From Thunnus maccoyii (taxonomy: Eukaryota; Chordata; Actinopteri; Scombriformes; Scombridae), in assembly GCF_910596095.1 (NCBI RefSeq), contig NC_056540.1, forward strand, positions 19,492,501 through 19,556,500: a stretch of 64,000 nt of DNA. The letters run 5' to 3'. Made by a program: the position numbers and the translations under genes. Numbering within the stretch: position 1 is the stretch's first letter; each line of letters opens with the position of its first letter. Shown here piece after piece: positions 1-64,000 of the stretch. The notes under the pieces were generated by a model. It ran no database searches. It saw only the letters and a program-made list of their open reading frames with translations, and was not told where the DNA came from.

Positions 1-922
1 ATCCCTCCAGGCAAAACACGGTTTGTCTACAGAAAGTGTCCCCAAGCCACTCATTTTGTGCCTTTATGGTATTATAAACTAAGCCTAATGTATCCCCAAT
101 AAACCCATGATTAGCTGCGTTCACTGACACCTTGTTTCTTCCAGTTTTTGAGCAATTTCAGTCAAAAAACACAAGCTATCACTAGGTTTAATCAAGCAGT
201 TTGGTATTTAGCCTTTAAAAGTCACATCCCTGATTATTTTTCATAGTTCCACTTCAAACTAATGTGTTTAAAATCAGCACTGGGACTTCACATAAACATT
301 AGACCTGCTTTCTGGTTGCTCTGCCACTCTTGCAGTTTCCAGGGAGCCAATCAGCAATTCCCCTGAAATTTCAACCATTTTGTTTTCCCTTTATTCTTGT
401 GCACAGTATGTGCAATTAAAGAAAACTTCACAGTACAAACATTCTGGTAACAACATAAAAGCCCGTAGTCGTCCCTCCCACACACTGAGAAAACACCATA
501 GTCATAATCACAACACAAACCGCCCTCACAGGTGTTTTGTGCTAAATTTATGTACATGCATACTGAGGCACTAGATGGAGGATGTGCTCAGTTTAGCACC
601 AGACTTTTTAATCCATAATTCTTTCTCATCTTTCACCCTTTATCTTTGTTCTTTATAGTTTTTGTGTGCATATTTCTTTTATGTTTCCCCCTAAAAAATG
701 TAATTAGTAGTGCTGCAGTAATTATCTAATTTCTAGTAAAAATAAAACAATCTTTTCTCTCATCTTCATTTTATTTTATTCTTTTTCAAGATGTCAGTGT
801 AGCATTGTTAACATCAGATTTAAAAAAAGAACACAGCAGCTGACCGTCGGCCACCATGTTTGATGACGAAACCAAAAACACAGACTAAAAACAAGTCTTC
901 ACTCATCTACACACACACATAC
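1..922. other. macrod1 intron 3, partial
   Basis: AT-rich sequence with no exon, RNA gene or repeat that I recognise. It is the start of macrod1 intron 3, whose next exon should encode the glycine-rich ADP-ribose loop and is not in the window. Confidence 0.6.
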
Positions 923-3572
923 CTGCGTTGACGATGGCATCTATCTCCAGCTGGGTGATGTCACCACTGTAGAGGGAAATCTTCTGGTCCAACTTCTCAT
1001 TCCTGGGATAACGACTTTTCTCAGAACCAGCTGCTACTGAGACACACACACAATCAGTATCAACAACAGTTTTACATACCTGTCTGGTAAATTTGCACAA
1101 TAAACATGTCAGTGTTAAAATAATAAAATAATCAAAACTCTAAAACAAGTGGTTAACTTAAAAGTAGAAAATGATAGAAAGGATCTGTGTGTATATACTG
1201 AATATATCATAATCTACTCTACTACTATCTACTGGTGCAAACATTTAGATTTCAACACTCATTTTATAGATTCAGTTTCAAAACCGACACCTAATTCACT
1301 GACTATCATTATGGACTTGCTATATCTGTAATGTTGACTGCAGGAATTTATTGTGAAATTATATGATTATTTAACTGTATAAATGCTCCAAAATGTGTAT
1401 CTGATGCGGCCAAAACTGCTCTATAACATTTGCCTAAGACAAGAGTGAGATCTTTAAATTGGGGTCACCGGACAAAAGTGACTGAGGTACCTCTTTGACA
1501 TACTTGTGTCCTTTTATCAGTCTAAAAAAGCAAAAATGTTATTGTTCGCTTACAGTACTCTGGGAAAAGAGCCTCCATATAGGTTCAGAGAAAATTTGTG
1601 TGCATCAGAAGCTTCAAAACATGTATAAAATATTTCATACAAGGTTCGTTAAAGTGTTTTTGTTTTACAAATAATGCAGAAATATGCCACATGGCTTCTT
1701 GATGTGCACTTTGATGTGGCCAAATATCTGACACTGGAAGGAGTGCTCATGTCTTTGCACCGCTGCTTCTTGTGCCTGAATGACGGTGACTGTTGTTGAG
1801 TGTCTGACCTGCTGTAGGAGTCCAGGCTTTTACGTCGTCCAGTGGCACAGAGCTAGGAGTCCTGTAGTACTGACGCCTGTCCTTCACTGACAGAGACAGC
1901 AAGAAGTCTGAGAGAGACAATGGAGAAAAAGAACAGACAGCAGATAAATATAAAAGAGAAACATGTTATTTTTGGTGTGTAAGAATAGGAAAACCTAGCT
2001 TATTGCACTTATTGCATTAACTCCTCATGAACAACTTTTATTCAGAAAAATGTAGTGTGTCCTTTAAGATGATAGTAAATTGCTGATGTGTGGTTCAGTG
2101 TAGCTTTTGCACTCAACCACAAAAATTCAGATCTTTTCTAATCTAGATTGATATCTTGTAGACTGCAAAAATGTTATGGTAATATTTCACAGGCATGCAT
2201 ATAATCATACATCTACACATTATACTTTAGGAATGAAACAATTAATGAATTATTTGATTACAAGTCATTTATCAACAACAAATATTCCATCTTTTCATAT
2301 TATTTTGAACAGAATCTATTGGTTTTCAGTCTGTTGATCTTCTAAAATGTAGTTTAAAGACATTACTTTGGGCTCTGGTAACTTGTGATGGGCATTTGTC
2401 AGTATTTTTGACATTTTAAAGGTTAAAAGACATCACACAATTGGTTACACTTCTCATTGACTGCAGCTCTACTGTATTTATATAATACCTATAGTATTTT
2501 TAGTACACTTTGCTAGTTAGTGCACTCTAAACTCAAACAACTTAGAATAACTCTTGCATTAGCTGTGATAATTATTTGTCAAATTCTAACATGGTTTGCT
2601 TTGTTCCTTCATTTTGTATCATTCTTTATTGATTACCTATTGGTTTTCAGTCTGTTGATCAACTAAAATGTAGTTTAAAGACATTGCTTTGGGCTTTGGT
2701 AACTTGTGATGGGCATTTGTCATTATGTTTGACATTTTAACGGTTAAATTATTAACCGATTGGCTGTAAAAAATAAATAAATAAATAAACAACAACAACA
2801 ACACTTTTCATTGGCTGCAGCTCTGACGTAGGCTATTTATATAATTCGTATAGTTGTTTTAGTAGGTTTATAGTGCACTAACTATTTTAATATGACGGCA
2901 GGTAAATTATTATAAGTCGTTAGTTATTGTTACAGGTTTAATATGTCCGCATGGACTCACTGCTTTGCTGTTGATTATTATTTAGTGTTATCATCATCAT
3001 GTAACATCTGTCAGGCTGTGACAGGTGTTTCTGGTCATGTGACGGCACATATATTTCTTCTCACTTGAGTTTGTTGACAAGGCACCCTGCAGTAACCAAC
3101 TGTTTAAAAACTGCAATTAAAATCTTCTCGGGCCTGGTAGAATAGTCTCACCCTTGGTCTCCTTCCAGTCTCCCTCAGCGGAGTTGAGGTTAACTTTCAG
3201 GGCCATGGCGGCCAGCGTCCCGGTGTGGAGAGACTGTACAAGCGCTGCTGCGCTCACTCCGAGGGCGGTACCGAGGGCGACCCTGCCCAGCCAAACTGAT
3301 TTCCCCCGGGGTGAGGAGGAAGGACTGCTACCCTGGCTGGACCTCCAAAGTGCTCTTGTTGTTGTTAAAAGCTTCTCCGCTCGGGGTGCAGCGTGAATAT
3401 GGCCGCGGAGAGGACTTGTTGCTGGCTTCCCTCCCAGCTGGGGGCTTCCAGGAGTGAAGATGTGCTTGAACTTGATACCGGCTCTCTGGATGTCGGTACG
3501 GACACGGGGCAGAGGGACGGTGAACAGCGGGGCTCTAACATATGAAAATAGAGCTGACATTTGAAGTGCCAT
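923..3572 (-). CDS. macrod1: macrod1, ADP-ribose glycohydrolase MACROD1 (5' part; continues off left edge)
   Basis: Three coding exons on the minus strand are visible: 3572-3152, 1907-1809 and 1036-923. Each junction has a GT donor, an AG acceptor and phase 1. The start is taken as the first in-frame ATG at 3572. It opens an Arg-rich, acid-poor leader of about 120 residues that looks like a mitochondrial presequence, as in human MACROD1. The leader is followed by MALKVNLNSAEGDWKE, which resembles the human segment just before the macro domain. Exon 3 carries KISLYSGDITQLEIDAIVNA, the first strand of the macro domain and the start of the ADP-ribose loop. Family knowledge: these enzymes remove ADP-ribose from mono-ADP-ribosylated proteins and hydrolyse O-acetyl-ADP-ribose. 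The remaining macro-domain exons lie beyond base 1. The exon 3 donor runs into a short GT repeat. An earlier ATG near 3683 is followed within a few codons by a stop, so it could be a short upstream ORF. Confidence 0.9.
2319..2870. repeat. Local direct duplication in macrod1 intron 1
   Basis: About 110 bp at 2319-2428 recurs at 2637-2747 with a few differences (shared core TTTAAAGACATT, then GGGCATTTGTCA). A second matched stretch follows each copy (CTGCAGCTCT at about 2462 and 2815). The copies lie about 318 bp apart in the same orientation. The later copy also holds short AAAT and AAC runs near 2770-2800. Confidence 0.7.
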
Positions 3573-4541
3573 GCCTGAGCTTACGGTTCGTGTTACTTGA
3601 GGCTCCACACAGAGGCCAGAGTCGGTCACACCGCGGGTAGCTTTCGTTTTCGACTCATGAACATCACTCACCTCCCATGTGCCATTTTGTTTTGGACGTT
3701 AACGTGTGGAAGGTACCATAAACATTCATAAGGGGTGACCGTTAGTTGTCTCAAAACGACAAAAAAAAGCGTCAATAATAATCATTACCCTGTCCAATGC
3801 CGCAATAAAAGGATAATTATTATCACAAGTGAAAATGTAATGATATAATATCAATAACGTTGCTCTATTTTAAATTTCACAGTGTAAACCCCGACTCAGA
3901 TGACATGGTATAGCCGAAACCAACGGCCACAAGCCAACGCCTACTTCAAATACTGTCGGAAATACTGGGATTGCGAGATATGGGCACACGTTGCCAAACA
4001 AAGTGGTAAAATTAAAAAGCTGTGACTTGGTGTAACGTGGTGAAGACGTGGATATGGACTTGGGAGAGACCTGTCTCTAATTACAAAGTGAATTTATATA
4101 ATATTATGGGGGATTTTTTATGGGAAAGCCCCAAACAGCCTACCAGCAATAGGCTATACAAAGGTTGTATTCTATGGTTTTGTCACCTCCCAGCAATAGC
4201 ATAACTGAGTGCCAGTAACGTTGGACGAGTTTGTAGTTTAAGAAAGGTTAGATCATGATTTGAAGGCTGGAATATGTGTCCCAAAGCCAACCAGTGTTAA
4301 CCAGGGTTAATCTGTAATGTCAGCAAGATAATCTGGATTTGTTCCACAGACAGGAGACCTTGTGTTTCTGGAAATTATCAAGTTATTGTCTCTCAAAGTT
4401 TATATCTCACAGTCCAACAAAACCTACAATAGCTGCTTCTAAAATTCAGATTCTTTATCAAAACATAAGAAATTGAACCCATAACACACACCCTAAAACT
4501 ACTCATTGCTGATCTTGTGACACACAGTTTCACTAATCTAT

Positions 4542-4562
4542 TGTGTGTGTGTGTGTGTGTGC
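4542..4562. repeat. (GT)n microsatellite
   Basis: A run of about ten GT dinucleotides in the macrod1-fermt3 intergenic region. Confidence 0.9.
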
Positions 4563-4729
4563 GTGGAGTTCACAAAGGGAGCCACAAAGGGAGGAGAGTG
4601 ATAATTTGTGTTTTCTGTCCATTTAATATCTCATAACTGTTTATATCTCATTTCCTACATATGCTGCATGACACACATTGACACATTGCCTAATATGCAT
4701 CACACATAGGGCCTGTCAGTCAAAATGTA

Positions 4730-4964
4730 AAAAAAACCATTTCCGCTAGGCGGAAACTGCTAAAAGGAGGAACAAACCATTTCTCGACAAGTGACACAAG
4801 CAACACAGACACAGCAACTACAGACCACAACCCGCCCAGCCCCAGGAAGGCGATATTGCTACCACATTTTACAGAAAACCTGTGAAACTTCTTCAGAGAT
4901 CTGACAGAAGAACAGGAGCCCCCCAGCATCCATTTCCCAAAACCCTGGACAAAGGAGACTGACG
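4730..4964 (+). other. Candidate 5'UTR exon of fermt3
   Basis: The first coding fermt3 exon begins right after a splice acceptor (CCAG|T ATG at 7434/7435), so a non-coding exon is expected upstream. This stretch is less AT-rich than its surroundings, has GGAA-type (ETS-like) motifs and ends in a possible donor (GACG|GTATTG at 4964/4965). No transcript evidence; other positions are possible. Confidence 0.22.
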
Positions 4965-5497
4965 GTATTGTCTTTAAAAGTGTGTTTGGTTGTTGGTGTG
5001 TGTGTGTGTGGGTGGGTGACAGCATGAGAGAAAGGGAAAAGGCATGAGGACAGAGAGAGACACAGGTCAGGGTGTGTACGTATGAAGGGCTTCTGTGTTA
5101 AATATACACTTTAGACAATATAATATAAGAGGTTAATAGGTCACATATCAGAATATATATTCAAAAACAGATAATAAACGTTTAGGCTTGAAGATGGGTA
5201 GAGGCAGTACATCTGTGTGTCATTGTCTTTGTCTGCGATATTAGTCCTTGAAAATTTAAACAAGTGGAGGAAACACTTGATTTTGATCACAATGATTCAC
5301 AAATGTGACGACTTTTAATATAAGTTTTCTCACATATTTACACACATGCAGTAGGTGACTGTAGTGTATTGGCACTGGATGAACATCTCACCTTGGGCGG
5401 GTCAGAAAGCGGAAGTGTGCGTCCATGGTGATAGTTCAAGGCAGGAACAGGAAGCGCTCATCACTGGACATGTTGCTGGAATAAACTCAGCCATCCA

Positions 5498-5523
5498 GTG
5501 TGTGTGTGTGTGTGTGTGTGTGT
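5498..5523. repeat. (GT)n microsatellite
   Basis: A run of about twelve GT dinucleotides upstream of fermt3. Confidence 0.9.
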
Positions 5524-6519
5524 CAGTGTTACACAGTGTCATGTGATATTGAACAGTGGGTTAATGTTTTACTTCTTGCAGTTGATTGGCATGTCCTGTA
5601 GTCTTTCTTGTCTCGTTTAATATCTTAAATGTCCTGGAAAACTGAAGCAGGTTTTTCTAACTTTCTGTTTTTGTGTGTTTTTTGTAGATCCATCAAATTC
5701 TTCCATTGCAGATGTTTTTTTTTTTAAATTTTACTGTTAAAGCAGATGAATTGCAGCTTTTCACATGACTTTTTTTAATGAAATATAATTCATTGCTATA
5801 GTGTACATCTACCAAACAGTATGTGACTTAAAATTAGCTCCACCTCAATCAACATGCTGCTTAACATAATACATAGATAATAATACATGTGTAACTTTTT
5901 TATGCAAAATGAGTACTTTTGGCACTTTACATACATTTTACTGCTAATACTTATGTGCTTTTAGTTATGTAACATTTTGAATGCAGGATCTTTAATTGTA
6001 AATATGTCTAACTCCGCTGTATTTTACACAAAACATCTTTCAAACCTTTTTTTTCTACCTAAATATGCAATTTAATGTAAAGAAACTGTGATGTTTTTGT
6101 ATTAGAAGGTTTTTTTAACAATCTCCTCAGGACATATTTAAAAATACTCTGCTTCTGGATTAATTGTATCTGATAAAATTCTTTCCACAGAAAACTTATA
6201 CTTCATAAATTCTTAAAATGACATCTGCTTTATCATTGAAAAGTCTCATTGTATGTTTACTGAAGTAAGTGGCATATTTGACCACGACAGGCTTACAGTA
6301 TCACAAATCCTGCATGTAGGTGACACATCTTGAACTCAGATTTAATGTGAGCACATAAAAGTGCAGGATTATGCTCACTCAGGATATACTATATATAGAT
6401 AAGAAGAAAAAACCTGACACACTGAATGAGTTAGTGATACATCTGAGCAATTTTCATCTCAGTGTTGAAGTGATAATGTTGGTGGTTATATTAATGTGAT
6501 GTTAAATCAAAAGGAGGAG

Positions 6520-7160
6520 TAACTTAACCCTTAAATACTGTCAAGTCAAATTTTACCCATTTAAGAGCAGTAAAAACACCCTAAACACCTTCCTTTTAGC
6601 TCTACATTTTATGACTTTTCCTAAAGTGACCCAGAATATAAAAAAATAATTTTTATATAAAAAAATATTTTTTATATTCATTTTTGTGCAGCTGATACAC
6701 ATCTTAAAGTGTTCTGGGTTCAATTTGACTCATATTTATATAGAAAAATAAAAAACAAAAACTTGACATTCAAAAATGTTGTTGCATTCTTTACATTCAA
6801 TAACATTCACTGAAATTATTCTGGCTTTTATATTTTCCTGCTTTATGTAACACAGGACCTTGACATAGCTAAAAAAAAATCCACCATCTCTGCTCCCTGA
6901 AAGCTTAATTAAGGATTAATCACCCATTTGTTAATGACAAATGAGGTATTTATGAATGAAAAATAGATTTGTGGTTCAGAAATGTGGTATTGAGACTAAT
7001 TATGAGGCGATACTGTGAAGGGTCAGAACATGAACAGTATGTAAGGGTGGTATGGGTTTATTGTATATATGACTTTTTGTCTATTGTTTGGACCAAAATG
7101 TTTTATTAATTTGCATCAATAAATAACTCCCTAACTGTTACAGGATTAAGTCTTGTTCAT
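6520..7160 (-). mobile_element. Non-autonomous DNA-element-like repeat, family member 1 of 3
   Basis: On the minus strand this AT-rich stretch shares phrases with 61480-61990 and 52740-52985: CTCATAATTAGTCT, CATTCATAAATACCTCAT and an end related to GGGTCAAATTTGACC. No coding capacity was seen. The class is not known to me; a MITE-like element is the simplest reading. Confidence 0.5.
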
Positions 7161-7435
7161 ATATTTCTACTAAACATAAAAAATATACATTTGTAACACA
7201 TAATAGATCTTTTAAAGAGTATTTTAGTTAATTCACTCACTTTGATTCAGAGCAGGATTTCATAACAACACGTGATATCCAATTATATAACAATGAAACT
7301 AAATCTCCTTGATTCTTTCACTTTCCCCATTTTTGTCTCTTCTGCTTTATACTTCTGTCTCGGTATCTGTCAACTCAACTCTACTCTGTCAGACTCGTCT
7401 CCTGCATTTCTCTCTCTTCCTCTCTTTCTCCCAGT

Positions 7436-9859
7436 ATGGCGGCGTGGGACCTGTCAGTCATTGTGGAGGACCTGGGGCCCGATGCCCCATCTGTCACCGT
7501 CAGCGTGACCTCTGACCTCCACATAGGAGGGGTCATCCTCAAGCTGGTGGAGAAGACACGTAGGTCACTGTCTGTCTGCTTCGGTTTGTCTCAAATAAAG
7601 CTCCGTCAGTTTGTCAGTCAGTTTCACTGCGCAGACTAAAAATAGCTTCGCATGGACAAATTTGCATAGGGGAACAAGTATCACTTTATATTAAAGTTGC
7701 AAAACACATGTTTAAGTAATGCAGAACTAATGCATGACTCACTATGATTTAATACATACCAGTAATGATTGATAAAGCTTCAAACAGCTTCATATTTCTA
7801 CAAGAATAGATACCGTTCTGCTCTCAGGCTCATCGAATTCCCTTTTCTATATTTAACTAAATACTATATAACACTGATTGATGATCCATGAAGAATTAAG
7901 TGATCACATAAATTCATAGTGACTTGATGATTTCTTAATAGTGAGCAACAGGAATTTATGATGAGCTTTAAATCATCATGAGTCATGTATTAAGAATGTG
8001 TCTTGTAACCTTAATATAAACCTGTGTAACATTATGCACTTGTCTGTTTGGTCAGAGTAAATATTATTTTTAGTTGAAATGAGCTTTTATACCTTTTCAT
8101 ACCAAGCAATAACCATCATCATGTGCCTTTAGACCACACCTCTCTATCGGTCAATCAATCAAACTATATTTGTCCAGCACCTTTCATACAGATGACTATC
8201 TTCTCCTTATTTTGCTTGCACATCACTCTGACTGTTATACAACTGATACTTTTGATTGTCTTGATGAGAACAAGACAAACAAAAGTGTCTGATTGTGCTT
8301 TATTTTTTAAATTAAATGCTGGTATAACTTATTAGCTAAGACTGCCCATAGAGGAATCAGAATTGTTCATGGTTTAAAGATTTATATACAAGCCAAATAA
8401 AAAAAACACAGTCAAATATGTATTTACTTTTATCTCCTTTAACCAATTATTTTAAACTTATAGTATTTTTTTCCCCTAATTGTTCATTTTACTTGTCAGA
8501 AGAATATTTGTCTCTTATGTATCTTATGTTGGAATATGCTATTTGATTCTTTTACCCAGTGAAACAGGATCACCATACTAAGTTATGCAGCTTTTGACCA
8601 TTAAACATTTCCACTTGGCACTTAAATACACCTCTTTATGTGCTTTGTACTCAACTCTGCTGTCATCAGGTGAAGAAAGCTTTGATCTCCAAAATGGATC
8701 AATCATAGGAATTAAGAAAATCAGCCTCATTAGCAAAGTGATGATCATGAATTTTGAAATTATGACATTTGATGATCAAGTATTCTTAAACCACAAAGGG
8801 TTTGTCCAGTTTTTCGCAAGTCACTTTTCAGAGGCTTGAAAGTTTCCGGATTTTGACGAGCATGGTCAGATGATCCATGTCCTTACTCCATTTCTATTAA
8901 AATGTGCTATTTAATGGATCACTGGGAGGCAAACAAGTTGACCCTGACGTGATTTGAACACGCAACCTTCTGATCTGGAGTCAGACGCGCTACCGTTGCG
9001 CCACAGAGTCTCATACCGGTGCTGCACTGGTATATCTAGAAGGATCAAACATTGTTGGTGGTAAATTAGTCTCAGAGTGCCTCCATATTTGGTATAATAC
9101 GGTAAAACATCAGTTGGATCTTAATGGTCTGAGACTTGATATGAGGATCAAGTTCACGGATGGAGTTAATTGATTACCAACATAAGGTTTGTTTTAACCG
9201 AATATTTATTAAGTGTCATGAATATAAACATGATATCTAACATAGAGGTCACGTGTGGAATAGCCTACAATGTGGATACTATGTACATAACTCCCTTTTG
9301 ATCATGAAGAAGCAGTCTTGTTTAACCATCAAGTTTCTGACCTGGAGTCAGACAGTGCGCAACAGAGACCTACTGGTCCACTAGAGGTCACAAGCCTTGT
9401 GGTACTTGAGGTAAATTGGTCATATTTTTTCCAAGCTAATTGTCAGTTAATTGTCACTTTACGCGCGCGAATTAGAGGCCACTTTGGGTTCTTGATGTGA
9501 CAACATGTCTGGACAATAACTAAGACAACTAAAATGACGCATCATCACCTGAAGTTAATCTAATGGATGTCAACTGTGAGTTTTTAGTGAAGTGAAGTGT
9601 TTTGTGTCTGACTTCTGCAGAGATGAAGCGGGACTGGTCGGATCATGCGCTATGGTGGGATCAGAAGCAGCGGTGGCTGCTGCGGACATCCTGGACTCTG
9701 GAGAAATACGGCATCCACGCCGACGCTCGGCTGCTCTTCATGCCCCAACACAAGCCCCTGAAACTGGGCCTCCCCAACGGCATCACTCTGCGGCTCCGGG
9801 CCTGCTTCTCCAACCCCGTCTTCCAGACCGTGATGGGCATCTGCAGAATGCTCAGTGAG

Positions 9860-9922
<63 letters not shown>

Positions 9923-12900
9923 GTCTTTCTTTCTTTTTTTCTGTTCTTACTTCTTTCCTTCCTTCTTGTATTATGTTTCCTTCCATATTTCTTTCTTTCT
10001 CCTCTTTTTATCTCATTCCTTCTTTCCTTCCTTCTGTCCTTTATTTCTTTCTGACCTTGTTTCTTTCTTTTCTTCATTTACTTTCTCCCTTCCTTCATTC
10101 TTTTTTTTGTCTTTCATTCTCTTTCCTTCTTTCTCCCTTCCTTTTCTTCCATCTTTCCCTTTTTGCTTCTTTCTTTCTTCCTTTCTTTTTGCCTCACTCT
10201 GTCCACCAAAACCGACAAAAATGTAAAAAACACAAGACATTCAAACTTAAAACTGTCTCTTAAAATATCTCAAACCACTTTGACACCACATACATTGATG
10301 CATCCTATGAATCTATTCATATGCATCCTATAATTTGTGATAAAGAGACATTAACTCTATTTTTTTAATCAAAGTAAATAATCCAAGTCAGTCTTCCATC
10401 CACAACGTCCACCATAATTTCCATCCTCAGTATCTATCACTCCTCTCCTCCTCTGTCTTCTTGCTGGTTGTCAGTAGTCACACCGCAATAACTGTTCACA
10501 ACCTAATTATTCTTCGAGACGTGTAAAAGTGTCTCATTAATATGTTGCAGTCTAATTGGCTGTAACAACCAACACCATTGCCAGGAAAGAAGACCTTCAC
10601 CATCTGTTTCGTGCTTTCATTTAGTCTAATTTTGGCACTTCTTGGTCTCAATCCCTCACCAGAAATCCCCAGGAGGTGACAGCAGACTGGAAAGGTTTTG
10701 AAAAGCAGCAAGCAGAGACGAAATAATGAAATCCGTCAGTAGAAAAGCAGCTTAGAGGGAGCCGAAAAACAGATTAAGAAAGCTCAGATTTGTATCAAAG
10801 TTACGATGCAGCAGGTATTTCAAACACATAGAGGAGGAACTTACACATGAGGATAAACCTCTGTTAAATCCCTTTGTGCATGAAAACAAAGGAAACATTT
10901 AAACTGGAGAGTAGAATAAAAGACAAGTCCTGAATATTAAAAATTAAAAACAGTGTAACAAGCATGGCATTTGACCAGACTTTTATTCACAGTGGATTTA
11001 TAATAATGGTTTCCAGGGTTTTCAGTCTTAACAGGAAGATAATTACTGGAAATAACAGCCTTACAGGAAAGAGACATTTCTCTCCTGTGATTATGTGTCT
11101 CTCTGATACATGAAAAATACTCACTGAGACCCCGACATGAACACACAGCTGTCTAATGAGGAACAAGACACAATACTACTGCGCCACATCATGAATTGGT
11201 TCACTGATCAGTTTGTTTGTAGATATTAAATGTATGATTTCTCCTGTTGAGCACCAGAGAGTCCAGACGTTCCCTGAGAAACAAACATATTGACCCTGAT
11301 GTGATCTGAATACACAACCTTCTGATCTGGAGTCAGACACGCTACCGCTGCACCACAGAGTCTGTTTTGAGTTTTTCACATCTATACAGTATGTGCCTGC
11401 AAAATATTTATTATAACTCCACAGTGTGATCCTATAGGCACAATTACAACATTAAACATAATGAGATTGCAAGTCATGAAGAAACGTATCAACCGTGAAA
11501 TGATTTGAATGTGCAGTGTTTCAAACAGCAGCAGCGAGTAAAATGCATTTATCAGATTCAGTTAATGTGTTTGTGACACTGACCGAGGACGGAGTTGCTT
11601 GAACTGATGTAGATCAGTGATGTATGAGATTCTGAGACAGCTTTGACTACTGACAGCTGCTCAAGAGCAAACATATTGAGATAAGAGTTCATGAAGATAC
11701 ATATTGACCCTGATGTGATTTGAACATGCAACCTTTTGAGCTGCATTCAGACGTGCTACTGTAGCACCACAGAATCCCCTTTAAGCCTTTATCTAGTCAA
11801 CTGATCAGCTAACAAACCAGGGAAGAATATTGTTTATCTATTTTTGCACAGGCTGTGGTGGAATAAGTAGACAGGTAGTTTTTGAAAGCCACTCTGCAAT
11901 GTTTTTATCTGTACTGGCTGATCTCAGAAGACAGACATTTGCACAGAATATAATACAGTACAGGCTACACACAGTTATTACTCGCAAGCGCAACAGAGCA
12001 GCATCGTGTTTACTACACACAGGAAAGCTTAAATATTGACCCTGATGTGATTTGAACATGCAACCTTCTGATCTGGAGTCAGACCGTTGCACCACAGAGT
12101 CTGTTTTAAGTCTTACTACTCAACTAATCAGCTGAAAGAAACAAAAGGGGGGTAAAAAAATCTTTCAAATGCTATGCCAATTTGCACGTAAAGTGCAGTA
12201 GTTTCAGCACAACAGTTTAATACCAATTTGAAGTAAAAGATGTTGATATTGAATCATTTTTTTCACAGGTTGTCTTGGTGGAAGAGTTTGCAGATAGATT
12301 GTTATAGATTTTAGAAGCACTGTGCAGTGAGTGTATCAGTAAGGCAGCAGTTACCAGAAGAACTAGACAGCATCACAAAAAGACAAAGTTTTTTCTTGTG
12401 AGTACAACAACACATGTTGCAAAGCTTAAATTTTGACCCTGACGTGATTTGAACACGCAACCTTCTGATCTGGAGTCAGACGCGCTACCGTTGCGCCACA
12501 GAGTCTGTTTTAACCCTTTAAAAAGTTGACTAATCAGCTGACATAACAAAAACTAAGGGGTGAATAAAAACATTTTGTGTTTGTCATCAGTGCAACATTA
12601 CAACGTTTATAAAGTTGGAGGTGGAAGTGGAGAGTAAAAGACGGCTGCTTAAATCACTTTTGAAATGCTATGACAGTTTGGAATTGTAAAGTGCAATAAT
12701 TTCAGCACATCAGTTCAGTACTGATCTGAAAGCAAAATTACTGATCCTGAAGTGATATAAAACCAAAATCGTCTAATGAGGAGCAAGACACACCACTGTA
12801 ATGTCATAGTGTCTGACAGCAGCAGTTGGTTCACTGATCAGGGTTTGTAGATACTATCTGTATAATTTCCCCTGTTCTGCACCACAGAGTTCAACATAAA

Positions 12901-15900
12901 GGACAGAGCTTCCCCTATTGACCCTGACGTGATTTGAACACACAACCTTCTGATCTGGAGTCAGACGGGCTACCGTTGCGCCACAGAGTCTGTTGTAAGC
13001 TGCTAATTAGTCAAATAATCAGCTGACAGACCAAGAACTAGAGGAAGGAATACATTTTTTCTATTTATATTTTCCAATTAATATTGTTTTGCGCAGGTTG
13101 TCTTGGTGGAAGAGGGAGGGAGGTAGATTTTCATAATTCTTCAACACACATGACTGTATTAGCAGTAAGCAATTTTAGGGGGGATGCCATCCCCCTTGTT
13201 AGCAAAATGACCAAAATGCATTCCCCTTGTTAACTTTCCATCCCCTAGTAGTACAGAGAGTGCAGGGGAAAAGGGGTTGTTTAGTTGAATATATTCATCT
13301 AGTCTGCCTCACTTATTGATCTTTTTCCTCACTGAGGTTTGTGCAAGTTAGATTCTGTGGCCCCGACCATGACTCTGAAATATCAGTAGCCTAACTGTGC
13401 TGTGTATTGATAAATCCATGACGCTGTTCTGATGTTCCGATCTGGAGTCAGACTCGCTACCGTTGCACCACAGAGTCTGTCACAGCACTAAATTGTCAGG
13501 TAATTAGCTGACAAATTGAAAACTAGAGGAAAGGATAAAAACATTTTCACCATATCTATTTTGTAATTTTTGCAGGTAGATTGTTATAGATTTTAGAAGC
13601 ACTGTGCAGTGAGTGTATCAGTAAGGCAGCAGTTACCAGAAGAACTAGACAGCATCACAAAAAGACAAAGTTTTTTCTTGTGAGTACAACAACACATGTT
13701 GCAAAACTTAAATTTTGACCCTGACGTGATTTGAACACGCAACTTTCCGATCTGACTTTATGACCTAAAGGGTCATTTTTCTTGAGAGGACAGGCTCTAA
13801 AAAATGATATGAAAACACAACCATCTAATCAAGTGCAAGAGACACAACTATTTGTTCACAGCGGTGGACAGCAGCAGCTGGTTAATGTTTGTCAATAGGA
13901 TAGGGATAGAACAGGTCTTTTTTGAAATGAAACATTTTTTGCCCAGGTTGTCTTGGTGGAAGAGTTTGCAGGTAGATTGTTATAGTTTTTAGAGGCATTG
14001 TGCAGTGAATGCACCAGTACTGCAGCTGGCTGGTCCTAGAAGAACTAGACAACAGCACATACAGACAAAGTTGTTGTTTGTAAGTGCAACAACACATTTA
14101 ATACACGTTGCAAAGCTTCAATTTTGACCCTGACGTGATTTGAACACGCAACCTTCTGATCTGGAGTCAGACGCGCTACCGTTGCGCCACAGAGTCTGTT
14201 TTAAACCTTGTAACAATAGGTTGTTTTTGGCATTGAAATTTACAACCTATAGGCAGTCCCGGCGTTATGGCCAGGCCATGGGGGCCAGGCTTGCCCATCC
14301 AGGAATCTGGCCCTCCCAGTAGAAGTCAGCATCAATGCTGTTTTAATGTACGGGCTTACTGAGAAAAAATAGAATAAAATTCACAGGGAGGAAAAAAAAA
14401 CTCAGGCTTCATTTGTACATTTTTTTGTCCATTTGTGATGTCTGGATTTAGAAGCAAAGGGAGACATCGCGTCGTGTTTAGTATCTCTGTTATTTTTCTT
14501 GGGAGGACAGGCTCCAAAAACAAGTGATATGACAACCATCTAATTGAGTGCAAGAGACACTACTATTAGTTCACAGCGTTGGACAGCAGCAGTTGATTCA
14601 CTGATCAGCTGGTTAATGTTTGTCGATATCGTATGTGTGATTTCCTGTGTTGAGCACCACAGAGTTCACGATAAAGGACAGAGCTTCCCATGTTGACCCT
14701 GACGTGATTTGAACACGCAACCTTCTGATCTGGAGTCAGACGCGCTACCGTTGCGCCACAGAGTCTGTTTAAAGCTGCTAATCAGTCAAATAATCAGTTG
14801 ACAAACCAAGAACTAGCGGAAAGGACAAAAATAACCATTTTTTTCTTTGTCTATTTTCTGACGAATATTGTTTTGTGCATGTTGTCTTGGTGGAAGAAGC
14901 AGGCAGGTAGATTTTCATAGTTCTTAAAAGCGCAGTACAATGACTGTATCAGCACTGTAGCAGACTGATCCCAGAAGAACTGGACAATTGCACGTAGCAT
15001 AATAAAAAAACAACAAATCCTCCAAATTACACAACCGCATAGGTCATTTGTACCTGCACTCCAGAACGACCCATTGGAGCGTAATATGCTACTTTCCAAA
15101 GCCCCTACGAATCACTTAGAAAATAATGATGTTTTATGATGTGACAATGTTGTGGTTAAGGTCTGGTTAGGTTTAGGCACAAAAACCACTTGGTTAGGGT
15201 TTCGGAAAGATCGTGATTTGCGTTAAAATGTTCACTTAAAATGTTGTTACTACTTTCTTAAAGTTAGGAAACCTTTGTGGTCATGGCAACAGTAAACATC
15301 ATGTTACAGTTTGTTTTGTTTTTTTTTAAAAAGTCCTGTCAGTTGGAAACGGGAAGTGAACTGTGGTCTGCTGCAGCTGAGTCCACTTTGTGCCAACATC
15401 TAGCCATCAACCCAACCCGCATCCTTGTAATAAGGAAGTCACCTTATATAGACGTCATCTAAACTGTGTCACTTCTCCAGGTCATAATTACTACGACCAC
15501 TAGATGGCATCTGTCACTCAAATGTAACAATAGTTCATTTTTGGCGACTGAACTTACGAAATATAGGGTCATTTGTCTTCGTAGGACAGGCTCAAAAAAA
15601 GTGATATGAAACCACAACCATCTAATCAAGTGCAAGAGGCACTACTATTAGTTCACAGTGTCAGACAGCAGGAGCTGGTTAATGTTTGTCAATATTATAT
15701 GTATGTCTTCCTCAGTTGAGTGGCAGAGTTCACGATAAAGGACAGAGCTTCCCATATTGACCCTGACGTGATTTGAACACGCAACCTTCTGATCTGGAGT
15801 CAGACGCGCTACCGTTGCGCCACAGAGTCTGTTTGAAGCTACTAATCAGTCAAATAATCAGCTGACAAACCAAGAACAAGTGTAAAGGACAAAAATAAAT

Positions 15901-18900
15901 TGATGATATGAAACCACAACCATCTAATCAAGTGCAAGAGGCACTACTATTAGTTCACAGTGTCAGACAGCAGGAGCTGGTTCACTGATCGGCTGGTTAA
16001 GGTTTGTTGATAACATCTGTATGATTTCCATGGTTGAGCACCACAGAGTTCAACAAGAGGGACAGAGCCTCTCATATTGACCCTGACGTGATTTGAACAC
16101 GCAACCTTCTGATCTGGAGTCAGACGCGCTACCGTTGCGCCACAGAGTCCACAGCAACAGCAACTAATCAATCAATTAGCTGACAAACTGAAAACTAGCG
16201 GAAAGGATAAAATATTTTCACCATATCTATTTTGAAATGAAACATTTTTGCCCAGGTTGTCTTGGTGGAAGAGTTTGTAGGTAGATTCTTATACTTTTTA
16301 AAAGCACTGTGCAATGAATGTAGCAGGCTGATCCCAGAAGAACTACACAGTAGCACATATAGACAAAGTTGTTGCTTGTAAGTGCAACAAGACATTTAAT
16401 ACATGTTACAAAGCTTAAAATTTGACCCTGACGTGATTTGAACACGCAACCTTCTGATCTGGAGTCAGACGCGCTACCATTGCGCCACAGAGTCTGTTTT
16501 AACCCTTTAAAAAGTCAAATAATCAGCTGACAAAACAAAAGCTAAGGGGAGAATAAAAACATTTTTGGTTTGTCATCTGTGCAACATTACAACGTTTATA
16601 AAGTTGGAGATGGAAGTAGAGAGTAAAAGAGGGCTGCTTAAATCACCTTTGAAATGCTATGACAGTACCGATCTGAAAGCAAAATTACTGATCTTGAGCT
16701 GATATAGAAATGACAATCATCTAATGAGGAAGGAGACACACCACTGTAACGTCATAGTGTGTGAGAGCAGCAGTTAGTTCATTGATCAGCTGGTTAATGT
16801 TTGTCGATATCATATGTATGACTGTGTTTGTAGACACTATATGTATGATTTCCTCTGTTGAGCACCACAGAGTTCAACATAAAGGGCAAAGGCTCTCATA
16901 TTGACCCTGACATGATTTCAACACGCAACCTTCTGATCTGGAGTCAGACGCGCTACCCTTGCGCCACAGAGTCTGCTTGAAGCTACTAATCAGTCAAATA
17001 ATCAGTTTACAAACCAAGAACTAGCAGAAAGGACAAACAGAACCATTTTTTTCTTTGTCTATTTTCTGACGAATATTGTTTTGTACATGTTGTCTTGGTG
17101 GAAGAAGCAGGCAGGTAGATTTTCATAGTTCTTAAAAGCGCAGTACAATGACTGTATCAGTACTGTAGCAGACTGATCCCAGAAGAACTGGACAATTGCA
17201 CGTAGCATAATAAAAAAACAACAAATCCTCCAAATTACACAACCGCATAGATCATTTGTACCTGCACTCCAGAACGACCCATTGGAGCGTAATATGCTAC
17301 TTTCCAAAGCCCCTACGAATCACTTAAAAAATAATGATGTTTTATGATGTGACGATGTTGTGGTTAAGGTCTGGTTAGGTTTAGGCACAAAAACCACTTG
17401 GTTAGGGTTTGAGAAAGATCATGGTTTGTGTCAAAATGTTCACTTGAAACGTTGTTACTACTTTCTTAAAGTTAGGAAACCTTTGTTGTCATGGCAACAG
17501 TAAACATCATGTTACAGTTTTTTTTTTTTAAAGTCCTGACTGTCAGTTGGAAACGGGAAGTGAACTGTGGTCTGCTGCAGCTAAGTCCACTTTTTCCCAC
17601 CATCTAGCCATCAACCCATCTAAACTGTGTCACTTCTCCAGGTCATAATTACTACGACCACTAGATGGCATCTGTCACTCAAATGTAACAATAGTTCATT
17701 TTTGGCGACTGAACTTACGAAATATAGGGTCATTTGTCTTCGTAGGACAGGCTCTAAAAAAGTGATATGAAAAAACAACCATCTAATCAAGTGCAAGAGG
17801 CACTACTATTAGTTCACAGCATCAGACAGCAGGAGCTGAGTAATGTTTGTCAATATTATATGTATGTCTTCCTCAGTTGAGTAGCAGAGTTCACGATAAA
17901 GGACAGCGCCTCCCATGTTGACCCTGACGTGATTTGAACACGCAACCTTCTGATCTGGAGTCAGACGCGCTACCGTTGCGCCACAGAGTCTGCTTTAAGC
18001 TACTAATCAGTCAAATAATCAGTTTACAAACCAAGAACTAGCGGAAAGGACAAACATAACCATTTTTTTCTTTGTCTATTTTCTGATTAATATTGTTTTG
18101 TGCAGGTTGTCTTGGTGGAAGAAGCAGGCAGGTAGATTTTCATAGTTCTTAAAAGCGCAGTACAATGACTGTATCAGTACTGTAGCAGACTGATCCCAGA
18201 AGAACTGGACAATTGCACGTAGCATAATAAAAAAACAAGTCCTCCAAATTACACGACCGCATATGTCGTTTGTACCTGCACTCCAGAACGACCCATTGGA
18301 TCGTAATATGCCACTTTCCAAAACCCCTACGAATCACTTAGAAAATAATGATGTTTTATGATGTGACAATGTTGTGGTTAAGGTCTGGTTAGGTTTAGGC
18401 ACAAAAACCACTTGGTTAGGGTTTGAGAAAGATCATGGTTTGTGTCAAAATGTTCACTTGAAACGTTGTTACTAATTTCTTAAAGTTGGGAAACCTTTGT
18501 CGGTATGGCAACAGTAAACACCATGTTACAGGTTTTTTTTTAAAAGTCCTGACTGTCAGTTGGAGACGGAAAGTGAACTGTGGTCTGCTGCAGCTAAGTC
18601 CACTTTTTTCCACCATCTAGCCATCAACCCAACCCGTCTCCTCATAACAACAAAGTCACCTTATATAGACGTCATCTAAACTTTGTCACTTCTCCAGGTC
18701 ATAATTACTACGACCACTAGATGGCATCTGTCACTCAAATGTAACAATAGTTCATTTTTTGCGTCTGAACTTACGAAATATAGGGTCATTTGTCTTCGTA
18801 GGACAGGCTCTAAAAAAGTGATATGAAACCACAACCATCTAATCAAGTGCAAGAGGCACTACTATTATTTCACAGTGTCAGACAGCAGGAGCTGGTTCAC

Positions 18901-21900
18901 TGATCGGCTGGTTAAGGTTTATTGATAACATCTGTATGTTTTCCATGGTTGAGCACCACAGAGTTCAACATAAAGGGCAAAGGCTCTCATATTGACCCTG
19001 ACGTGATTTGAACACGCAACCTTCTGATCTGGAGTCAGACGCGCTACCGTTGCGCCACAGAGTCTGTTTTTAACCTTCTAACAATGTAACAATAGGTTGT
19101 TTTCGGCATTGAAATTTACAACTTATTCGCAGTCCCGGTGTTATGGCCAGGCCATGGGGGCCAGGCTTGCCCATCCAGGAATCTGGCCCTCCCAGTAGAA
19201 GTCAGCATCAATGCTGTTTTAATGTACGGGCTTACTGAGAAAAAATAGAATAAAATTCACAGGGAGGAAAAAAAAACTCAGGCTTCATTTGTAAATTTTT
19301 TTGTCCATTTGTGATGTCTGGATTTAGAAGCAAAGTGAGACATCGCGTCGTGTTTAGTATCTCTGTTATTTTTCTTGGGAGGACAGGCTCCAAAAACAAG
19401 TGATATGAAAACCAATTGAGTGCAAGAGACACTACTATTAGTTCACAGCGTTGGACAGCAGCAGTTGATTCACTAATCAGCTGGTTAATGTTTGTCGATA
19501 TCATATGTATGACTGTGTTTGTAGATAATATATGTATGATTTCCTGTGTTGAGTACCACAGAGTTCACGATAAAGGACAGAGTTTCCCATATTGACCCTG
19601 ACGTGATTTGAACACGCAACCTTCTGATCTGGAGTCAGACGCGCTACCGTTGCGCCACAGAGTCTGTTTTGAACCTTTAAAAAGTCGACTAATCAGCTCA
19701 TAAAATAAAAACTAAGGTGAAGGATAAAAACATTTTGTGTTTGTCATCAGTGCAACATTACATCCTTTATAAACTTGGAGGTGGAAGTAGAGAGAGAAAA
19801 ACGGCTGCTTAAATCATTTTTGAGATGCAATGACAGTTTGGAAATCTAAAGTGCAATAGTTTCAGCACATCAGTTAAGTACTGATCTGGAAGCAAAATGA
19901 CTGATCCTGAAGTGATATAGAAATAACAATCATGTAATGAGGATGGAGACACACCACTGTAACGTCATAGTGTCTGAGAGCAGCAGTTGGTTCATTGATC
20001 AGCTGGTTAATGTTTGTTGATATCATATGTATGACTGTGTTTGTAGATACTATATGTATAATTTCCTCTGTTGAGCACCACAGAGTTCAACATAAAGGAC
20101 AGAGCTTCCCATATTGACCCTGACGTGATTTGAACACGCAACCTTCTGATCTGGAGTCAGACGCGCTACCGTTGCGCCACAGAGTCTGTTTTATACTACT
20201 AACCAGTCGACTCATCAGCCGACAAACCAAACACTGGTGGGAGAGATTAAATGAATAGAAGTGTATGTTATGTAAGTCAGTTCAACTATCAGTTTAATAA
20301 ATTAATTGTTCAGTGATTCAGATGTAATTTTACTACAACAGACACTCATCTCCAGTTTTATGGACATACAGGATTTCCAGGAGAATACAATTAACAGTCC
20401 AGTGAATCAGAAGTCACTTTTTTGTAACAGTCCAACATCATAACCCTGATTAACTTGGAGATGAAGGGTCATATACCATTAAAACCTGCTCACCTTGCAC
20501 AGATGTCCTGTGTGAAATGATGAGGTCAACAGTCAACAAACCCACAGTGTGGATCCTACATGAATAATCCCCACATTTGAACATAAGGAGATGACAGATC
20601 CTGAAGACACATACCGACTCTGATGTAATTTGAACAGACAACCTTCTGATCTGAAGTCAAACATCCTACTATTGCACCATGGAGTCAGTTTTAAGCTTTT
20701 ACCTGGTGAACTAATCAGCTGAATCAAACAAAACTAGGGGAAGGATAAAAAAGTTGGAAGTAGAGAGTGAAAGAGGGCTGCATAAATCACTTACAGTTCT
20801 TCAGTAACAAAACTAATGATTTTCACAAACCCTCTGCTCTCTGTTATCTCCACAGACATCCGTCGCCCTGAGGAGCTCTCGCTCCTTCGACCCGTAGAGG
20901 AGAAGAAGAAGAAGAAAGATAAAGACTCGGCTGAAGAGATTTACGACCTGACCGAGGTGCCCCTCTCCTCGGGTACACTCATCACACTTCATTCACACTC
21001 CAGGCAAAACATTTCATGGCTTTGACTGATGCAGGATGTTTACAATCCTTTAAAAATGATAGAATAGCAGATTTCATGTACTGCCACAATTTAACCTCAT
21101 GTTTATCAATAAGCAGATTTTTATAACTGACTTTGAATCAGTGCAGTGTTGCCATTACCCCAGTATGTAGTTTTTTCAGCATAGTCATAGCCAATCAGGT
21201 GTATTATATAAGGTAACAATAATCACTGAAAAATCTTGCTTTTGTAGAGTCAGTTATGCCTCCGAGAAACAATTAAAGAAACAATTAAAAAAATAACTGG
21301 TATTTGGCATGAGCTCCTCAAAGAGTTTTATTCGCACAAATTGAGCCATATATTATAATATGTATATTGTATATTGAGAGGTCAGATTTTGAAGTCTACA
21401 AACTCTTGGGAAAACTGGAGTTAACTGTTATTGTACACTTCCTTTGCAGCATCCCGGCCCAGTTTGTATAACGGCATGCCGGCTCATTTTGCTGACTCGA
21501 CCCAGATGGAGGACATCTACAAGATGCTGTCAGTCACCCAGCCTCCCCCTGCTCCTGAGACCATAGCCAAGCAGTACCGCCCAGCCAGTGTGGTGGACAA
21601 GGCCCACATCCATGGCAGGTATGACTACACCCATACCTGTACAGTAATCCCCTCCTTTAAAAGGGGGCGTATCATGCCTCTTGTGATTCTCTGAGTCCAG
21701 CGTTCATGGAGATTCAAGAAAAAAAATTTAAGGGATTAAATGTTATGTTGTCATTGCACAGTGTTTTTACCCCTCACTGGGCCAACTCTGTAATCATACA
21801 ACTATCTTGACTTGTCTGATGACGTGGACTCTCGCAAGTCGCAAACATGGGAATCATTCCCTTCTTTCCCATCAATCCTATATGACATGAACGCAGCAGA

Positions 21901-23174
21901 AGTCTATGGAAAAGCTAGACTGCTAGTTGATGATTTTTAAGACAAGAACAAAAATGTGAAAACTGTGCTCAATAATCTCACCGTTTTTACTTTTCAAACA
22001 CATATTATACTTGAAATTGTTCCCAAAACCCACAGAAGTTACATTTCTTTAGTTCTAACCTTTAATTGATGAGTAGAGTGTTGTCAAACTCTCTTTCACT
22101 GCCATTGAAAGCTTTTCTTCACTTTCCACTTTAAACTAACAGATACTCCTTTGATTTAAACACTGTGTACTTGTATAATATATCATCATGTTTGACTTCT
22201 CTGGCTGTCACTCACAAAGTAAAGAAAAAAATCAAAGCAACAAGTTATATTTTTTAAGCGTTTATTGTCTGAATGAGGGCTGTCATTACTCAGGCCAAAC
22301 AGCTGCATGTTGTTTGGCTAATTAGACTTCTCCTCGGGAAAGTAAGCACTTGTGTACACCAATTACCTGGGAGGCATGTTGGTTCAGTGATTATCGCTGT
22401 TGCCTCACAAAAAGAGGGACCCTGGTTTGATCTTAATTGCAGCAAACTTCCCTGTTGGCTAAAAGATGCTCCCGTTGTTACCCCTTTACCAAAGCACGGA
22501 CCTGATAATTGAGGTTGGGTGATTTAACACAAGTTTCTGTCTATTCTGCTGTCACGGGTTGTTAAGCTAATTAAACATATTCTCAAGAACGTGTGTGTTT
22601 GTGCTTTGCATACATTGTAGTCCAGCTTTTAAAGCAGCTGCCACCTAACAGAGAGCTCTTCATACTTCACTCTACTGTAGCTATTATGCATGTTGGCTGA
22701 GAAAGATACCACCACTGTCCTATAACTGTATTATAACTGGAGCTGTTTGATGGGAGATTTCTCAGCTCTGTCATATACACTGAAGTGCTATGCATTCAGC
22801 TAAAGCACACTCAGACTGTATTTAAACTGTATATAAATAGTATTTTTGATTTTCTCTCTTCTGCCTTTCTCGAGTTTAAGTTTAAATTTTAGTTTCCACA
22901 TGAATACGTAATAAGCTTAAAAGGAAGTATGAGACACAATGTATTAAAAAACATTGCAATACATAAAATAAATGTTGATTACCCTAGCAGAAATAAGTCA
23001 AGTGGAAAATATATCTCACATAAATGCATAAGAATTTACATAAGAGCTCATATATTCTCTGTCTGTCTCTCAGGTGGTTGGACTCATCCCGTTGTCTCAT
23101 GCAGCAGGGCATCCAAGAAAACGACCGACTCTGGCTTCGCTTCAAATACTTTGCCTTCTATGATATGGAACCCA

Positions 23175-23216
<42 letters not shown>

Positions 23217-25533
23217 CCATGTTGTTTTTATATACTGTGTGTTTGACATTACATCACTTGACCTTCCTCTATGTGATTTTTGTTTTTTCAGTACGATGTA
23301 GTGCGTCTGACCCAGCTGTATGAGCAGGCCCGCTGGGCTATCCTGCTGGAGGACATTGACTGCACCGAGGAGGAGATGATGCTGTTTGGAGCGCTGCAGG
23401 TAGATCAGATACATACACACTAAAGAAAGTGGCCATTTCCCTCATGAGACTCTTAAATGTTACACATCACAGTATTTAAAATGTGCCTCTATTTATATAC
23501 AAATATGATCAAAGATGTTTAATATAGATTTGCTTTTTTTATTTAGTTTGACAAGTTAAATATAAAAATATAGATTAGATTTTTATAAATGCATCTCTAG
23601 ACTTGGCAGAATTTTAAAAACTGTTGTTGTCGACCAATCAAATGTCCAAAAAAAGCAGATTCAGTCTTCAAATTTAGTCAAAAATTCCACAGGAAAACTC
23701 CAAATCTGAGGAATCAAATTATGTTCGACAACAAATCCATGAAAACTGCATTTAGAGCAGAATAATGAAACAACTGTGTAGGTTTTCTATTTTAGACTTG
23801 TAGCCAGTCTAAGTTTCTTATAAAGAACTGATCTAATCTGAGTATCCAGATTATACAGGCAGTAATTGCACACAGTTTGAGCTGTTCTCTCCTTTAACAT
23901 CCAGTACATAGTTAAAATAATTTGGTCTCTCTGCTCTCTCACACACAAACTCGTATAGTACCACATCAGTAAGGTGTCTCAGTCGGAGCCCCAGATGATA
24001 AGCTCCAATGCAGCCATGGACGACCTGGAGTCAGCGCTGCAGTCCCTGGAGGTCAAGATGGAGGGAGAGAGCAGCACCGCGTCCGAAATGCTGGTCAGAC
24101 ATATTAGATGCGTTTTTCTGACAATGAGAGTCACCTCATGTCCAAATTAGGGTGAAGTTGTCTCATCCTAATGCTTACAGATGTGGTAGATACTGACTCA
24201 GTTATTTATGCCTTTATGTTAAAACCTCCACTTCAGTTGCATCCTTTTAAGATGTCATTATTTTGCTATTGGTGGGTCCACAATTAGTATTAATTTAAGT
24301 AATCATAATGCATTTACTTTCTTACCTGCAATGATTTTGGCTATAGATTATATCTCTGTTAGGACTAAAACACAAGCAAATAAGGATTCTATATAGAAGA
24401 TAATTCAAACAAGAATTTTCTATTGCTGTTCATGTGATCAAGATAGAAATGACATAAACTGAAATGAATGAAAAAACTTTTGTTCTTCATCCAGGAAAAC
24501 ATGACTGCACCAGAACTCAACGACTATCTGAAACTATTCAGGTGAGGTTAATTTTCCAACTACTCAAATACTCTTTGGTACACGTGAATTGAATTCTTTT
24601 AAAACTAAATACAACAGCTAAAGTATAAGCATGCTGCTGCTGATGACTTTATTGTCATTGCATGGCAGTACAACGAGACTGATGGTGTCACTTTCTGAAA
24701 GGTGCTGATAAGAACAGAATAGAACTACAAGAATAAATAAGTAAAAAAACAACACTCTTGAATATACATGATTCATAAATACACCTCAGATACATGTCGT
24801 ACATTCACCCATCTATTTTTGTGTACTTTCTCTACATGCATACATTTATGTATACATACATATTAGCTCCTATAGTTACACGCATACATATCAAGTAAAA
24901 AAAAAAAAACTAGCAGTGACGGTAAACGCACAGACATTCACAGGTTATTGTATGGTGAGTATTGCACATGAATAAAGCAGTAAAACATGAAGAGGGTGTG
25001 TGTTGAGGGGATGTCAGGAGGGAAGAGGGTTCAGTTCTCTAGTAGCTCTGGGGCAAAAACTATTCAGGAGTCTCGAGGTGCAGGTCTTGATAGACCTGTA
25101 GCGCCTTCAAGAGGGGACCAGGGCAAAAGCATACTGTTTGTCTCCATTTCCTCTTCCTGAGATATGAAACTCTAAGTTAAAATCAAGAAAAGCAACAATT
25201 TTTCTGAAAAACAAAAGCATATATCTGTGATGTTTACATTTTCAGTTTTGGTGAAAATGAGTGATGTGACTGTGTGTTTTAGGCCGAAGAGGTTGACTCT
25301 GAAAGGATACAAGCAGTACTGGTTCAAGTTCCAGGACACCTCCATCTCTTATTTCAAGAGCAAAGAGGAGAGCATCGGAGAGCCCATTCAACAGATTAAC
25401 CTCAAAGGTACAGAATATATTACTGTACTTTTAATAATTATTATTATTATAACTTCCCTCTATCTTAACCTCTATATCAACAACAATGAACTCCGTAATC
25501 ATTAAGTATGTGTGTATTAGTTTATGATGATCA

Positions 25534-25569
<36 letters not shown>

Positions 25570-28416
25570 AAACACAGAGCTCCATAAATGGTAAAAAGTC
25601 AGTGTCAATGCTGCACTCAAGTCTGTTTCCTCTCCAGTCTGTGAGAAGTTAGACTTAAGACTTAAAGAGGAAATGAAGCATAAATGAAAAAGGAGTATTA
25701 ACGCTAATGTGGACAACAACCTAAATGCTGAAAATGAACTGTTACGTGACTCAGCAGCCTCAGTCAGGTATCAGCCGTACATACTCAAGATGACATGAAT
25801 TCAAGTTTTACTCATATCATTTATTGTATCAAAGGTCCATCTAGGGACGGACATTGCAAACTAACTTTGGTTACAAATGCTGTTGTATGTGGCATTAGTT
25901 CATGCTATATACTTGTCCTTATACAAATAAACATTAAATAAAATCTTTCCCTACTATTCTTTATCTGTATGTGTGACCCATGAATACTATAACAAGAGTC
26001 TACAGCCATGCAAGCTGCTCTGTGAATAAAGTGCAGTTAAGGCTAATGGGAATTCAATTCACTCTGTCAATTCAAGTATGTTAAACCAAAGTATGTGACA
26101 AATTAATATTTTGACTTGATAATGCTGAGGGGGGCATGAATATCTGTACCATAATTCATGGCAAATCATCCAATAGTTGTTGAGACATTTCATTTAAAAT
26201 AAAAAATATGAACTTCATACTGGCACTAAAGGAAAAGCCAGTGGATCACCAAAGATCAAAAATGTCATGGCAATCAATCGATAGTTGTTGAGATATTTCA
26301 GCCTGGAACAAAGTGTCTCATCAAGTTTCAGTAGTTACTTGTCCTGCACACAGGATGTGAGGTGGCTCCGGACGTTAACGTGGCGGCACAGAAGTTCCTT
26401 ATCAGGCTCCTGATACCAGCACCTGAGGGCATGAACGAGGTCTATCTGCGCTGTGAAAACGTGAGGCCAAACACACACACTCATTTCTCCTCATCTGTGT
26501 GTGTGCCATCCTCTGTCATATCCACCACCTCTCTATCAACACCTCTATCTTTGTCTGAAGATCTCACCTTTTTCTCTCTCTCTCTCTGTGTCTTTGTCTC
26601 TCGGCCTTTAGGAGCAGCAGTACGCTCAGTGGATGGCTGGATGTCGGCTGGCCTCCAAAGGCAAGACCCTGGCAGACAGCAGCTTCCAGAGCGAGATCCA
26701 GAGCATTCGCTCCTTCCTAGCTATGCAAAAGACCTCCTCTGGTTCCCATGGCAACACAGATGCCACAGATGAAAGCATCAACACCCACAGCCTAGTATCG
26801 CCACGCTACCATAAGAAGTACAAAACCAAACAGGTACAGGAACCGCAGGAAAAGTGAAACACACACTGAGAGTGCAAAGATAAAAAATAGTAGATGTGAT
26901 GTCACTTATTTTCATCAGATTCCATCAGATGGGTTTTGACTGACTTAAGGAGGCTGCTACTATTGGATAATACCCATTACTAATTTATTGGTCACTTAAA
27001 ACATTAAGCAAACAGCCAAATTCAGTCTGAAATTAACTCTTTTTAACCTCTGTCTGGATATCAGTATAGTAATTTGGTTTTGTGGCTGCAACAACTACCA
27101 AGTTTGTGCTCAAACTTCTGTCTGCAAACATGTGATTAACTCTGACCCTTTACTTTGTGCCTAACCCTCCAGCTGGCTCCTCGTATCCTGGACGCGTACC
27201 AGAACGTGGCTCAGCTCTCTCTGACAGACGCAGTGATGCGCTTCCTGCAGATCTGGCAGGCCCTGCCTGACTTTGGCCTCTCATACGTCGTAGTCAGGTC
27301 ATGTTTAATTTAAAGTTTTTTAGAGCATTTTGCCACAACACAAGTAAGAAAACTAGATAGTGTAACTGGATTAATGTGAAGTAGATATTTAGTCTTACAC
27401 TCAGCTCTTAATTGATGTAAATATAGAGAGTTTTGTTAAAGTTATGAGTCTTTTTTAGAATAGAATGAGACTCAGAGGTGGTACATAAAGAAAATACTAC
27501 AAAAATGTTTACTTCTCACATGCAGGAAGTGAAGATATTTTAACACGTTTAAGCTCTGGAAGGTTAAAGTTTGACTTTTGTCATGGCACGGTCTTAAAAG
27601 AGAGAAAACTGAAGCAAGATGTTTTTGACTAACAGGTTCAAGGGCAGCCGGAAAGATGAGGTTCTGGGCATTGCCCCCAACCGTCTGATCCGCATTGACC
27701 TGGGGGTGGGTGATGTGGTGAAGACCTGGCGCTACAACAACATGAAGCAGTGGAACGTCAACTGGGACATACGACAGGTCAGACTCACGTTGTCATCATC
27801 AACTTTATGTCAGGAACAGTTTGCAGGATTTTTTAGTTTCTAAAAATATGTGGTACTGAATTAGCTAAAGAAGGCTTGTATGGTTGCAGTGTTTGTTATT
27901 TGTGATAATTGCCAGACGCATGATCAAAACAGGCGATAAAATACAGTAAGACTTTCATCTAGATACAAAGCATGAACTCCAGCTACACTAACTAGATCTA
28001 AAACCATGCTGCCAGTGTAATTAGCAATAACACTAGTGCCATGGGAGAGCGACCTCATTAACACTACCCATAAAGTGAGGAGAGTTATGCTTATTACACT
28101 GCAAAGATTTTAAAGGAACCCCATAATATCGTTATTATATTTTGTTACTGTCTACTATCTCACTGCTCCAACATTTTTTCACCGAAATTTACCTTTAAAA
28201 TTTCTGATTTCTTTGTGTGTTTTCCGACCCCTACAGATGGCCATTGAGTTTGAAGGGAATGTCAACATTGCCTTTAGCTGCGTGACAGCCGACTGCAAAA
28301 TCGTTCACGAGTTCATCGGAGGCTACATTTTCATGTCGACACGCAGTCGTGAGAAGAGCGAGACGCTCAATGAGGAGCTCTTCCACAAGCTGACCGGTGG
28401 CCACGAAGCTCTCTAG
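7436..28416 (+). CDS. fermt3: fermt3, kindlin-3 (fermitin family homolog 3)
   Basis: Fourteen coding exons: 7436-7559, 9621-9854, 20856-20972, 21450-21618, 23074-23176, 23292-23399, 23959-24093, 24495-24541, 25283-25407, 26354-26460, 26612-26833, 27173-27297, 27636-27777, 28237-28416. All phases join to 645 residues (human about 667). Kindlin-3 binds integrin beta tails and, with talin, activates integrins in blood cells. Visible parts: F0 (1-95), F1 with a Lys-rich loop from residue 120, F2 split by a PH domain (about 346-450), and F3 with the integrin-contact pair Gln577-Trp578 in [13 protein letters not shown]. The N-terminus is the least certain point: the ATG lies one base after an acceptor and human kindlin-3 starts about 15 residues earlier, so an upstream coding exon may exist. 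Introns 1 and 2 carry the antisense tRNA-Trp array, and the exon 5 donor lies inside a GT repeat. fermt3 is told from fermt2 by neighbours macrod1 and trpt1, as in human, and by total length. Confidence 0.93.
8150..8200. mobile_element. LINE/SINE tail-like repeat fragment
   Basis: Contains CAATCAATCAAACTATATTT and CAGCACCTTTCATACA, a pattern I know from very common fish retroposon tails. A related fragment is at 60285-60370. Confidence 0.4.
8939..9010 (-). tRNA. tRNA-Trp (CCA), copy 1, intact
   Basis: 72 nt reading from GACTCTGTGGCGC to GTCAGGGTCA on the minus strand. The anticodon loop CTCCAGA gives CCA. The 7-bp acceptor stem has one G-T pair, and the D arm GCGC/GCGC, anticodon stem TCTGA/TCAGA and T loop TTCAAAT are all as in vertebrate tRNA-Trp; discriminator base A. 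It is in fermt3 intron 1, before exon 2, outside the main array but identical to the core copies. Confidence 0.93.
9325..9372 (-). pseudogene. tRNA-Trp fragment
   Basis: The plus strand shows TTTCTGACCTGGAGTCAGAC followed by GTGCGCAACAGAG, matching the anticodon arm and 5' end of the tRNA-Trp copies. The D arm is shortened and the T arm is unrecognisable. A relic. Confidence 0.6.
9857..10205 (+). repeat. (CTTT)n and long polypyrimidine tract
   Basis: A pure CTTT/TTTC run of about 60 bp starts right after the fermt3 exon 2 donor (A|GTGAGTC at 9854/9855). It degrades into about 280 bp that is almost all C and T on the plus strand. Apparent ORFs across it are low-complexity artefacts. Confidence 0.9.
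11291..11362 (-). pseudogene. tRNA-Trp copy 2, decayed
   Basis: Full length (72 nt) with anticodon CCA kept, but the T loop region (B box) reads ATTCAGATC instead of GTTCAAATC and the D stem is changed. Likely poorly transcribed. The flank resembles the TTGAGCACCACAGAGTT spacer type found before most copies. Confidence 0.75.
11705..11776 (-). pseudogene. tRNA-Trp-derived copy 3 with GCA anticodon
   Basis: 72 nt, diverged. The anticodon loop reads ATGCAGC, giving GCA (Cys) instead of CCA. The D stem has changed on both sides and still pairs (GTGC with GCAC). The anticodon stem has one mismatch and the T stem two. The body keeps Trp-type features, so this is a decaying tRNA-Trp gene and not a canonical tRNA-Cys. 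Confidence 0.75.
12037..12101 (-). pseudogene. tRNA-Trp copy 4 with 7-nt D-arm deletion
   Basis: 65 nt. The acceptor, anticodon (CCA) and T arms are close to the intact copies, but GCGCTAC (plus strand) of the D arm is missing, which removes part of the A box. Probably not functional. Confidence 0.8.
12434..12505 (-). tRNA. tRNA-Trp (CCA), copy 5, intact
   Basis: Identical by eye to copy 1. The minus-strand upstream side (plus 12506-12530) is rich in TTTTTAAAGG-like sequence that could act as a TATA-like element. The downstream side has only a T3 run, not T4. It is preceded on the plus strand by the spacer with GGTTGTCTTGGTGGAAGAG. Confidence 0.93.
12919..12990 (-). tRNA. tRNA-Trp (CCA), copy 6, two substitutions
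   Basis: 72 nt. There are two differences from the intact copies: one breaks a D-stem pair (GCGC/GCCC) and one makes a wobble in the T stem. Anticodon, acceptor stem and B box are kept. It may be functional or in early decay. Confidence 0.75.
13178..13320. repeat. Repeat with GGGGGATGCCATCCCCC hairpin
   Basis: A 7-bp perfect stem with a 3-nt loop near 13179-13196 is followed by two variant phrases (ATTCCCCTTGTTAAC and CCATCCCCTAG). It looks like a fragment of a dispersed element inside the array. Class unknown. Confidence 0.45.
13435..13477 (-). pseudogene. tRNA-Trp 5' half
   Basis: Matches the 5' half of the tRNA from base 1 through the anticodon loop (CCA) and part of its 3' stem, then loses similarity. 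One change in the anticodon stem (TCCGATC on the plus strand) is shared with the 3' half at 13716-13756. Confidence 0.75.
13716..13756 (-). pseudogene. tRNA-Trp 3' half
   Basis: 41 nt matching the T arm, 3' acceptor strand and end of the anticodon arm. It stops at the anticodon loop. On the minus strand it lies upstream of the 5' half (13435-13477), so the two halves are in permuted order. Confidence 0.75.
14125..14196 (-). tRNA. tRNA-Trp (CCA), copy 9, intact
   Basis: Identical by eye to copy 1, including acceptor stem, A and B boxes and CCA anticodon. No T4 run lies in the first 30 nt of the downstream (minus) flank. Confidence 0.93.
14197..14693. repeat. Array spacer A, first copy
   Basis: About 500 bp between tRNA copies 9 and 10, repeated nearly intact at 19065-19592. 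It holds TTATGGCCAGGCCATGGGGG, which resembles one end of a hAT-type element, then AT-rich sequence with TAGTATCTCTGTTATTTTTC. Confidence 0.75.
14694..14765 (-). tRNA. tRNA-Trp (CCA), copy 10, intact
   Basis: Identical by eye to copy 1. The downstream flank (plus side before 14694) is the common ACAGAGTTCACGATAAAGGA spacer type and has no T4 run near the gene. Confidence 0.93.
14766..15757. repeat. Array spacer B, first copy
   Basis: About 990 bp between tRNA copies 10 and 11. The same unit recurs at 16974-17918 and 17991-18992. Inside is a dispersed fish repeat with GGTTAGGTTTAGGCACAAAA. An apparent 82-codon minus-strand reading frame occurs in all copies but is derived from this repeat and resembles no known protein. 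Confidence 0.8.
15758..15829 (-). tRNA. tRNA-Trp (CCA), copy 11, intact
   Basis: Identical by eye to copy 1. It sits between spacer B and a short 248-bp spacer before copy 12. Confidence 0.93.
16078..16149 (-). tRNA. tRNA-Trp (CCA), copy 12, intact
   Basis: Identical by eye to copy 1. It is separated by only 248 bp from copy 11. Confidence 0.93.
16423..16494 (-). tRNA. tRNA-Trp (CCA), copy 13, one D-loop change
   Basis: One base differs from the intact copies, in the D loop before the conserved GG, and all stems pair. A T4 run follows the gene within a few bases on the minus strand (AATTTTAAG), unlike most other copies. Probably functional. Confidence 0.88.
16902..16973 (-). tRNA. tRNA-Trp (CCA), copy 14, B-box change, doubtful
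   Basis: 72 nt with CCA anticodon. Three changes: the T loop reads TTGAAAT, losing the near-invariant C of TTC; one T-stem pair becomes mismatched; and one D-loop base differs. The B-box change suggests weak TFIIIC binding and early pseudogene status. Confidence 0.6.
16974..17918. repeat. Array spacer B, second copy
   Basis: About 945 bp closely matching 14766-15757, with small deletions (for example a shorter T run near 17520 and loss of the segment around the CATCCTTGTAATAAGG phrase). Confidence 0.8.
17919..17990 (-). tRNA. tRNA-Trp (CCA), copy 15, intact
   Basis: Identical by eye to copy 1. Spacer B lies on both sides. Confidence 0.93.
17991..18992. repeat. Array spacer B, third copy
   Basis: About 1 kb closely matching the other two B spacers, directly in tandem with the second copy around tRNA copy 15. 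Confidence 0.8.
18993..19064 (-). tRNA. tRNA-Trp (CCA), copy 16, intact
   Basis: Identical by eye to copy 1. Confidence 0.93.
19065..19592. repeat. Array spacer A, second copy
   Basis: About 530 bp matching 14197-14693, with an extra short segment (GACTGTGTTTGTAGATAATA) before the common spacer end. Confidence 0.75.
19593..19664 (-). tRNA. tRNA-Trp (CCA), copy 17, intact
   Basis: Identical by eye to copy 1. The 5' flank has TTTTTAAAGG-like sequence about 15-20 nt upstream. Confidence 0.93.
20115..20186 (-). tRNA. tRNA-Trp (CCA), copy 18, intact
   Basis: Identical by eye to copy 1. Last intact copy before fermt3 exon 3. Confidence 0.93.
20615..20686 (-). pseudogene. tRNA-Trp-derived copy 19 with TCA anticodon
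   Basis: 72 nt, many changes. The anticodon loop reads CTTCAGA, giving TCA, which would read UGA. The anticodon stem still pairs, with one T-G wobble. The D stem is broken and the 5' end differs. A decayed edge copy 170 bp before fermt3 exon 3. Confidence 0.7.
22372..22445 (+). mobile_element. tRNA-headed SINE fragment
   Basis: GGTTCAGTGATTATCGCTGT then TTGCCTCACA and GACCCTGGTTTGATC match the A-box to B-box layout of common fish tRNA-derived SINEs. The tail is not recognised. Confidence 0.5.
23177..23214. repeat. (GT)n overlapping the fermt3 exon 5 donor
   Basis: About 18 GT units start exactly at the exon 5 donor (CCCAAG|GTGTGTGT), so the donor dinucleotide is itself part of the microsatellite. 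Confidence 0.9.
24640..25145. mobile_element. Dispersed fish retroposon-like repeat in fermt3 intron 8
   Basis: Phrases such as GACTTTATTGTCATTGCATG and, 370 bp later, AGTCTCGAGGTGCAGGTCTTG are typical of a dispersed repeat known from many fish genomes. An A-rich stretch lies at 24899-24910. Family not assigned. Confidence 0.45.
25534..25564. repeat. (CA)n microsatellite
   Basis: About 15 CA units in fermt3 intron 9. Confidence 0.9.
26110..26320. mobile_element. Dispersed fish repeat in fermt3 intron 9
   Basis: Contains CCAATAGTTGTTGAGACATT and a second variant with CATGGCAATC ahead of ATAGTTGTTGAGATATTTCA, plus GGATCACCAAAG. This wording is familiar from a very common fish interspersed repeat. 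It ends about 35 bp before exon 10. Confidence 0.5.
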
Positions 28417-29010
28417 GACTGAAACACACACAAACACAAAAGATCTGGATCCTTCACAACCCACATCAATCCTCATCCTGGTTTTCTCAGCAGTGAGAAA
28501 CCATGAGGAATTTTATATTCCAGTCAAGGAAAAAAGGATCAAAATAGGACATTATGTTCATCTATAAATGTGTTACAACCCACTTTGTCAGTCTATCCAA
28601 GTTGTTATCTTGCCTTTGTTTCACACACACACACACCCTCATTCACAAGCATCATCAGTGGATGGAAGACTAAACATGTTTAGACAGTTTAAGGCTCCAG
28701 TGATCTTCCTGCTGACTTGCTCTTTCCTTCATGATGGGCTGCTGCTGGGCGTCTGGTCCACTTAGAACAGCCAGCAGCAAATTTCCTTTTTCGCCTCATA
28801 GGATCAAGAATTATAATCACTGTTGCTCAGGATGCAAAGTCTCTTTGTGCAAAGCTGCAGTTTTATTGTCACTTGTAAAACATTTAATAAATGGCATATT
28901 ACAGCAGCCACATTATTTTAGCCAACAACCGTTGTACAGAGTACAAAATACATGCCAGTATGAAAAGTTTACCACATATAGTTATGAATAAACAAAACAG
29001 TTATTAAAAA
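28417..29010 (+). other. fermt3 3'UTR
   Basis: Follows the stop TAG at 28414-28416. AATAAA-type signals occur near 28885, 28986 and 29008-29016. No other gene is seen up to the 3' end of trpt1. Confidence 0.5.
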
Positions 29011-29890
29011 TAAATAAAGCAATTTACATTTCATTCTCAGTTATCTTCACTCCCTATTGTCATGACATCTGGTGCCAGTTTCTGTTGTTTCTTACACAGG
29101 AAGCTTCTAACCAATTATCTCCCCTCACATGCTGTGTGTGTGTATGTGTGTGTGTGTCCATATCTCACAAAAATATGTCTTTAAATATGTCTGTCTTTAA
29201 AGGCCTGGCTGGTTGTTGCATTATATAGCGTGTCTGTTGGCGTCCAATGTCCATATATTTTACTGCTAGGTGAAATTATCTTGGGAGTAAATAGATGCCA
29301 CTGTTTATTTAGCACTGACAACGCCATAAAGAAAACTAAGTGTCTATGCCTTTAAATAAAAAGTGACGTTTTCCAGCATAAGTCAATTGAACTTTCATAT
29401 AAAAATTACCATTTTTATTCTCTGCCTGTCTTGTTTTATGTTATTTTGATTGCTTTTTTCCTCACTGTGAGACAGCAGGAACCCTGCTGGAAAACACTTT
29501 CAGGCCCACAGCTGGTAATGTTCTTCATTGCTCTGCTGTTTTTTCCTGTTAAAAATAAAATAAAAATGAAAAAGAAAAAGAAACCATCAGGCCATCATGA
29601 TCCTTTCAATAATGACCAAAGGATGAAAGGTTTACCAATTTAGTCCCATTGAGGATGATTTCTGAATGGATTCTCCTACTGCTGACCACAAATGCTTCAC
29701 TCTTCTGCCAAACAAGTGTTACCAAGGGAACTAGGATGAGCATCAACCAACAGTTGGACGCTAACATGGTCAGGTGAGTCCCTCTGTGACCAATGACAGA
29801 CCAGTATCCTCTGCTGCTACTGCAGTGGCAGGATGCTCCCTGAAACACAGGACGAAGTGACTTCAGTGAACAAGTAAATCAATCCACCTC

Positions 29891-32800
29891 TCAAAATGAA
29901 AAATAATCTGAACTGAATTTATCTATATGATTGTTTTTCTCACTTGTAGGTCTCAGTTTTAGGGCTCGACTGAAGTATTTAGGGAGAAGTTTTCCCTCTG
30001 CGTCGCCTGCAGTCAGCAAAACACCGTTCTCTGACCAGAAGAACTCAATACCATCTATGCAGTCAGACACACACATACAGTTAAACATGTCAGTTTGTTG
30101 TCACTGGACTGGATTGAACATATTGGGTTAGCAGTCATTAGCGTCTTACGTTACCAGCAAGAGCTTTTGGTACATCAATAAAAACGGCTAGATCACAGTC
30201 TCTCCTCATGCCTGGTGGGGAAAAGAATGACACCATTGGAAGAATGTATCTAAATGTTTATCTGACAAGCTTCTCCTTGTCACACACACACACACAGCTT
30301 ACCGCTGATGACACCATCCTCTCCTGGCAGGCCTGGTGCCAGATGGATGTGTGTCCTCTTCATGCGGCTCAGGCCCTGTTGCTGGATGGAGCTCCAGTTG
30401 CGGATGTAGGAGCCATGGAGGGCCTCAGCAGGGCAGTCTGGAGAACCAGCCAGGACCGGCTTCAGCTCCAAATCTGTTACCTGATCACAACAATGCCACA
30501 AGTATTAACGCAACACTTAGGATGAGGGCACATTGCAGATTTTTTTGGACCAGATAAAAACATTAAAATCTGCCTGGGGTGATGATATTGTTGCTTAATT
30601 AGTTGTGAAGATCTTGTGGTGAAATTGGACCACTATCAGAGAAACATAAAGTGAGAAACTAATAGCAGGATTAAATTCCAAGGCCAGCGAGGGTTTGTAT
30701 ACATCTCATGTTCAGCTCACATGTGCATTTTTGCTTCAAACGGCTCTGTCAATTACTAGTTATAATCAAAAAAGGAAACATAATCAAGACACATGTTAAA
30801 GTCACACTTTAGCACCAGAGTTGGTGCTATTCCCTAAAGTCTTAGTGTGCTTTCAACTGACATTGTTTTCACTTATTTTACAGCATTAGAAATAATGTTT
30901 CTTTTTTTAAATGATTGTCAGAGGACTAACAGCATATGTCAGCTGATAATTAGATTGAAGGTGATGTTTTGAAGGTGTAAATTGTTTTATTACATTGGTA
31001 TTTTGAGCTGTGGTTGGATCTCCCAGAGTTAATTTTCCATCATGCAGGATGTAAATGTGTAGTAGAGTAGAGTATATACTCCTACCTGGAAAACATCCTG
31101 TTATTCACTCTCTGTCTCTCACACACACAAACATATTGATTGGCCTTTTGACTACATCACTATCTCTGCATACTGTACTTCACATTGCTGTTTGGTTTTA
31201 TATCCATATGTGTGGCTGCAGAGAGGTAAAGGAGAAACACTAGGATGTTTTTCCATCTTAAGTCCATTCTGTTTTAAACTGAAATATAAATTAAACACTG
31301 TATACACCAAAGGACTTAACACATCCTTTCATACTGGTCTTCTAGGGAAATGAAAGATCCTCTTTTCAGCACCTCATCTGATATTTACAACTCTGCATAC
31401 CTGCACTGAATGGCCCTGATTGGCTCGAATCTGCAAGCGGCCGTCCTCTGGGTGGGAGCGAAGCTTAAAGCGCTGCTTGTCATTTGCAGCCACGACTCTC
31501 TCGACGTCCTCCAATGAATATGAGCGGAACTGCGAGTGAGCCAGGAGGTCCTCCACAAATAGGAAACCATCTATGAGGATGAGAGTCATTATGGCTGCGG
31601 TCACACTCTTTTATGTTCCTCTTTGCCTCGAACCGCACATTTTGTTAAACCGAAAAGACAGATGTTGATGTTATGAATGATGCAGAAATCTCACCTTTAC
31701 CATCTCTGTAACTAATAATGACAATACTACTTTAAGGTAAGATCATGAATCCTGTCACATGCCAATGCACATTTTCTTGTAAAAAGGTAAACTAACCACA
31801 TTATCACCATGGTTTTAGACAATTAGGCACTTATCCAAGAACCAGAGACCCAAACCAATACCTGAGATGTATTTTCTAATGTGAATTCAGCTTGACAAGG
31901 AGCAGTCGGTAGCATATGTACAGCATTTCATCCTGTTACGTGCACTTGAACCAGGTTAAGACACGGATGAACAATCCAAAGCAGAGGTTGTAATGATCTA
32001 TTACGCTGCACTGTCCATTATAAAATAGACAACAATCTAGCTTAAATCTATATTTGCTGTCAAAGTTGTGTCAAAACCTGTATCAGTGTCAGTGATTGTG
32101 TTTACTGTTCACTTGTGTTTACCAGTGCTGGAAGAATTATTCAGGACCCTTAGTTAAGTAAAAGTACCAATACAGCAATTTCAAAATACTCCATTACAAG
32201 TAAAAGTCCTGCAAGAAAACCCTACTTAAATAAAAGTACACAGGTTTTGCAGCTAAATGCATTTATTATATATGACATCATTATTACTTTATATACATTT
32301 AGTTTGTGGTTCCAACCTAGGGGTCAGGCCCCTCTAAAGGATCACCAGATAAAAAACAAAGTTCTGATACATAAATTGGTTTTACAAATTTCCTCTGATT
32401 TTTTGGTGAAATATTGGATCATTTGAACATTTATTGAAATGAAACCATGTGAGAAGTTTAGAGGGAAAAATCACTATTTGGTGGAGCTGTTAACAACTCA
32501 TAGACATGTGAAATGTGACCCCGACTACACACTGCTTTTTTTAAGACGTCAAAAGCCAAAAAGGTTGGAAACCACTGATTTCATCTTTAACAATATGTTG
32601 TATTTTAAAAGCTTGTTATATTATCCATTGTGTCAAATCATCATCTGAAAAGTAACTAAAGCTGTAAAATAAAGGTAGTGGAGTGGAAGTACAAAGTAGC
32701 ATCAAATGGAAATAAAAAGTAGAGTACAAGTACCTCAAAATTGTACTTAAGTGCAGTACTTGAGTAAATGTACTTAGTTATTTGCACAAACCAGTTTGTG

Positions 32801-33149
32801 TCCAGCTCACCTGTACCCATGTGGAGACCCATCTGGTTGGCTCCATGGCGAAGAGCATAAGACATGGATTTAGACAGGCGGACATCTCTGTCCTGGCAGA
32901 GGGAGAAGGCATCAATCATAACAGACACACACACTTAAAGTCAGTTCTAATCATAGCTCTGGTTTAAATATAGGACCTTGACTTAACCGTGCCAAACAAT
33001 CCATACTGCCTGCCTTAACAGCCACTAAACGGAGGTGTCATGAGTCAGAAATGGGCCTGTGTGAGCTAATTATATCTCACCTCTCCACCGCGGCTTCCTC
33101 TCTTTCCTCTCCCTCTTCTGCCTCCTCTTCCTCCTCTGTCACTGTCCAT
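29891..33149 (-). CDS. trpt1: trpt1, tRNA 2'-phosphotransferase 1
   Basis: Six coding exons on the minus strand: 33149-33081, 32892-32811, 31570-31401, 30480-30303, 30211-30155 and 30054-29891. All junctions are GT-AG with matching phases, giving 239 residues (human about 253). TRPT1/Tpt1 transfers the 2'-phosphate left at tRNA splice junctions to NAD+. Family-conserved catalytic parts are present: Arg38-His39 in YALRHG, the IRANQGHS motif, the HGSY motif, RTHIHLAPGLPG, and the GMRRDC arginine. Residues 5-21 are an Arg/Gly-rich N-terminus, as in human. The C-terminus after RPT (SEKNNHIDKF...) is read through to the first stop and is unlike human; a further 3' exon cannot be excluded. Intron 2 holds a dispersed AGTAAAAGTA-type repeat, and the exon 4 donor is followed within seven bases by a TG repeat. 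It is convergent with fermt3 and divergent from zbtb3. Confidence 0.92.
32115..32785. mobile_element. Non-autonomous element with AGTAAAAGTA / GAGTAAATGTAC ends
   Basis: The left side has TTAGTTAAGTAAAAGTACCA and the right side CAGTACTTGAGTAAATGTAC. Both are phrases of a very common fish element, here with unrelated AT-rich sequence between them. It sits in trpt1 intron 2 and ends about 25 bp from exon 2. A related fragment is at 60640-60730. Confidence 0.5.
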
Positions 33150-33692
33150 TTAAACGCAGGCAGCTCTCAGTCAGATCATGATTTTACGCAGCTCAACCAA
33201 ATGTGTGTGAGCTCTCACTTCCTGGTGTGTTCTCGGTATCCGCCTGTAGGTGGCGCTGTGGCGGTTGAGCTAGGCACTACAGAAGAAGAGCAGCATTTTG
33301 TCCTGGAAGAAAACATGACACAGACAGCTGCTGCAGGTGAGAAAACATTCATCATATCCATAAACAAAAATACGAGGCACCCGTGATGAGAATCGGTGCT
33401 GTCTATCTGGACGATAACTTACAAGTCACCCTGACAAACTGGGTTTATATCTAGGAGCTCGCTGTCCAGGAATTTTTAACACAGAGGCTGAGCTAACTTG
33501 GCTAACTAATGTTAGCATAGTTGGGGCTGTATAGACAGCCAGCTGCTGCCAGTTTTTCCTCTTTGTATTACCTCGATAGCTGCTACACCGTGAGGTTAAT
33601 GTCGTTGTCCGCGTTTGTCTCTCACTCGCGTGCTTTTGTTAATCGTAACGGACAGGTCACCATGGAAACGTAACGGTGGATAACGTAGAAGG
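33150..33692. promoter_or_regulatory. Divergent trpt1/zbtb3 promoter with X-box-like site
   Basis: About 540 bp separate the trpt1 start (minus) from the zbtb3 5' exon (plus). Visible motifs are an ETS-like ACTTCCTGG at about 33218 and GTCACCATGGAAAC at 33656-33669, which fits the RFX X-box pattern. G+C is raised at both ends. No TATA box was seen. Confidence 0.5.
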
Positions 33693-33748
33693 ATGACTGA
33701 AGACTCGCAGGTGTCAATCAGCAGTGACAGAAAGAGGCTGTACAGTCC
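33693..33748 (+). other. zbtb3 5'UTR exon end with upstream ORF
   Basis: A strong donor (AGTCC|GTGAGT) at 33748/33749 pairs with the acceptor at 34674. The ATG at 33693 starts an 18-codon run MTEDSQVSISSDRKRLYS. After the predicted splice it ends CCG TGA, and that TGA overlaps the main ATG (TGATGG). The true transcription start is unknown. Confidence 0.5.
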
Positions 33749-33919
33749 GTGAGTATCCTCTTTTGTTAACACTTTGTTGCCGTGAAATGTTTATCTTAGA
33801 ACTTGTGTCTTAAATTCTTGCTCTCTTTAGTTGTAGAGGATGTTATCCCTATCAGGAAGTTACATTTTCTTACCCAAATATTGTGAGTTCAGCGTCGACA
33901 TGCACTTCCAATAAAGGGC

Positions 33920-34480
33920 AGGTTCGCAGTTTTTTTTTGTCTGTCTTAAAACAACACTCAAGTGCCCGAATAAACATTGAAACTCGTTTTTCTTGCTGTA
34001 ATAATTCCTCCTGTTCATACTGACCATTAGAAGATCCCTTCATAATGCACTTACAATGTAGGTGATAGGGGACAAAATCCACAGTCCTCCTTCTGTGCAA
34101 AAATGTATCTAAAAGTTTATCAGAAGCAAGAATATGAAGCTTCAGTTGTGTTTACTCTGTCCGAGGAAACACAAAGAATGAGTTTGATGCTAAAAGACTG
34201 TAAATTTGGCAGATATCCACTTGATATGACTAACTCAGACTGCTGAAACCTCATATAAGCTTCAGATCAACTTTTAAATATATTTTTGCACAAAATGACT
34301 TTGTGGACACACTGTGGATTTTGGCCCCCATCACTTACATTGAAAGCTCATTTGAAGTGGATTTTTTAATGGCCAGTATGAGCAGGAGGAATGATTACAG
34401 TGAGAAGAACCTCTTTCAGTCTTCATATGTGCACCTGACTGCTGTTTTAAGACAGACTTAAAAAATTGTGAACCTAACCT
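33920..34480. repeat. Long inverted repeat in zbtb3 5' intron
   Basis: The arm at about 33920-34145 is the imperfect reverse complement of 34248-34480, with a spacer of about 100 bp. Shared phrases, read on the second arm, include CTTTTAAATATATTTTTGCA, TGGCCAGTATGAGCAGGAGG and GTTTTAAGACAGACTTA. The sequence is a familiar dispersed fish repeat, here in two opposed copies that could fold into a long RNA hairpin. Confidence 0.75.
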
Positions 34481-34677
34481 TTTAAGGATATTTTCTAAGC
34501 CAGTTGCCTAGATATTACATTTGAGCAAGTAATTATTTTCCAAAGAAATCATAAGAGAACAGCCAAAAAGTATAACATCAAGGTGTATTATGCAACTGAC
34601 TACAGACCTGCAGCATTTTCTCTTTATTCCATTGCCTTTGCTTTCCTCTCATTTTTATCTTCTCCTTTGCTCAGGTG

Positions 34678-37600
34678 ATGGAGTTCCCACAGCATTCCCA
34701 GCAGCTGCTGTCAGCTCTGCGTTCCCAGCGCCAGCGGGGCTTCCTGTGTGACTGCACCGTCCTGGTGGGCTCATCCCGTTTCTTGGCTCACCGGGCTGTT
34801 TTGGCCTCCTGCTCGCCTTTCTTCCATATGTTCTACTCAGATTCTCCAGGCAGCAATGGTGCAAATGGCACCAGCAGCTCTGTCACACTCGACAGCGACA
34901 TTGTCACGGCTGCTGCGTTCAGCTTGCTCTTGGACTTTGTGTATGAGGGCGTGCTGCAGCTGGAGGAGTCACCACCAGTGGAGGACATATTGGCAGCGGC
35001 AAGCTTCCTGCACATGAACGAGGTGGTGAGAGTGTGCAAGAGGCGACTTCAGAGACGAGGGCCTGTGGCCGAGGCAGACAGCACTCGCTCTGAAGAGGGC
35101 ACTGGTGCAAGGAAGGCAGTAGAGATTGGGAGGGGAAGTGGGGGGGATGGTGGAGCTGAGCCTGTGATGGCAGCAGATCACTTGAATCCCGTCGCCATGG
35201 CAGCGCCTCTCTCATCAGTAACCGTGATGACAGAGAGGAGTCTGTTGGAGTCTGTGAAGTCTGAGCGCAGAAATGGCGGCGGTTCATCAGAGACACGAGT
35301 TCAGACCCCTCTGAGCCCTGACCTCGCTGATACCACCCAGCCAGGCATGGACGGCCCTCCTCTGCCCCCAGGTGGAGAGTTGTTGCAGGGCCACACCGCA
35401 CACCAGTCTGCCCCGGCCTCTGGAGGTCACGCCAGGTTGGGGACTGGCAGTCAGGGTGAAGGGTCAGCACTCTGCAGCCCCTGTAGCACCACTGAGACGT
35501 ACAGGTACTGGTCTGTCGTGAGTTTCTAGACTGTTTTAAGTTGATGAAAATAAAAACAGAAACACTACAAAAACAGCACTCTAAACATTAAAGTGGTGGA
35601 CTGTAGTTTTAATACTTGTTGGCAGCCTGAAATCTTAATCCAGGTCCTAACAACAACAATAACAACAACAATAGAACATAAATAGTTTCCTTTGAGCTTG
35701 AAGTAGAATTGAAGTCAGAAGAACAATAATAATCTGAATCAGGAACATATTTCACTAAGCACATGAAAGACAAGTGTTAGTACAATTAAATGAAAAATTT
35801 GAAAACAAAAAAAGATCAATTCGATGACTGAAGATAAGAGTTAGGAAATATACACATACAAACAACAAACCAATAAAAAAACATGAATTTCCAATGGAAG
35901 TAAGGTTTTAATAAATGTACATAATGTGAGAGAAGTGCATTGCAATCATTGGTTCTAGTAAAATATATGGTGGAAAAATATAGTACATAAAGCATATTGT
36001 GTAGAAGTATTTACATACAGTACACTGGACATAATGTGCAAAGTTCATGCAGGGAATAGAGGAGATGTGGTGTAATAGATGACATATTGTCAGTCTGTGT
36101 AGTAGGGAAATAACACTTTATCTGTAGAGTTTAGAGCTGCTACAATTAGTCAATTAACGGATTAGCTGATCAAAAAAATGAATCAGCAGCTGTTTTGATA
36201 ATCGATTAATTGTTTTAGTCATTTTTTAAGGAAAAATGCCAAACATTTCCTGATTGCAGCTTCTCAAATGTATAAGTACTATAATGATTTTTAAAAAATT
36301 GCTGACAAACACTGTCGTCTGAATTTCACATTTTTATGATTTTTGTGTGTTTGTTTTAACCTTTAGCATTTATTTTTAAAAGTTGTGAAAACAACGGGGG
36401 TGTTTTGAATACACTCCCGTTTTCACAGGTAATTTGTTAGTCTGTACCTCTTACGGCAGGAAACAATGGATTACTCCTGGAAAGCTATTGATGTAGCACT
36501 TTTCTCCTTATGAAAATAACACAGAGATTATTCGACCAATGAGAATTTAGTCGGACGAGAGCATATCGACCAACTAATCGACCAGTCGACCAGCAGACTA
36601 CAGCCCTAGTTTCTATATGTGCTGATGGAATTTTTCTTGATTTGATGTTACTAAAAGACTGTTAATGTCCTCCCTCTTTTCTATCTTTTACCAGTCACAG
36701 CAGTAACCAGCTGCCCTCCTCTTCCTCCCTGGTCCCAGTGAGCCAGGCTGGTAGTCGGTCAGCGGTCGCCCTTCTCCAATCTGAATCCAGCCTTTGCCCC
36801 AGCCCCCATCAGGACACATCCCGACTTCCCAGTAACAATGACTCTGTTGGAAAACCCTCAGAGACTGACCGCAGAGGTACATCAAGTGAAGAACAACAGA
36901 TGGTTATGTTGATCCACGCATCAGCGCTATCCTCACACTTGCAAACCAACCCGACACAATTGCCACCGCAGCGCTCACACCCCCAGATCCAAATCCAGAA
37001 CGCTGTATCACTCCAACGCCGAAGCCCAAACCTTCACTCTGCTTCCCAGACACTCACAAGGCCTGGAAGGGAGACGGGAGTTTCACCCACACTTAGGGAT
37101 GGAAGATCTCACCCTCTTATGGGCAGAGTGAGGACGGAGGAGTATGAGGGAGAGAATGTGAAAGTCAAAGTGGAGGCCATTGTTATATCTGATGAAGAGC
37201 TAGAGGAGGAAAAAGATGGAGGCAGAGAGAGCGACCCGGTGATGGAAGTGGACAATGACTTTGACGATGACATGCAGGAAGAGGAGCTGAGCAGCCCTCA
37301 GCATCTCTCCTCCCGCACCCAGGCCCTCTTACAAATGTCCGCCCATTCCAATGACTACTCCTTCCCTCTCTCGCCTTCCTCCTCCTCCTCCGGTGCCGGC
37401 CCTTCCTCCCAGGACACTTCCTCCTTCTCTGCCTCCCTCATTCCTCCATCCACAGCCCAGCAGCATTCGGACGCTCCTGCCTACTTTCAGGAATTCCAGG
37501 ACACCATGGGGAACTTTGTAGAGGATGTCCCGACGTGCGGCGTCTGTGGAAAGACTTTCTCATGCACATACACGCTAAGACGGCATGCCATCGTGCACAC

Positions 37601-37772
37601 AAGAGAGCGCCCCTACGAGTGCCGCTACTGCTACCGGAGCTACACACAGTCAGGCGACCTGTATCGACACATTCGTAAAGCTCACGACCACACCCTGCCG
37701 GCCAAACGCAGCAAGGCAGATGTGGAGCACACCCTGCCACTACAACCACCACCACCACCACCTCTTAGCTAA
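34678..37772 (+). CDS. zbtb3: zbtb3, zinc finger and BTB domain-containing protein 3
   Basis: Two coding exons, 34678-35504 and 36695-37772, joined in phase 2 (TAC AG|T CAC), give 634 residues (human 574). The start ATG is four bases into its exon and opens [11 protein letters not shown], as in human ZBTB3. Residues 1-125 are the BTB domain ([20 protein letters not shown], ending [13 protein letters not shown]). A Ser/Pro-rich middle keeps short human-like islands: DTTQPGM, STET, and [13 protein letters not shown] with a VKVE sumoylation-type site, then an acidic stretch. Residues from about 557 carry two C2H2 zinc fingers ([21 protein letters not shown] and [24 protein letters not shown], joined by TRERP). 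Family knowledge: a nuclear DNA-binding transcriptional regulator, BTB for dimerisation. A 1.2-kb intron separates BTB and finger exons. Confidence 0.94.
36121..36612. mobile_element. MITE-like repeats in zbtb3 intron
   Basis: GAGCTGCTACAATTAGTCAA at the left and CTAATCGACCAGTCGACCAG then CTACAGCCCTAG at the right are end motifs of common fish MITE-like elements with GCTGCAAC-type termini. Possibly two related elements side by side. Confidence 0.5.
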
Positions 37773-39745
37773 CAAACAAACAGACACACTATTGAATTTC
37801 TATACTTAAACACACACACCAAAACTTTAACCTAATATCACAATAACTCTAATTCTAACTTCCAATCCAAAATCAAGGTCCTTTTTTAAGAAGCAGGAAC
37901 CAACAAAACGTCATCACTTTGAAAAATTACCAGGGTATCAGAAAGTCTTTAAAGTATGAATTCAGTTTCAGAAATATCAGGCTTTAATTTATGCCTAATT
38001 TCAACATTGACGTTTTATCAATTTATCAACGTTTTTATTTAATTTAATTATATTCAGTCTCTATCCAAAGTCCCTCCAATGCTTATCTCAATACTTACAT
38101 ACAGTACTTACTTCATACTTACATACAACACTTACCTGATGGGATAAGGTATCAATCAGCTTTAAAAAATAAAGCATAAAATGCAATGAAATGACTGAGA
38201 TTACTGAATGGGAGCTCATCTCATTAAGTGGCTTGTCTATTGCCTTCTATTTAAAAATATACATCTGCTTGTCAGCTCACACCATCCTGCTCTATTTGTC
38301 CAAATATTGTATTAATATTTTTATATTTGCAAACACAACACAGACACCTTGGCATCTTATTCTATCAAGGACATTTGAGCTCCATAAGTACAGAAATACA
38401 AGAACTCACACACACAGAATGAACACCAGCGGTGTGGCATCGGTATCAGCCCTCATTTATCAGACTTTGTTAATGTTTGACTGTTTCCTCTGGTTTGTCT
38501 ACATAGAAACCCTCAAACTGGTCTAATATTTGTGCTATTGTGCTACTCTTTGTAAATTTAAAGAGGCATTTTTTAAAAATATCTTTATTATTCGTACATT
38601 TATACATTTAAAAACTCACATATTTCATGACTGTGAGAAGTGATCATCCAGGAGAAGCTGTATGAAAATGTCTGAGTTGTATGAGACTCTACAAACAGTT
38701 TTCTGTATTTACTTTTAACACAAAGGGAAAATTTTATCAGTTACACCAATTTTATTGTTTGACTGTCTTTTCAGTGTGTGCCAGCAAAGTTTGACTGATT
38801 CCAACTGACGTAGCATTGTACTGTTTAATGTTTTATTTAAAGGAAGAAAACACCTGCATAAAATTACAGGTGGTGAATTAGGTCATTTTCCCACACTTTG
38901 TTGAACTAGTGCCATTTTCTAGGGTTCTACCCTTTTTACCATCAGTTTTATATCAGTCTTATAAGGCCATTTCATCAAGATTAAACATATATCTTTGATG
39001 AAGTAGCAAATTAATTGTGCCAAACAGCCTTCACTTTGCCTCAACTCCTTCAACAGGGCAGTAAAATTTGATTAGGAAGATTTCTTACTGACACAAAAAT
39101 ATAAAAGTGGCAGCAATAGTATGAATCTAAATCCTAAAAAAAAGGTGCTTCCTCTTTTATCTTACACAACCTCTTACAAAAGTGGTTGCTATCCCACAAT
39201 CCTTTGCTTCGGCAATGACAGTCTTTACATTTCCAGTGGCTGTCAAGGATTATATACAGTCGCCTTACTTCACATATTTCATTGAACTTCCTTTACATTT
39301 TCAATTAAGTGGTTTGAGAGAAAAATTAATTAATATTTTAACTACTTAAATTGCATCCTGCATTTCCTGGTAGGACATCAGAGGAAGTAAAGGAGAAAAA
39401 CAAGAGGAATCCACCCTTTATGATTAATTTTTCCCATTGATCATGTGACTTTTTCTGCAGCATGACAGGATATCTGAGCACATTTTGACACACACAGTAA
39501 TTCTACCTTCTCTTCAAATGTTTAATTTCAAGCTTTAATTGTGCCTATATGACTGTTTGACACTTTGGAGTTAGTTGTTACTTTCTGTATGATGAAAAAT
39601 CAGTAGTATTGGTGTTACCATACAAACCCCAGAGTTTTATACTGGGTATTCATACTGGACAGCTGATCATTTAATGGATGTCATGGCAGCCAGTGTGCAA
39701 AATCTAAATGTTACCCTGTGAATAAACATTGTTCAGTAGAAACGA
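37773..39745 (+). other. zbtb3 3'UTR
   Basis: AT-rich, no other gene seen. A clear AATAAA at 39721-39726 would place the zbtb3 3' end near 39745. Confidence 0.55.
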
Positions 39746-39811
39746 TGTGTTAATGTTGTAATGTTTCAGTGAAGGACACAATGCTCAGATTCAACATAAT
39801 TGTTTTTTATT
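39721..39811. terminator. Back-to-back poly(A) signals of zbtb3 and rnaseh2c
   Basis: AATAAA on the plus strand at 39721-39726 serves zbtb3. AATAAA on the minus strand (plus TTTATT at 39806-39811) serves rnaseh2c. The two convergent genes end within about 100 bp and may overlap. Confidence 0.6.
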
Positions 39812-39932
39812 TCACTAGAAAAGAATATATACAAAAATATAAACACTACATCTATCGGTTTTTTGTTGTGTACATTTTACTCCTGAAGCACTGAGGCGAA
39901 GCCAGTCTGCCTCCTCTTAGTCGTCTTTTTCT

Positions 39933-40996
39933 TCAGTCTTCTACTGGCCCGTGAATCTGTGAAGAGACCAAATATCAGCATCCAGCTCTGATTGTACCTG
40001 CCTCTGTGTCCTTGTATTTCCGTCCAAATGATATTCAAATGAAACATTGTTGTCAATGTAGCTGTTTTTGTCAGTTTTGACAGTATTTGTTTAACTGAAG
40101 AGAAACAATAAAAAAGGACAGTGCCACAACAGCAAATTCCACTTTTCATTGAATCATTTTCATTTTCGGATAACTAAAAAGACACAAACTGTCAGTAAGT
40201 TGTTAGAATTGTTGTTGTTGTTGTTGATTAATTTTTAGAGCATGAAAGAAATAAATTATGCTGCTAGTTGTTTGGTGTATAAAATGTCAGAAAATGGTGA
40301 AAAATGTCGATCACTGTTTCCTAAAGCCCAAGATACAACCTAAAATGTCTTGTTTCGTCCCTGACCAACAGTCCAAAACTCAAAGATATTCAGTTTACTG
40401 TCACATAAGACTAAAGAAACCAGAAAATATTCATATTTAAGAAGACGGAACCAGATAATTTTAGTATTTCCTATTAAAAAATGACTCAAAATGAATAGTT
40501 GCTATTTTTCTGTTGATTTAATAATTGATTCATCGTTGCAGCTCTAAAGTACAGTAATAAAGAACTGCTGCTTTGAGTCTTCATATAATATAAATGAACT
40601 TACCTTAAATTACAGTCTACATATTCTAAGATCAAGTCTTTATCTTTGATCTTAGATAATGCCATATAATTACATTATATAACTAAAGGTGCTTCAAGGT
40701 TTTTTTCTGTGATACTGGCTTGCCTGATAATTAGACCAACACAAAGATACACTTATGATTTATCTTGTGCAAAGGAATTATATATATATAAAAAAAGTAT
40801 TAAGTGACACAGGTTAGCCTCATCTTTGAATAAACCTTTTTTTTTTTTTTTAAGTCAGCTGTAGAAGCGCTCACCGCCTCAGCCAGCTCAGGCCAGTCCA
40901 TCGCCATGACAACTGTATCGTCTGAATTGGGAGCCGTTTCCAGGTTCCAGTAGGTCACCTTGTCAAACACAGAGGACACCCTCACTGTCCTGTCCT

Positions 40997-41043
<47 letters not shown>

Positions 41044-42934
41044 TTAATTTGGCATAAAAACTCTCCCACACAACTAGTGTCCCGCTGCAAGATTTTATGC
41101 CTCATTTGGCTACAGGCTTGACTCATATTTGACTAAACAAGCCTTCTGGTCAGCTTCTGTGATGTGACAGATGACGTTGGTGGTGTTTACCTCCTGGTCA
41201 GAGCCGGTCTTGTTGATCTCCTTGAGCACCAGGCCGGTGTAGCCCTGTGGACAGCTGAGCTCCTGCCCCTTCAGCCCACGCCCCCTGAATGACACCGTTT
41301 TCTCTGTAATGGGAATCATACACAAATACAAGTGTTATTAGTGGCAGAATGTATCTTTTTTTTACCCAGTACAATACTCAAGACAACAGTCTGGTTCAAA
41401 TTATAAATTATTTTTTGGATTACACGTTTAAAATTGCAAACTGCTACCTACATTTTTTGTAAAGATGAAATAGGCCTGTATGGGCTGCAGAGTTTGGGAT
41501 TCTTGCCTGGTTTGGGTAGAACACTGATCAGTGCCTGCTCCATTGACTCTGGGAGTCTACCTGTTTCTATGATTACACATTGTGAGTGTAGGTTCTATCA
41601 GCTTGGGACTAAATGCCTTGAAGAATTCAACAGGGAATCCATCATGGCCTGGTGATTTTCCAGAGGCAAGTAAGGTTAAGGCTTTCATCACCTCCTCTTT
41701 TGTAATACTGCCCTCTAGTGTCTCCTTATTATTACCTGATAATGCAGGAAGCTCAAGCTTGTCCAAAAAATGCTTTATGCTGACAAGGTTACATCCTTGT
41801 GATGTGTATAAGGATTGATAGTAGCTCAGAAAAGCCTCATTAATCTCACTAGACTTACTGGTAAATGTGTCACCCTTTTTGATTGTGTATGTTACCATAT
41901 TTGTCTCCTTCTCAATCTGCCAGGCTAAAAGTTTACCTGCCTTGTCTCTTTGTTCGTAATATCTATGTTTCATTCTTTTTATTGAGTTTTCTGTCTTGTG
42001 TGTATTAAGCATGTTATATTCTAGCTGTTATGATTTGAGTTGTTGGAGAATTATACTGTCACGTGAATGTCTGTGTTGTTTTTCTAATTCCTTAATCTCA
42101 TATTTCAAAGATTGGATTTTATCTCTATACTCTTTGCATTTACCTGAGGTGTAGGCTATTATTTGACCTCTGAGACAAGCTTTCATGGCGTCCCATGAAA
42201 TGTTAGGATTTGCTGTATTTTGATTTATACAAAAAAGGAGTCAATTTTCCTGCTAATCATATCCACTGAATCATAAAGTAAGTGAGATGCAAATCTTCAT
42301 CTATTACATCTGGTGACTTGCGTGGATGCAGGTATTGTGACTAATAAAGTAGAATGGTCTGATAAGGTCCTTGCCAAATATTCACAAGAGGTAACTTGAC
42401 GTATGGCTGGACACCACTCTCCATTCATCTTGGATACAAATGTAACATAACAACACGGCGTGAAACCAGTATTGGAGGTTGGTCATGTTGACATCCTTAT
42501 CCTTGCTAGCCTGTGCTATTTAAACAAGACAGTCAGCTTTTATGAACAATGTGGATTCTAAAAGATTAGTTATTTACATTTGTAAGAAAATCATCTCATA
42601 TGGTGATCACTTCTGCACTAACAACTGATCATTTTTTAGTTTCTTCAAAGTGGTACGATGACAATTAACTACAGTGTAGTCCTCTATAATAGAAAAACTT
42701 CCATCACTCCAGTGCTGCATAAACAATCTGACTCTCTCTTTTTGAAACAATACACCTGACAGACACATTACTGAGTGTACCATATTTGCGGTCTTTGGTG
42801 GTAGCAGTGAGGTATTGTGAGACTTGGGCTGGTCCATTGTGTTCAATCTCACAGGGCATTAGGTGGACTGGTGCTCGAAGTGCCTGACCCACCGATGACA
42901 CATTAACACGAGTCACACTGCTGTTACAGGTCAT
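39933..42934 (-). CDS. rnaseh2c: rnaseh2c, ribonuclease H2 subunit C
   Basis: Coding exons on the minus strand: 42934-42781, 41303-41191, 40994-40875 and 39956-39933, with phases 1, 0, 0. They give 136 residues (human 164). The subunit is an accessory part of the RNase H2 heterotrimer, which removes ribonucleotides from DNA and RNA:DNA hybrids in the nucleus. Matches to human: [15 protein letters not shown] near residues 24-38, [36 protein letters not shown], and the end [15 protein letters not shown]. The insert after LVLKE is shorter than in human. The start ATG is one base after the acceptor, and a non-coding exon lies at 44018 and above. The last exon codes for only seven residues. The exon 4 acceptor is preceded by a (TG)n tract with only CCAG between. 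The 1.5-kb intron between the first two coding exons carries a LINE fragment. Confidence 0.92.
40195..40550. mobile_element. MITE-like element in rnaseh2c intron
   Basis: Ends with ATCGTTGCAGCTCTAAA and holds CTGTTTCCTAAAGCCCAAGA and AACCAGAAAATATTCATATT, phrases shared with the elements at 42997-43365, 43420-43715 and 56990-57290. Confidence 0.6.
40999..41040. repeat. (CA)n / (TG)n at the rnaseh2c exon 4 acceptor
   Basis: Twenty-one dinucleotide units. On the gene's strand this is (TG)21 followed by CCAG|GACAGG, so it takes the place of a normal polypyrimidine tract. Confidence 0.9.
41430..42500 (-). mobile_element. L1-clade LINE ORF2 fragment
   Basis: The minus strand encodes a 151-codon stretch with [16 protein letters not shown], the signature at the start of L1-type reverse transcriptase domains. 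Upstream of it is a linker-like region ([20 protein letters not shown]). Broken pieces further upstream (to about 42500) look like the end of the endonuclease domain ([10 protein letters not shown]). Truncated at both ends, with stops and frame changes; an old insertion in an rnaseh2c intron. No target duplication was seen. Confidence 0.75.
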
Positions 42935-42996
42935 CCTGCAGCCAGAAGACAGGAGAGGACAAAACGACAAATTACACTCTGGTACTGTTTTCACAC

Positions 42997-43365
42997 TAGA
43001 ACTGCAACAATTAGTCGATTAATCAATCAACAGAAAATTCATCGTCAGCTATTTTGAAAAACGACCAAATTGTTTTGAGTCATTTTTTAAAGAAAGAAAC
43101 GTCCAAATGCTCTGATTCCAGCTTCTCAAATATGAATATTTTCTGGTTTCTTTAGTCCTCTGTGCCGGTAAACTGAATATCTCTGGGTTGTGAACTGTTG
43201 ATCGAGACAAAAGAAGACATTTGAGGGCGTCATCTTGGGCTTTGGGAAACAGGCATCAACATTTTTCACCATTTTCTGACAATTCCGACAACTAATTGAT
43301 CAATCAAGAAAATGATTGATAGATTAATCGATAATGAAATGATCATTATTTGCAGCCCTAGTTGT
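42997..43365. mobile_element. MITE-like element with GCTGCAAC-type termini
   Basis: Begins CTGCAACAATTAGTCGATTA and ends near TTTGCAGCCCTAG in inverted form. Phrases shared with the 40195 and 56990 copies include CCAGCTTCTCAAATATGAAT. In the 5' intron of rnaseh2c. Confidence 0.6.
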
Positions 43366-43419
43366 GTCAGGCGTATCCACTGGCTCCTGAAGTGAGCACA
43401 GTCAGATTCAGATTATTAT

Positions 43420-43715
43420 TATTTTTGATTAATCAACTAATCATTTGCTTTATAAAGCATAAAAAACTGTGAAAACTGCCCATCACAATTTAGTAGAAGC
43501 CAAAGGTGAGGAAATCAAATGTCTTGTTTTGTCTGATCAAAGATATTCAGTTTACTTTAATGTAAGATGAGGAAAAGTCATTCTCAAATTTGAGAACCTG
43601 AAACCATCAAATATTTTGCTTAAAAAGTGAAAAAAACAACCTACACAATGATTATCAAAACAGTATTCTGTCAATCGACTAAATGATTAAGCAACTAATC
43701 ATTGCAGCTCTAGTC
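43420..43715. mobile_element. MITE-like element, second copy nearby
   Basis: Starts GATTAATCAACTAATCATTT and ends CTAATCATTGCAGCTCTAG. Its inner part resembles the preceding element. Only about 55 bp separates the two. Confidence 0.55.
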
Positions 43716-44017
43716 CACAGCAATGTATGATAAATAAAAATAATCTGTGCTCATTTAATCATAATTTGAATGATTAATATTTGTTGTTATTATTACAGTC
43801 TGTTCAGAGTTACAGTTACAGCATATATAGTAAATAATGTTAACTGATATCTTCCCTGCCAAGTTAATGACTGTCGGGGAAACGTTTAAAAGCTCTGGCA
43901 TCCAAGGTGTTGACAGAGAATTTACAATAAAATAAACTAAAACAAACATCATTCCTCCCGTACTACAGAGGTAGGAATAATAACCGTTTCGCTCGCTTAT
44001 ATTAAACAGTGGTTTAC

Positions 44018-44150
44018 CTCGCAGACGTTTTCCAAAGCTTCTGTGAAAATGAAGTAAATATAACTCCTTCCGGTTAACGCCAGTCGCGGCGTGTGATTGG
44101 TCGAATGAGTCTTCTTCTACGCTTGAAGACATTTTGGCGGGTTTTTTCTG
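44018..44150 (-). other. rnaseh2c 5' exon and promoter region
   Basis: A donor CGAG|GTAAAC at 44018/44017 pairs with the acceptor at 42936. The stretch has an ETS-like CCGGAAGG (minus, about 44067-44075) and an inverted CCAAT box (plus ATTGG 44096-44100). If transcription starts above 44132, an upstream ORF (MSSSVEEDSF...) would end at TGA inside the main ATGA. The CCAAT position argues for a start below that. Confidence 0.5.
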
Positions 44151-44159
44151 TCCTGTGGG

Positions 44160-45480
44160 GAGATTCTGTCGGTGAGAGAGAGAATTTCCTCGATGTTTAT
44201 GTCAAATTTCTACATCTCCTCAGTTTAGGATGGGATTTGAAACTCATGTATTTTGTTTCATACACATGAATTTCTCTTTTCAGTTCATTTGTTTTCTTTT
44301 ATATCTAAATAAATACATATATCTAAATATTTTCTTTATTCTTTGTTTTTGTCAATCCTGCACTCAGAGGCATTATTGATTTTTGAGGATTTGTATCAGT
44401 ACTGTGGTCTGTTTTATTCACTTCTTTGTGATTGAAGTAATATCTAATTTTGGATTTCTTGGAAAAATTATTGTGTCCTGTGTCCATGATATCTTGTTTT
44501 TGTGATTTTAAAAAATATATATCTACCAAAATGTATTAAACACTTGGTAACAAAAAGTTCTGCACTGATTCTCTAAACATAACATTTTAGGGTCCAGGAT
44601 TTCAGTTTAATTTTAAGAGATCTTAAGGTAACGTGGCAATGAGTCTTTTTAATGCTTTTGCAGTTTAGAATAGAAAATCTAAACACAATCCATAATCACA
44701 GCTCACAGCCATAAACATCCAGATGTCATCCAGATGTTTTTAATGTGATAACACCTTTTAAAATTGCTAATTTCACTTTGAACATTGTAAGTTAATGACA
44801 TAACCTGGTAAACTGCTACCTGGGTATTTATTGTACAGTAGATACTCTTTCTATTAACATACCTTCTCACAAACACTTTCTTGATGTGTCAAGAAGCTTG
44901 ATACGCTCATTCATATAAGTCAATTTTACATGCAGAAACATTCTCCAAGTGTTTTGCAGTCAGTAACACTCATGAAATGTAAGATTAATGTTAAAGATAG
45001 TTTCCACACATCAGTTATGAACATTTTTGGCACTTGGGAGCGCTGTTGGATATTACTACACTGGATAATAGGACAAAAACCAGAAACAACAACAGAAAAT
45101 AAACAAGAGGTCAACAGCTGAGGTTCATAAATATTGGCAACTTATAATTTCAACACTATAGCCAGTGTGGGTAGAAGAAAACAGTAACTCCTGTTGTGTG
45201 TTTGTAGTGTTCTACATATAGCTTATTTAAATCGACTTTATAAGTGTCACCAAAATATTCTTATGGGACATAATTTGTGGAATAAGCTGCCGTCCAAATC
45301 CTCTTAAATATCACAAAGTGCTGAAGCCTTGTTGTCAGTGTCTTGTTCTACGCTAAGAACTCTGCTCCAGTTGGCAGCAGCTGCAGCTCTCGTCATGTGG
45401 GATGGACTACACCCTGTCCAATGACAGCTTTTTAGGAGCCAGGGATAAGTTATTGGGGGGTTCGTAAGCAGGGCAGTTCA
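44160..45480. other. Intergenic region between rnaseh2c and bscl2
   Basis: AT-rich sequence between two divergent genes. I see no exon, RNA gene or clear repeat. A CCAAT box (GTCCAATGACAG, about 45418) near its right end probably belongs to the bscl2 promoter. Confidence 0.5.
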
Positions 45481-45589
45481 TAACATTTCATCAAGGCAGC
45501 GTCTAGCCGTGGACCAAAAGACTTCAGGGAAAGCAGAAGTGGAACAGATGATTTCCTAAGAGCTCATAGTTGGCCAACAGAAACCAGCG
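45481..45589 (+). other. bscl2 5'UTR exon (candidate)
   Basis: A good donor (CCAGCG|GTGAGT) at 45589/45590 lies 60-80 bp after a likely start region below the CCAAT box. The acceptor CTTTAG at 46406 precedes the coding exon. Confidence 0.5.
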
Positions 45590-46411
45590 GTGAGTTTTTA
45601 TAGCTACAGATGACTGTTACAGGCATGCTGCTGTTGGACACCATATGTTTTTTTTAAAAAGAGATATTTTTAATGCGTCGTTGGACAAAATATATTTATA
45701 GTTACAAATGCTTTATCCTTTTTGGCCAGCATAACTCTTGAACTGAAAATCTCAGCAAGTCCCCTTCCTTCTGTTTAATTTTATTTTATCACTCAAATGT
45801 GATTAAAACTTACGTCACATGAAATGAGGAGGTAAACATCCTAATTTTCCAGATATTTGGAGTTTATTGTGGAGAACTGATAAATACCTTTAGTCCACTT
45901 TCATTTTTTACACAATGCATAATAAGTCAAAACAAGCTGTTACACATTTCTTGGTCACTTCTCGGCTTCTTGATAAAACAGTCAGAATAGCAGCTGACTG
46001 ATGACGCAGTTTGGAGTCATCAGATGTGAAAGACTTTTGCCTGTGACTGAGATTGGACTCGGTGGTTTCACAGCTATCGGTGCTCTCAGTGATGGCTTGT
46101 GTCTTTGGCCTCATGGGATCATAGCATCATCAACCACATTGCATTTTTATGACTTTACACAATGCTAAATGTGTCTTTTTTTACATGAAAATGTGGATCA
46201 GATAACTTTTTGGAAAACGTTTCAATCTCCACCACCGTGAGCCAAACGGAGTCAGTATGTTTCTGTTAATTACTTCTTTTAGCTTGTGTTTATAACGTGG
46301 GTCATTTATCTTTCTAAGTTGTTTTTATGTTTTCTCCTTTTCCTGATTTGTTTTTTAGATAATTTCATTAACTTAATTGGTCGTCGCTTTATTTGAAGAT
46401 CTTTAGATTCA

Positions 46412-49400
46412 ATGGATCGAACAAGCCATCTGCGCCCAGAAGATGGTGAAGAACTGACAGTCCTCATTGGTCGGGCACTGCTGAGGCTCCAGGATGCTGT
46501 CGCCATGGTGATGTCACGTGCCCGTCAGAGAGCTGTACAGGGTTTTGTTGTGTTCTCTGTTGTGCTGCTGCTCCTCTGGGTTGCCGCCTTTTTATATGGG
46601 AGCTTCTACTACTCTTACATGCCCAAGGCAGCTTATTCCACTTCTGTGCACTATTACTACAGGTGTGTATGTGACGTATTGCATCAGGAAAACACACACT
46701 GTAGTCACTATGGGTTTGATTGCTCTCATTCATGTTTTTGTCTGTAGGACAGACTGTGAATCTCAAGGCTCCTTTAGGTGCTCTTATCCTGTGGCCAACA
46801 TCTCTCTGATGAGAAACAAGAAACATGTATGTCTATGTGTTTGCATCTATCTATGTATCTACTGTGTGTACAGTATCTCTCTGTGTGTTAAACATACATC
46901 CATTCACAGAAATTATCCCAGGAGTGTAACTTTTCAAAAAATTTTATATTCAGGTGTTGACATTCGGCCAGGCCTATCGGATCTCTCTGCAGCTGGAGAT
47001 GCCTGATTCTCCGGCCAATCATGATCTAGGGATGTTCATGATTAAGACAACCTGTTTCTCTCAGGATGGGGGGCAAGTTGCCTCCTCTGCTCGCTCTGTG
47101 AGTTGCTCTGTGAGATTAGCTCAGCTCCTTTAGGCAGCCATATGTGTATATATACAATCAAACTGTGCTTGATTACTAGTTCCTGCAAACTCCAGTGATT
47201 CACTGTTGCGTTGCTGTGTGTTTCTCAGGCAAGACAACTGCTGTCCGCCTCCAGCTCTCGCTTTGTGAGTACAGCGCTGACGCACAATAACCTTTTAATC
47301 ACACAACCTGGTCAGAGCCAGATTAAGACTGCTTATGCTTCGCTATAGAGCTAAACTGCAACAAGAGGTGATCTCAGTGCTCAGCTTAAGTGAGGAAAGA
47401 CATGGTATGACATGAGTGACTTTAATTACTCTATTAAACACTGAGTGACCGGAAAAATTTATGAAGTCTGAGATTATATCAGAGAAGTGTTCACTGCATT
47501 ATATTGTCTGGTGTTTCTAATATTATTCTACTTCATATTTGTTAAATAGATGGACAGAAACTTTTCAGTAACATAATGCTGCCTGATATATAAAACATCC
47601 AAAAAATGCTGTAAATCAGTAAAACTGATTCAATACAGATACAACTTCAGTTTCAGTCTAGATTTTATAAAAGTATCTTGCAAGGCTGTTGTGTTGCATT
47701 GCATTACATTGTGCAGAAGTCTCTAATTTTTTATTCACTCAGTATTGATCATTGAGGGGATGAACTGACTAAATTAGAGTAAAAATCTTAATCAAAGTCC
47801 ACTGAGATCAGCTCTTGTTGATTTAACACATAGCACAGAGTTGCATCTTTGAGTAAATGAGAAGGTGAAACTTTTACATCCATCAAAGCACTACTTACAA
47901 ATATTCATTGTGACATCACTGAATCTTTTGAATCCTCATCTGTGTTTAAAGTATCAGCTACGGTATGTATGAGAAAATAAAAGTTTTGATGTAACTAAGG
48001 TGTGTAAGTCAGGCTGACTGTGTTGTCCTGTTGTGGTCAGAGTATGCTGCGATACCGTTCAGACCTGCTGAGGACCATTGGAACGCTACTCTTCCTCCCG
48101 GCATTCTTGACCGGAGCCACTGAGCAGAAACAAACACTGGAGGTGGAGCTCTTCTCAGACTACACAGACGATCCTGTGAGTCATGACTGCTGTGTGCTGT
48201 GTGAGTGAGTGTGTGAGCATACTTGAGGCCAGAAGTGCAAGCAGAAAGAGGCAGGTTTTACAACTATCATGAGCTGAACGTTGTGAAAGTGAAACGTGAA
48301 AGTATGTGAGGTTGTGGTGATGTGTGTGTGCATGTTAAAACCTACCTAACATGTTTTTCCTCATGAACAGTATGCCCCCTCAACCGCAGCCGTCATTGAG
48401 ATCCTGTCTAACAAGGTGCAGATCTACTCATCTCAGTTCTACGTTCACGCTCATTTCACTGGTATAAGGTGAGAGTCGCCTACGTGCTGCAGAAAAACCT
48501 GCACCAAAGTATGAAATATCAAACTGATCTATACACCATGCTGTAACATAAAACAGATTAAATCACATTACATATCTCAGAGAAAAAAGGAAAAATCTAT
48601 ATTTGAATGAGGCTGCAACAGATAGTTTGTCTGATTTCTGTGGAAAGCTGTCTAAATTCCTACAGTATGACATCATGTGTAGATATTTGTTGTTGTATTG
48701 TATTTATTGGGACCATGTACAGTGTTACCATTTGATGTACTGTACCAGAGTTAGCTTAGAGCTAATTTTCATCTGCAGTCTCTCAGGCAGGTCACAATTA
48801 AAACATATAACAGCACAATAACCAACAGTACAAAGCAAAAAACACACAGGACACATATTACAAAATACAAAGGTTCACAAAATAGAACACCACATACGCC
48901 CACAATGTAAACTAGAAATTAATAATGTAAGCTTGTCAAATTATGATGAGAAGACCATGAGATGAAATTTAGAGCCAGTGGTTACAGAGCTGAGTAGCTG
49001 CTACTATCAAGAAAATGTGTTACAAATCTCCTTAAACATCAAGTTTTGGTGACAGTCCTTCAGAAAGAGCAATAACTTCATCAACTCAGAGGAGGAAGAG
49101 ACACTCATTTATCCACCAGCAGTAGCCTCAATAGCTCACAATGCAGTATATGCAGCTAAAAGACAATTATTGTTACTTTTATTTCACTGGAAAAACTCTC
49201 TTGGTTAATTTATGTCTCCTCCCACACTTATAATTCACATACAGCAGTTCAGATACACATTGTGTGTTGCTAAAAGTAATTCTCCTATAAAAATCCATTA
49301 ACAGATCATCATAACAACTACTGTTTTCTTTGTTTTTCTTTGTGTCCCTTCATCAGATACTTCCTGTTCTACTACCCTGTCCTATCAGCCCTGGTGGGCG

Positions 49401-49999
49401 TGTCAAGTAACTTCATCTTCCTCAGTGTCCTCTTCATCCTCAGCTACTTGAGGCTTCTGTTGAAAGTGGAGTGGAGGCCAGAGCAGGTGAGAGGACATAG
49501 GTTAACGTTGGACAGATTCTAGGTTGTACTCACTGCATGCAGCATCCTGTTTCTAACCGCTTGGCTGCACAGTTACTTAATGAGATTGTGTTTAAGTGAG
49601 TGTGGATTATTACCCGGTCCCTCCTAGGTGTTACAGCTCAGACTAAACAAGCTCTGACTGCTTGTTTTCTTCGTTGTTTACAGCTCAGAACAGATGGACT
49701 GCCATCGGAGAGGGAGAAAAACACAGACAACAGCCGGGGAGAGAACGAAGAAGATGCTGCTGCAAGTACAAAGACACACAGACACACAGTTTTTCAGTGT
49801 TATTCAAGTTATTTGCAATATGTGTCTGACTGCAGAAATAAATTCTCTGGCAGGTACTGCCGAGCTGCTGGGTCCCCTCCAGATAACCCCCACAAAAAGG
49901 AGCCAGGAGAGACGCCACATTCGCTTTGGTGACGGCACAGAGCAGCAGAACAGACACACACTCGGTCAGAGTGGAATAAATGAGTCAGAGGCAGCCTGA
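46412..49999 (+). CDS. bscl2: bscl2, seipin
   Basis: Nine coding exons: 46412-46662, 46748-46826, 46954-47097, 47229-47264, 48041-48175, 48371-48468, 49357-49486, 49684-49765 and 49854-49999. Phases join to 366 residues. Seipin is an ER membrane protein that forms rings at ER-lipid droplet contacts and guides droplet assembly. Visible: TM1 at about 44-64, then FLYGSFYYSYMP as in human; the lumenal beta-sandwich (CSYPVANISL, FGQAYRISLQLEMPDSPANHDLGMF); the hydrophobic lumenal helix region (MLRYRSDLLRTIGTLLF, AEQKQTLEVELFSDY); HAHFTGIRY; TM2 at about 249-283; and a charged cytosolic tail shorter than human. The fourth exon is only 36 bp, in frame, and has no counterpart in the human protein I recall. 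The acceptor is five bases before the ATG. An AATAAA lies eight bases after the stop (50007-50012), so the 3'UTR could be very short unless a later signal is used. Confidence 0.94.
47229..47264 (+). other. 36-bp in-frame exon of bscl2
   Basis: Flanked by GTTTCTCAG| and |GTGAGTAC. It encodes ARQLLSASSSRF (residues 159-170). Skipping it joins ARS to SMLRYRSD, matching human SRS-VMLHYRSD, so it behaves like a cassette microexon just before the lumenal hydrophobic helix. Confidence 0.65.
48690..48870. mobile_element. Dispersed retroposon-like fragment in bscl2 intron 6
   Basis: TTTATTGGGACCATGTACAG followed by TACCAGAGTTAGCTTAGAGC and an A/C-rich side resembles a common fish interspersed repeat. 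Boundaries and class uncertain. Confidence 0.35.
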
Positions 50000-50012
50000 G
50001 GCCATTAATAAA

Positions 50013-51493
50013 GAGGAGGGAGAATGTGTTGAGAGCGATCTTGATAGTGAGATGTAAGGATGAAGATAAGAGAATGACTCAGAAAGTACCTGCCGACAAA
50101 TATGCCGGGTGATGGCTTGTCTGTCCTGTTTGAGCTGTAAAGCTTTACCAGTCCCACTCCTACATCTGTGTCCCAGTGTTTCAGCTTTAATGGTAACCCT
50201 GTGATTTATGAGACTGACATATGAACCCTCATCACTCCAAAGAAATCTCACATTCACGTAGCCTTTTTTATGACTATGTACTGTACAGTCTTGATCTGGG
50301 GCTCATTTCACAAAAGTGATTTGCAAGCATTTCACACATTTCACAAAGGATTGTCACCTTATTATAGATACATGTGTGAGCTCTAAAGTCCTTTAGTATG
50401 ATGTTCCTTTTGATTGGTTAAACATGTCAAAATTAACGCAAGAGGAAATAATGAAACTGCACGTTTTGTGTTGCACAATTGGTGAAACGGACGCCTGATG
50501 TTCACCTATGACAAATACATGCACAAATACACTCTAAAAATGCCACTGACTGTCAGGGAGTTCCTAATTTCTTTCACTTAACAAAACAACTGTCCAAAAG
50601 CTACATACAGTTAGAAAGAACACGTTAAGTTTACTTCATATTTTACAGCTTGTAAAAACTTAACTTTTAAAAATTAAATTAATAAAAATTAAGTAAATAC
50701 AATTAGATTTAAGTGAATTTAACAATAACCTAAACATAACTTGAAACAGTTTCCTTGTAAAGTTAGAGGAACATGTCATATTTTACAGGCAGATGTAACC
50801 CTGTGGTGTTGTTTCCATTGCATTTTGCACCTATCATGCTAACTGAAATGTTGTCAATCCTTTCATTACTTGAGCAAAATGTAACATCATGATTAAATCA
50901 TGTGAGACAAAACTGTGTCTTTTTTTTACTGTACAAAAACATCTGGCCTTTGATTGTCACATAATCAGGAGAGATGCCTTCAAACTGTTAACCCAGAGAG
51001 TGCACATTTATCACTGGTGGGAGGATATCTGACTCCTGCTTCCATCCAGACATCTGACACAGGCGGCTTCATTCCTGGATGTCCTCTTGGCCTGTGGCAC
51101 TGTTGGCGACATTCCAGCGGCCGGCCCTGGTTGAAGCTTTGGAAACTGAACAACGTCACTGCATGCAAAATACGGCACCAGCAGGGATAATGCAGGAACA
51201 GACAGGCATGCAGCTTACTGTCACGGAGCTTTCTACGACATCTCAGGTAAGGTAAGGTAGGTTAAGACATGTTTTTTTGGGTTTTTTTTGCATTACATCT
51301 AAATGTGCGTCAATTTACGAAAACCGAGTAACATTTCTCGAGGCTTGTTAGACTTGTAAATGCATTTCCTCAAACATAATCCAAACTTTGCATCTCTTGT
51401 AAACATTTCCCTGTTTTGTACAAGCACATGCTGGGTCCAGAGTGAAGAAACATGAAGTAGATTCACCGTCTGTTCTCCCCACTGGACACAAAC
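50013..51493. other. Region between bscl2 and the ITP kinase gene
   Basis: Mostly AT-rich with no recognised gene. A possible 5' exon of the next gene ends at a donor near 51246 (ATCTCAG|GTAAGG). The stretch 50950-51246 is less AT-rich and may be its promoter and leader. Confidence 0.35.
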
Positions 51494-53947
51494 ATGGACA
51501 CTACGGATGATCACTGCATGGAGGATGTGAAGAAAGAAAGAGAGGTGGATAATGACTTTTCTGCCAGACTATCAGATGAGACGCACCAGCATCTGTCGAT
51601 CAGTGAAGGGCCTTCCAGCAGTTGCAAGAGGGTCAGAGTGAAATCCAGACCCAAGCTCCTGTCAACAAAAAGTTTCCCCCCTTACAGTCAGTGTATAGGT
51701 GGACTCGGAGAGGACAGAGACTGGGACAATGAGCTTGATTCAGAGTCACACATTGATCACCAGCCCTATCTCAGACATGAAGAGGCTCAAGGCACAGAAA
51801 GACGAGAAGACATAGAGCTAGTTCCGACTTGTGCAAGTGATGAACTGAGGGCAAAATGGAGGATGAGGAGGAAGGAGAGGCTGGGGGGCAGCTATGACAT
51901 TGATGCAGAAGGATGGGCGAGAGGAAGATGGAGCGGGAAAAGAAGAGTGGAGGAGACTGCAATAGAGAGGGAGCGTGATGACCAGGAGAGGGAAGGCGAA
52001 GGGAAACACTGGAGACGTAGAAACCCAAACGCTGAGACAGAGAGAAATGAAGAAGAGGATAAAGAGAGGAACAGCTCTGTTGTTTCCGAAATAGAGGGAG
52101 AGAGCGAATGGAGTGGAGAGACCCTAGGAGAGCATAGTGAGGAGCTTATGGAGCTGCCAGAATTGAGAGAGGGCTCCACATCACATCAGCGGTCCACACC
52201 ACATCCGATCCTCTCCAAGCTTTTGCAATCTTCCTCCTCCACCTCCTCCTGTGCCTCCATCAACTTCTCCTCGGCAGAGAGCGATGACGTCTTCACTGAA
52301 GGAGAGGATGCTGGCTCCAAGAGGAAGGCATTCAGGAAGGTGAGATAAACAGTGAATGCATAGATGGAAGCAGCTATACATCACAGTTAATTATGTAGAA
52401 TAACATTTTCAGCTCTCAATCTATGCAACAGGTTTCACACCTGTGCATTTTGGCTGTTCTGGTTTTCTGTGGAAGAGGCTACAAAACTATTTTTCTCAAC
52501 TGGTCTTTGCGCCTGAGGTCCTGTTGATTTGCATGGGTTTGAAAGAGGACTTTGACATGGTCAGATTTGAATGGCGTTTGCATGCCTGGCCGCTGCAGAT
52601 ATGAGAGTATAGGGGAGCAGACCGGGGAGTAGAAGTTCATTTTGTCAGTGCAGTTTGTGTTGTGTATTGTCATGAGCAGCAAACTGTATATGTTGTCAAA
52701 TCAAATGTGATGAATTTAACATCTTGGTGCCCAAAACAGTAACATTTAGAATTTGAACGATTTAGTCTTAAATATCATATAAGAAACAAATTTTTTGAAC
52801 GCTTATATTGCTCATATTCTGATTCGTCACAGTATCCCCTCATAATTAGTTTTTATATCAAACTTCTGAACCAAAAATCAATTTTTCATTCATAAACACC
52901 TCATCAGTCATTAATAAATGGGTGATGTTTTTACTGCTCTGTGTAAAAAGTGTAAAAATGGGTCCAATTTGACCTGAACAGTATGAAAATGTTTGATTCC
53001 ACTTTTTGTTGAGGCATCTCTACTGATCTACTGTACTTTAGCTCCCTTTGCTTTTTTGTTTTTTTGTCACTGGCTTTGCCTTTATCTGGTAGCAGCTGTT
53101 TTGTGTATATACAAAACAGATCATAACTGTTGAAGTATGCTCTGTTTGTAAACAACAAATGTACCAACACAAGGAAGACCTAAGAGGTGTTTATTCTGTA
53201 TAATCTCCCTTAAAAATGTCTCAGATATCATTTTCAATTAGGAAAGACTGAAAATTATAATAATGGGAACATGTTTGAGATATGATATGGGAACCTTTTG
53301 TTGTCATCCATATGTCTGAGCCTTACTGTAGGCTGAAGTCAAAGGAATAAATGCGTATGTTCATTTACATCTATGGGTATAGTATCAGAAAAGCACAATG
53401 GCTCACTGTCACCTCACAGTAACAAAGTCCTGGATTCAAACCTGCTGTCCATCTGGACATTTTCATTTGCATGCAGCTTTAGGTGAATCGGAAGCTCTGA
53501 ACTGTCTGCAGGTACATATGTCTGTATGTTTTATAGCTGTTGACCTGTCCAGGGTGTGCTGCTCATGCCTCTATAGACCCTGTGGCTCTCTACAGGCTAA
53601 ATGGATGGATTGGTGTAATGGTGGCTCTTGTAGCCGCATATATGAACTCATAATTCAGAATCTGTTTTTAGGATCTGCCTGAAGAACCACAACAATGCAA
53701 AAGGTTATTGGAGCTCAGCCCCGCCTCAAGACATTTCCTCACACAGACCTTTGTTCTCAGTGCTTGTTTTGCATGAAGTAGAGATTCAACTGTGTGTAAA
53801 ATTCATCTGTCCAACAATATCGTCCTCTGCTCTTCTTTTGTGTCCTCAGTGTCGTTCCTGGAAAACCTACCTGACCATGATGCACTGGTCGCTGCGGCGA
53901 CAGAGTTCCTGGGTCCAGCTGGCCGGACACCAAGGCACACAAACACA

Positions 53948-54044
<97 letters not shown>

Positions 54045-57000
54045 GACACTATGAAACTTTCAGTGAAAACCATGCACACATTTTGCACAAACATGGTAGG
54101 ATATTACATTCACTACTACTGCATGTGTCTCAACACTTCTGCTAACTATATATAGCTCACATTGCCCCATACATTAGTGCCGCTGTGAAAGTCAGCTTTT
54201 CAGGAATCTTATCTTGTGTATTTTTATTTATACAATGTGTTTTAGAATAGATTATATCAGATTAAGGATCTTTATGTAAGGGATTGTTATCTCATACGTA
54301 GACTACAGTAGACCTAAGTAATGAATCATAAACTATGCAGCTTCAGTGAAGATTGAATCCAGTGTTAGTAATGATGATTTTGTTCAGGCAGTCATAAAAA
54401 TACATCACCACTCCATACAGTTTATTTTAGTGATTAGGAGTTTAACTGTGACACTTCTCAAACTGGTAGAATGATCCTGACATCAGATAATATCCACAGT
54501 CTGCCTTCTTGCTTTACTGAACTAAGTCTGTCATCAGGTAACTTGCAGCTGAGCGAGGGAGGGGAAGTGCTGAAACTGTACAGTGAAGTGGAGGCCAAGT
54601 GTCTGGACTCCCTGATGAGAGACCCGCTGAGACCTTTTGTCCCGCAGTACCACGGTTTAATCACCAGGGGGGAACACTCCTACATCCGCCTGGAAGACCT
54701 GCTGAGTGGCCTCAGGAGACCTGTTATCATGGACTGCAAGATGGGAGTCAGGTAGGTTTGAGAACAGTGTTTTATCCAGAGAAAATGTTTATGGCGTCGA
54801 AGAATTACATAAAAATACATTAATTTACAACAATCACATCCAACACAACAAAACAGGATCTCAGAAATATGAGTGAGATTAAACTTAAATTTAAAACAAA
54901 TAAATCATACATCATGAAACATTTTTTTAATGTAATGCTTGAATGCCTGATATAAAGGCACGTTTCCAGATAAGGTTTAAATTCTTCCTAGCCCAGGGTG
55001 CATAATATGTAAATGCAGTGTTCTGAGCAGACTCTAGGGATACTGAAGATTATCCATCTAGATGATCTGAGTATGAAAATGGTCTCTGTATTTTTAGTGA
55101 GCAATTAACATGTATAAATCACAGTGATGAGTCACCATAATCTAAGACAGTTCAAAATGTGGACCGAACACTTCTTAAAACGGAAATAAAAAACTTTGAG
55201 TTTCAGTCTCTTTACAAGGTTATTAATGTGAGTGTGGAAAGAGGTTTGTGTATGTAGGTGGTGCATGTGGTGTTCTTACTATACTGCTGTAACTATATTG
55301 TAGTGTTAATGACTGAATTAATGCGAACACAAGAATGTTTTTCTGCCCTCTTTTATTTTATGTATATTTAGATTATTTACAAGCTTTCCGATCCATCTCT
55401 TAGTTTCAGTAATTTAGACATTGGACACTACATTTCCTCATTTATGTTCCACTTTGTCTCACTCTGTTTCACCTTACTGTACAGGCACTTTTTGGCTTAC
55501 GAGTCCTAAATAGTTGACCAAATTGTCTCACTTCATGTTCCATTTAGTAGCTGTTCTGGAGCTTTCGATCTTGTCACATGATCATCATCAGCAGATGGAA
55601 AGTCTCCAGTTGTCGTGGGAGTGTAGATGTCCAAATGTCCAGTTTTCTGAGCACTTAAGGCAACGTCTCATCTGTGTTGGTTTAAAAGCTGAGGTTCAAA
55701 GTTCATTCTTGACCTTTGACCTTGGAAACAGCAGTTGACAAAACAATCTCACCTCAATGTCCATTTAGTAGCTGCTCTGGATTCTTAAATAATTGCCTTA
55801 GATTATTTGTTTGTGACTTGGACAGTCTAGAAATCTAACTTTGTTGTGTGGCATTGATTATATCTGATGCCGGTTTCAACCATAATGCTAAATTGGGGAC
55901 GTAATTCCCAAATTATTATATGTAAATGTGTATTCATAGAGCCTGACTCTAGTGTGGCTGTTCAAAACTAAAACATAGTGTTCAAATTACCCCTGATCGA
56001 TCTAGAAATACTAACACTGTTAATGTTTTTCCCTGTATCAGTATGTTTTTCTATACAAAGTCCCTAATGAGAGTTTCTTCTCAGAACCTACCAAGAGGAG
56101 GAACTGACAAAAGCACGGACCAAAGCCACCCTGCGGAGTGACATGTACCAGAAGATGATTAAAGTAGACCCATCAGCTCCGTCAGCAGAGGAACACGCAC
56201 AGAAAGGAGTGACCAAGTGGCGTTACCTTCAGTGGAGGGATACGACCAGTTCAACGTCCACGCTGGGCTTCCGGATTGAGGGCATCATGGTAAAATCTCT
56301 GCATAACTCATATTACCCTAAAATACCAACTTGAATAGTTTAATTGTTAAATGTTGAATTGCTGAGTGTCTGTGTGGTTGTATTTCTCTCTCTGTGAGAC
56401 AGATGGAGGACGGCAGTGTCCAACGAGACTTCAGGAAAATTCTGTCCTTAGCTCAGCTCACGGAGGCCCTGCTCTACTTCACCAAGAGTCAGCTGGACAT
56501 CCTGGTCAGTTGTGTCTGTCCTAGAAACATTAGTTACACTGCACTTATTTTACAAAAGGTGTCCTAAATTATACAATGGTGAACAAAGACCATTAACTAA
56601 ATAATCTAAAACCGGTTACTGTGTGTAACTGACAGTGCGAACAGGGTGTTTTTGAAAAGGAGACGATTGTTCTCATGTTGTTGCTGCTGCCGTTTATCCA
56701 TCTCATTATATAAAAACAGTATCTAATTAAAACAGATGGAACAGAATCTAAAAATCCTCAAAAACTGACATAAAATAAAAATCTGATTTTTGTTCAGATT
56801 CAGTGTCTCCAGTTGCTCTCTTGTGGGTAAAGTGCTATGATTTATCTGCATAATAATGATAATACATTCATACATATAAAATTTGACCATTAAGAATAAA
56901 TAAAAATATATATTCTAAGTGAAAAGAGCTGTTAGGGTTTAAAAATATTGTACAAGATATTGAGCAGAAACGTTCACAGTAAAAACAGTATAAGGGCTGC

Positions 57001-57994
57001 AACAAACAATTAATCTGTTGATTATTTTCTTGAATAATCGATTGGTTGATTAGTGAATGGCTATAGAAGTGGTGAAAAATGATGATCACCATTTCACAAA
57101 GCTTAAGATGCAATCTCAAATGTCTTCTTTTGTCCTAACCAACAGCCCTCAACCCAAAGATACTCACTTAACCGTCCTTAAGGAAACCAGAAAATATTCA
57201 CATTTAAGAAGCTGGAACCAGAGAGTTTCACGGTTTTTACTTTTCGATCGACTAATTGATTAAACGTCTAATCGTTGCCGCTCTAAACAGTATAAACATA
57301 TGTATGTGCATGCAAGAACAGAAATTTACCACAATGACAACTAAAGTGAACCCAAACATATATGAAAATAATATATATCATATAAATTTATGTTAGAATA
57401 TAATGTTAAATTAGCCTGTGTAACACTTGTATCTCCATCTCTCAGAAAGCGTACCACTCCAGACTCCTGGCCTTGAATCACGCACTGAAGAATTCACCAT
57501 TTTTCAGAACCCATGAGGTTGGTTTACATACACGGACAGTTTTGCTTTAAAATGATATTAAATGAAAGTGAAAATGGTGTCATTAAAGTAGCAGCTACTG
57601 CATAAAAGAGGCAAAACATCATGGTATAAATAAAGATCTGTTAGCTGTTTGTTTATTAACACCAATTTATATTCAAATCTCTGGACTCAAATCTATATTC
57701 TTGTAATGAATCTACATCAATATTTATGTTTGACCTGATCAGGTGATTGGCAGCTCGCTTCTCTTTGTCCACGACCACAGCAGCAAGGCCAATGTGTGGA
57801 TGATAGACTTTGGAAAGACAAACCCTATGCCTGACACAAGCGAGCTCCGACACAATGTCCCATGGGCCGAGGGGAACAGAGAGGACGGCTACCTCATCGG
57901 TCTGACCTCCCTCATCACCTCTCTGGGCCAGGCCATCAGTGTGGCCTCCTGGCAGCAGGAGAACAGCTCTGAAGAAGAAACGAGTGTTAATTGA
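51494..57994 (+). CDS. Inositol-trisphosphate 3-kinase family gene (ITPKA/B/C-like)
   Basis: Seven coding exons: 51494-52339, 53850-53934, 54538-54751, 56085-56289, 56403-56504, 57446-57517 and 57743-57994, giving 591 residues. The family phosphorylates Ins(1,4,5)P3 to Ins(1,3,4,5)P4. Residues 1-282 are an acidic and Arg-rich low-complexity region of unknown role. Exon 2 starts with a basic, Trp-rich segment ([18 protein letters not shown]) where mammalian ITPKs bind calmodulin, then [11 protein letters not shown] at the start of the kinase fold. The PxxxDxKxG motif is PVIMDCKMG (about 372-380); the SLL motif is at 513-515 and IDFGK has its Asp at 530, so the catalytic core looks intact. The usual TKPRYMQWRE reads [11 protein letters not shown] cannot tell which paralog (a, b or c) it is; similarities are split and the site is not conserved with human. 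The exon 2 donor appears to be GC and abuts a long CA repeat. A start with good context (AAACATGG) was used; upstream exons are possible. Confidence 0.85.
52740..52985 (+). mobile_element. Non-autonomous DNA-element-like repeat, family member 2 of 3
   Basis: Shares CTCATAATTAG, TTTCATTCATAAACACCTCA and a terminal GGGTCCAATTTGACCTGAAC with 61480-61990 and, inverted, with 6520-7160. In ITP kinase intron 1. Confidence 0.5.
53396..53612 (+). mobile_element. SINE-like element with tRNA-related head
   Basis: Begins GGCTCACTGTCACCTCACAG, then AAGTCCTGGATTCAAACCTG (B-box-like), and ends TGTCCAGGGTGTGCTGCTCA ... AAATGGATGGAT. This layout is that of a very common fish SINE, here with an internally shortened body. 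In ITP kinase intron 1. Confidence 0.6.
53936..54043. repeat. (CA)n microsatellite at the ITP kinase exon 2 donor
   Basis: About 108 bp of CA repeat with two early interruptions. It starts one or two bases after the last exon 2 base. Confidence 0.95.
56990..57290. mobile_element. MITE-like element with GCTGCAAC-type inverted ends
   Basis: Begins AGGGCTGCAACAAACAATTA and ends GTCTAATCGTTGCCGCTCTA, an imperfect inverted pair of ends. The inner part matches the elements at 40195 and 42997. In ITP kinase intron 5. Confidence 0.65.
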
Positions 57995-58216
57995 AGCAGA
58001 CTGGAGGGTTAAACAACACTCAAATAACGGATCAGGTGGACATAATGGCTGCTGTTATGCTTTAAACGGTTGCCTCATTACATTGGAGAAGACAAGAGAG
58101 GAAGAGTTGATGACAAAGGGTTCAAGTCTTGTCTTCATGGGTGGAGGAAGTTGATATGGTTGTTGTGCATTTGTACATCCGGCATGTACATACTCTAACA
58201 GAGACAGCGTTTTTGT

Positions 58217-59630
58217 CAATAGCGGACTCAGGCTGTCTCAGGGGCACCTGATACATTGAATGGGTCCCCATCAGCAGAGAACAATGATGCGTGTTTGGTA
58301 AAAATGCTACATTGTCAATTAAGGGTTACATTTTATAGGGTGACTCAGAATGTAAGGAAAACACCTCTGTATTAAAAAGGATCTACTTTTTAAACTCTTA
58401 TGTTGCAAACATCTCTGTCATGAAATACAGGGAATGGGATTTAAATGTTTATTTCTCAAACTCATCTGTAGTAAAAACATGGAACTATTAACATTTTGAG
58501 AATTAGCCTTCTCAGGAAAGTCTTCTTCTAGTCTTCTAGTCTTCTCAGGGAAGCGAAAAGCAAAACATTTTCTTTTGGCCATGAGTTTGTAAATGTTCAT
58601 GAACTCATTATGGTCGATTCGGATGTCCCTCTTGATGGACAACAGCAGAAGATCTGAGAGTGTCTGTTTCTAAGCTGAGTCTTGATCACTTTCAGTTTGG
58701 TGAATGATCGCTTGACTGATGCAGTTGTCACTGGCAATGTAACATATTTTGAGGAGTTTTGTCCGTTAGCGGGGTAACTGCTAAAGTAAAGGTTCCCTTC
58801 CAGATTTCATAAAAGAATACATTTGTAAAACATTTAACCTGCCTAGGCTCAGGTTACAGGCTACAGCTTAGACTGCACTGACCCAAATAATCTAAACTAG
58901 TGAGTAACACTGCACCAAAATCAACTTATTGCAATAATGTCAGCTACAACAACTACAACATGTTTTTAAGGGTGCTTTATTTTTCTAATGGTCAGCCTAC
59001 ATAAAGGATACATTAATTTATACCATAACGGCCAGTTTACTCCATCGTAAAGACATTTTATAAGGCAAAGTATCTCATGTTACTTGTTACATGTGAAGGG
59101 TACTTCACCGTGTTTTTCTCCCATACAGTGGGATTGAACTATGGGGCACTTTTTTTAATTGAAAGGGCACCCAATTCTGCACTTCAGTATGTTAGACTTA
59201 AGGGAAGCCAAAATGTCACTTTTTCCTCTTTTTTTCACTAGAAGGGCACCAATACAGAACCTCCAGCTCACCCCATTATAATGGCAACTCATAGGGCACT
59301 GTATAACATCTTGTGGGGGTACTGTATAGGGCACTGTCACATTTTCTTCCACTGAAATGGCACCCAAGAAGGCACGTCATTTCAGACACATATAGAGGCC
59401 CTCTATAGGGCACTTCATCCTGATTTACCATAACTAAGACAGTCATTACAGAACTTTGGTATGCTTTCTCCTGTGTGCGGGCACCTTACAGGGCATTTTA
59501 TCATGTTTGCTCTACTCTAGGGGCAACTTAGAGGGCACTTTCCTGTTTTTTTGTTGTTCTTTTTTTGGTCCTTGGGGGCACCGGGGGGGGGGGGGGGGGG
59601 GGGCAACCCCCTCCCTGGCGTCCGCCAGTG
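58217..59630 (-). mobile_element. Decayed hAT-superfamily DNA transposon
   Basis: The minus strand at about 58745-58420 encodes the hAT C-terminal dimerisation region (VTTASVKRSFTKLKVIKTQL, then after one frameshift LSDLLLLSIKRDIRIDHNEF). Possible ends are CAATAGCGGAC at 58217 and, inverted, CACTGGCGGAC ending at 59630. The 8-bp flanks are GTTTTTGT and GTTTCAAT, five of eight matching, so a worn target duplication is possible. The rest of the transposase gene is missing. The right 500 bp is full of GGGCAC motifs. Confidence 0.65.
59140..59603 (+). repeat. Clustered GGGCAC motifs and G21 run
   Basis: About a dozen GGGCAC or close variants, all on the plus strand, at for example 59144, 59165, 59244, 59294, 59329, 59407 and 59535. 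They are irregularly spaced and lie just inside the right end of the hAT element. The stretch ends with 21 consecutive G at 59583-59603. Confidence 0.75.
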
Positions 59631-60054
59631 GTTTCAATTAGATAGACTCTTAATATTTAAGAGAATTTTTCTCCTTTTTGTAATATCCATTGAAAACCGG
59701 AGGTGTACAGTCGTCCTCACTGACAACACTGATGAGTTTTTGTGTGTGTGTGCGTGTGTTTGTCTGCAAAAACTCAAAAGTGTCACTTGTGTTTTCTCTC
59801 AAGCTCATTTGATTCACATAAAAACGCACAAACAGTTGATAAAGCTGAACACCTTTCCTGTTATTAGTCAGTTTATCTTAAAAAGACTAAACATGTTAAT
59901 AAATGAATCTTTAAAATACACATATAGATGTTGATAAAACAGATGTTGTCATGTTGTATTATTAACAAGGATTTGAAATTTTAAGTGTTGTAATGTTATC
60001 CTTTCCTGGTCTTACAGGCTGCACTATACATATACATAATTTTAATTTTTAAAA

Positions 60055-60370
60055 AATTACTATTACTACTACAAATGGTGATTAGTTGATTCATTAATTA
60101 GTTGACTGAAAATTGAAAATTAATTGGCAACTATTTTGATAATCAATTAATCATTTTGGTTATTATAATGACAAAAAATAGCTAGTTCTAGCTTCTTAAA
60201 TGTGAAGATTTTCTGATACACACACGCACACATACATATGCTCATATATACATATACATACGTATTTATGTGTATGTATAATTAAGTCGAGTTAAGTCAG
60301 GTCAAATTTATTTACCGTACATAACACATTTCATACGACAGGCGTAAACTCAATGTGCTTAAAAACAAGT
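60055..60370. mobile_element. Repeat fragments (GATTAGTTGATTCATTAATT type and retroposon tail)
   Basis: 60060-60215 resembles one end of the GCTGCAAC MITE-like family. 60285-60370 (GTCAAATTTATTTACCGTAC, then CATTTCATACGACAGG and CAATGTGCTT) is a retroposon-tail-like phrase as at 8150-8200. Confidence 0.45.
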
Positions 60371-60734
60371 AAAGATCATACATGACAAAAATATATAACA
60401 TTGCATTAATATTACATATATAAAACAAATAAGATAAAACATAAAATAAGGAGATGACAACATAACAAATAAGACAACATAGACAGATAGACAAGTAATT
60501 CACATACCTCATTGTGTGTGTTTTTGAAAGCTACGTGTATTATTTGTCATATATGACAAGTAATTGTCATTTATGTGAGAGCTGCTGTAACACTGAAATT
60601 TATCCCTGAGAATAAATAAAGTTATTTATCTATCTATCTATAGTAGCATAAAATGGAAATGCTCAGGAAAAGTACCTAGAAATTGTACAGTAGACTACTT
60701 GAGTAAATGTACTGACTGTAGTCATAGCTAGTAG

Positions 60735-61268
60735 GTTGTGTTTTTTCAAACCGCAGCTTCTTCCGCCGCGTGTTCAGCCGTCAGTATTGTGACTTCAGTC
60801 CTCCAGCAGGGGACGTCCTGTTACTCGTCGTGCTGCAGAAAGCTGAGCGGGATAGCGGGACTGACACCAGCCGATAGCAGCGCCAAAAATCACCGTTTCC
60901 CGTCGTCACTTCACAAATATCACGGTAAAAAAAAAAAAAAAGATAAAAACTAATCAGTGTATATCGTCAGATTGTGTCGATGAGTCCAGCGTAACAGCTA
61001 GCTTAAGCTAACCGTAACGCACTGCTCACCTGACGGAGGTAAAGTTGAAATAAAAGCTACGGTTGAAGTTTTCAGTCTCGCTCGACAACAAGGCTAACTT
61101 ATCATCACGTACGGTTAGTTTTTTGGGGATTTTTTTTTAGCGCGATAGTAAGACCCAATAGTTCCCTGAAGGCTGAGGACGGTTGAAGAGATTTTCTGGA
61201 TGGATCATTTGCCTTTCTGCCGGAGAAGATACCCCAACCTGGCTGTGGTGACACGTGTGTTGAATCAC
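60735..61268 (+). other. Possible unassigned transcription start and first exon
   Basis: A CpG-richer stretch begins at about 60735. Downstream, an ATG at 61201 opens MDHLPFCRRRYPNLAVVTRV and reaches a possible donor (AATCACA|GTAAGT) near 61270. I do not recognise the peptide. It could be a leader exon of nxf1 or a separate gene. Confidence 0.22.
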
Positions 61269-61479
61269 AGTAAGTTTGGCTCATTAGCTTCACTTTGGAC
61301 ACGTGTGAGCAGAGTAGACATTATGGTCGAAACCCCTGTTAAAAAAACACATACTGACACTGATTTGGCCCCATAGATAGCAGTTAACATGTTAAATGTT
61401 TAAATATAATCAAAGGTGAATTAGCTGTGTTGTCACTGGAGACCATGTTTACCTGTTTGTATGTACACCAGAACTGAAA

Positions 61480-61990
61480 CTCTTGTGTACTGTTTATATT
61501 ATGACGCTTCACTGTATCCTCTCATAATTAGTCTTTACAGCAAATTTATGAACAACAAATCATTCATGAATACCTCATCAGTCACAGATCAATGAGATAA
61601 TCCTTAATGAATTTTTCAGACAGCAGAGTTGATTTTTTAGTTTTTAGGCCTCTTGTTTATGAAGAAATAATATTTACAATCACATTATATAATGGTCATG
61701 TGTCACATAAAACAGGAGAGCATAACGATTTCAATTAATTATTGTTCAATGTGAAGAATCCATTATTTTTGGAATGGTGATTTTTGAATTTTTGAATAAA
61801 AATGGGTCACACACTACAAAAATGTGTATCAGCTGCACAAAAGTGTTTTTTTGTATATTCTGGGTCACATTCAGTCATCAAATTTCATCAAATCAGTCAT
61901 CAAATTTCTGGTTAAAAGAAAAGTGTTTAGGGTGTTTTTACTGCTGTCAAATGTAAAAATGGGTCAAATTTGACCCTGAACAGTGTGACT
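61480..61990 (+). mobile_element. Non-autonomous DNA-element-like repeat, family member 3 of 3
   Basis: CTCTCATAATTAGTCTTTAC, CATTCATGAATACCTCATCA and AATGGGTCAAATTTGACCCT near the right end, followed by GAACAGTGTG. Its inner part has CTTAATGAATTTTTCAGACA. It shares its layout with the copies at 6520 (inverted) and 52740. Confidence 0.55.
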
Positions 61991-62644
61991 CTCTAGAGTG
62001 TTTTAAGATGTATATAAAGTACTCTACTTGGAATATAATTTTTGATTGATATGTTTTTTTTCCAGAGTTTATGAATATGCAAATATATTTCATTTCAGAA
62101 GCATAACTGCTGGACACAAGATGTCTCCTACTTGACCGTGTTTGTGCATATGTGCCCACATTCATCTGCTGAGAGTGAAAAGTTTCTCTGCTAAATGAAA
62201 ATCAGATTTGAAGGAGTGGGCCTTCAAAAATGATTTCTGACATCACAAATAGTTTTGAAGCCAATCCTGGTCTAATATTCAGTTTATACAAATGTGATGT
62301 GTAAACTTGATGCCTGCAGTGCCCATACACTGAGAATGGACTTTACAGTGAAGTAGGAGACATGTTGTGTCCAGCTGTTAAACCTTTGAGATGAAATATA
62401 TTTATATATGTACAAACTCTGGAATTTTTAATGAGGGAGAAGGAGGAGATGTAATTTTAAGGATTAAGATAATTTAACTTTTTTTGTGGAAAACATTAGA
62501 CAAATTATTATTCTAATTAGAGTATTTTATTAACATCTTAAAACATGTCTGGAAGGGATACTGAAGAAACTGAGTGTAATTTCCAAACTCAGTGATGAAT
62601 ATGCTGTGTGTGTGTAGTAGGTAAGGTAAATGCTACAATGCCAC

Positions 62645-62750
62645 ATTGGATGGGCCGAAGGGACGAACTCTCGCGAGTGCAGATAGTGTTAGTCTTTAGG
62701 TAAGAGTTAAGGTTATCGTACAAATCTCGCGAGACATCGTCCCATCCAAT
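62645..62750. promoter_or_regulatory. Imperfect palindrome with two TCTCGCGA-type motifs
   Basis: ATTGGATGGG at 62645-62654 and its exact complement CCCATCCAAT at 62741-62750 bracket CTCTCGCGAG (62668-62677) and TCTCGCGAGA (62725-62734). TCTCGCGAGA is a known vertebrate core-promoter motif. The pair lies about 0.5 kb upstream of the nxf1 start codon. Confidence 0.6.
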
Positions 62751-62969
62751 CTAGCACCAACCTACAGAAGACCTCCGAGTAGATTAGTTATATAACGTTA
62801 ACGTAACCACAGATATCAAGTCGAAGATAACGGTAGCAGAGTCTTAGAGTCTACCTTTATTTTGTGTTGTGTTCACTTTTTTGTAATTTTCAGTGACAGC
62901 GGACTCAACTATACTTCAAAAAATCCTTGTTGTTTAAATTTATATTTAACCGCGCCGTTTAAGTTACCT

Positions 62970-63244
62970 CCCCCCGGAAGAGGAAAGTGTGTAGTGAAGT
63001 TGTAGTTCCGTTGTCTTCTCGTCAACACGCAGTGGGCAGGAGAAGCTAAGCTAAGGCTAACGTTAGCAGCTGGTCAAGGAGTGCTCCCTGTGTCGTCGCT
63101 CGCCTTTGTGTCCGAGGGCTTGGGATGTCGGCGCTTCTTCCGCAACCCAGCCTTTGTGTTTCTTGAGCGAGCGAAGAAGGGCCCTACAGATATTACTTTT
63201 GTCACACAGGGGTGTGTTTTTTAATCTAACACTATTGCAGAAAT
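62970..63244 (+). promoter_or_regulatory. nxf1 promoter and 5' leader (probable)
   Basis: CCCCGGAAGAGGAAG (about 62973-62988) holds ETS-like sites. The next 200 bp are G+C richer. An acceptor-like ATTGCAG lies just before AAATATGG, so the leader may contain an intron. Confidence 0.45.
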
Positions 63245-64000
63245 ATGGCGGACGGCGGGCACTACTACAACGGTAAGAAACCATGTTCACCACTGCATTA
63301 ATCTTACATCTTGCAACTTGTGCCGTCAATTTTCAGACCGTGGGGAGTTTTTGGTGAGGAGAGAGGTCAGGAGAACTGGTTTCATGGTTCCAGAAGGTAA
63401 AATTATGTCTACAGGGCGTCATGGAGATCTAATCATGTTGCTTTTATAGGTATAAGTATTTATCCATTAACCTTACGTTGTTATTGTTAGCATTTTTATT
63501 AGTATTTGAATAATGAAAAGTATGTTTTAGAGTTAAGACAAAACACATTGCTTCGTAGGTCAATAATACAAGCTCTTATTGTTCCCTGTCCAAGCATGGA
63601 GGCCTTTTAAAAGTTTGTGTCATGAATGATAAGATTCATATAATAGTTTTTTTTTTCCCCCCCAGACAGCAGTGTTTTAAGATGTATATCCCTCCCGTCC
63701 CCCCCAAATGTATACACTGCAAGCAATAAAAAATGTATAATTTTGGCTCCATTTTGCCATTATCTCATAGTACATTACCTGGTAAAGTTCATACTCTCTT
63801 TTGTCCACCTTTGTTTGGACTTAAAACTTCTTATTTGTATGCTTGTATGCATGTGATGTGGTATTTGAGTCAGTAAAATAACTTCAATTATGTTTCCTTT
63901 ATCAGAGCATGATGATAGAACTGCACCACAGTTTCGCAACCGCAAAGGCAGAGGCTCCCACAAGGGTCGGTCGTATGACAGGTCCCGCAGGGACCGCCAA
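63245..64000 (+). CDS. nxf1: nxf1, nuclear RNA export factor 1 (5' part; continues off right edge)
   Basis: Three exons: 63245-63272, 63337-63396 and 63906 to the window edge, phases 1 and 1. The deduced start is MADGGHYYNDRGEFLVRREV, then RRTGFMVPEEHDDRTAPQFRNRKGRGSHKGR. Human NXF1 begins [27 protein letters not shown], so exons 1 and 3 match and the 20-residue exon 2 is extra relative to that form. NXF1/TAP is the main mRNA export receptor; its Arg-rich N-terminus binds RNA and adaptor proteins. Only this disordered N-terminus is inside the window; the RNA-binding, LRR, NTF2-like and UBA domains would follow. Human NXF1 also maps to 11q12.3 near BSCL2 and ZBTB3, which supports the call. Confidence 0.85.

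What the first reader, a model, noticed from the sequence alone, without database searches (positions are those of the whole stretch)
8939..20686. Antisense array of about 17 tRNA-Trp(CCA) genes and relics inside fermt3 introns 1 and 2
Ten copies are identical by eye over 72 nt, three more differ by one to three bases, and the worst-decayed copies cluster in the first part and at the last position of the array (9325-12101 and 20615). This fits a core homogenised by unequal exchange or gene conversion, with flanks left to decay. An array this size for a single-codon amino acid, all antisense within a protein-coding gene, is unusual.
Basis: partly seen in the sequence, partly recalled or inferred. 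Interest (0 to 1): 0.72.

Follow-up and report, generated by a model that had tools for sequence, protein, structure and literature searches.

The report
tRNA-Trp gene array inside fermt3 introns
A vertebrate (probably fish) gene for a cell-adhesion protein carries in two of its introns, on the opposite strand, about seventeen copies of one transfer-RNA gene, ten of them letter-perfect; this is a real but essentially ordinary kind of tRNA gene cluster, with a readable record of how such clusters grow, shuffle and decay.

Summary
On the minus strand of fermt3 introns 1 and 2 lie 17 full-length or nearly full-length tRNA-Trp(CCA) copies, two half copies and one short relic. Ten are identical over 72 nt, three differ by 1-3 bases, four are decayed. 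Best reading: a locally amplified tRNA-Trp cluster under birth-and-death evolution, its intact copies kept by purifying selection more than by array-wide homogenisation. Flanks of perfect copies have diverged, often beyond recognition, while the tRNA has not; close sister pairs have about 22 expected and 4 observed tRNA differences; the intron-1 copy is perfect with unrelated flanks. Flank identity falls beyond 60 nt in three of five groups, which leaves room for some conversion. Exchange did occur: 5' and 3' flanks have different histories, but a hotspot at the tRNA is not shown. Against full function, only 1 of 13 good copies has TTTT within 30 nt downstream. Large teleost tRNA clusters, and Arabidopsis tRNA clusters opposite introns, are in print (PMC2888827, PMC10701932).

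The parts
7436..7559 (+). fermt3 exon 1, coding part from ATG (host gene); donor GT at 7560
   Evidence: phmmer to kindlin-3 chains, E 3e-4; splice site and frame
9621..9854 (+). fermt3 exon 2; donor GT at 9855
   Evidence: phmmer to kindlin-3, E 6e-33; splice sites and frame
20856..20975 (+). start of fermt3 exon 3 (the end of the exon was not determined)
   Evidence: acceptor CCACAG before 20856; frame continues as [13 protein letters not shown]
8939..9010 (-). tRNA-Trp(CCA), perfect copy, alone in intron 1
   Evidence: flanks unrelated to the others
9335..9353 (-). short tRNA-Trp relic (anticodon arm) in intron 1
   Evidence: 18 of 19 bases; 49-nt match to the 12037 copy, E 1.4e-4
11291..11362 (-). 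decayed copy, 7 differences, 2 of 6 CpG kept
11705..11776 (-). decayed copy, 11 differences; loop ATGCAGC (triplet GCA in the anticodon place, read by eye); not called by ARAGORN
12037..12101 (-). decayed 65-nt copy; lacks bases between D loop and anticodon stem
12434..12505 (-). perfect copy
12919..12990 (-). 2 differences (positions 23, 49); the first mismatches the D stem, and the MFE fold is not a cloverleaf
13435..13477 (-). 5' half copy (tRNA positions 1-43), ends in CAGATCGGAA
13716..13754 (-). 3' half copy (tRNA positions 34-72), begins with CAGATCGGAA; with 13435-13477 it bounds a circularly permuted unit
14125..14196 (-). perfect copy
14694..14765 (-). perfect copy
15758..15829 (-). 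perfect copy
16078..16149 (-). perfect copy
16423..16494 (-). 1 difference (C16T, D loop); highest Rfam score (70 bits); the only one of 13 good copies with TTTT within 30 nt downstream (+3)
16902..16973 (-). 3 differences, one in the T loop (position 55, C to G; inside the internal promoter B box by recalled consensus)
17919..17990 (-). perfect copy
18993..19064 (-). perfect copy
19593..19664 (-). perfect copy
20115..20186 (-). perfect copy
20615..20686 (-). most decayed 72-nt copy, 16 differences, 0 of 6 CpG kept

Best explanation
A tRNA-Trp(CCA) gene, by chance antisense to fermt3, was amplified in place by tandem duplication of units of roughly 0.3-1.1 kb. Units have since been duplicated in blocks, recombined with each other (in spacers and across the tRNA body), deleted and broken. 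Shown: related tandem units, mixed flank histories, relics, and a conserved tRNA between diverged flanks. Inferred: the intact copies are used, transcribed by RNA polymerase III from their internal promoters against the direction of fermt3, and kept mainly by purifying selection on the tRNA. Copies that lose a key base stop being maintained, become CpG-methylated and decay. The array is thus a supply of ordinary tRNA-Trp under birth-and-death evolution, spliced out of fermt3 pre-mRNA with the introns.
For: Fifteen ARAGORN and 16 Rfam tRNAs, anticodon CCA in all 15 ARAGORN calls. Spacers are related tandem units. Trees of the 60-75 nt flanks of the nine perfect intron-2 copies imply 106-158 changes per 72 nt if neutral, against none seen (inflated where flanks are not homologous). 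Sister pairs by 5' flank distance: 19.4 differences expected, 1 seen in three pairs, P 7e-8; with a fourth pair that holds damaged copy 16902, 22.3 expected and 4 seen, P 2.5e-6 (distances). In four flank groups the ten bases beside the gene are no more alike than the next ten. The perfect intron-1 copy has unrelated flanks. CpG: 60 of 60 kept in ten perfect copies, 3 of 18 in the three 72-nt relics; spacer CpG observed/expected 0.36 against 1.09 in the tRNA. Splice sites and frame of fermt3 are intact over exons 1 to 3.
Against: No expression data. Only 1 of 13 good copies has TTTT starting within 30 nt downstream and 3 of 13 within 60, no more than random sites in the array (20% and 36%). 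Flank identity declines beyond 60 nt in three of five groups (to 0.62-0.68 at columns 91-120), as conversion tracts around the gene, or ends of homology, would also give. RNA folding of the perfect sequence is only moderately better than shuffles (z -1.65) and puts the anticodon arm in a shifted register. The number of tRNA-Trp genes elsewhere in this genome is unknown (nine unanswered genome-search requests).
Confidence: 0.65

Rival explanations
1. The identical core is kept mainly by gene conversion or unequal exchange (concerted evolution), and selection on individual copies matters little.
For: Exchange is real: 15 of 22 copy pairs that are close on at least one flank are distant on the other, and flank trees reject each other. 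Flank identity falls with distance beyond 60 nt in three of five groups. Conversion among tRNA genes is documented (cited in PMC5745555, passages read).
Against: Spacers are not homogenised (with the baseline). No rise of identity in the last ten bases before the gene. Damaged copies 12919, 16902 and two halves persist inside the core. Copy 8939 lies apart with unrelated flanks yet is perfect.
Confidence: 0.24
2. Copies are tRNA-derived retroelements (SINEs) or retrocopies of mature tRNA inserted repeatedly.
For: tRNA-derived SINEs occur in fish (recalled). Copy 8939 shares no recognisable flank with the others.
Against: Good intron-2 copies share flanks as tandem units in one orientation. None of 13 good copies is followed directly by CCA or has a run of six A within 40 nt. 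No hit of 8800-20900 elsewhere in the window at E 1e-6.
Confidence: 0.04
3. The array is an assembly artefact (false duplication).
For: Tandem repeats are error-prone; no reads were available.
Against: Spacers differ: whole-spacer matches reach 91% at best, and the best partial stretches are 97% over 300 nt and 99% over 147 nt. Relics with 7-16 changes are not assembly noise.
Confidence: 0.03
4. The array's main role is in cis: Pol III complexes antisense in fermt3 act as roadblock, insulator or regulator of the host gene.
For: Position and orientation; tRNA genes as insulators (recalled); intronic tRNA lookalikes affecting splicing (PMC7722341, title and start of abstract in the listing only).
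Against: What is conserved is the 72-nt tRNA, including anticodon and CpGs, and not the flanks; no test of fermt3 expression was possible.
Confidence: 0.04

Closest known systems
Large tDNA clusters of teleosts and Nematostella (Bermudez-Santana et al. 2010, PMC2888827)
   Same: Many tRNA genes and pseudogenes close together, mostly in parallel; rapid turnover; clusters of fifty and more members reported in teleosts; 87% of stickleback and 65% of zebrafish tDNAs clustered (passages and section 6 read).
   Different: That paper finds mostly heterogeneous pairs (different amino acids) in zebrafish; this array is of a single isoacceptor and lies in one protein gene. Of ten spacers between good copies listed, nine are under that paper's 1000-nt limit.
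Arabidopsis tRNA-Cys, tRNA-Pro and tRNA-Ser/Tyr clusters (PMC10701932; passages read)
   Same: Single-family tandem tRNA units, a pseudogene preceding the tRNA-Cys cluster, tRNA-Cys genes in a second intron; tRNA-Pro clusters said often to overlap introns on the opposite strand.
   Different: Plant; tRNA-Cys units there are regular (0.4 kb) and annotated as Helitrons; here spacers are irregular and no Helitron test was made.
Circularly permuted tRNA genes (PMC3978253; start of abstract in the listing only)
   Same: 3' half precedes 5' half of a tRNA, as at 13754-13435.
   Different: Here the halves are 238 nt apart with a spacer of the array between them and look like breakage, not an expressed permuted gene.

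Membership tests
Functional cytoplasmic tRNA-Trp(CCA) genes | Fit to the tRNA covariance model, with anticodon CCA | tested here: met
   68.3-70 bits for 11 copies, gathering cutoff 29; anticodon cca
Functional cytoplasmic tRNA-Trp(CCA) genes | Nearby canonical Pol III terminator (run of four T) | tested here: not met
   1 of 13 good copies within 30 nt, 3 of 13 within 60. Some human tRNA genes are recalled to lack one, so this does not exclude function; weaker T-rich stretches are present, their use untested
Functional cytoplasmic tRNA-Trp(CCA) genes | Transcribed and charged with tryptophan | not testable with these tools
   no expression data held
Homogeneous tDNA cluster (PMC2888827: neighbours within 1000 nt, same isoacceptor) | Same isoacceptor, neighbouring tDNAs within 1000 nt | tested here: met
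   10 spacers between good copies listed: 248-1002 nt, 9 of 10 under 1000; the eleventh, 12991-14124 (1134 nt), holds the two half copies; copy 8939 lies 2.3 kb apart and fails this limit
Concerted evolution of the whole array | Spacers homogenised together with genes | tested here: not met
   pairwise 150-nt flank identity 49-96%, unrelated baseline 46-74%
tRNA-derived SINE | Dispersed copies with A-rich or simple-repeat tails and target duplications | tested here: inconclusive
   no copy outside the array in this window and no A-run after 13 good copies; the rest of the genome could not be searched and target duplications were not tested by a script

The most novel reading that the evidence does not exclude
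The array is remodelled mainly through the tRNA bodies: breaks or stalled forks at the tRNA genes let units swap partners there. Single units also leave as circles and return opened inside the tRNA, leaving the permuted unit at 13435-13754, whose half genes overlap by ten bases and share one private change.
Probability: 0.2. Interest if true: 0.55.

Novelty: new member of a known kind. Interest (0 to 1): 0.33.

Why it matters
Ten identical tRNA genes with distinct, diverging spacers, beside relics of graded age in one intron, make a compact natural test of how tRNA gene numbers are kept: selection copy by copy against homogenisation. The locus is bounded by exons of a known gene, so it can be followed across fish species. 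It also poses a concrete question about Pol III termination in perfect tRNA genes without a T4 run, and about antisense Pol III load inside a blood-cell integrin-activator gene (role of fermt3 recalled).

Tried and rejected
Own-genome count of tRNA-Trp genes: the same genome search was sent nine times and never answered, so no genome-wide or cross-species statement is made.

Viral contigs: the exact 72-mer gave 0 matches.

tRNA genes as recombination hotspots: ends of 36 homology blocks of at least 200 nt fall in or near tRNA copies in 28 of 144 cases (10-nt pad), no more than in shifted controls (mean 16%, 253 of 1000 shifts as high; wider pads likewise). A hotspot is not shown, although topologies do switch across the gene.

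Cassette test: the two ends of the same spacer do not correlate (r 0.06, p 0.34, n 10; r 0.00, p 0.44 with the eleventh spacer), so spacers are not intact cassettes overall.

Insertion of the permuted unit into a long (C-type) spacer: the right flank matches such spacers (score 211), but the left flank 13164-13434 matches nothing well (best score 62), so a simple insertion is not shown.

Exon 2 was not copied along with the units: its only other hit at E up to 1 is a 13-nt match at 1758-1770. The seven Rfam hits other than tRNA (miRNA, snoRNA, fluoride riboswitch, enod40) are all below their gathering scores and were dismissed.

My first check for copies elsewhere had dropped plus-strand hits to the left of the query; it was redone properly (0 of 365 hits outside or reversed).

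Not in print: ten searches (open-licence papers only) listed no paper on this locus; 'fermt3' with 'tRNA gene' gave 0 papers. Subscription papers were not searched.
Full report
WHAT IS THERE. ARAGORN reports 15 tRNA-Trp genes with anticodon cca, all on the minus strand between 8939 and 20186. Rfam's tRNA model reports 16 at its gathering score, adding 11705-11776. A laxer search of 7000-21000 adds 20615-20686 at 28.1 bits, just under the 29-bit cutoff. Of these 17, ten are identical over 72 nt (8939, 12434, 14125, 14694, 15758, 16078, 17919, 18993, 19593, 20115). Copies 16423, 12919 and 16902 differ by one, two and three bases; 11291, 11705 and 20615 differ by 7, 11 and 16; 12037-12101 is 65 nt long. 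In addition there are two half genes, 13435-13477 (tRNA positions 1-43) and 13716-13754 (positions 34-72), and a short relic near 9335-9353.

THE HOST GENE. Window translations match kindlin-3 (fermitin family homolog 3) chains: exon 1 at E 3e-4 and exon 2 at E 6e-33. Splice sites GT-AG and an open frame join 7436-7559, 9621-9854 and 20856 onward. Copy 8939 and the short relic lie in intron 1; the other copies lie in intron 2.

TANDEM UNITS. Spacers between copies are related to each other in one orientation. Three long spacers (14766-15757, 16974-17918, 17991-18992) are 88-91% identical; 12506-12918, 16495-16901 and 19665-20114 are 73-82%; 14197-14693 and 19065-19592 are 91%. No hit of 8800-20900 lies elsewhere in the window, or on the other strand, at E 1e-6 (365 hits examined). 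One founder orientation copied by duplication explains why all copies are antisense.

SELECTION OR HOMOGENISATION. Over 13 good copies, 150-nt flanks give 49-96% gapped identity in pairs; 192 pairs of unrelated window stretches scored the same way give 46-74%, mean 61%. So many flank pairs are no longer recognisably related, and the array is not homogenised as a whole. In four groups of related flanks the identity of the ten alignment columns beside the gene is 0.78-0.87 and that of the next ten 0.88-1.00 (a fifth group, a pair, had only two aligned bases there); it is 1.00 in the gene among the perfect copies. Against my reading, identity falls to 0.62-0.68 at columns 91-120 in three of the five groups, which conversion around the gene could cause, as could the ends of shared blocks. 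Copy 8939 is perfect while its flanks match the others ungapped at 0.13-0.40 per 10-nt bin (random 0.26), with no significant BLAST match apart from the relic beside it. Trees of 60-75 nt flanks of the nine perfect intron-2 copies have lengths of 1.5-2.2 substitutions per site, or 106-158 expected changes in 72 nt, with none seen; for all 12 good intron-2 copies 118-240 are expected and six single differences are seen. These lengths are inflated where flanks are not homologous, so I also used disjoint sister pairs by 5' flank (distances): three pairs, 19.4 expected, 1 seen, P 7e-8; with the fourth pair 16902/17919, 22.3 expected, 4 seen, P 2.5e-6. Damaged copies (12919, 16902, two halves) stay damaged inside the core. 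I conclude that purifying selection on single copies is the likelier main cause, with some conversion not excluded.

DECAY. The tRNA has six CpGs; the ten perfect copies keep 60 of 60, the three 72-nt relics keep 3 of 18, and 16 of their 34 changes are C-to-T or G-to-A at CpG positions, which are 12 of 72 positions (the 65-nt relic was not counted). Spacer CpG observed/expected is 0.36. This fits methylation of copies no longer in use (inference). Decay at the array ends is p 0.17 with all 20 elements, 0.029 without the half genes and 0.003 for intron 2 alone without them; the subsets were chosen after looking.

EXCHANGE. The 5' and 3' flanks of the 12 good intron-2 copies tell different histories. 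Of 66 pairs, 22 are close on at least one side (distance up to 0.15); 15 of these are distant (0.25 or more) on the other and one is close on both. Distance matrices across the gene correlate weakly (r 0.11-0.19, p 0.10-0.27), while same-side windows with the same 72-nt gap give r 0.41-0.69, p up to 0.003 (of the 36-nt-gap controls, the 3' side was low, 0.11 and 0.35). The 5' flank data reject the 3' flank tree (difference in lnL 87) and the reverse (126); trees of neighbouring same-side windows are rejected too by the AU test, but far less (19 and 23), and not by the SH test. Copies 12434, 19593, 14125 and 18993 show two 5' types, each with the 3' type of 12434/14125 and without it, a four-gamete pattern. 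Against a hotspot at the genes: homology block ends are not enriched there (28 of 144), and spacer ends do not travel together (r 0.06). So exchange happened across and between genes; that the genes are its preferred site is open.

A PERMUTED UNIT. At 13435-13754 one spacer lies between the 3' half and the 5' half of a tRNA, in that order on the tRNA strand. The halves overlap by exactly ten bases (positions 34-43) and share a change at position 40. The stretch aligns with 16107-16461, from mid-tRNA to mid-tRNA, at 73%. A circle of one unit, opened inside the tRNA and reinserted, would look like this; two independent truncations or template switching are alternatives, and the left flank does not fit a clean insertion.

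HOW IT WORKS, AND DOUBTS. The likeliest function is plain: extra tRNA-Trp made by Pol III from internal promoters, antisense to fermt3. The fit to the tRNA covariance model is strong. Thermodynamic folding alone gives a four-armed structure with the anticodon arm in a shifted register, z -1.65. The main doubt is termination: TTTT starts within 30 nt of only 1 of 13 good genes (16423, at +3), within 60 nt of 3 and within 150 nt of 4, against 20%, 36% and 62% for random sites in the array (the copies are related, so this is not 13 independent trials). No expression data, other species, or genome-wide count could be obtained (nine unanswered requests).

WHAT IS KNOWN. PMC2888827 (passages and section 6 read) reports 87% of stickleback and 65% of zebrafish tDNAs in clusters, teleost clusters of fifty and more, mostly parallel orientation, and names local duplication as prime suspect and fork pausing as a source of instability; it also finds pufferfishes and medaka with mostly isolated tDNAs. 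PMC10701932 (passages) describes an Arabidopsis tRNA-Cys array preceded by a pseudogene, a tRNA-Cys pair in a second intron, and says tRNA-Pro clusters often overlap introns on the opposite strand. [quoted passage not shown] PMC5745555 (passages) summarises conversion and turnover of tRNA genes. This array is therefore a well-preserved new example of a known kind.

Noticed in passing
13435-13754: Circularly permuted unit: 3' half tRNA, spacer, 5' half tRNA, with a 10-base overlap and a shared private change; possible trace of a reinserted circle.
   Followed up: partly
3' flanks of 12919, 14694, 16078, 16902, 18993, 19593, 20115: A stretch CTCTGTGGT, like the tRNA 5' end, starts 30 nt downstream of 7 of 17 copies examined; perhaps the stub of a lost tRNA copy.
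   Followed up: no
11705-11776: A decayed copy with GCA where the CCA anticodon should be (read by eye); probably a pseudogene.
   Followed up: no
32659-32934 (-): Start of a Tpt1/KptA-like tRNA 2'-phosphotransferase gene (Pfam 24.7 bits, cutoff 26), a tRNA-processing gene downstream of fermt3; likely coincidence of conserved synteny (recalled).
   Followed up: no
34600-37769 (+): BTB domain exon followed by C2H2 zinc-finger exon (Pfam), a ZBTB-type gene.
   Followed up: no
46397-46744 (+) and 54438-54752 (+): Exons matching seipin and inositol polyphosphate kinase families (Pfam).
   Followed up: no
41560-42027 (-): 156-aa open frame that reads like a LINE-type protein piece by eye; no Pfam match at 1e-3.
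   Followed up: no
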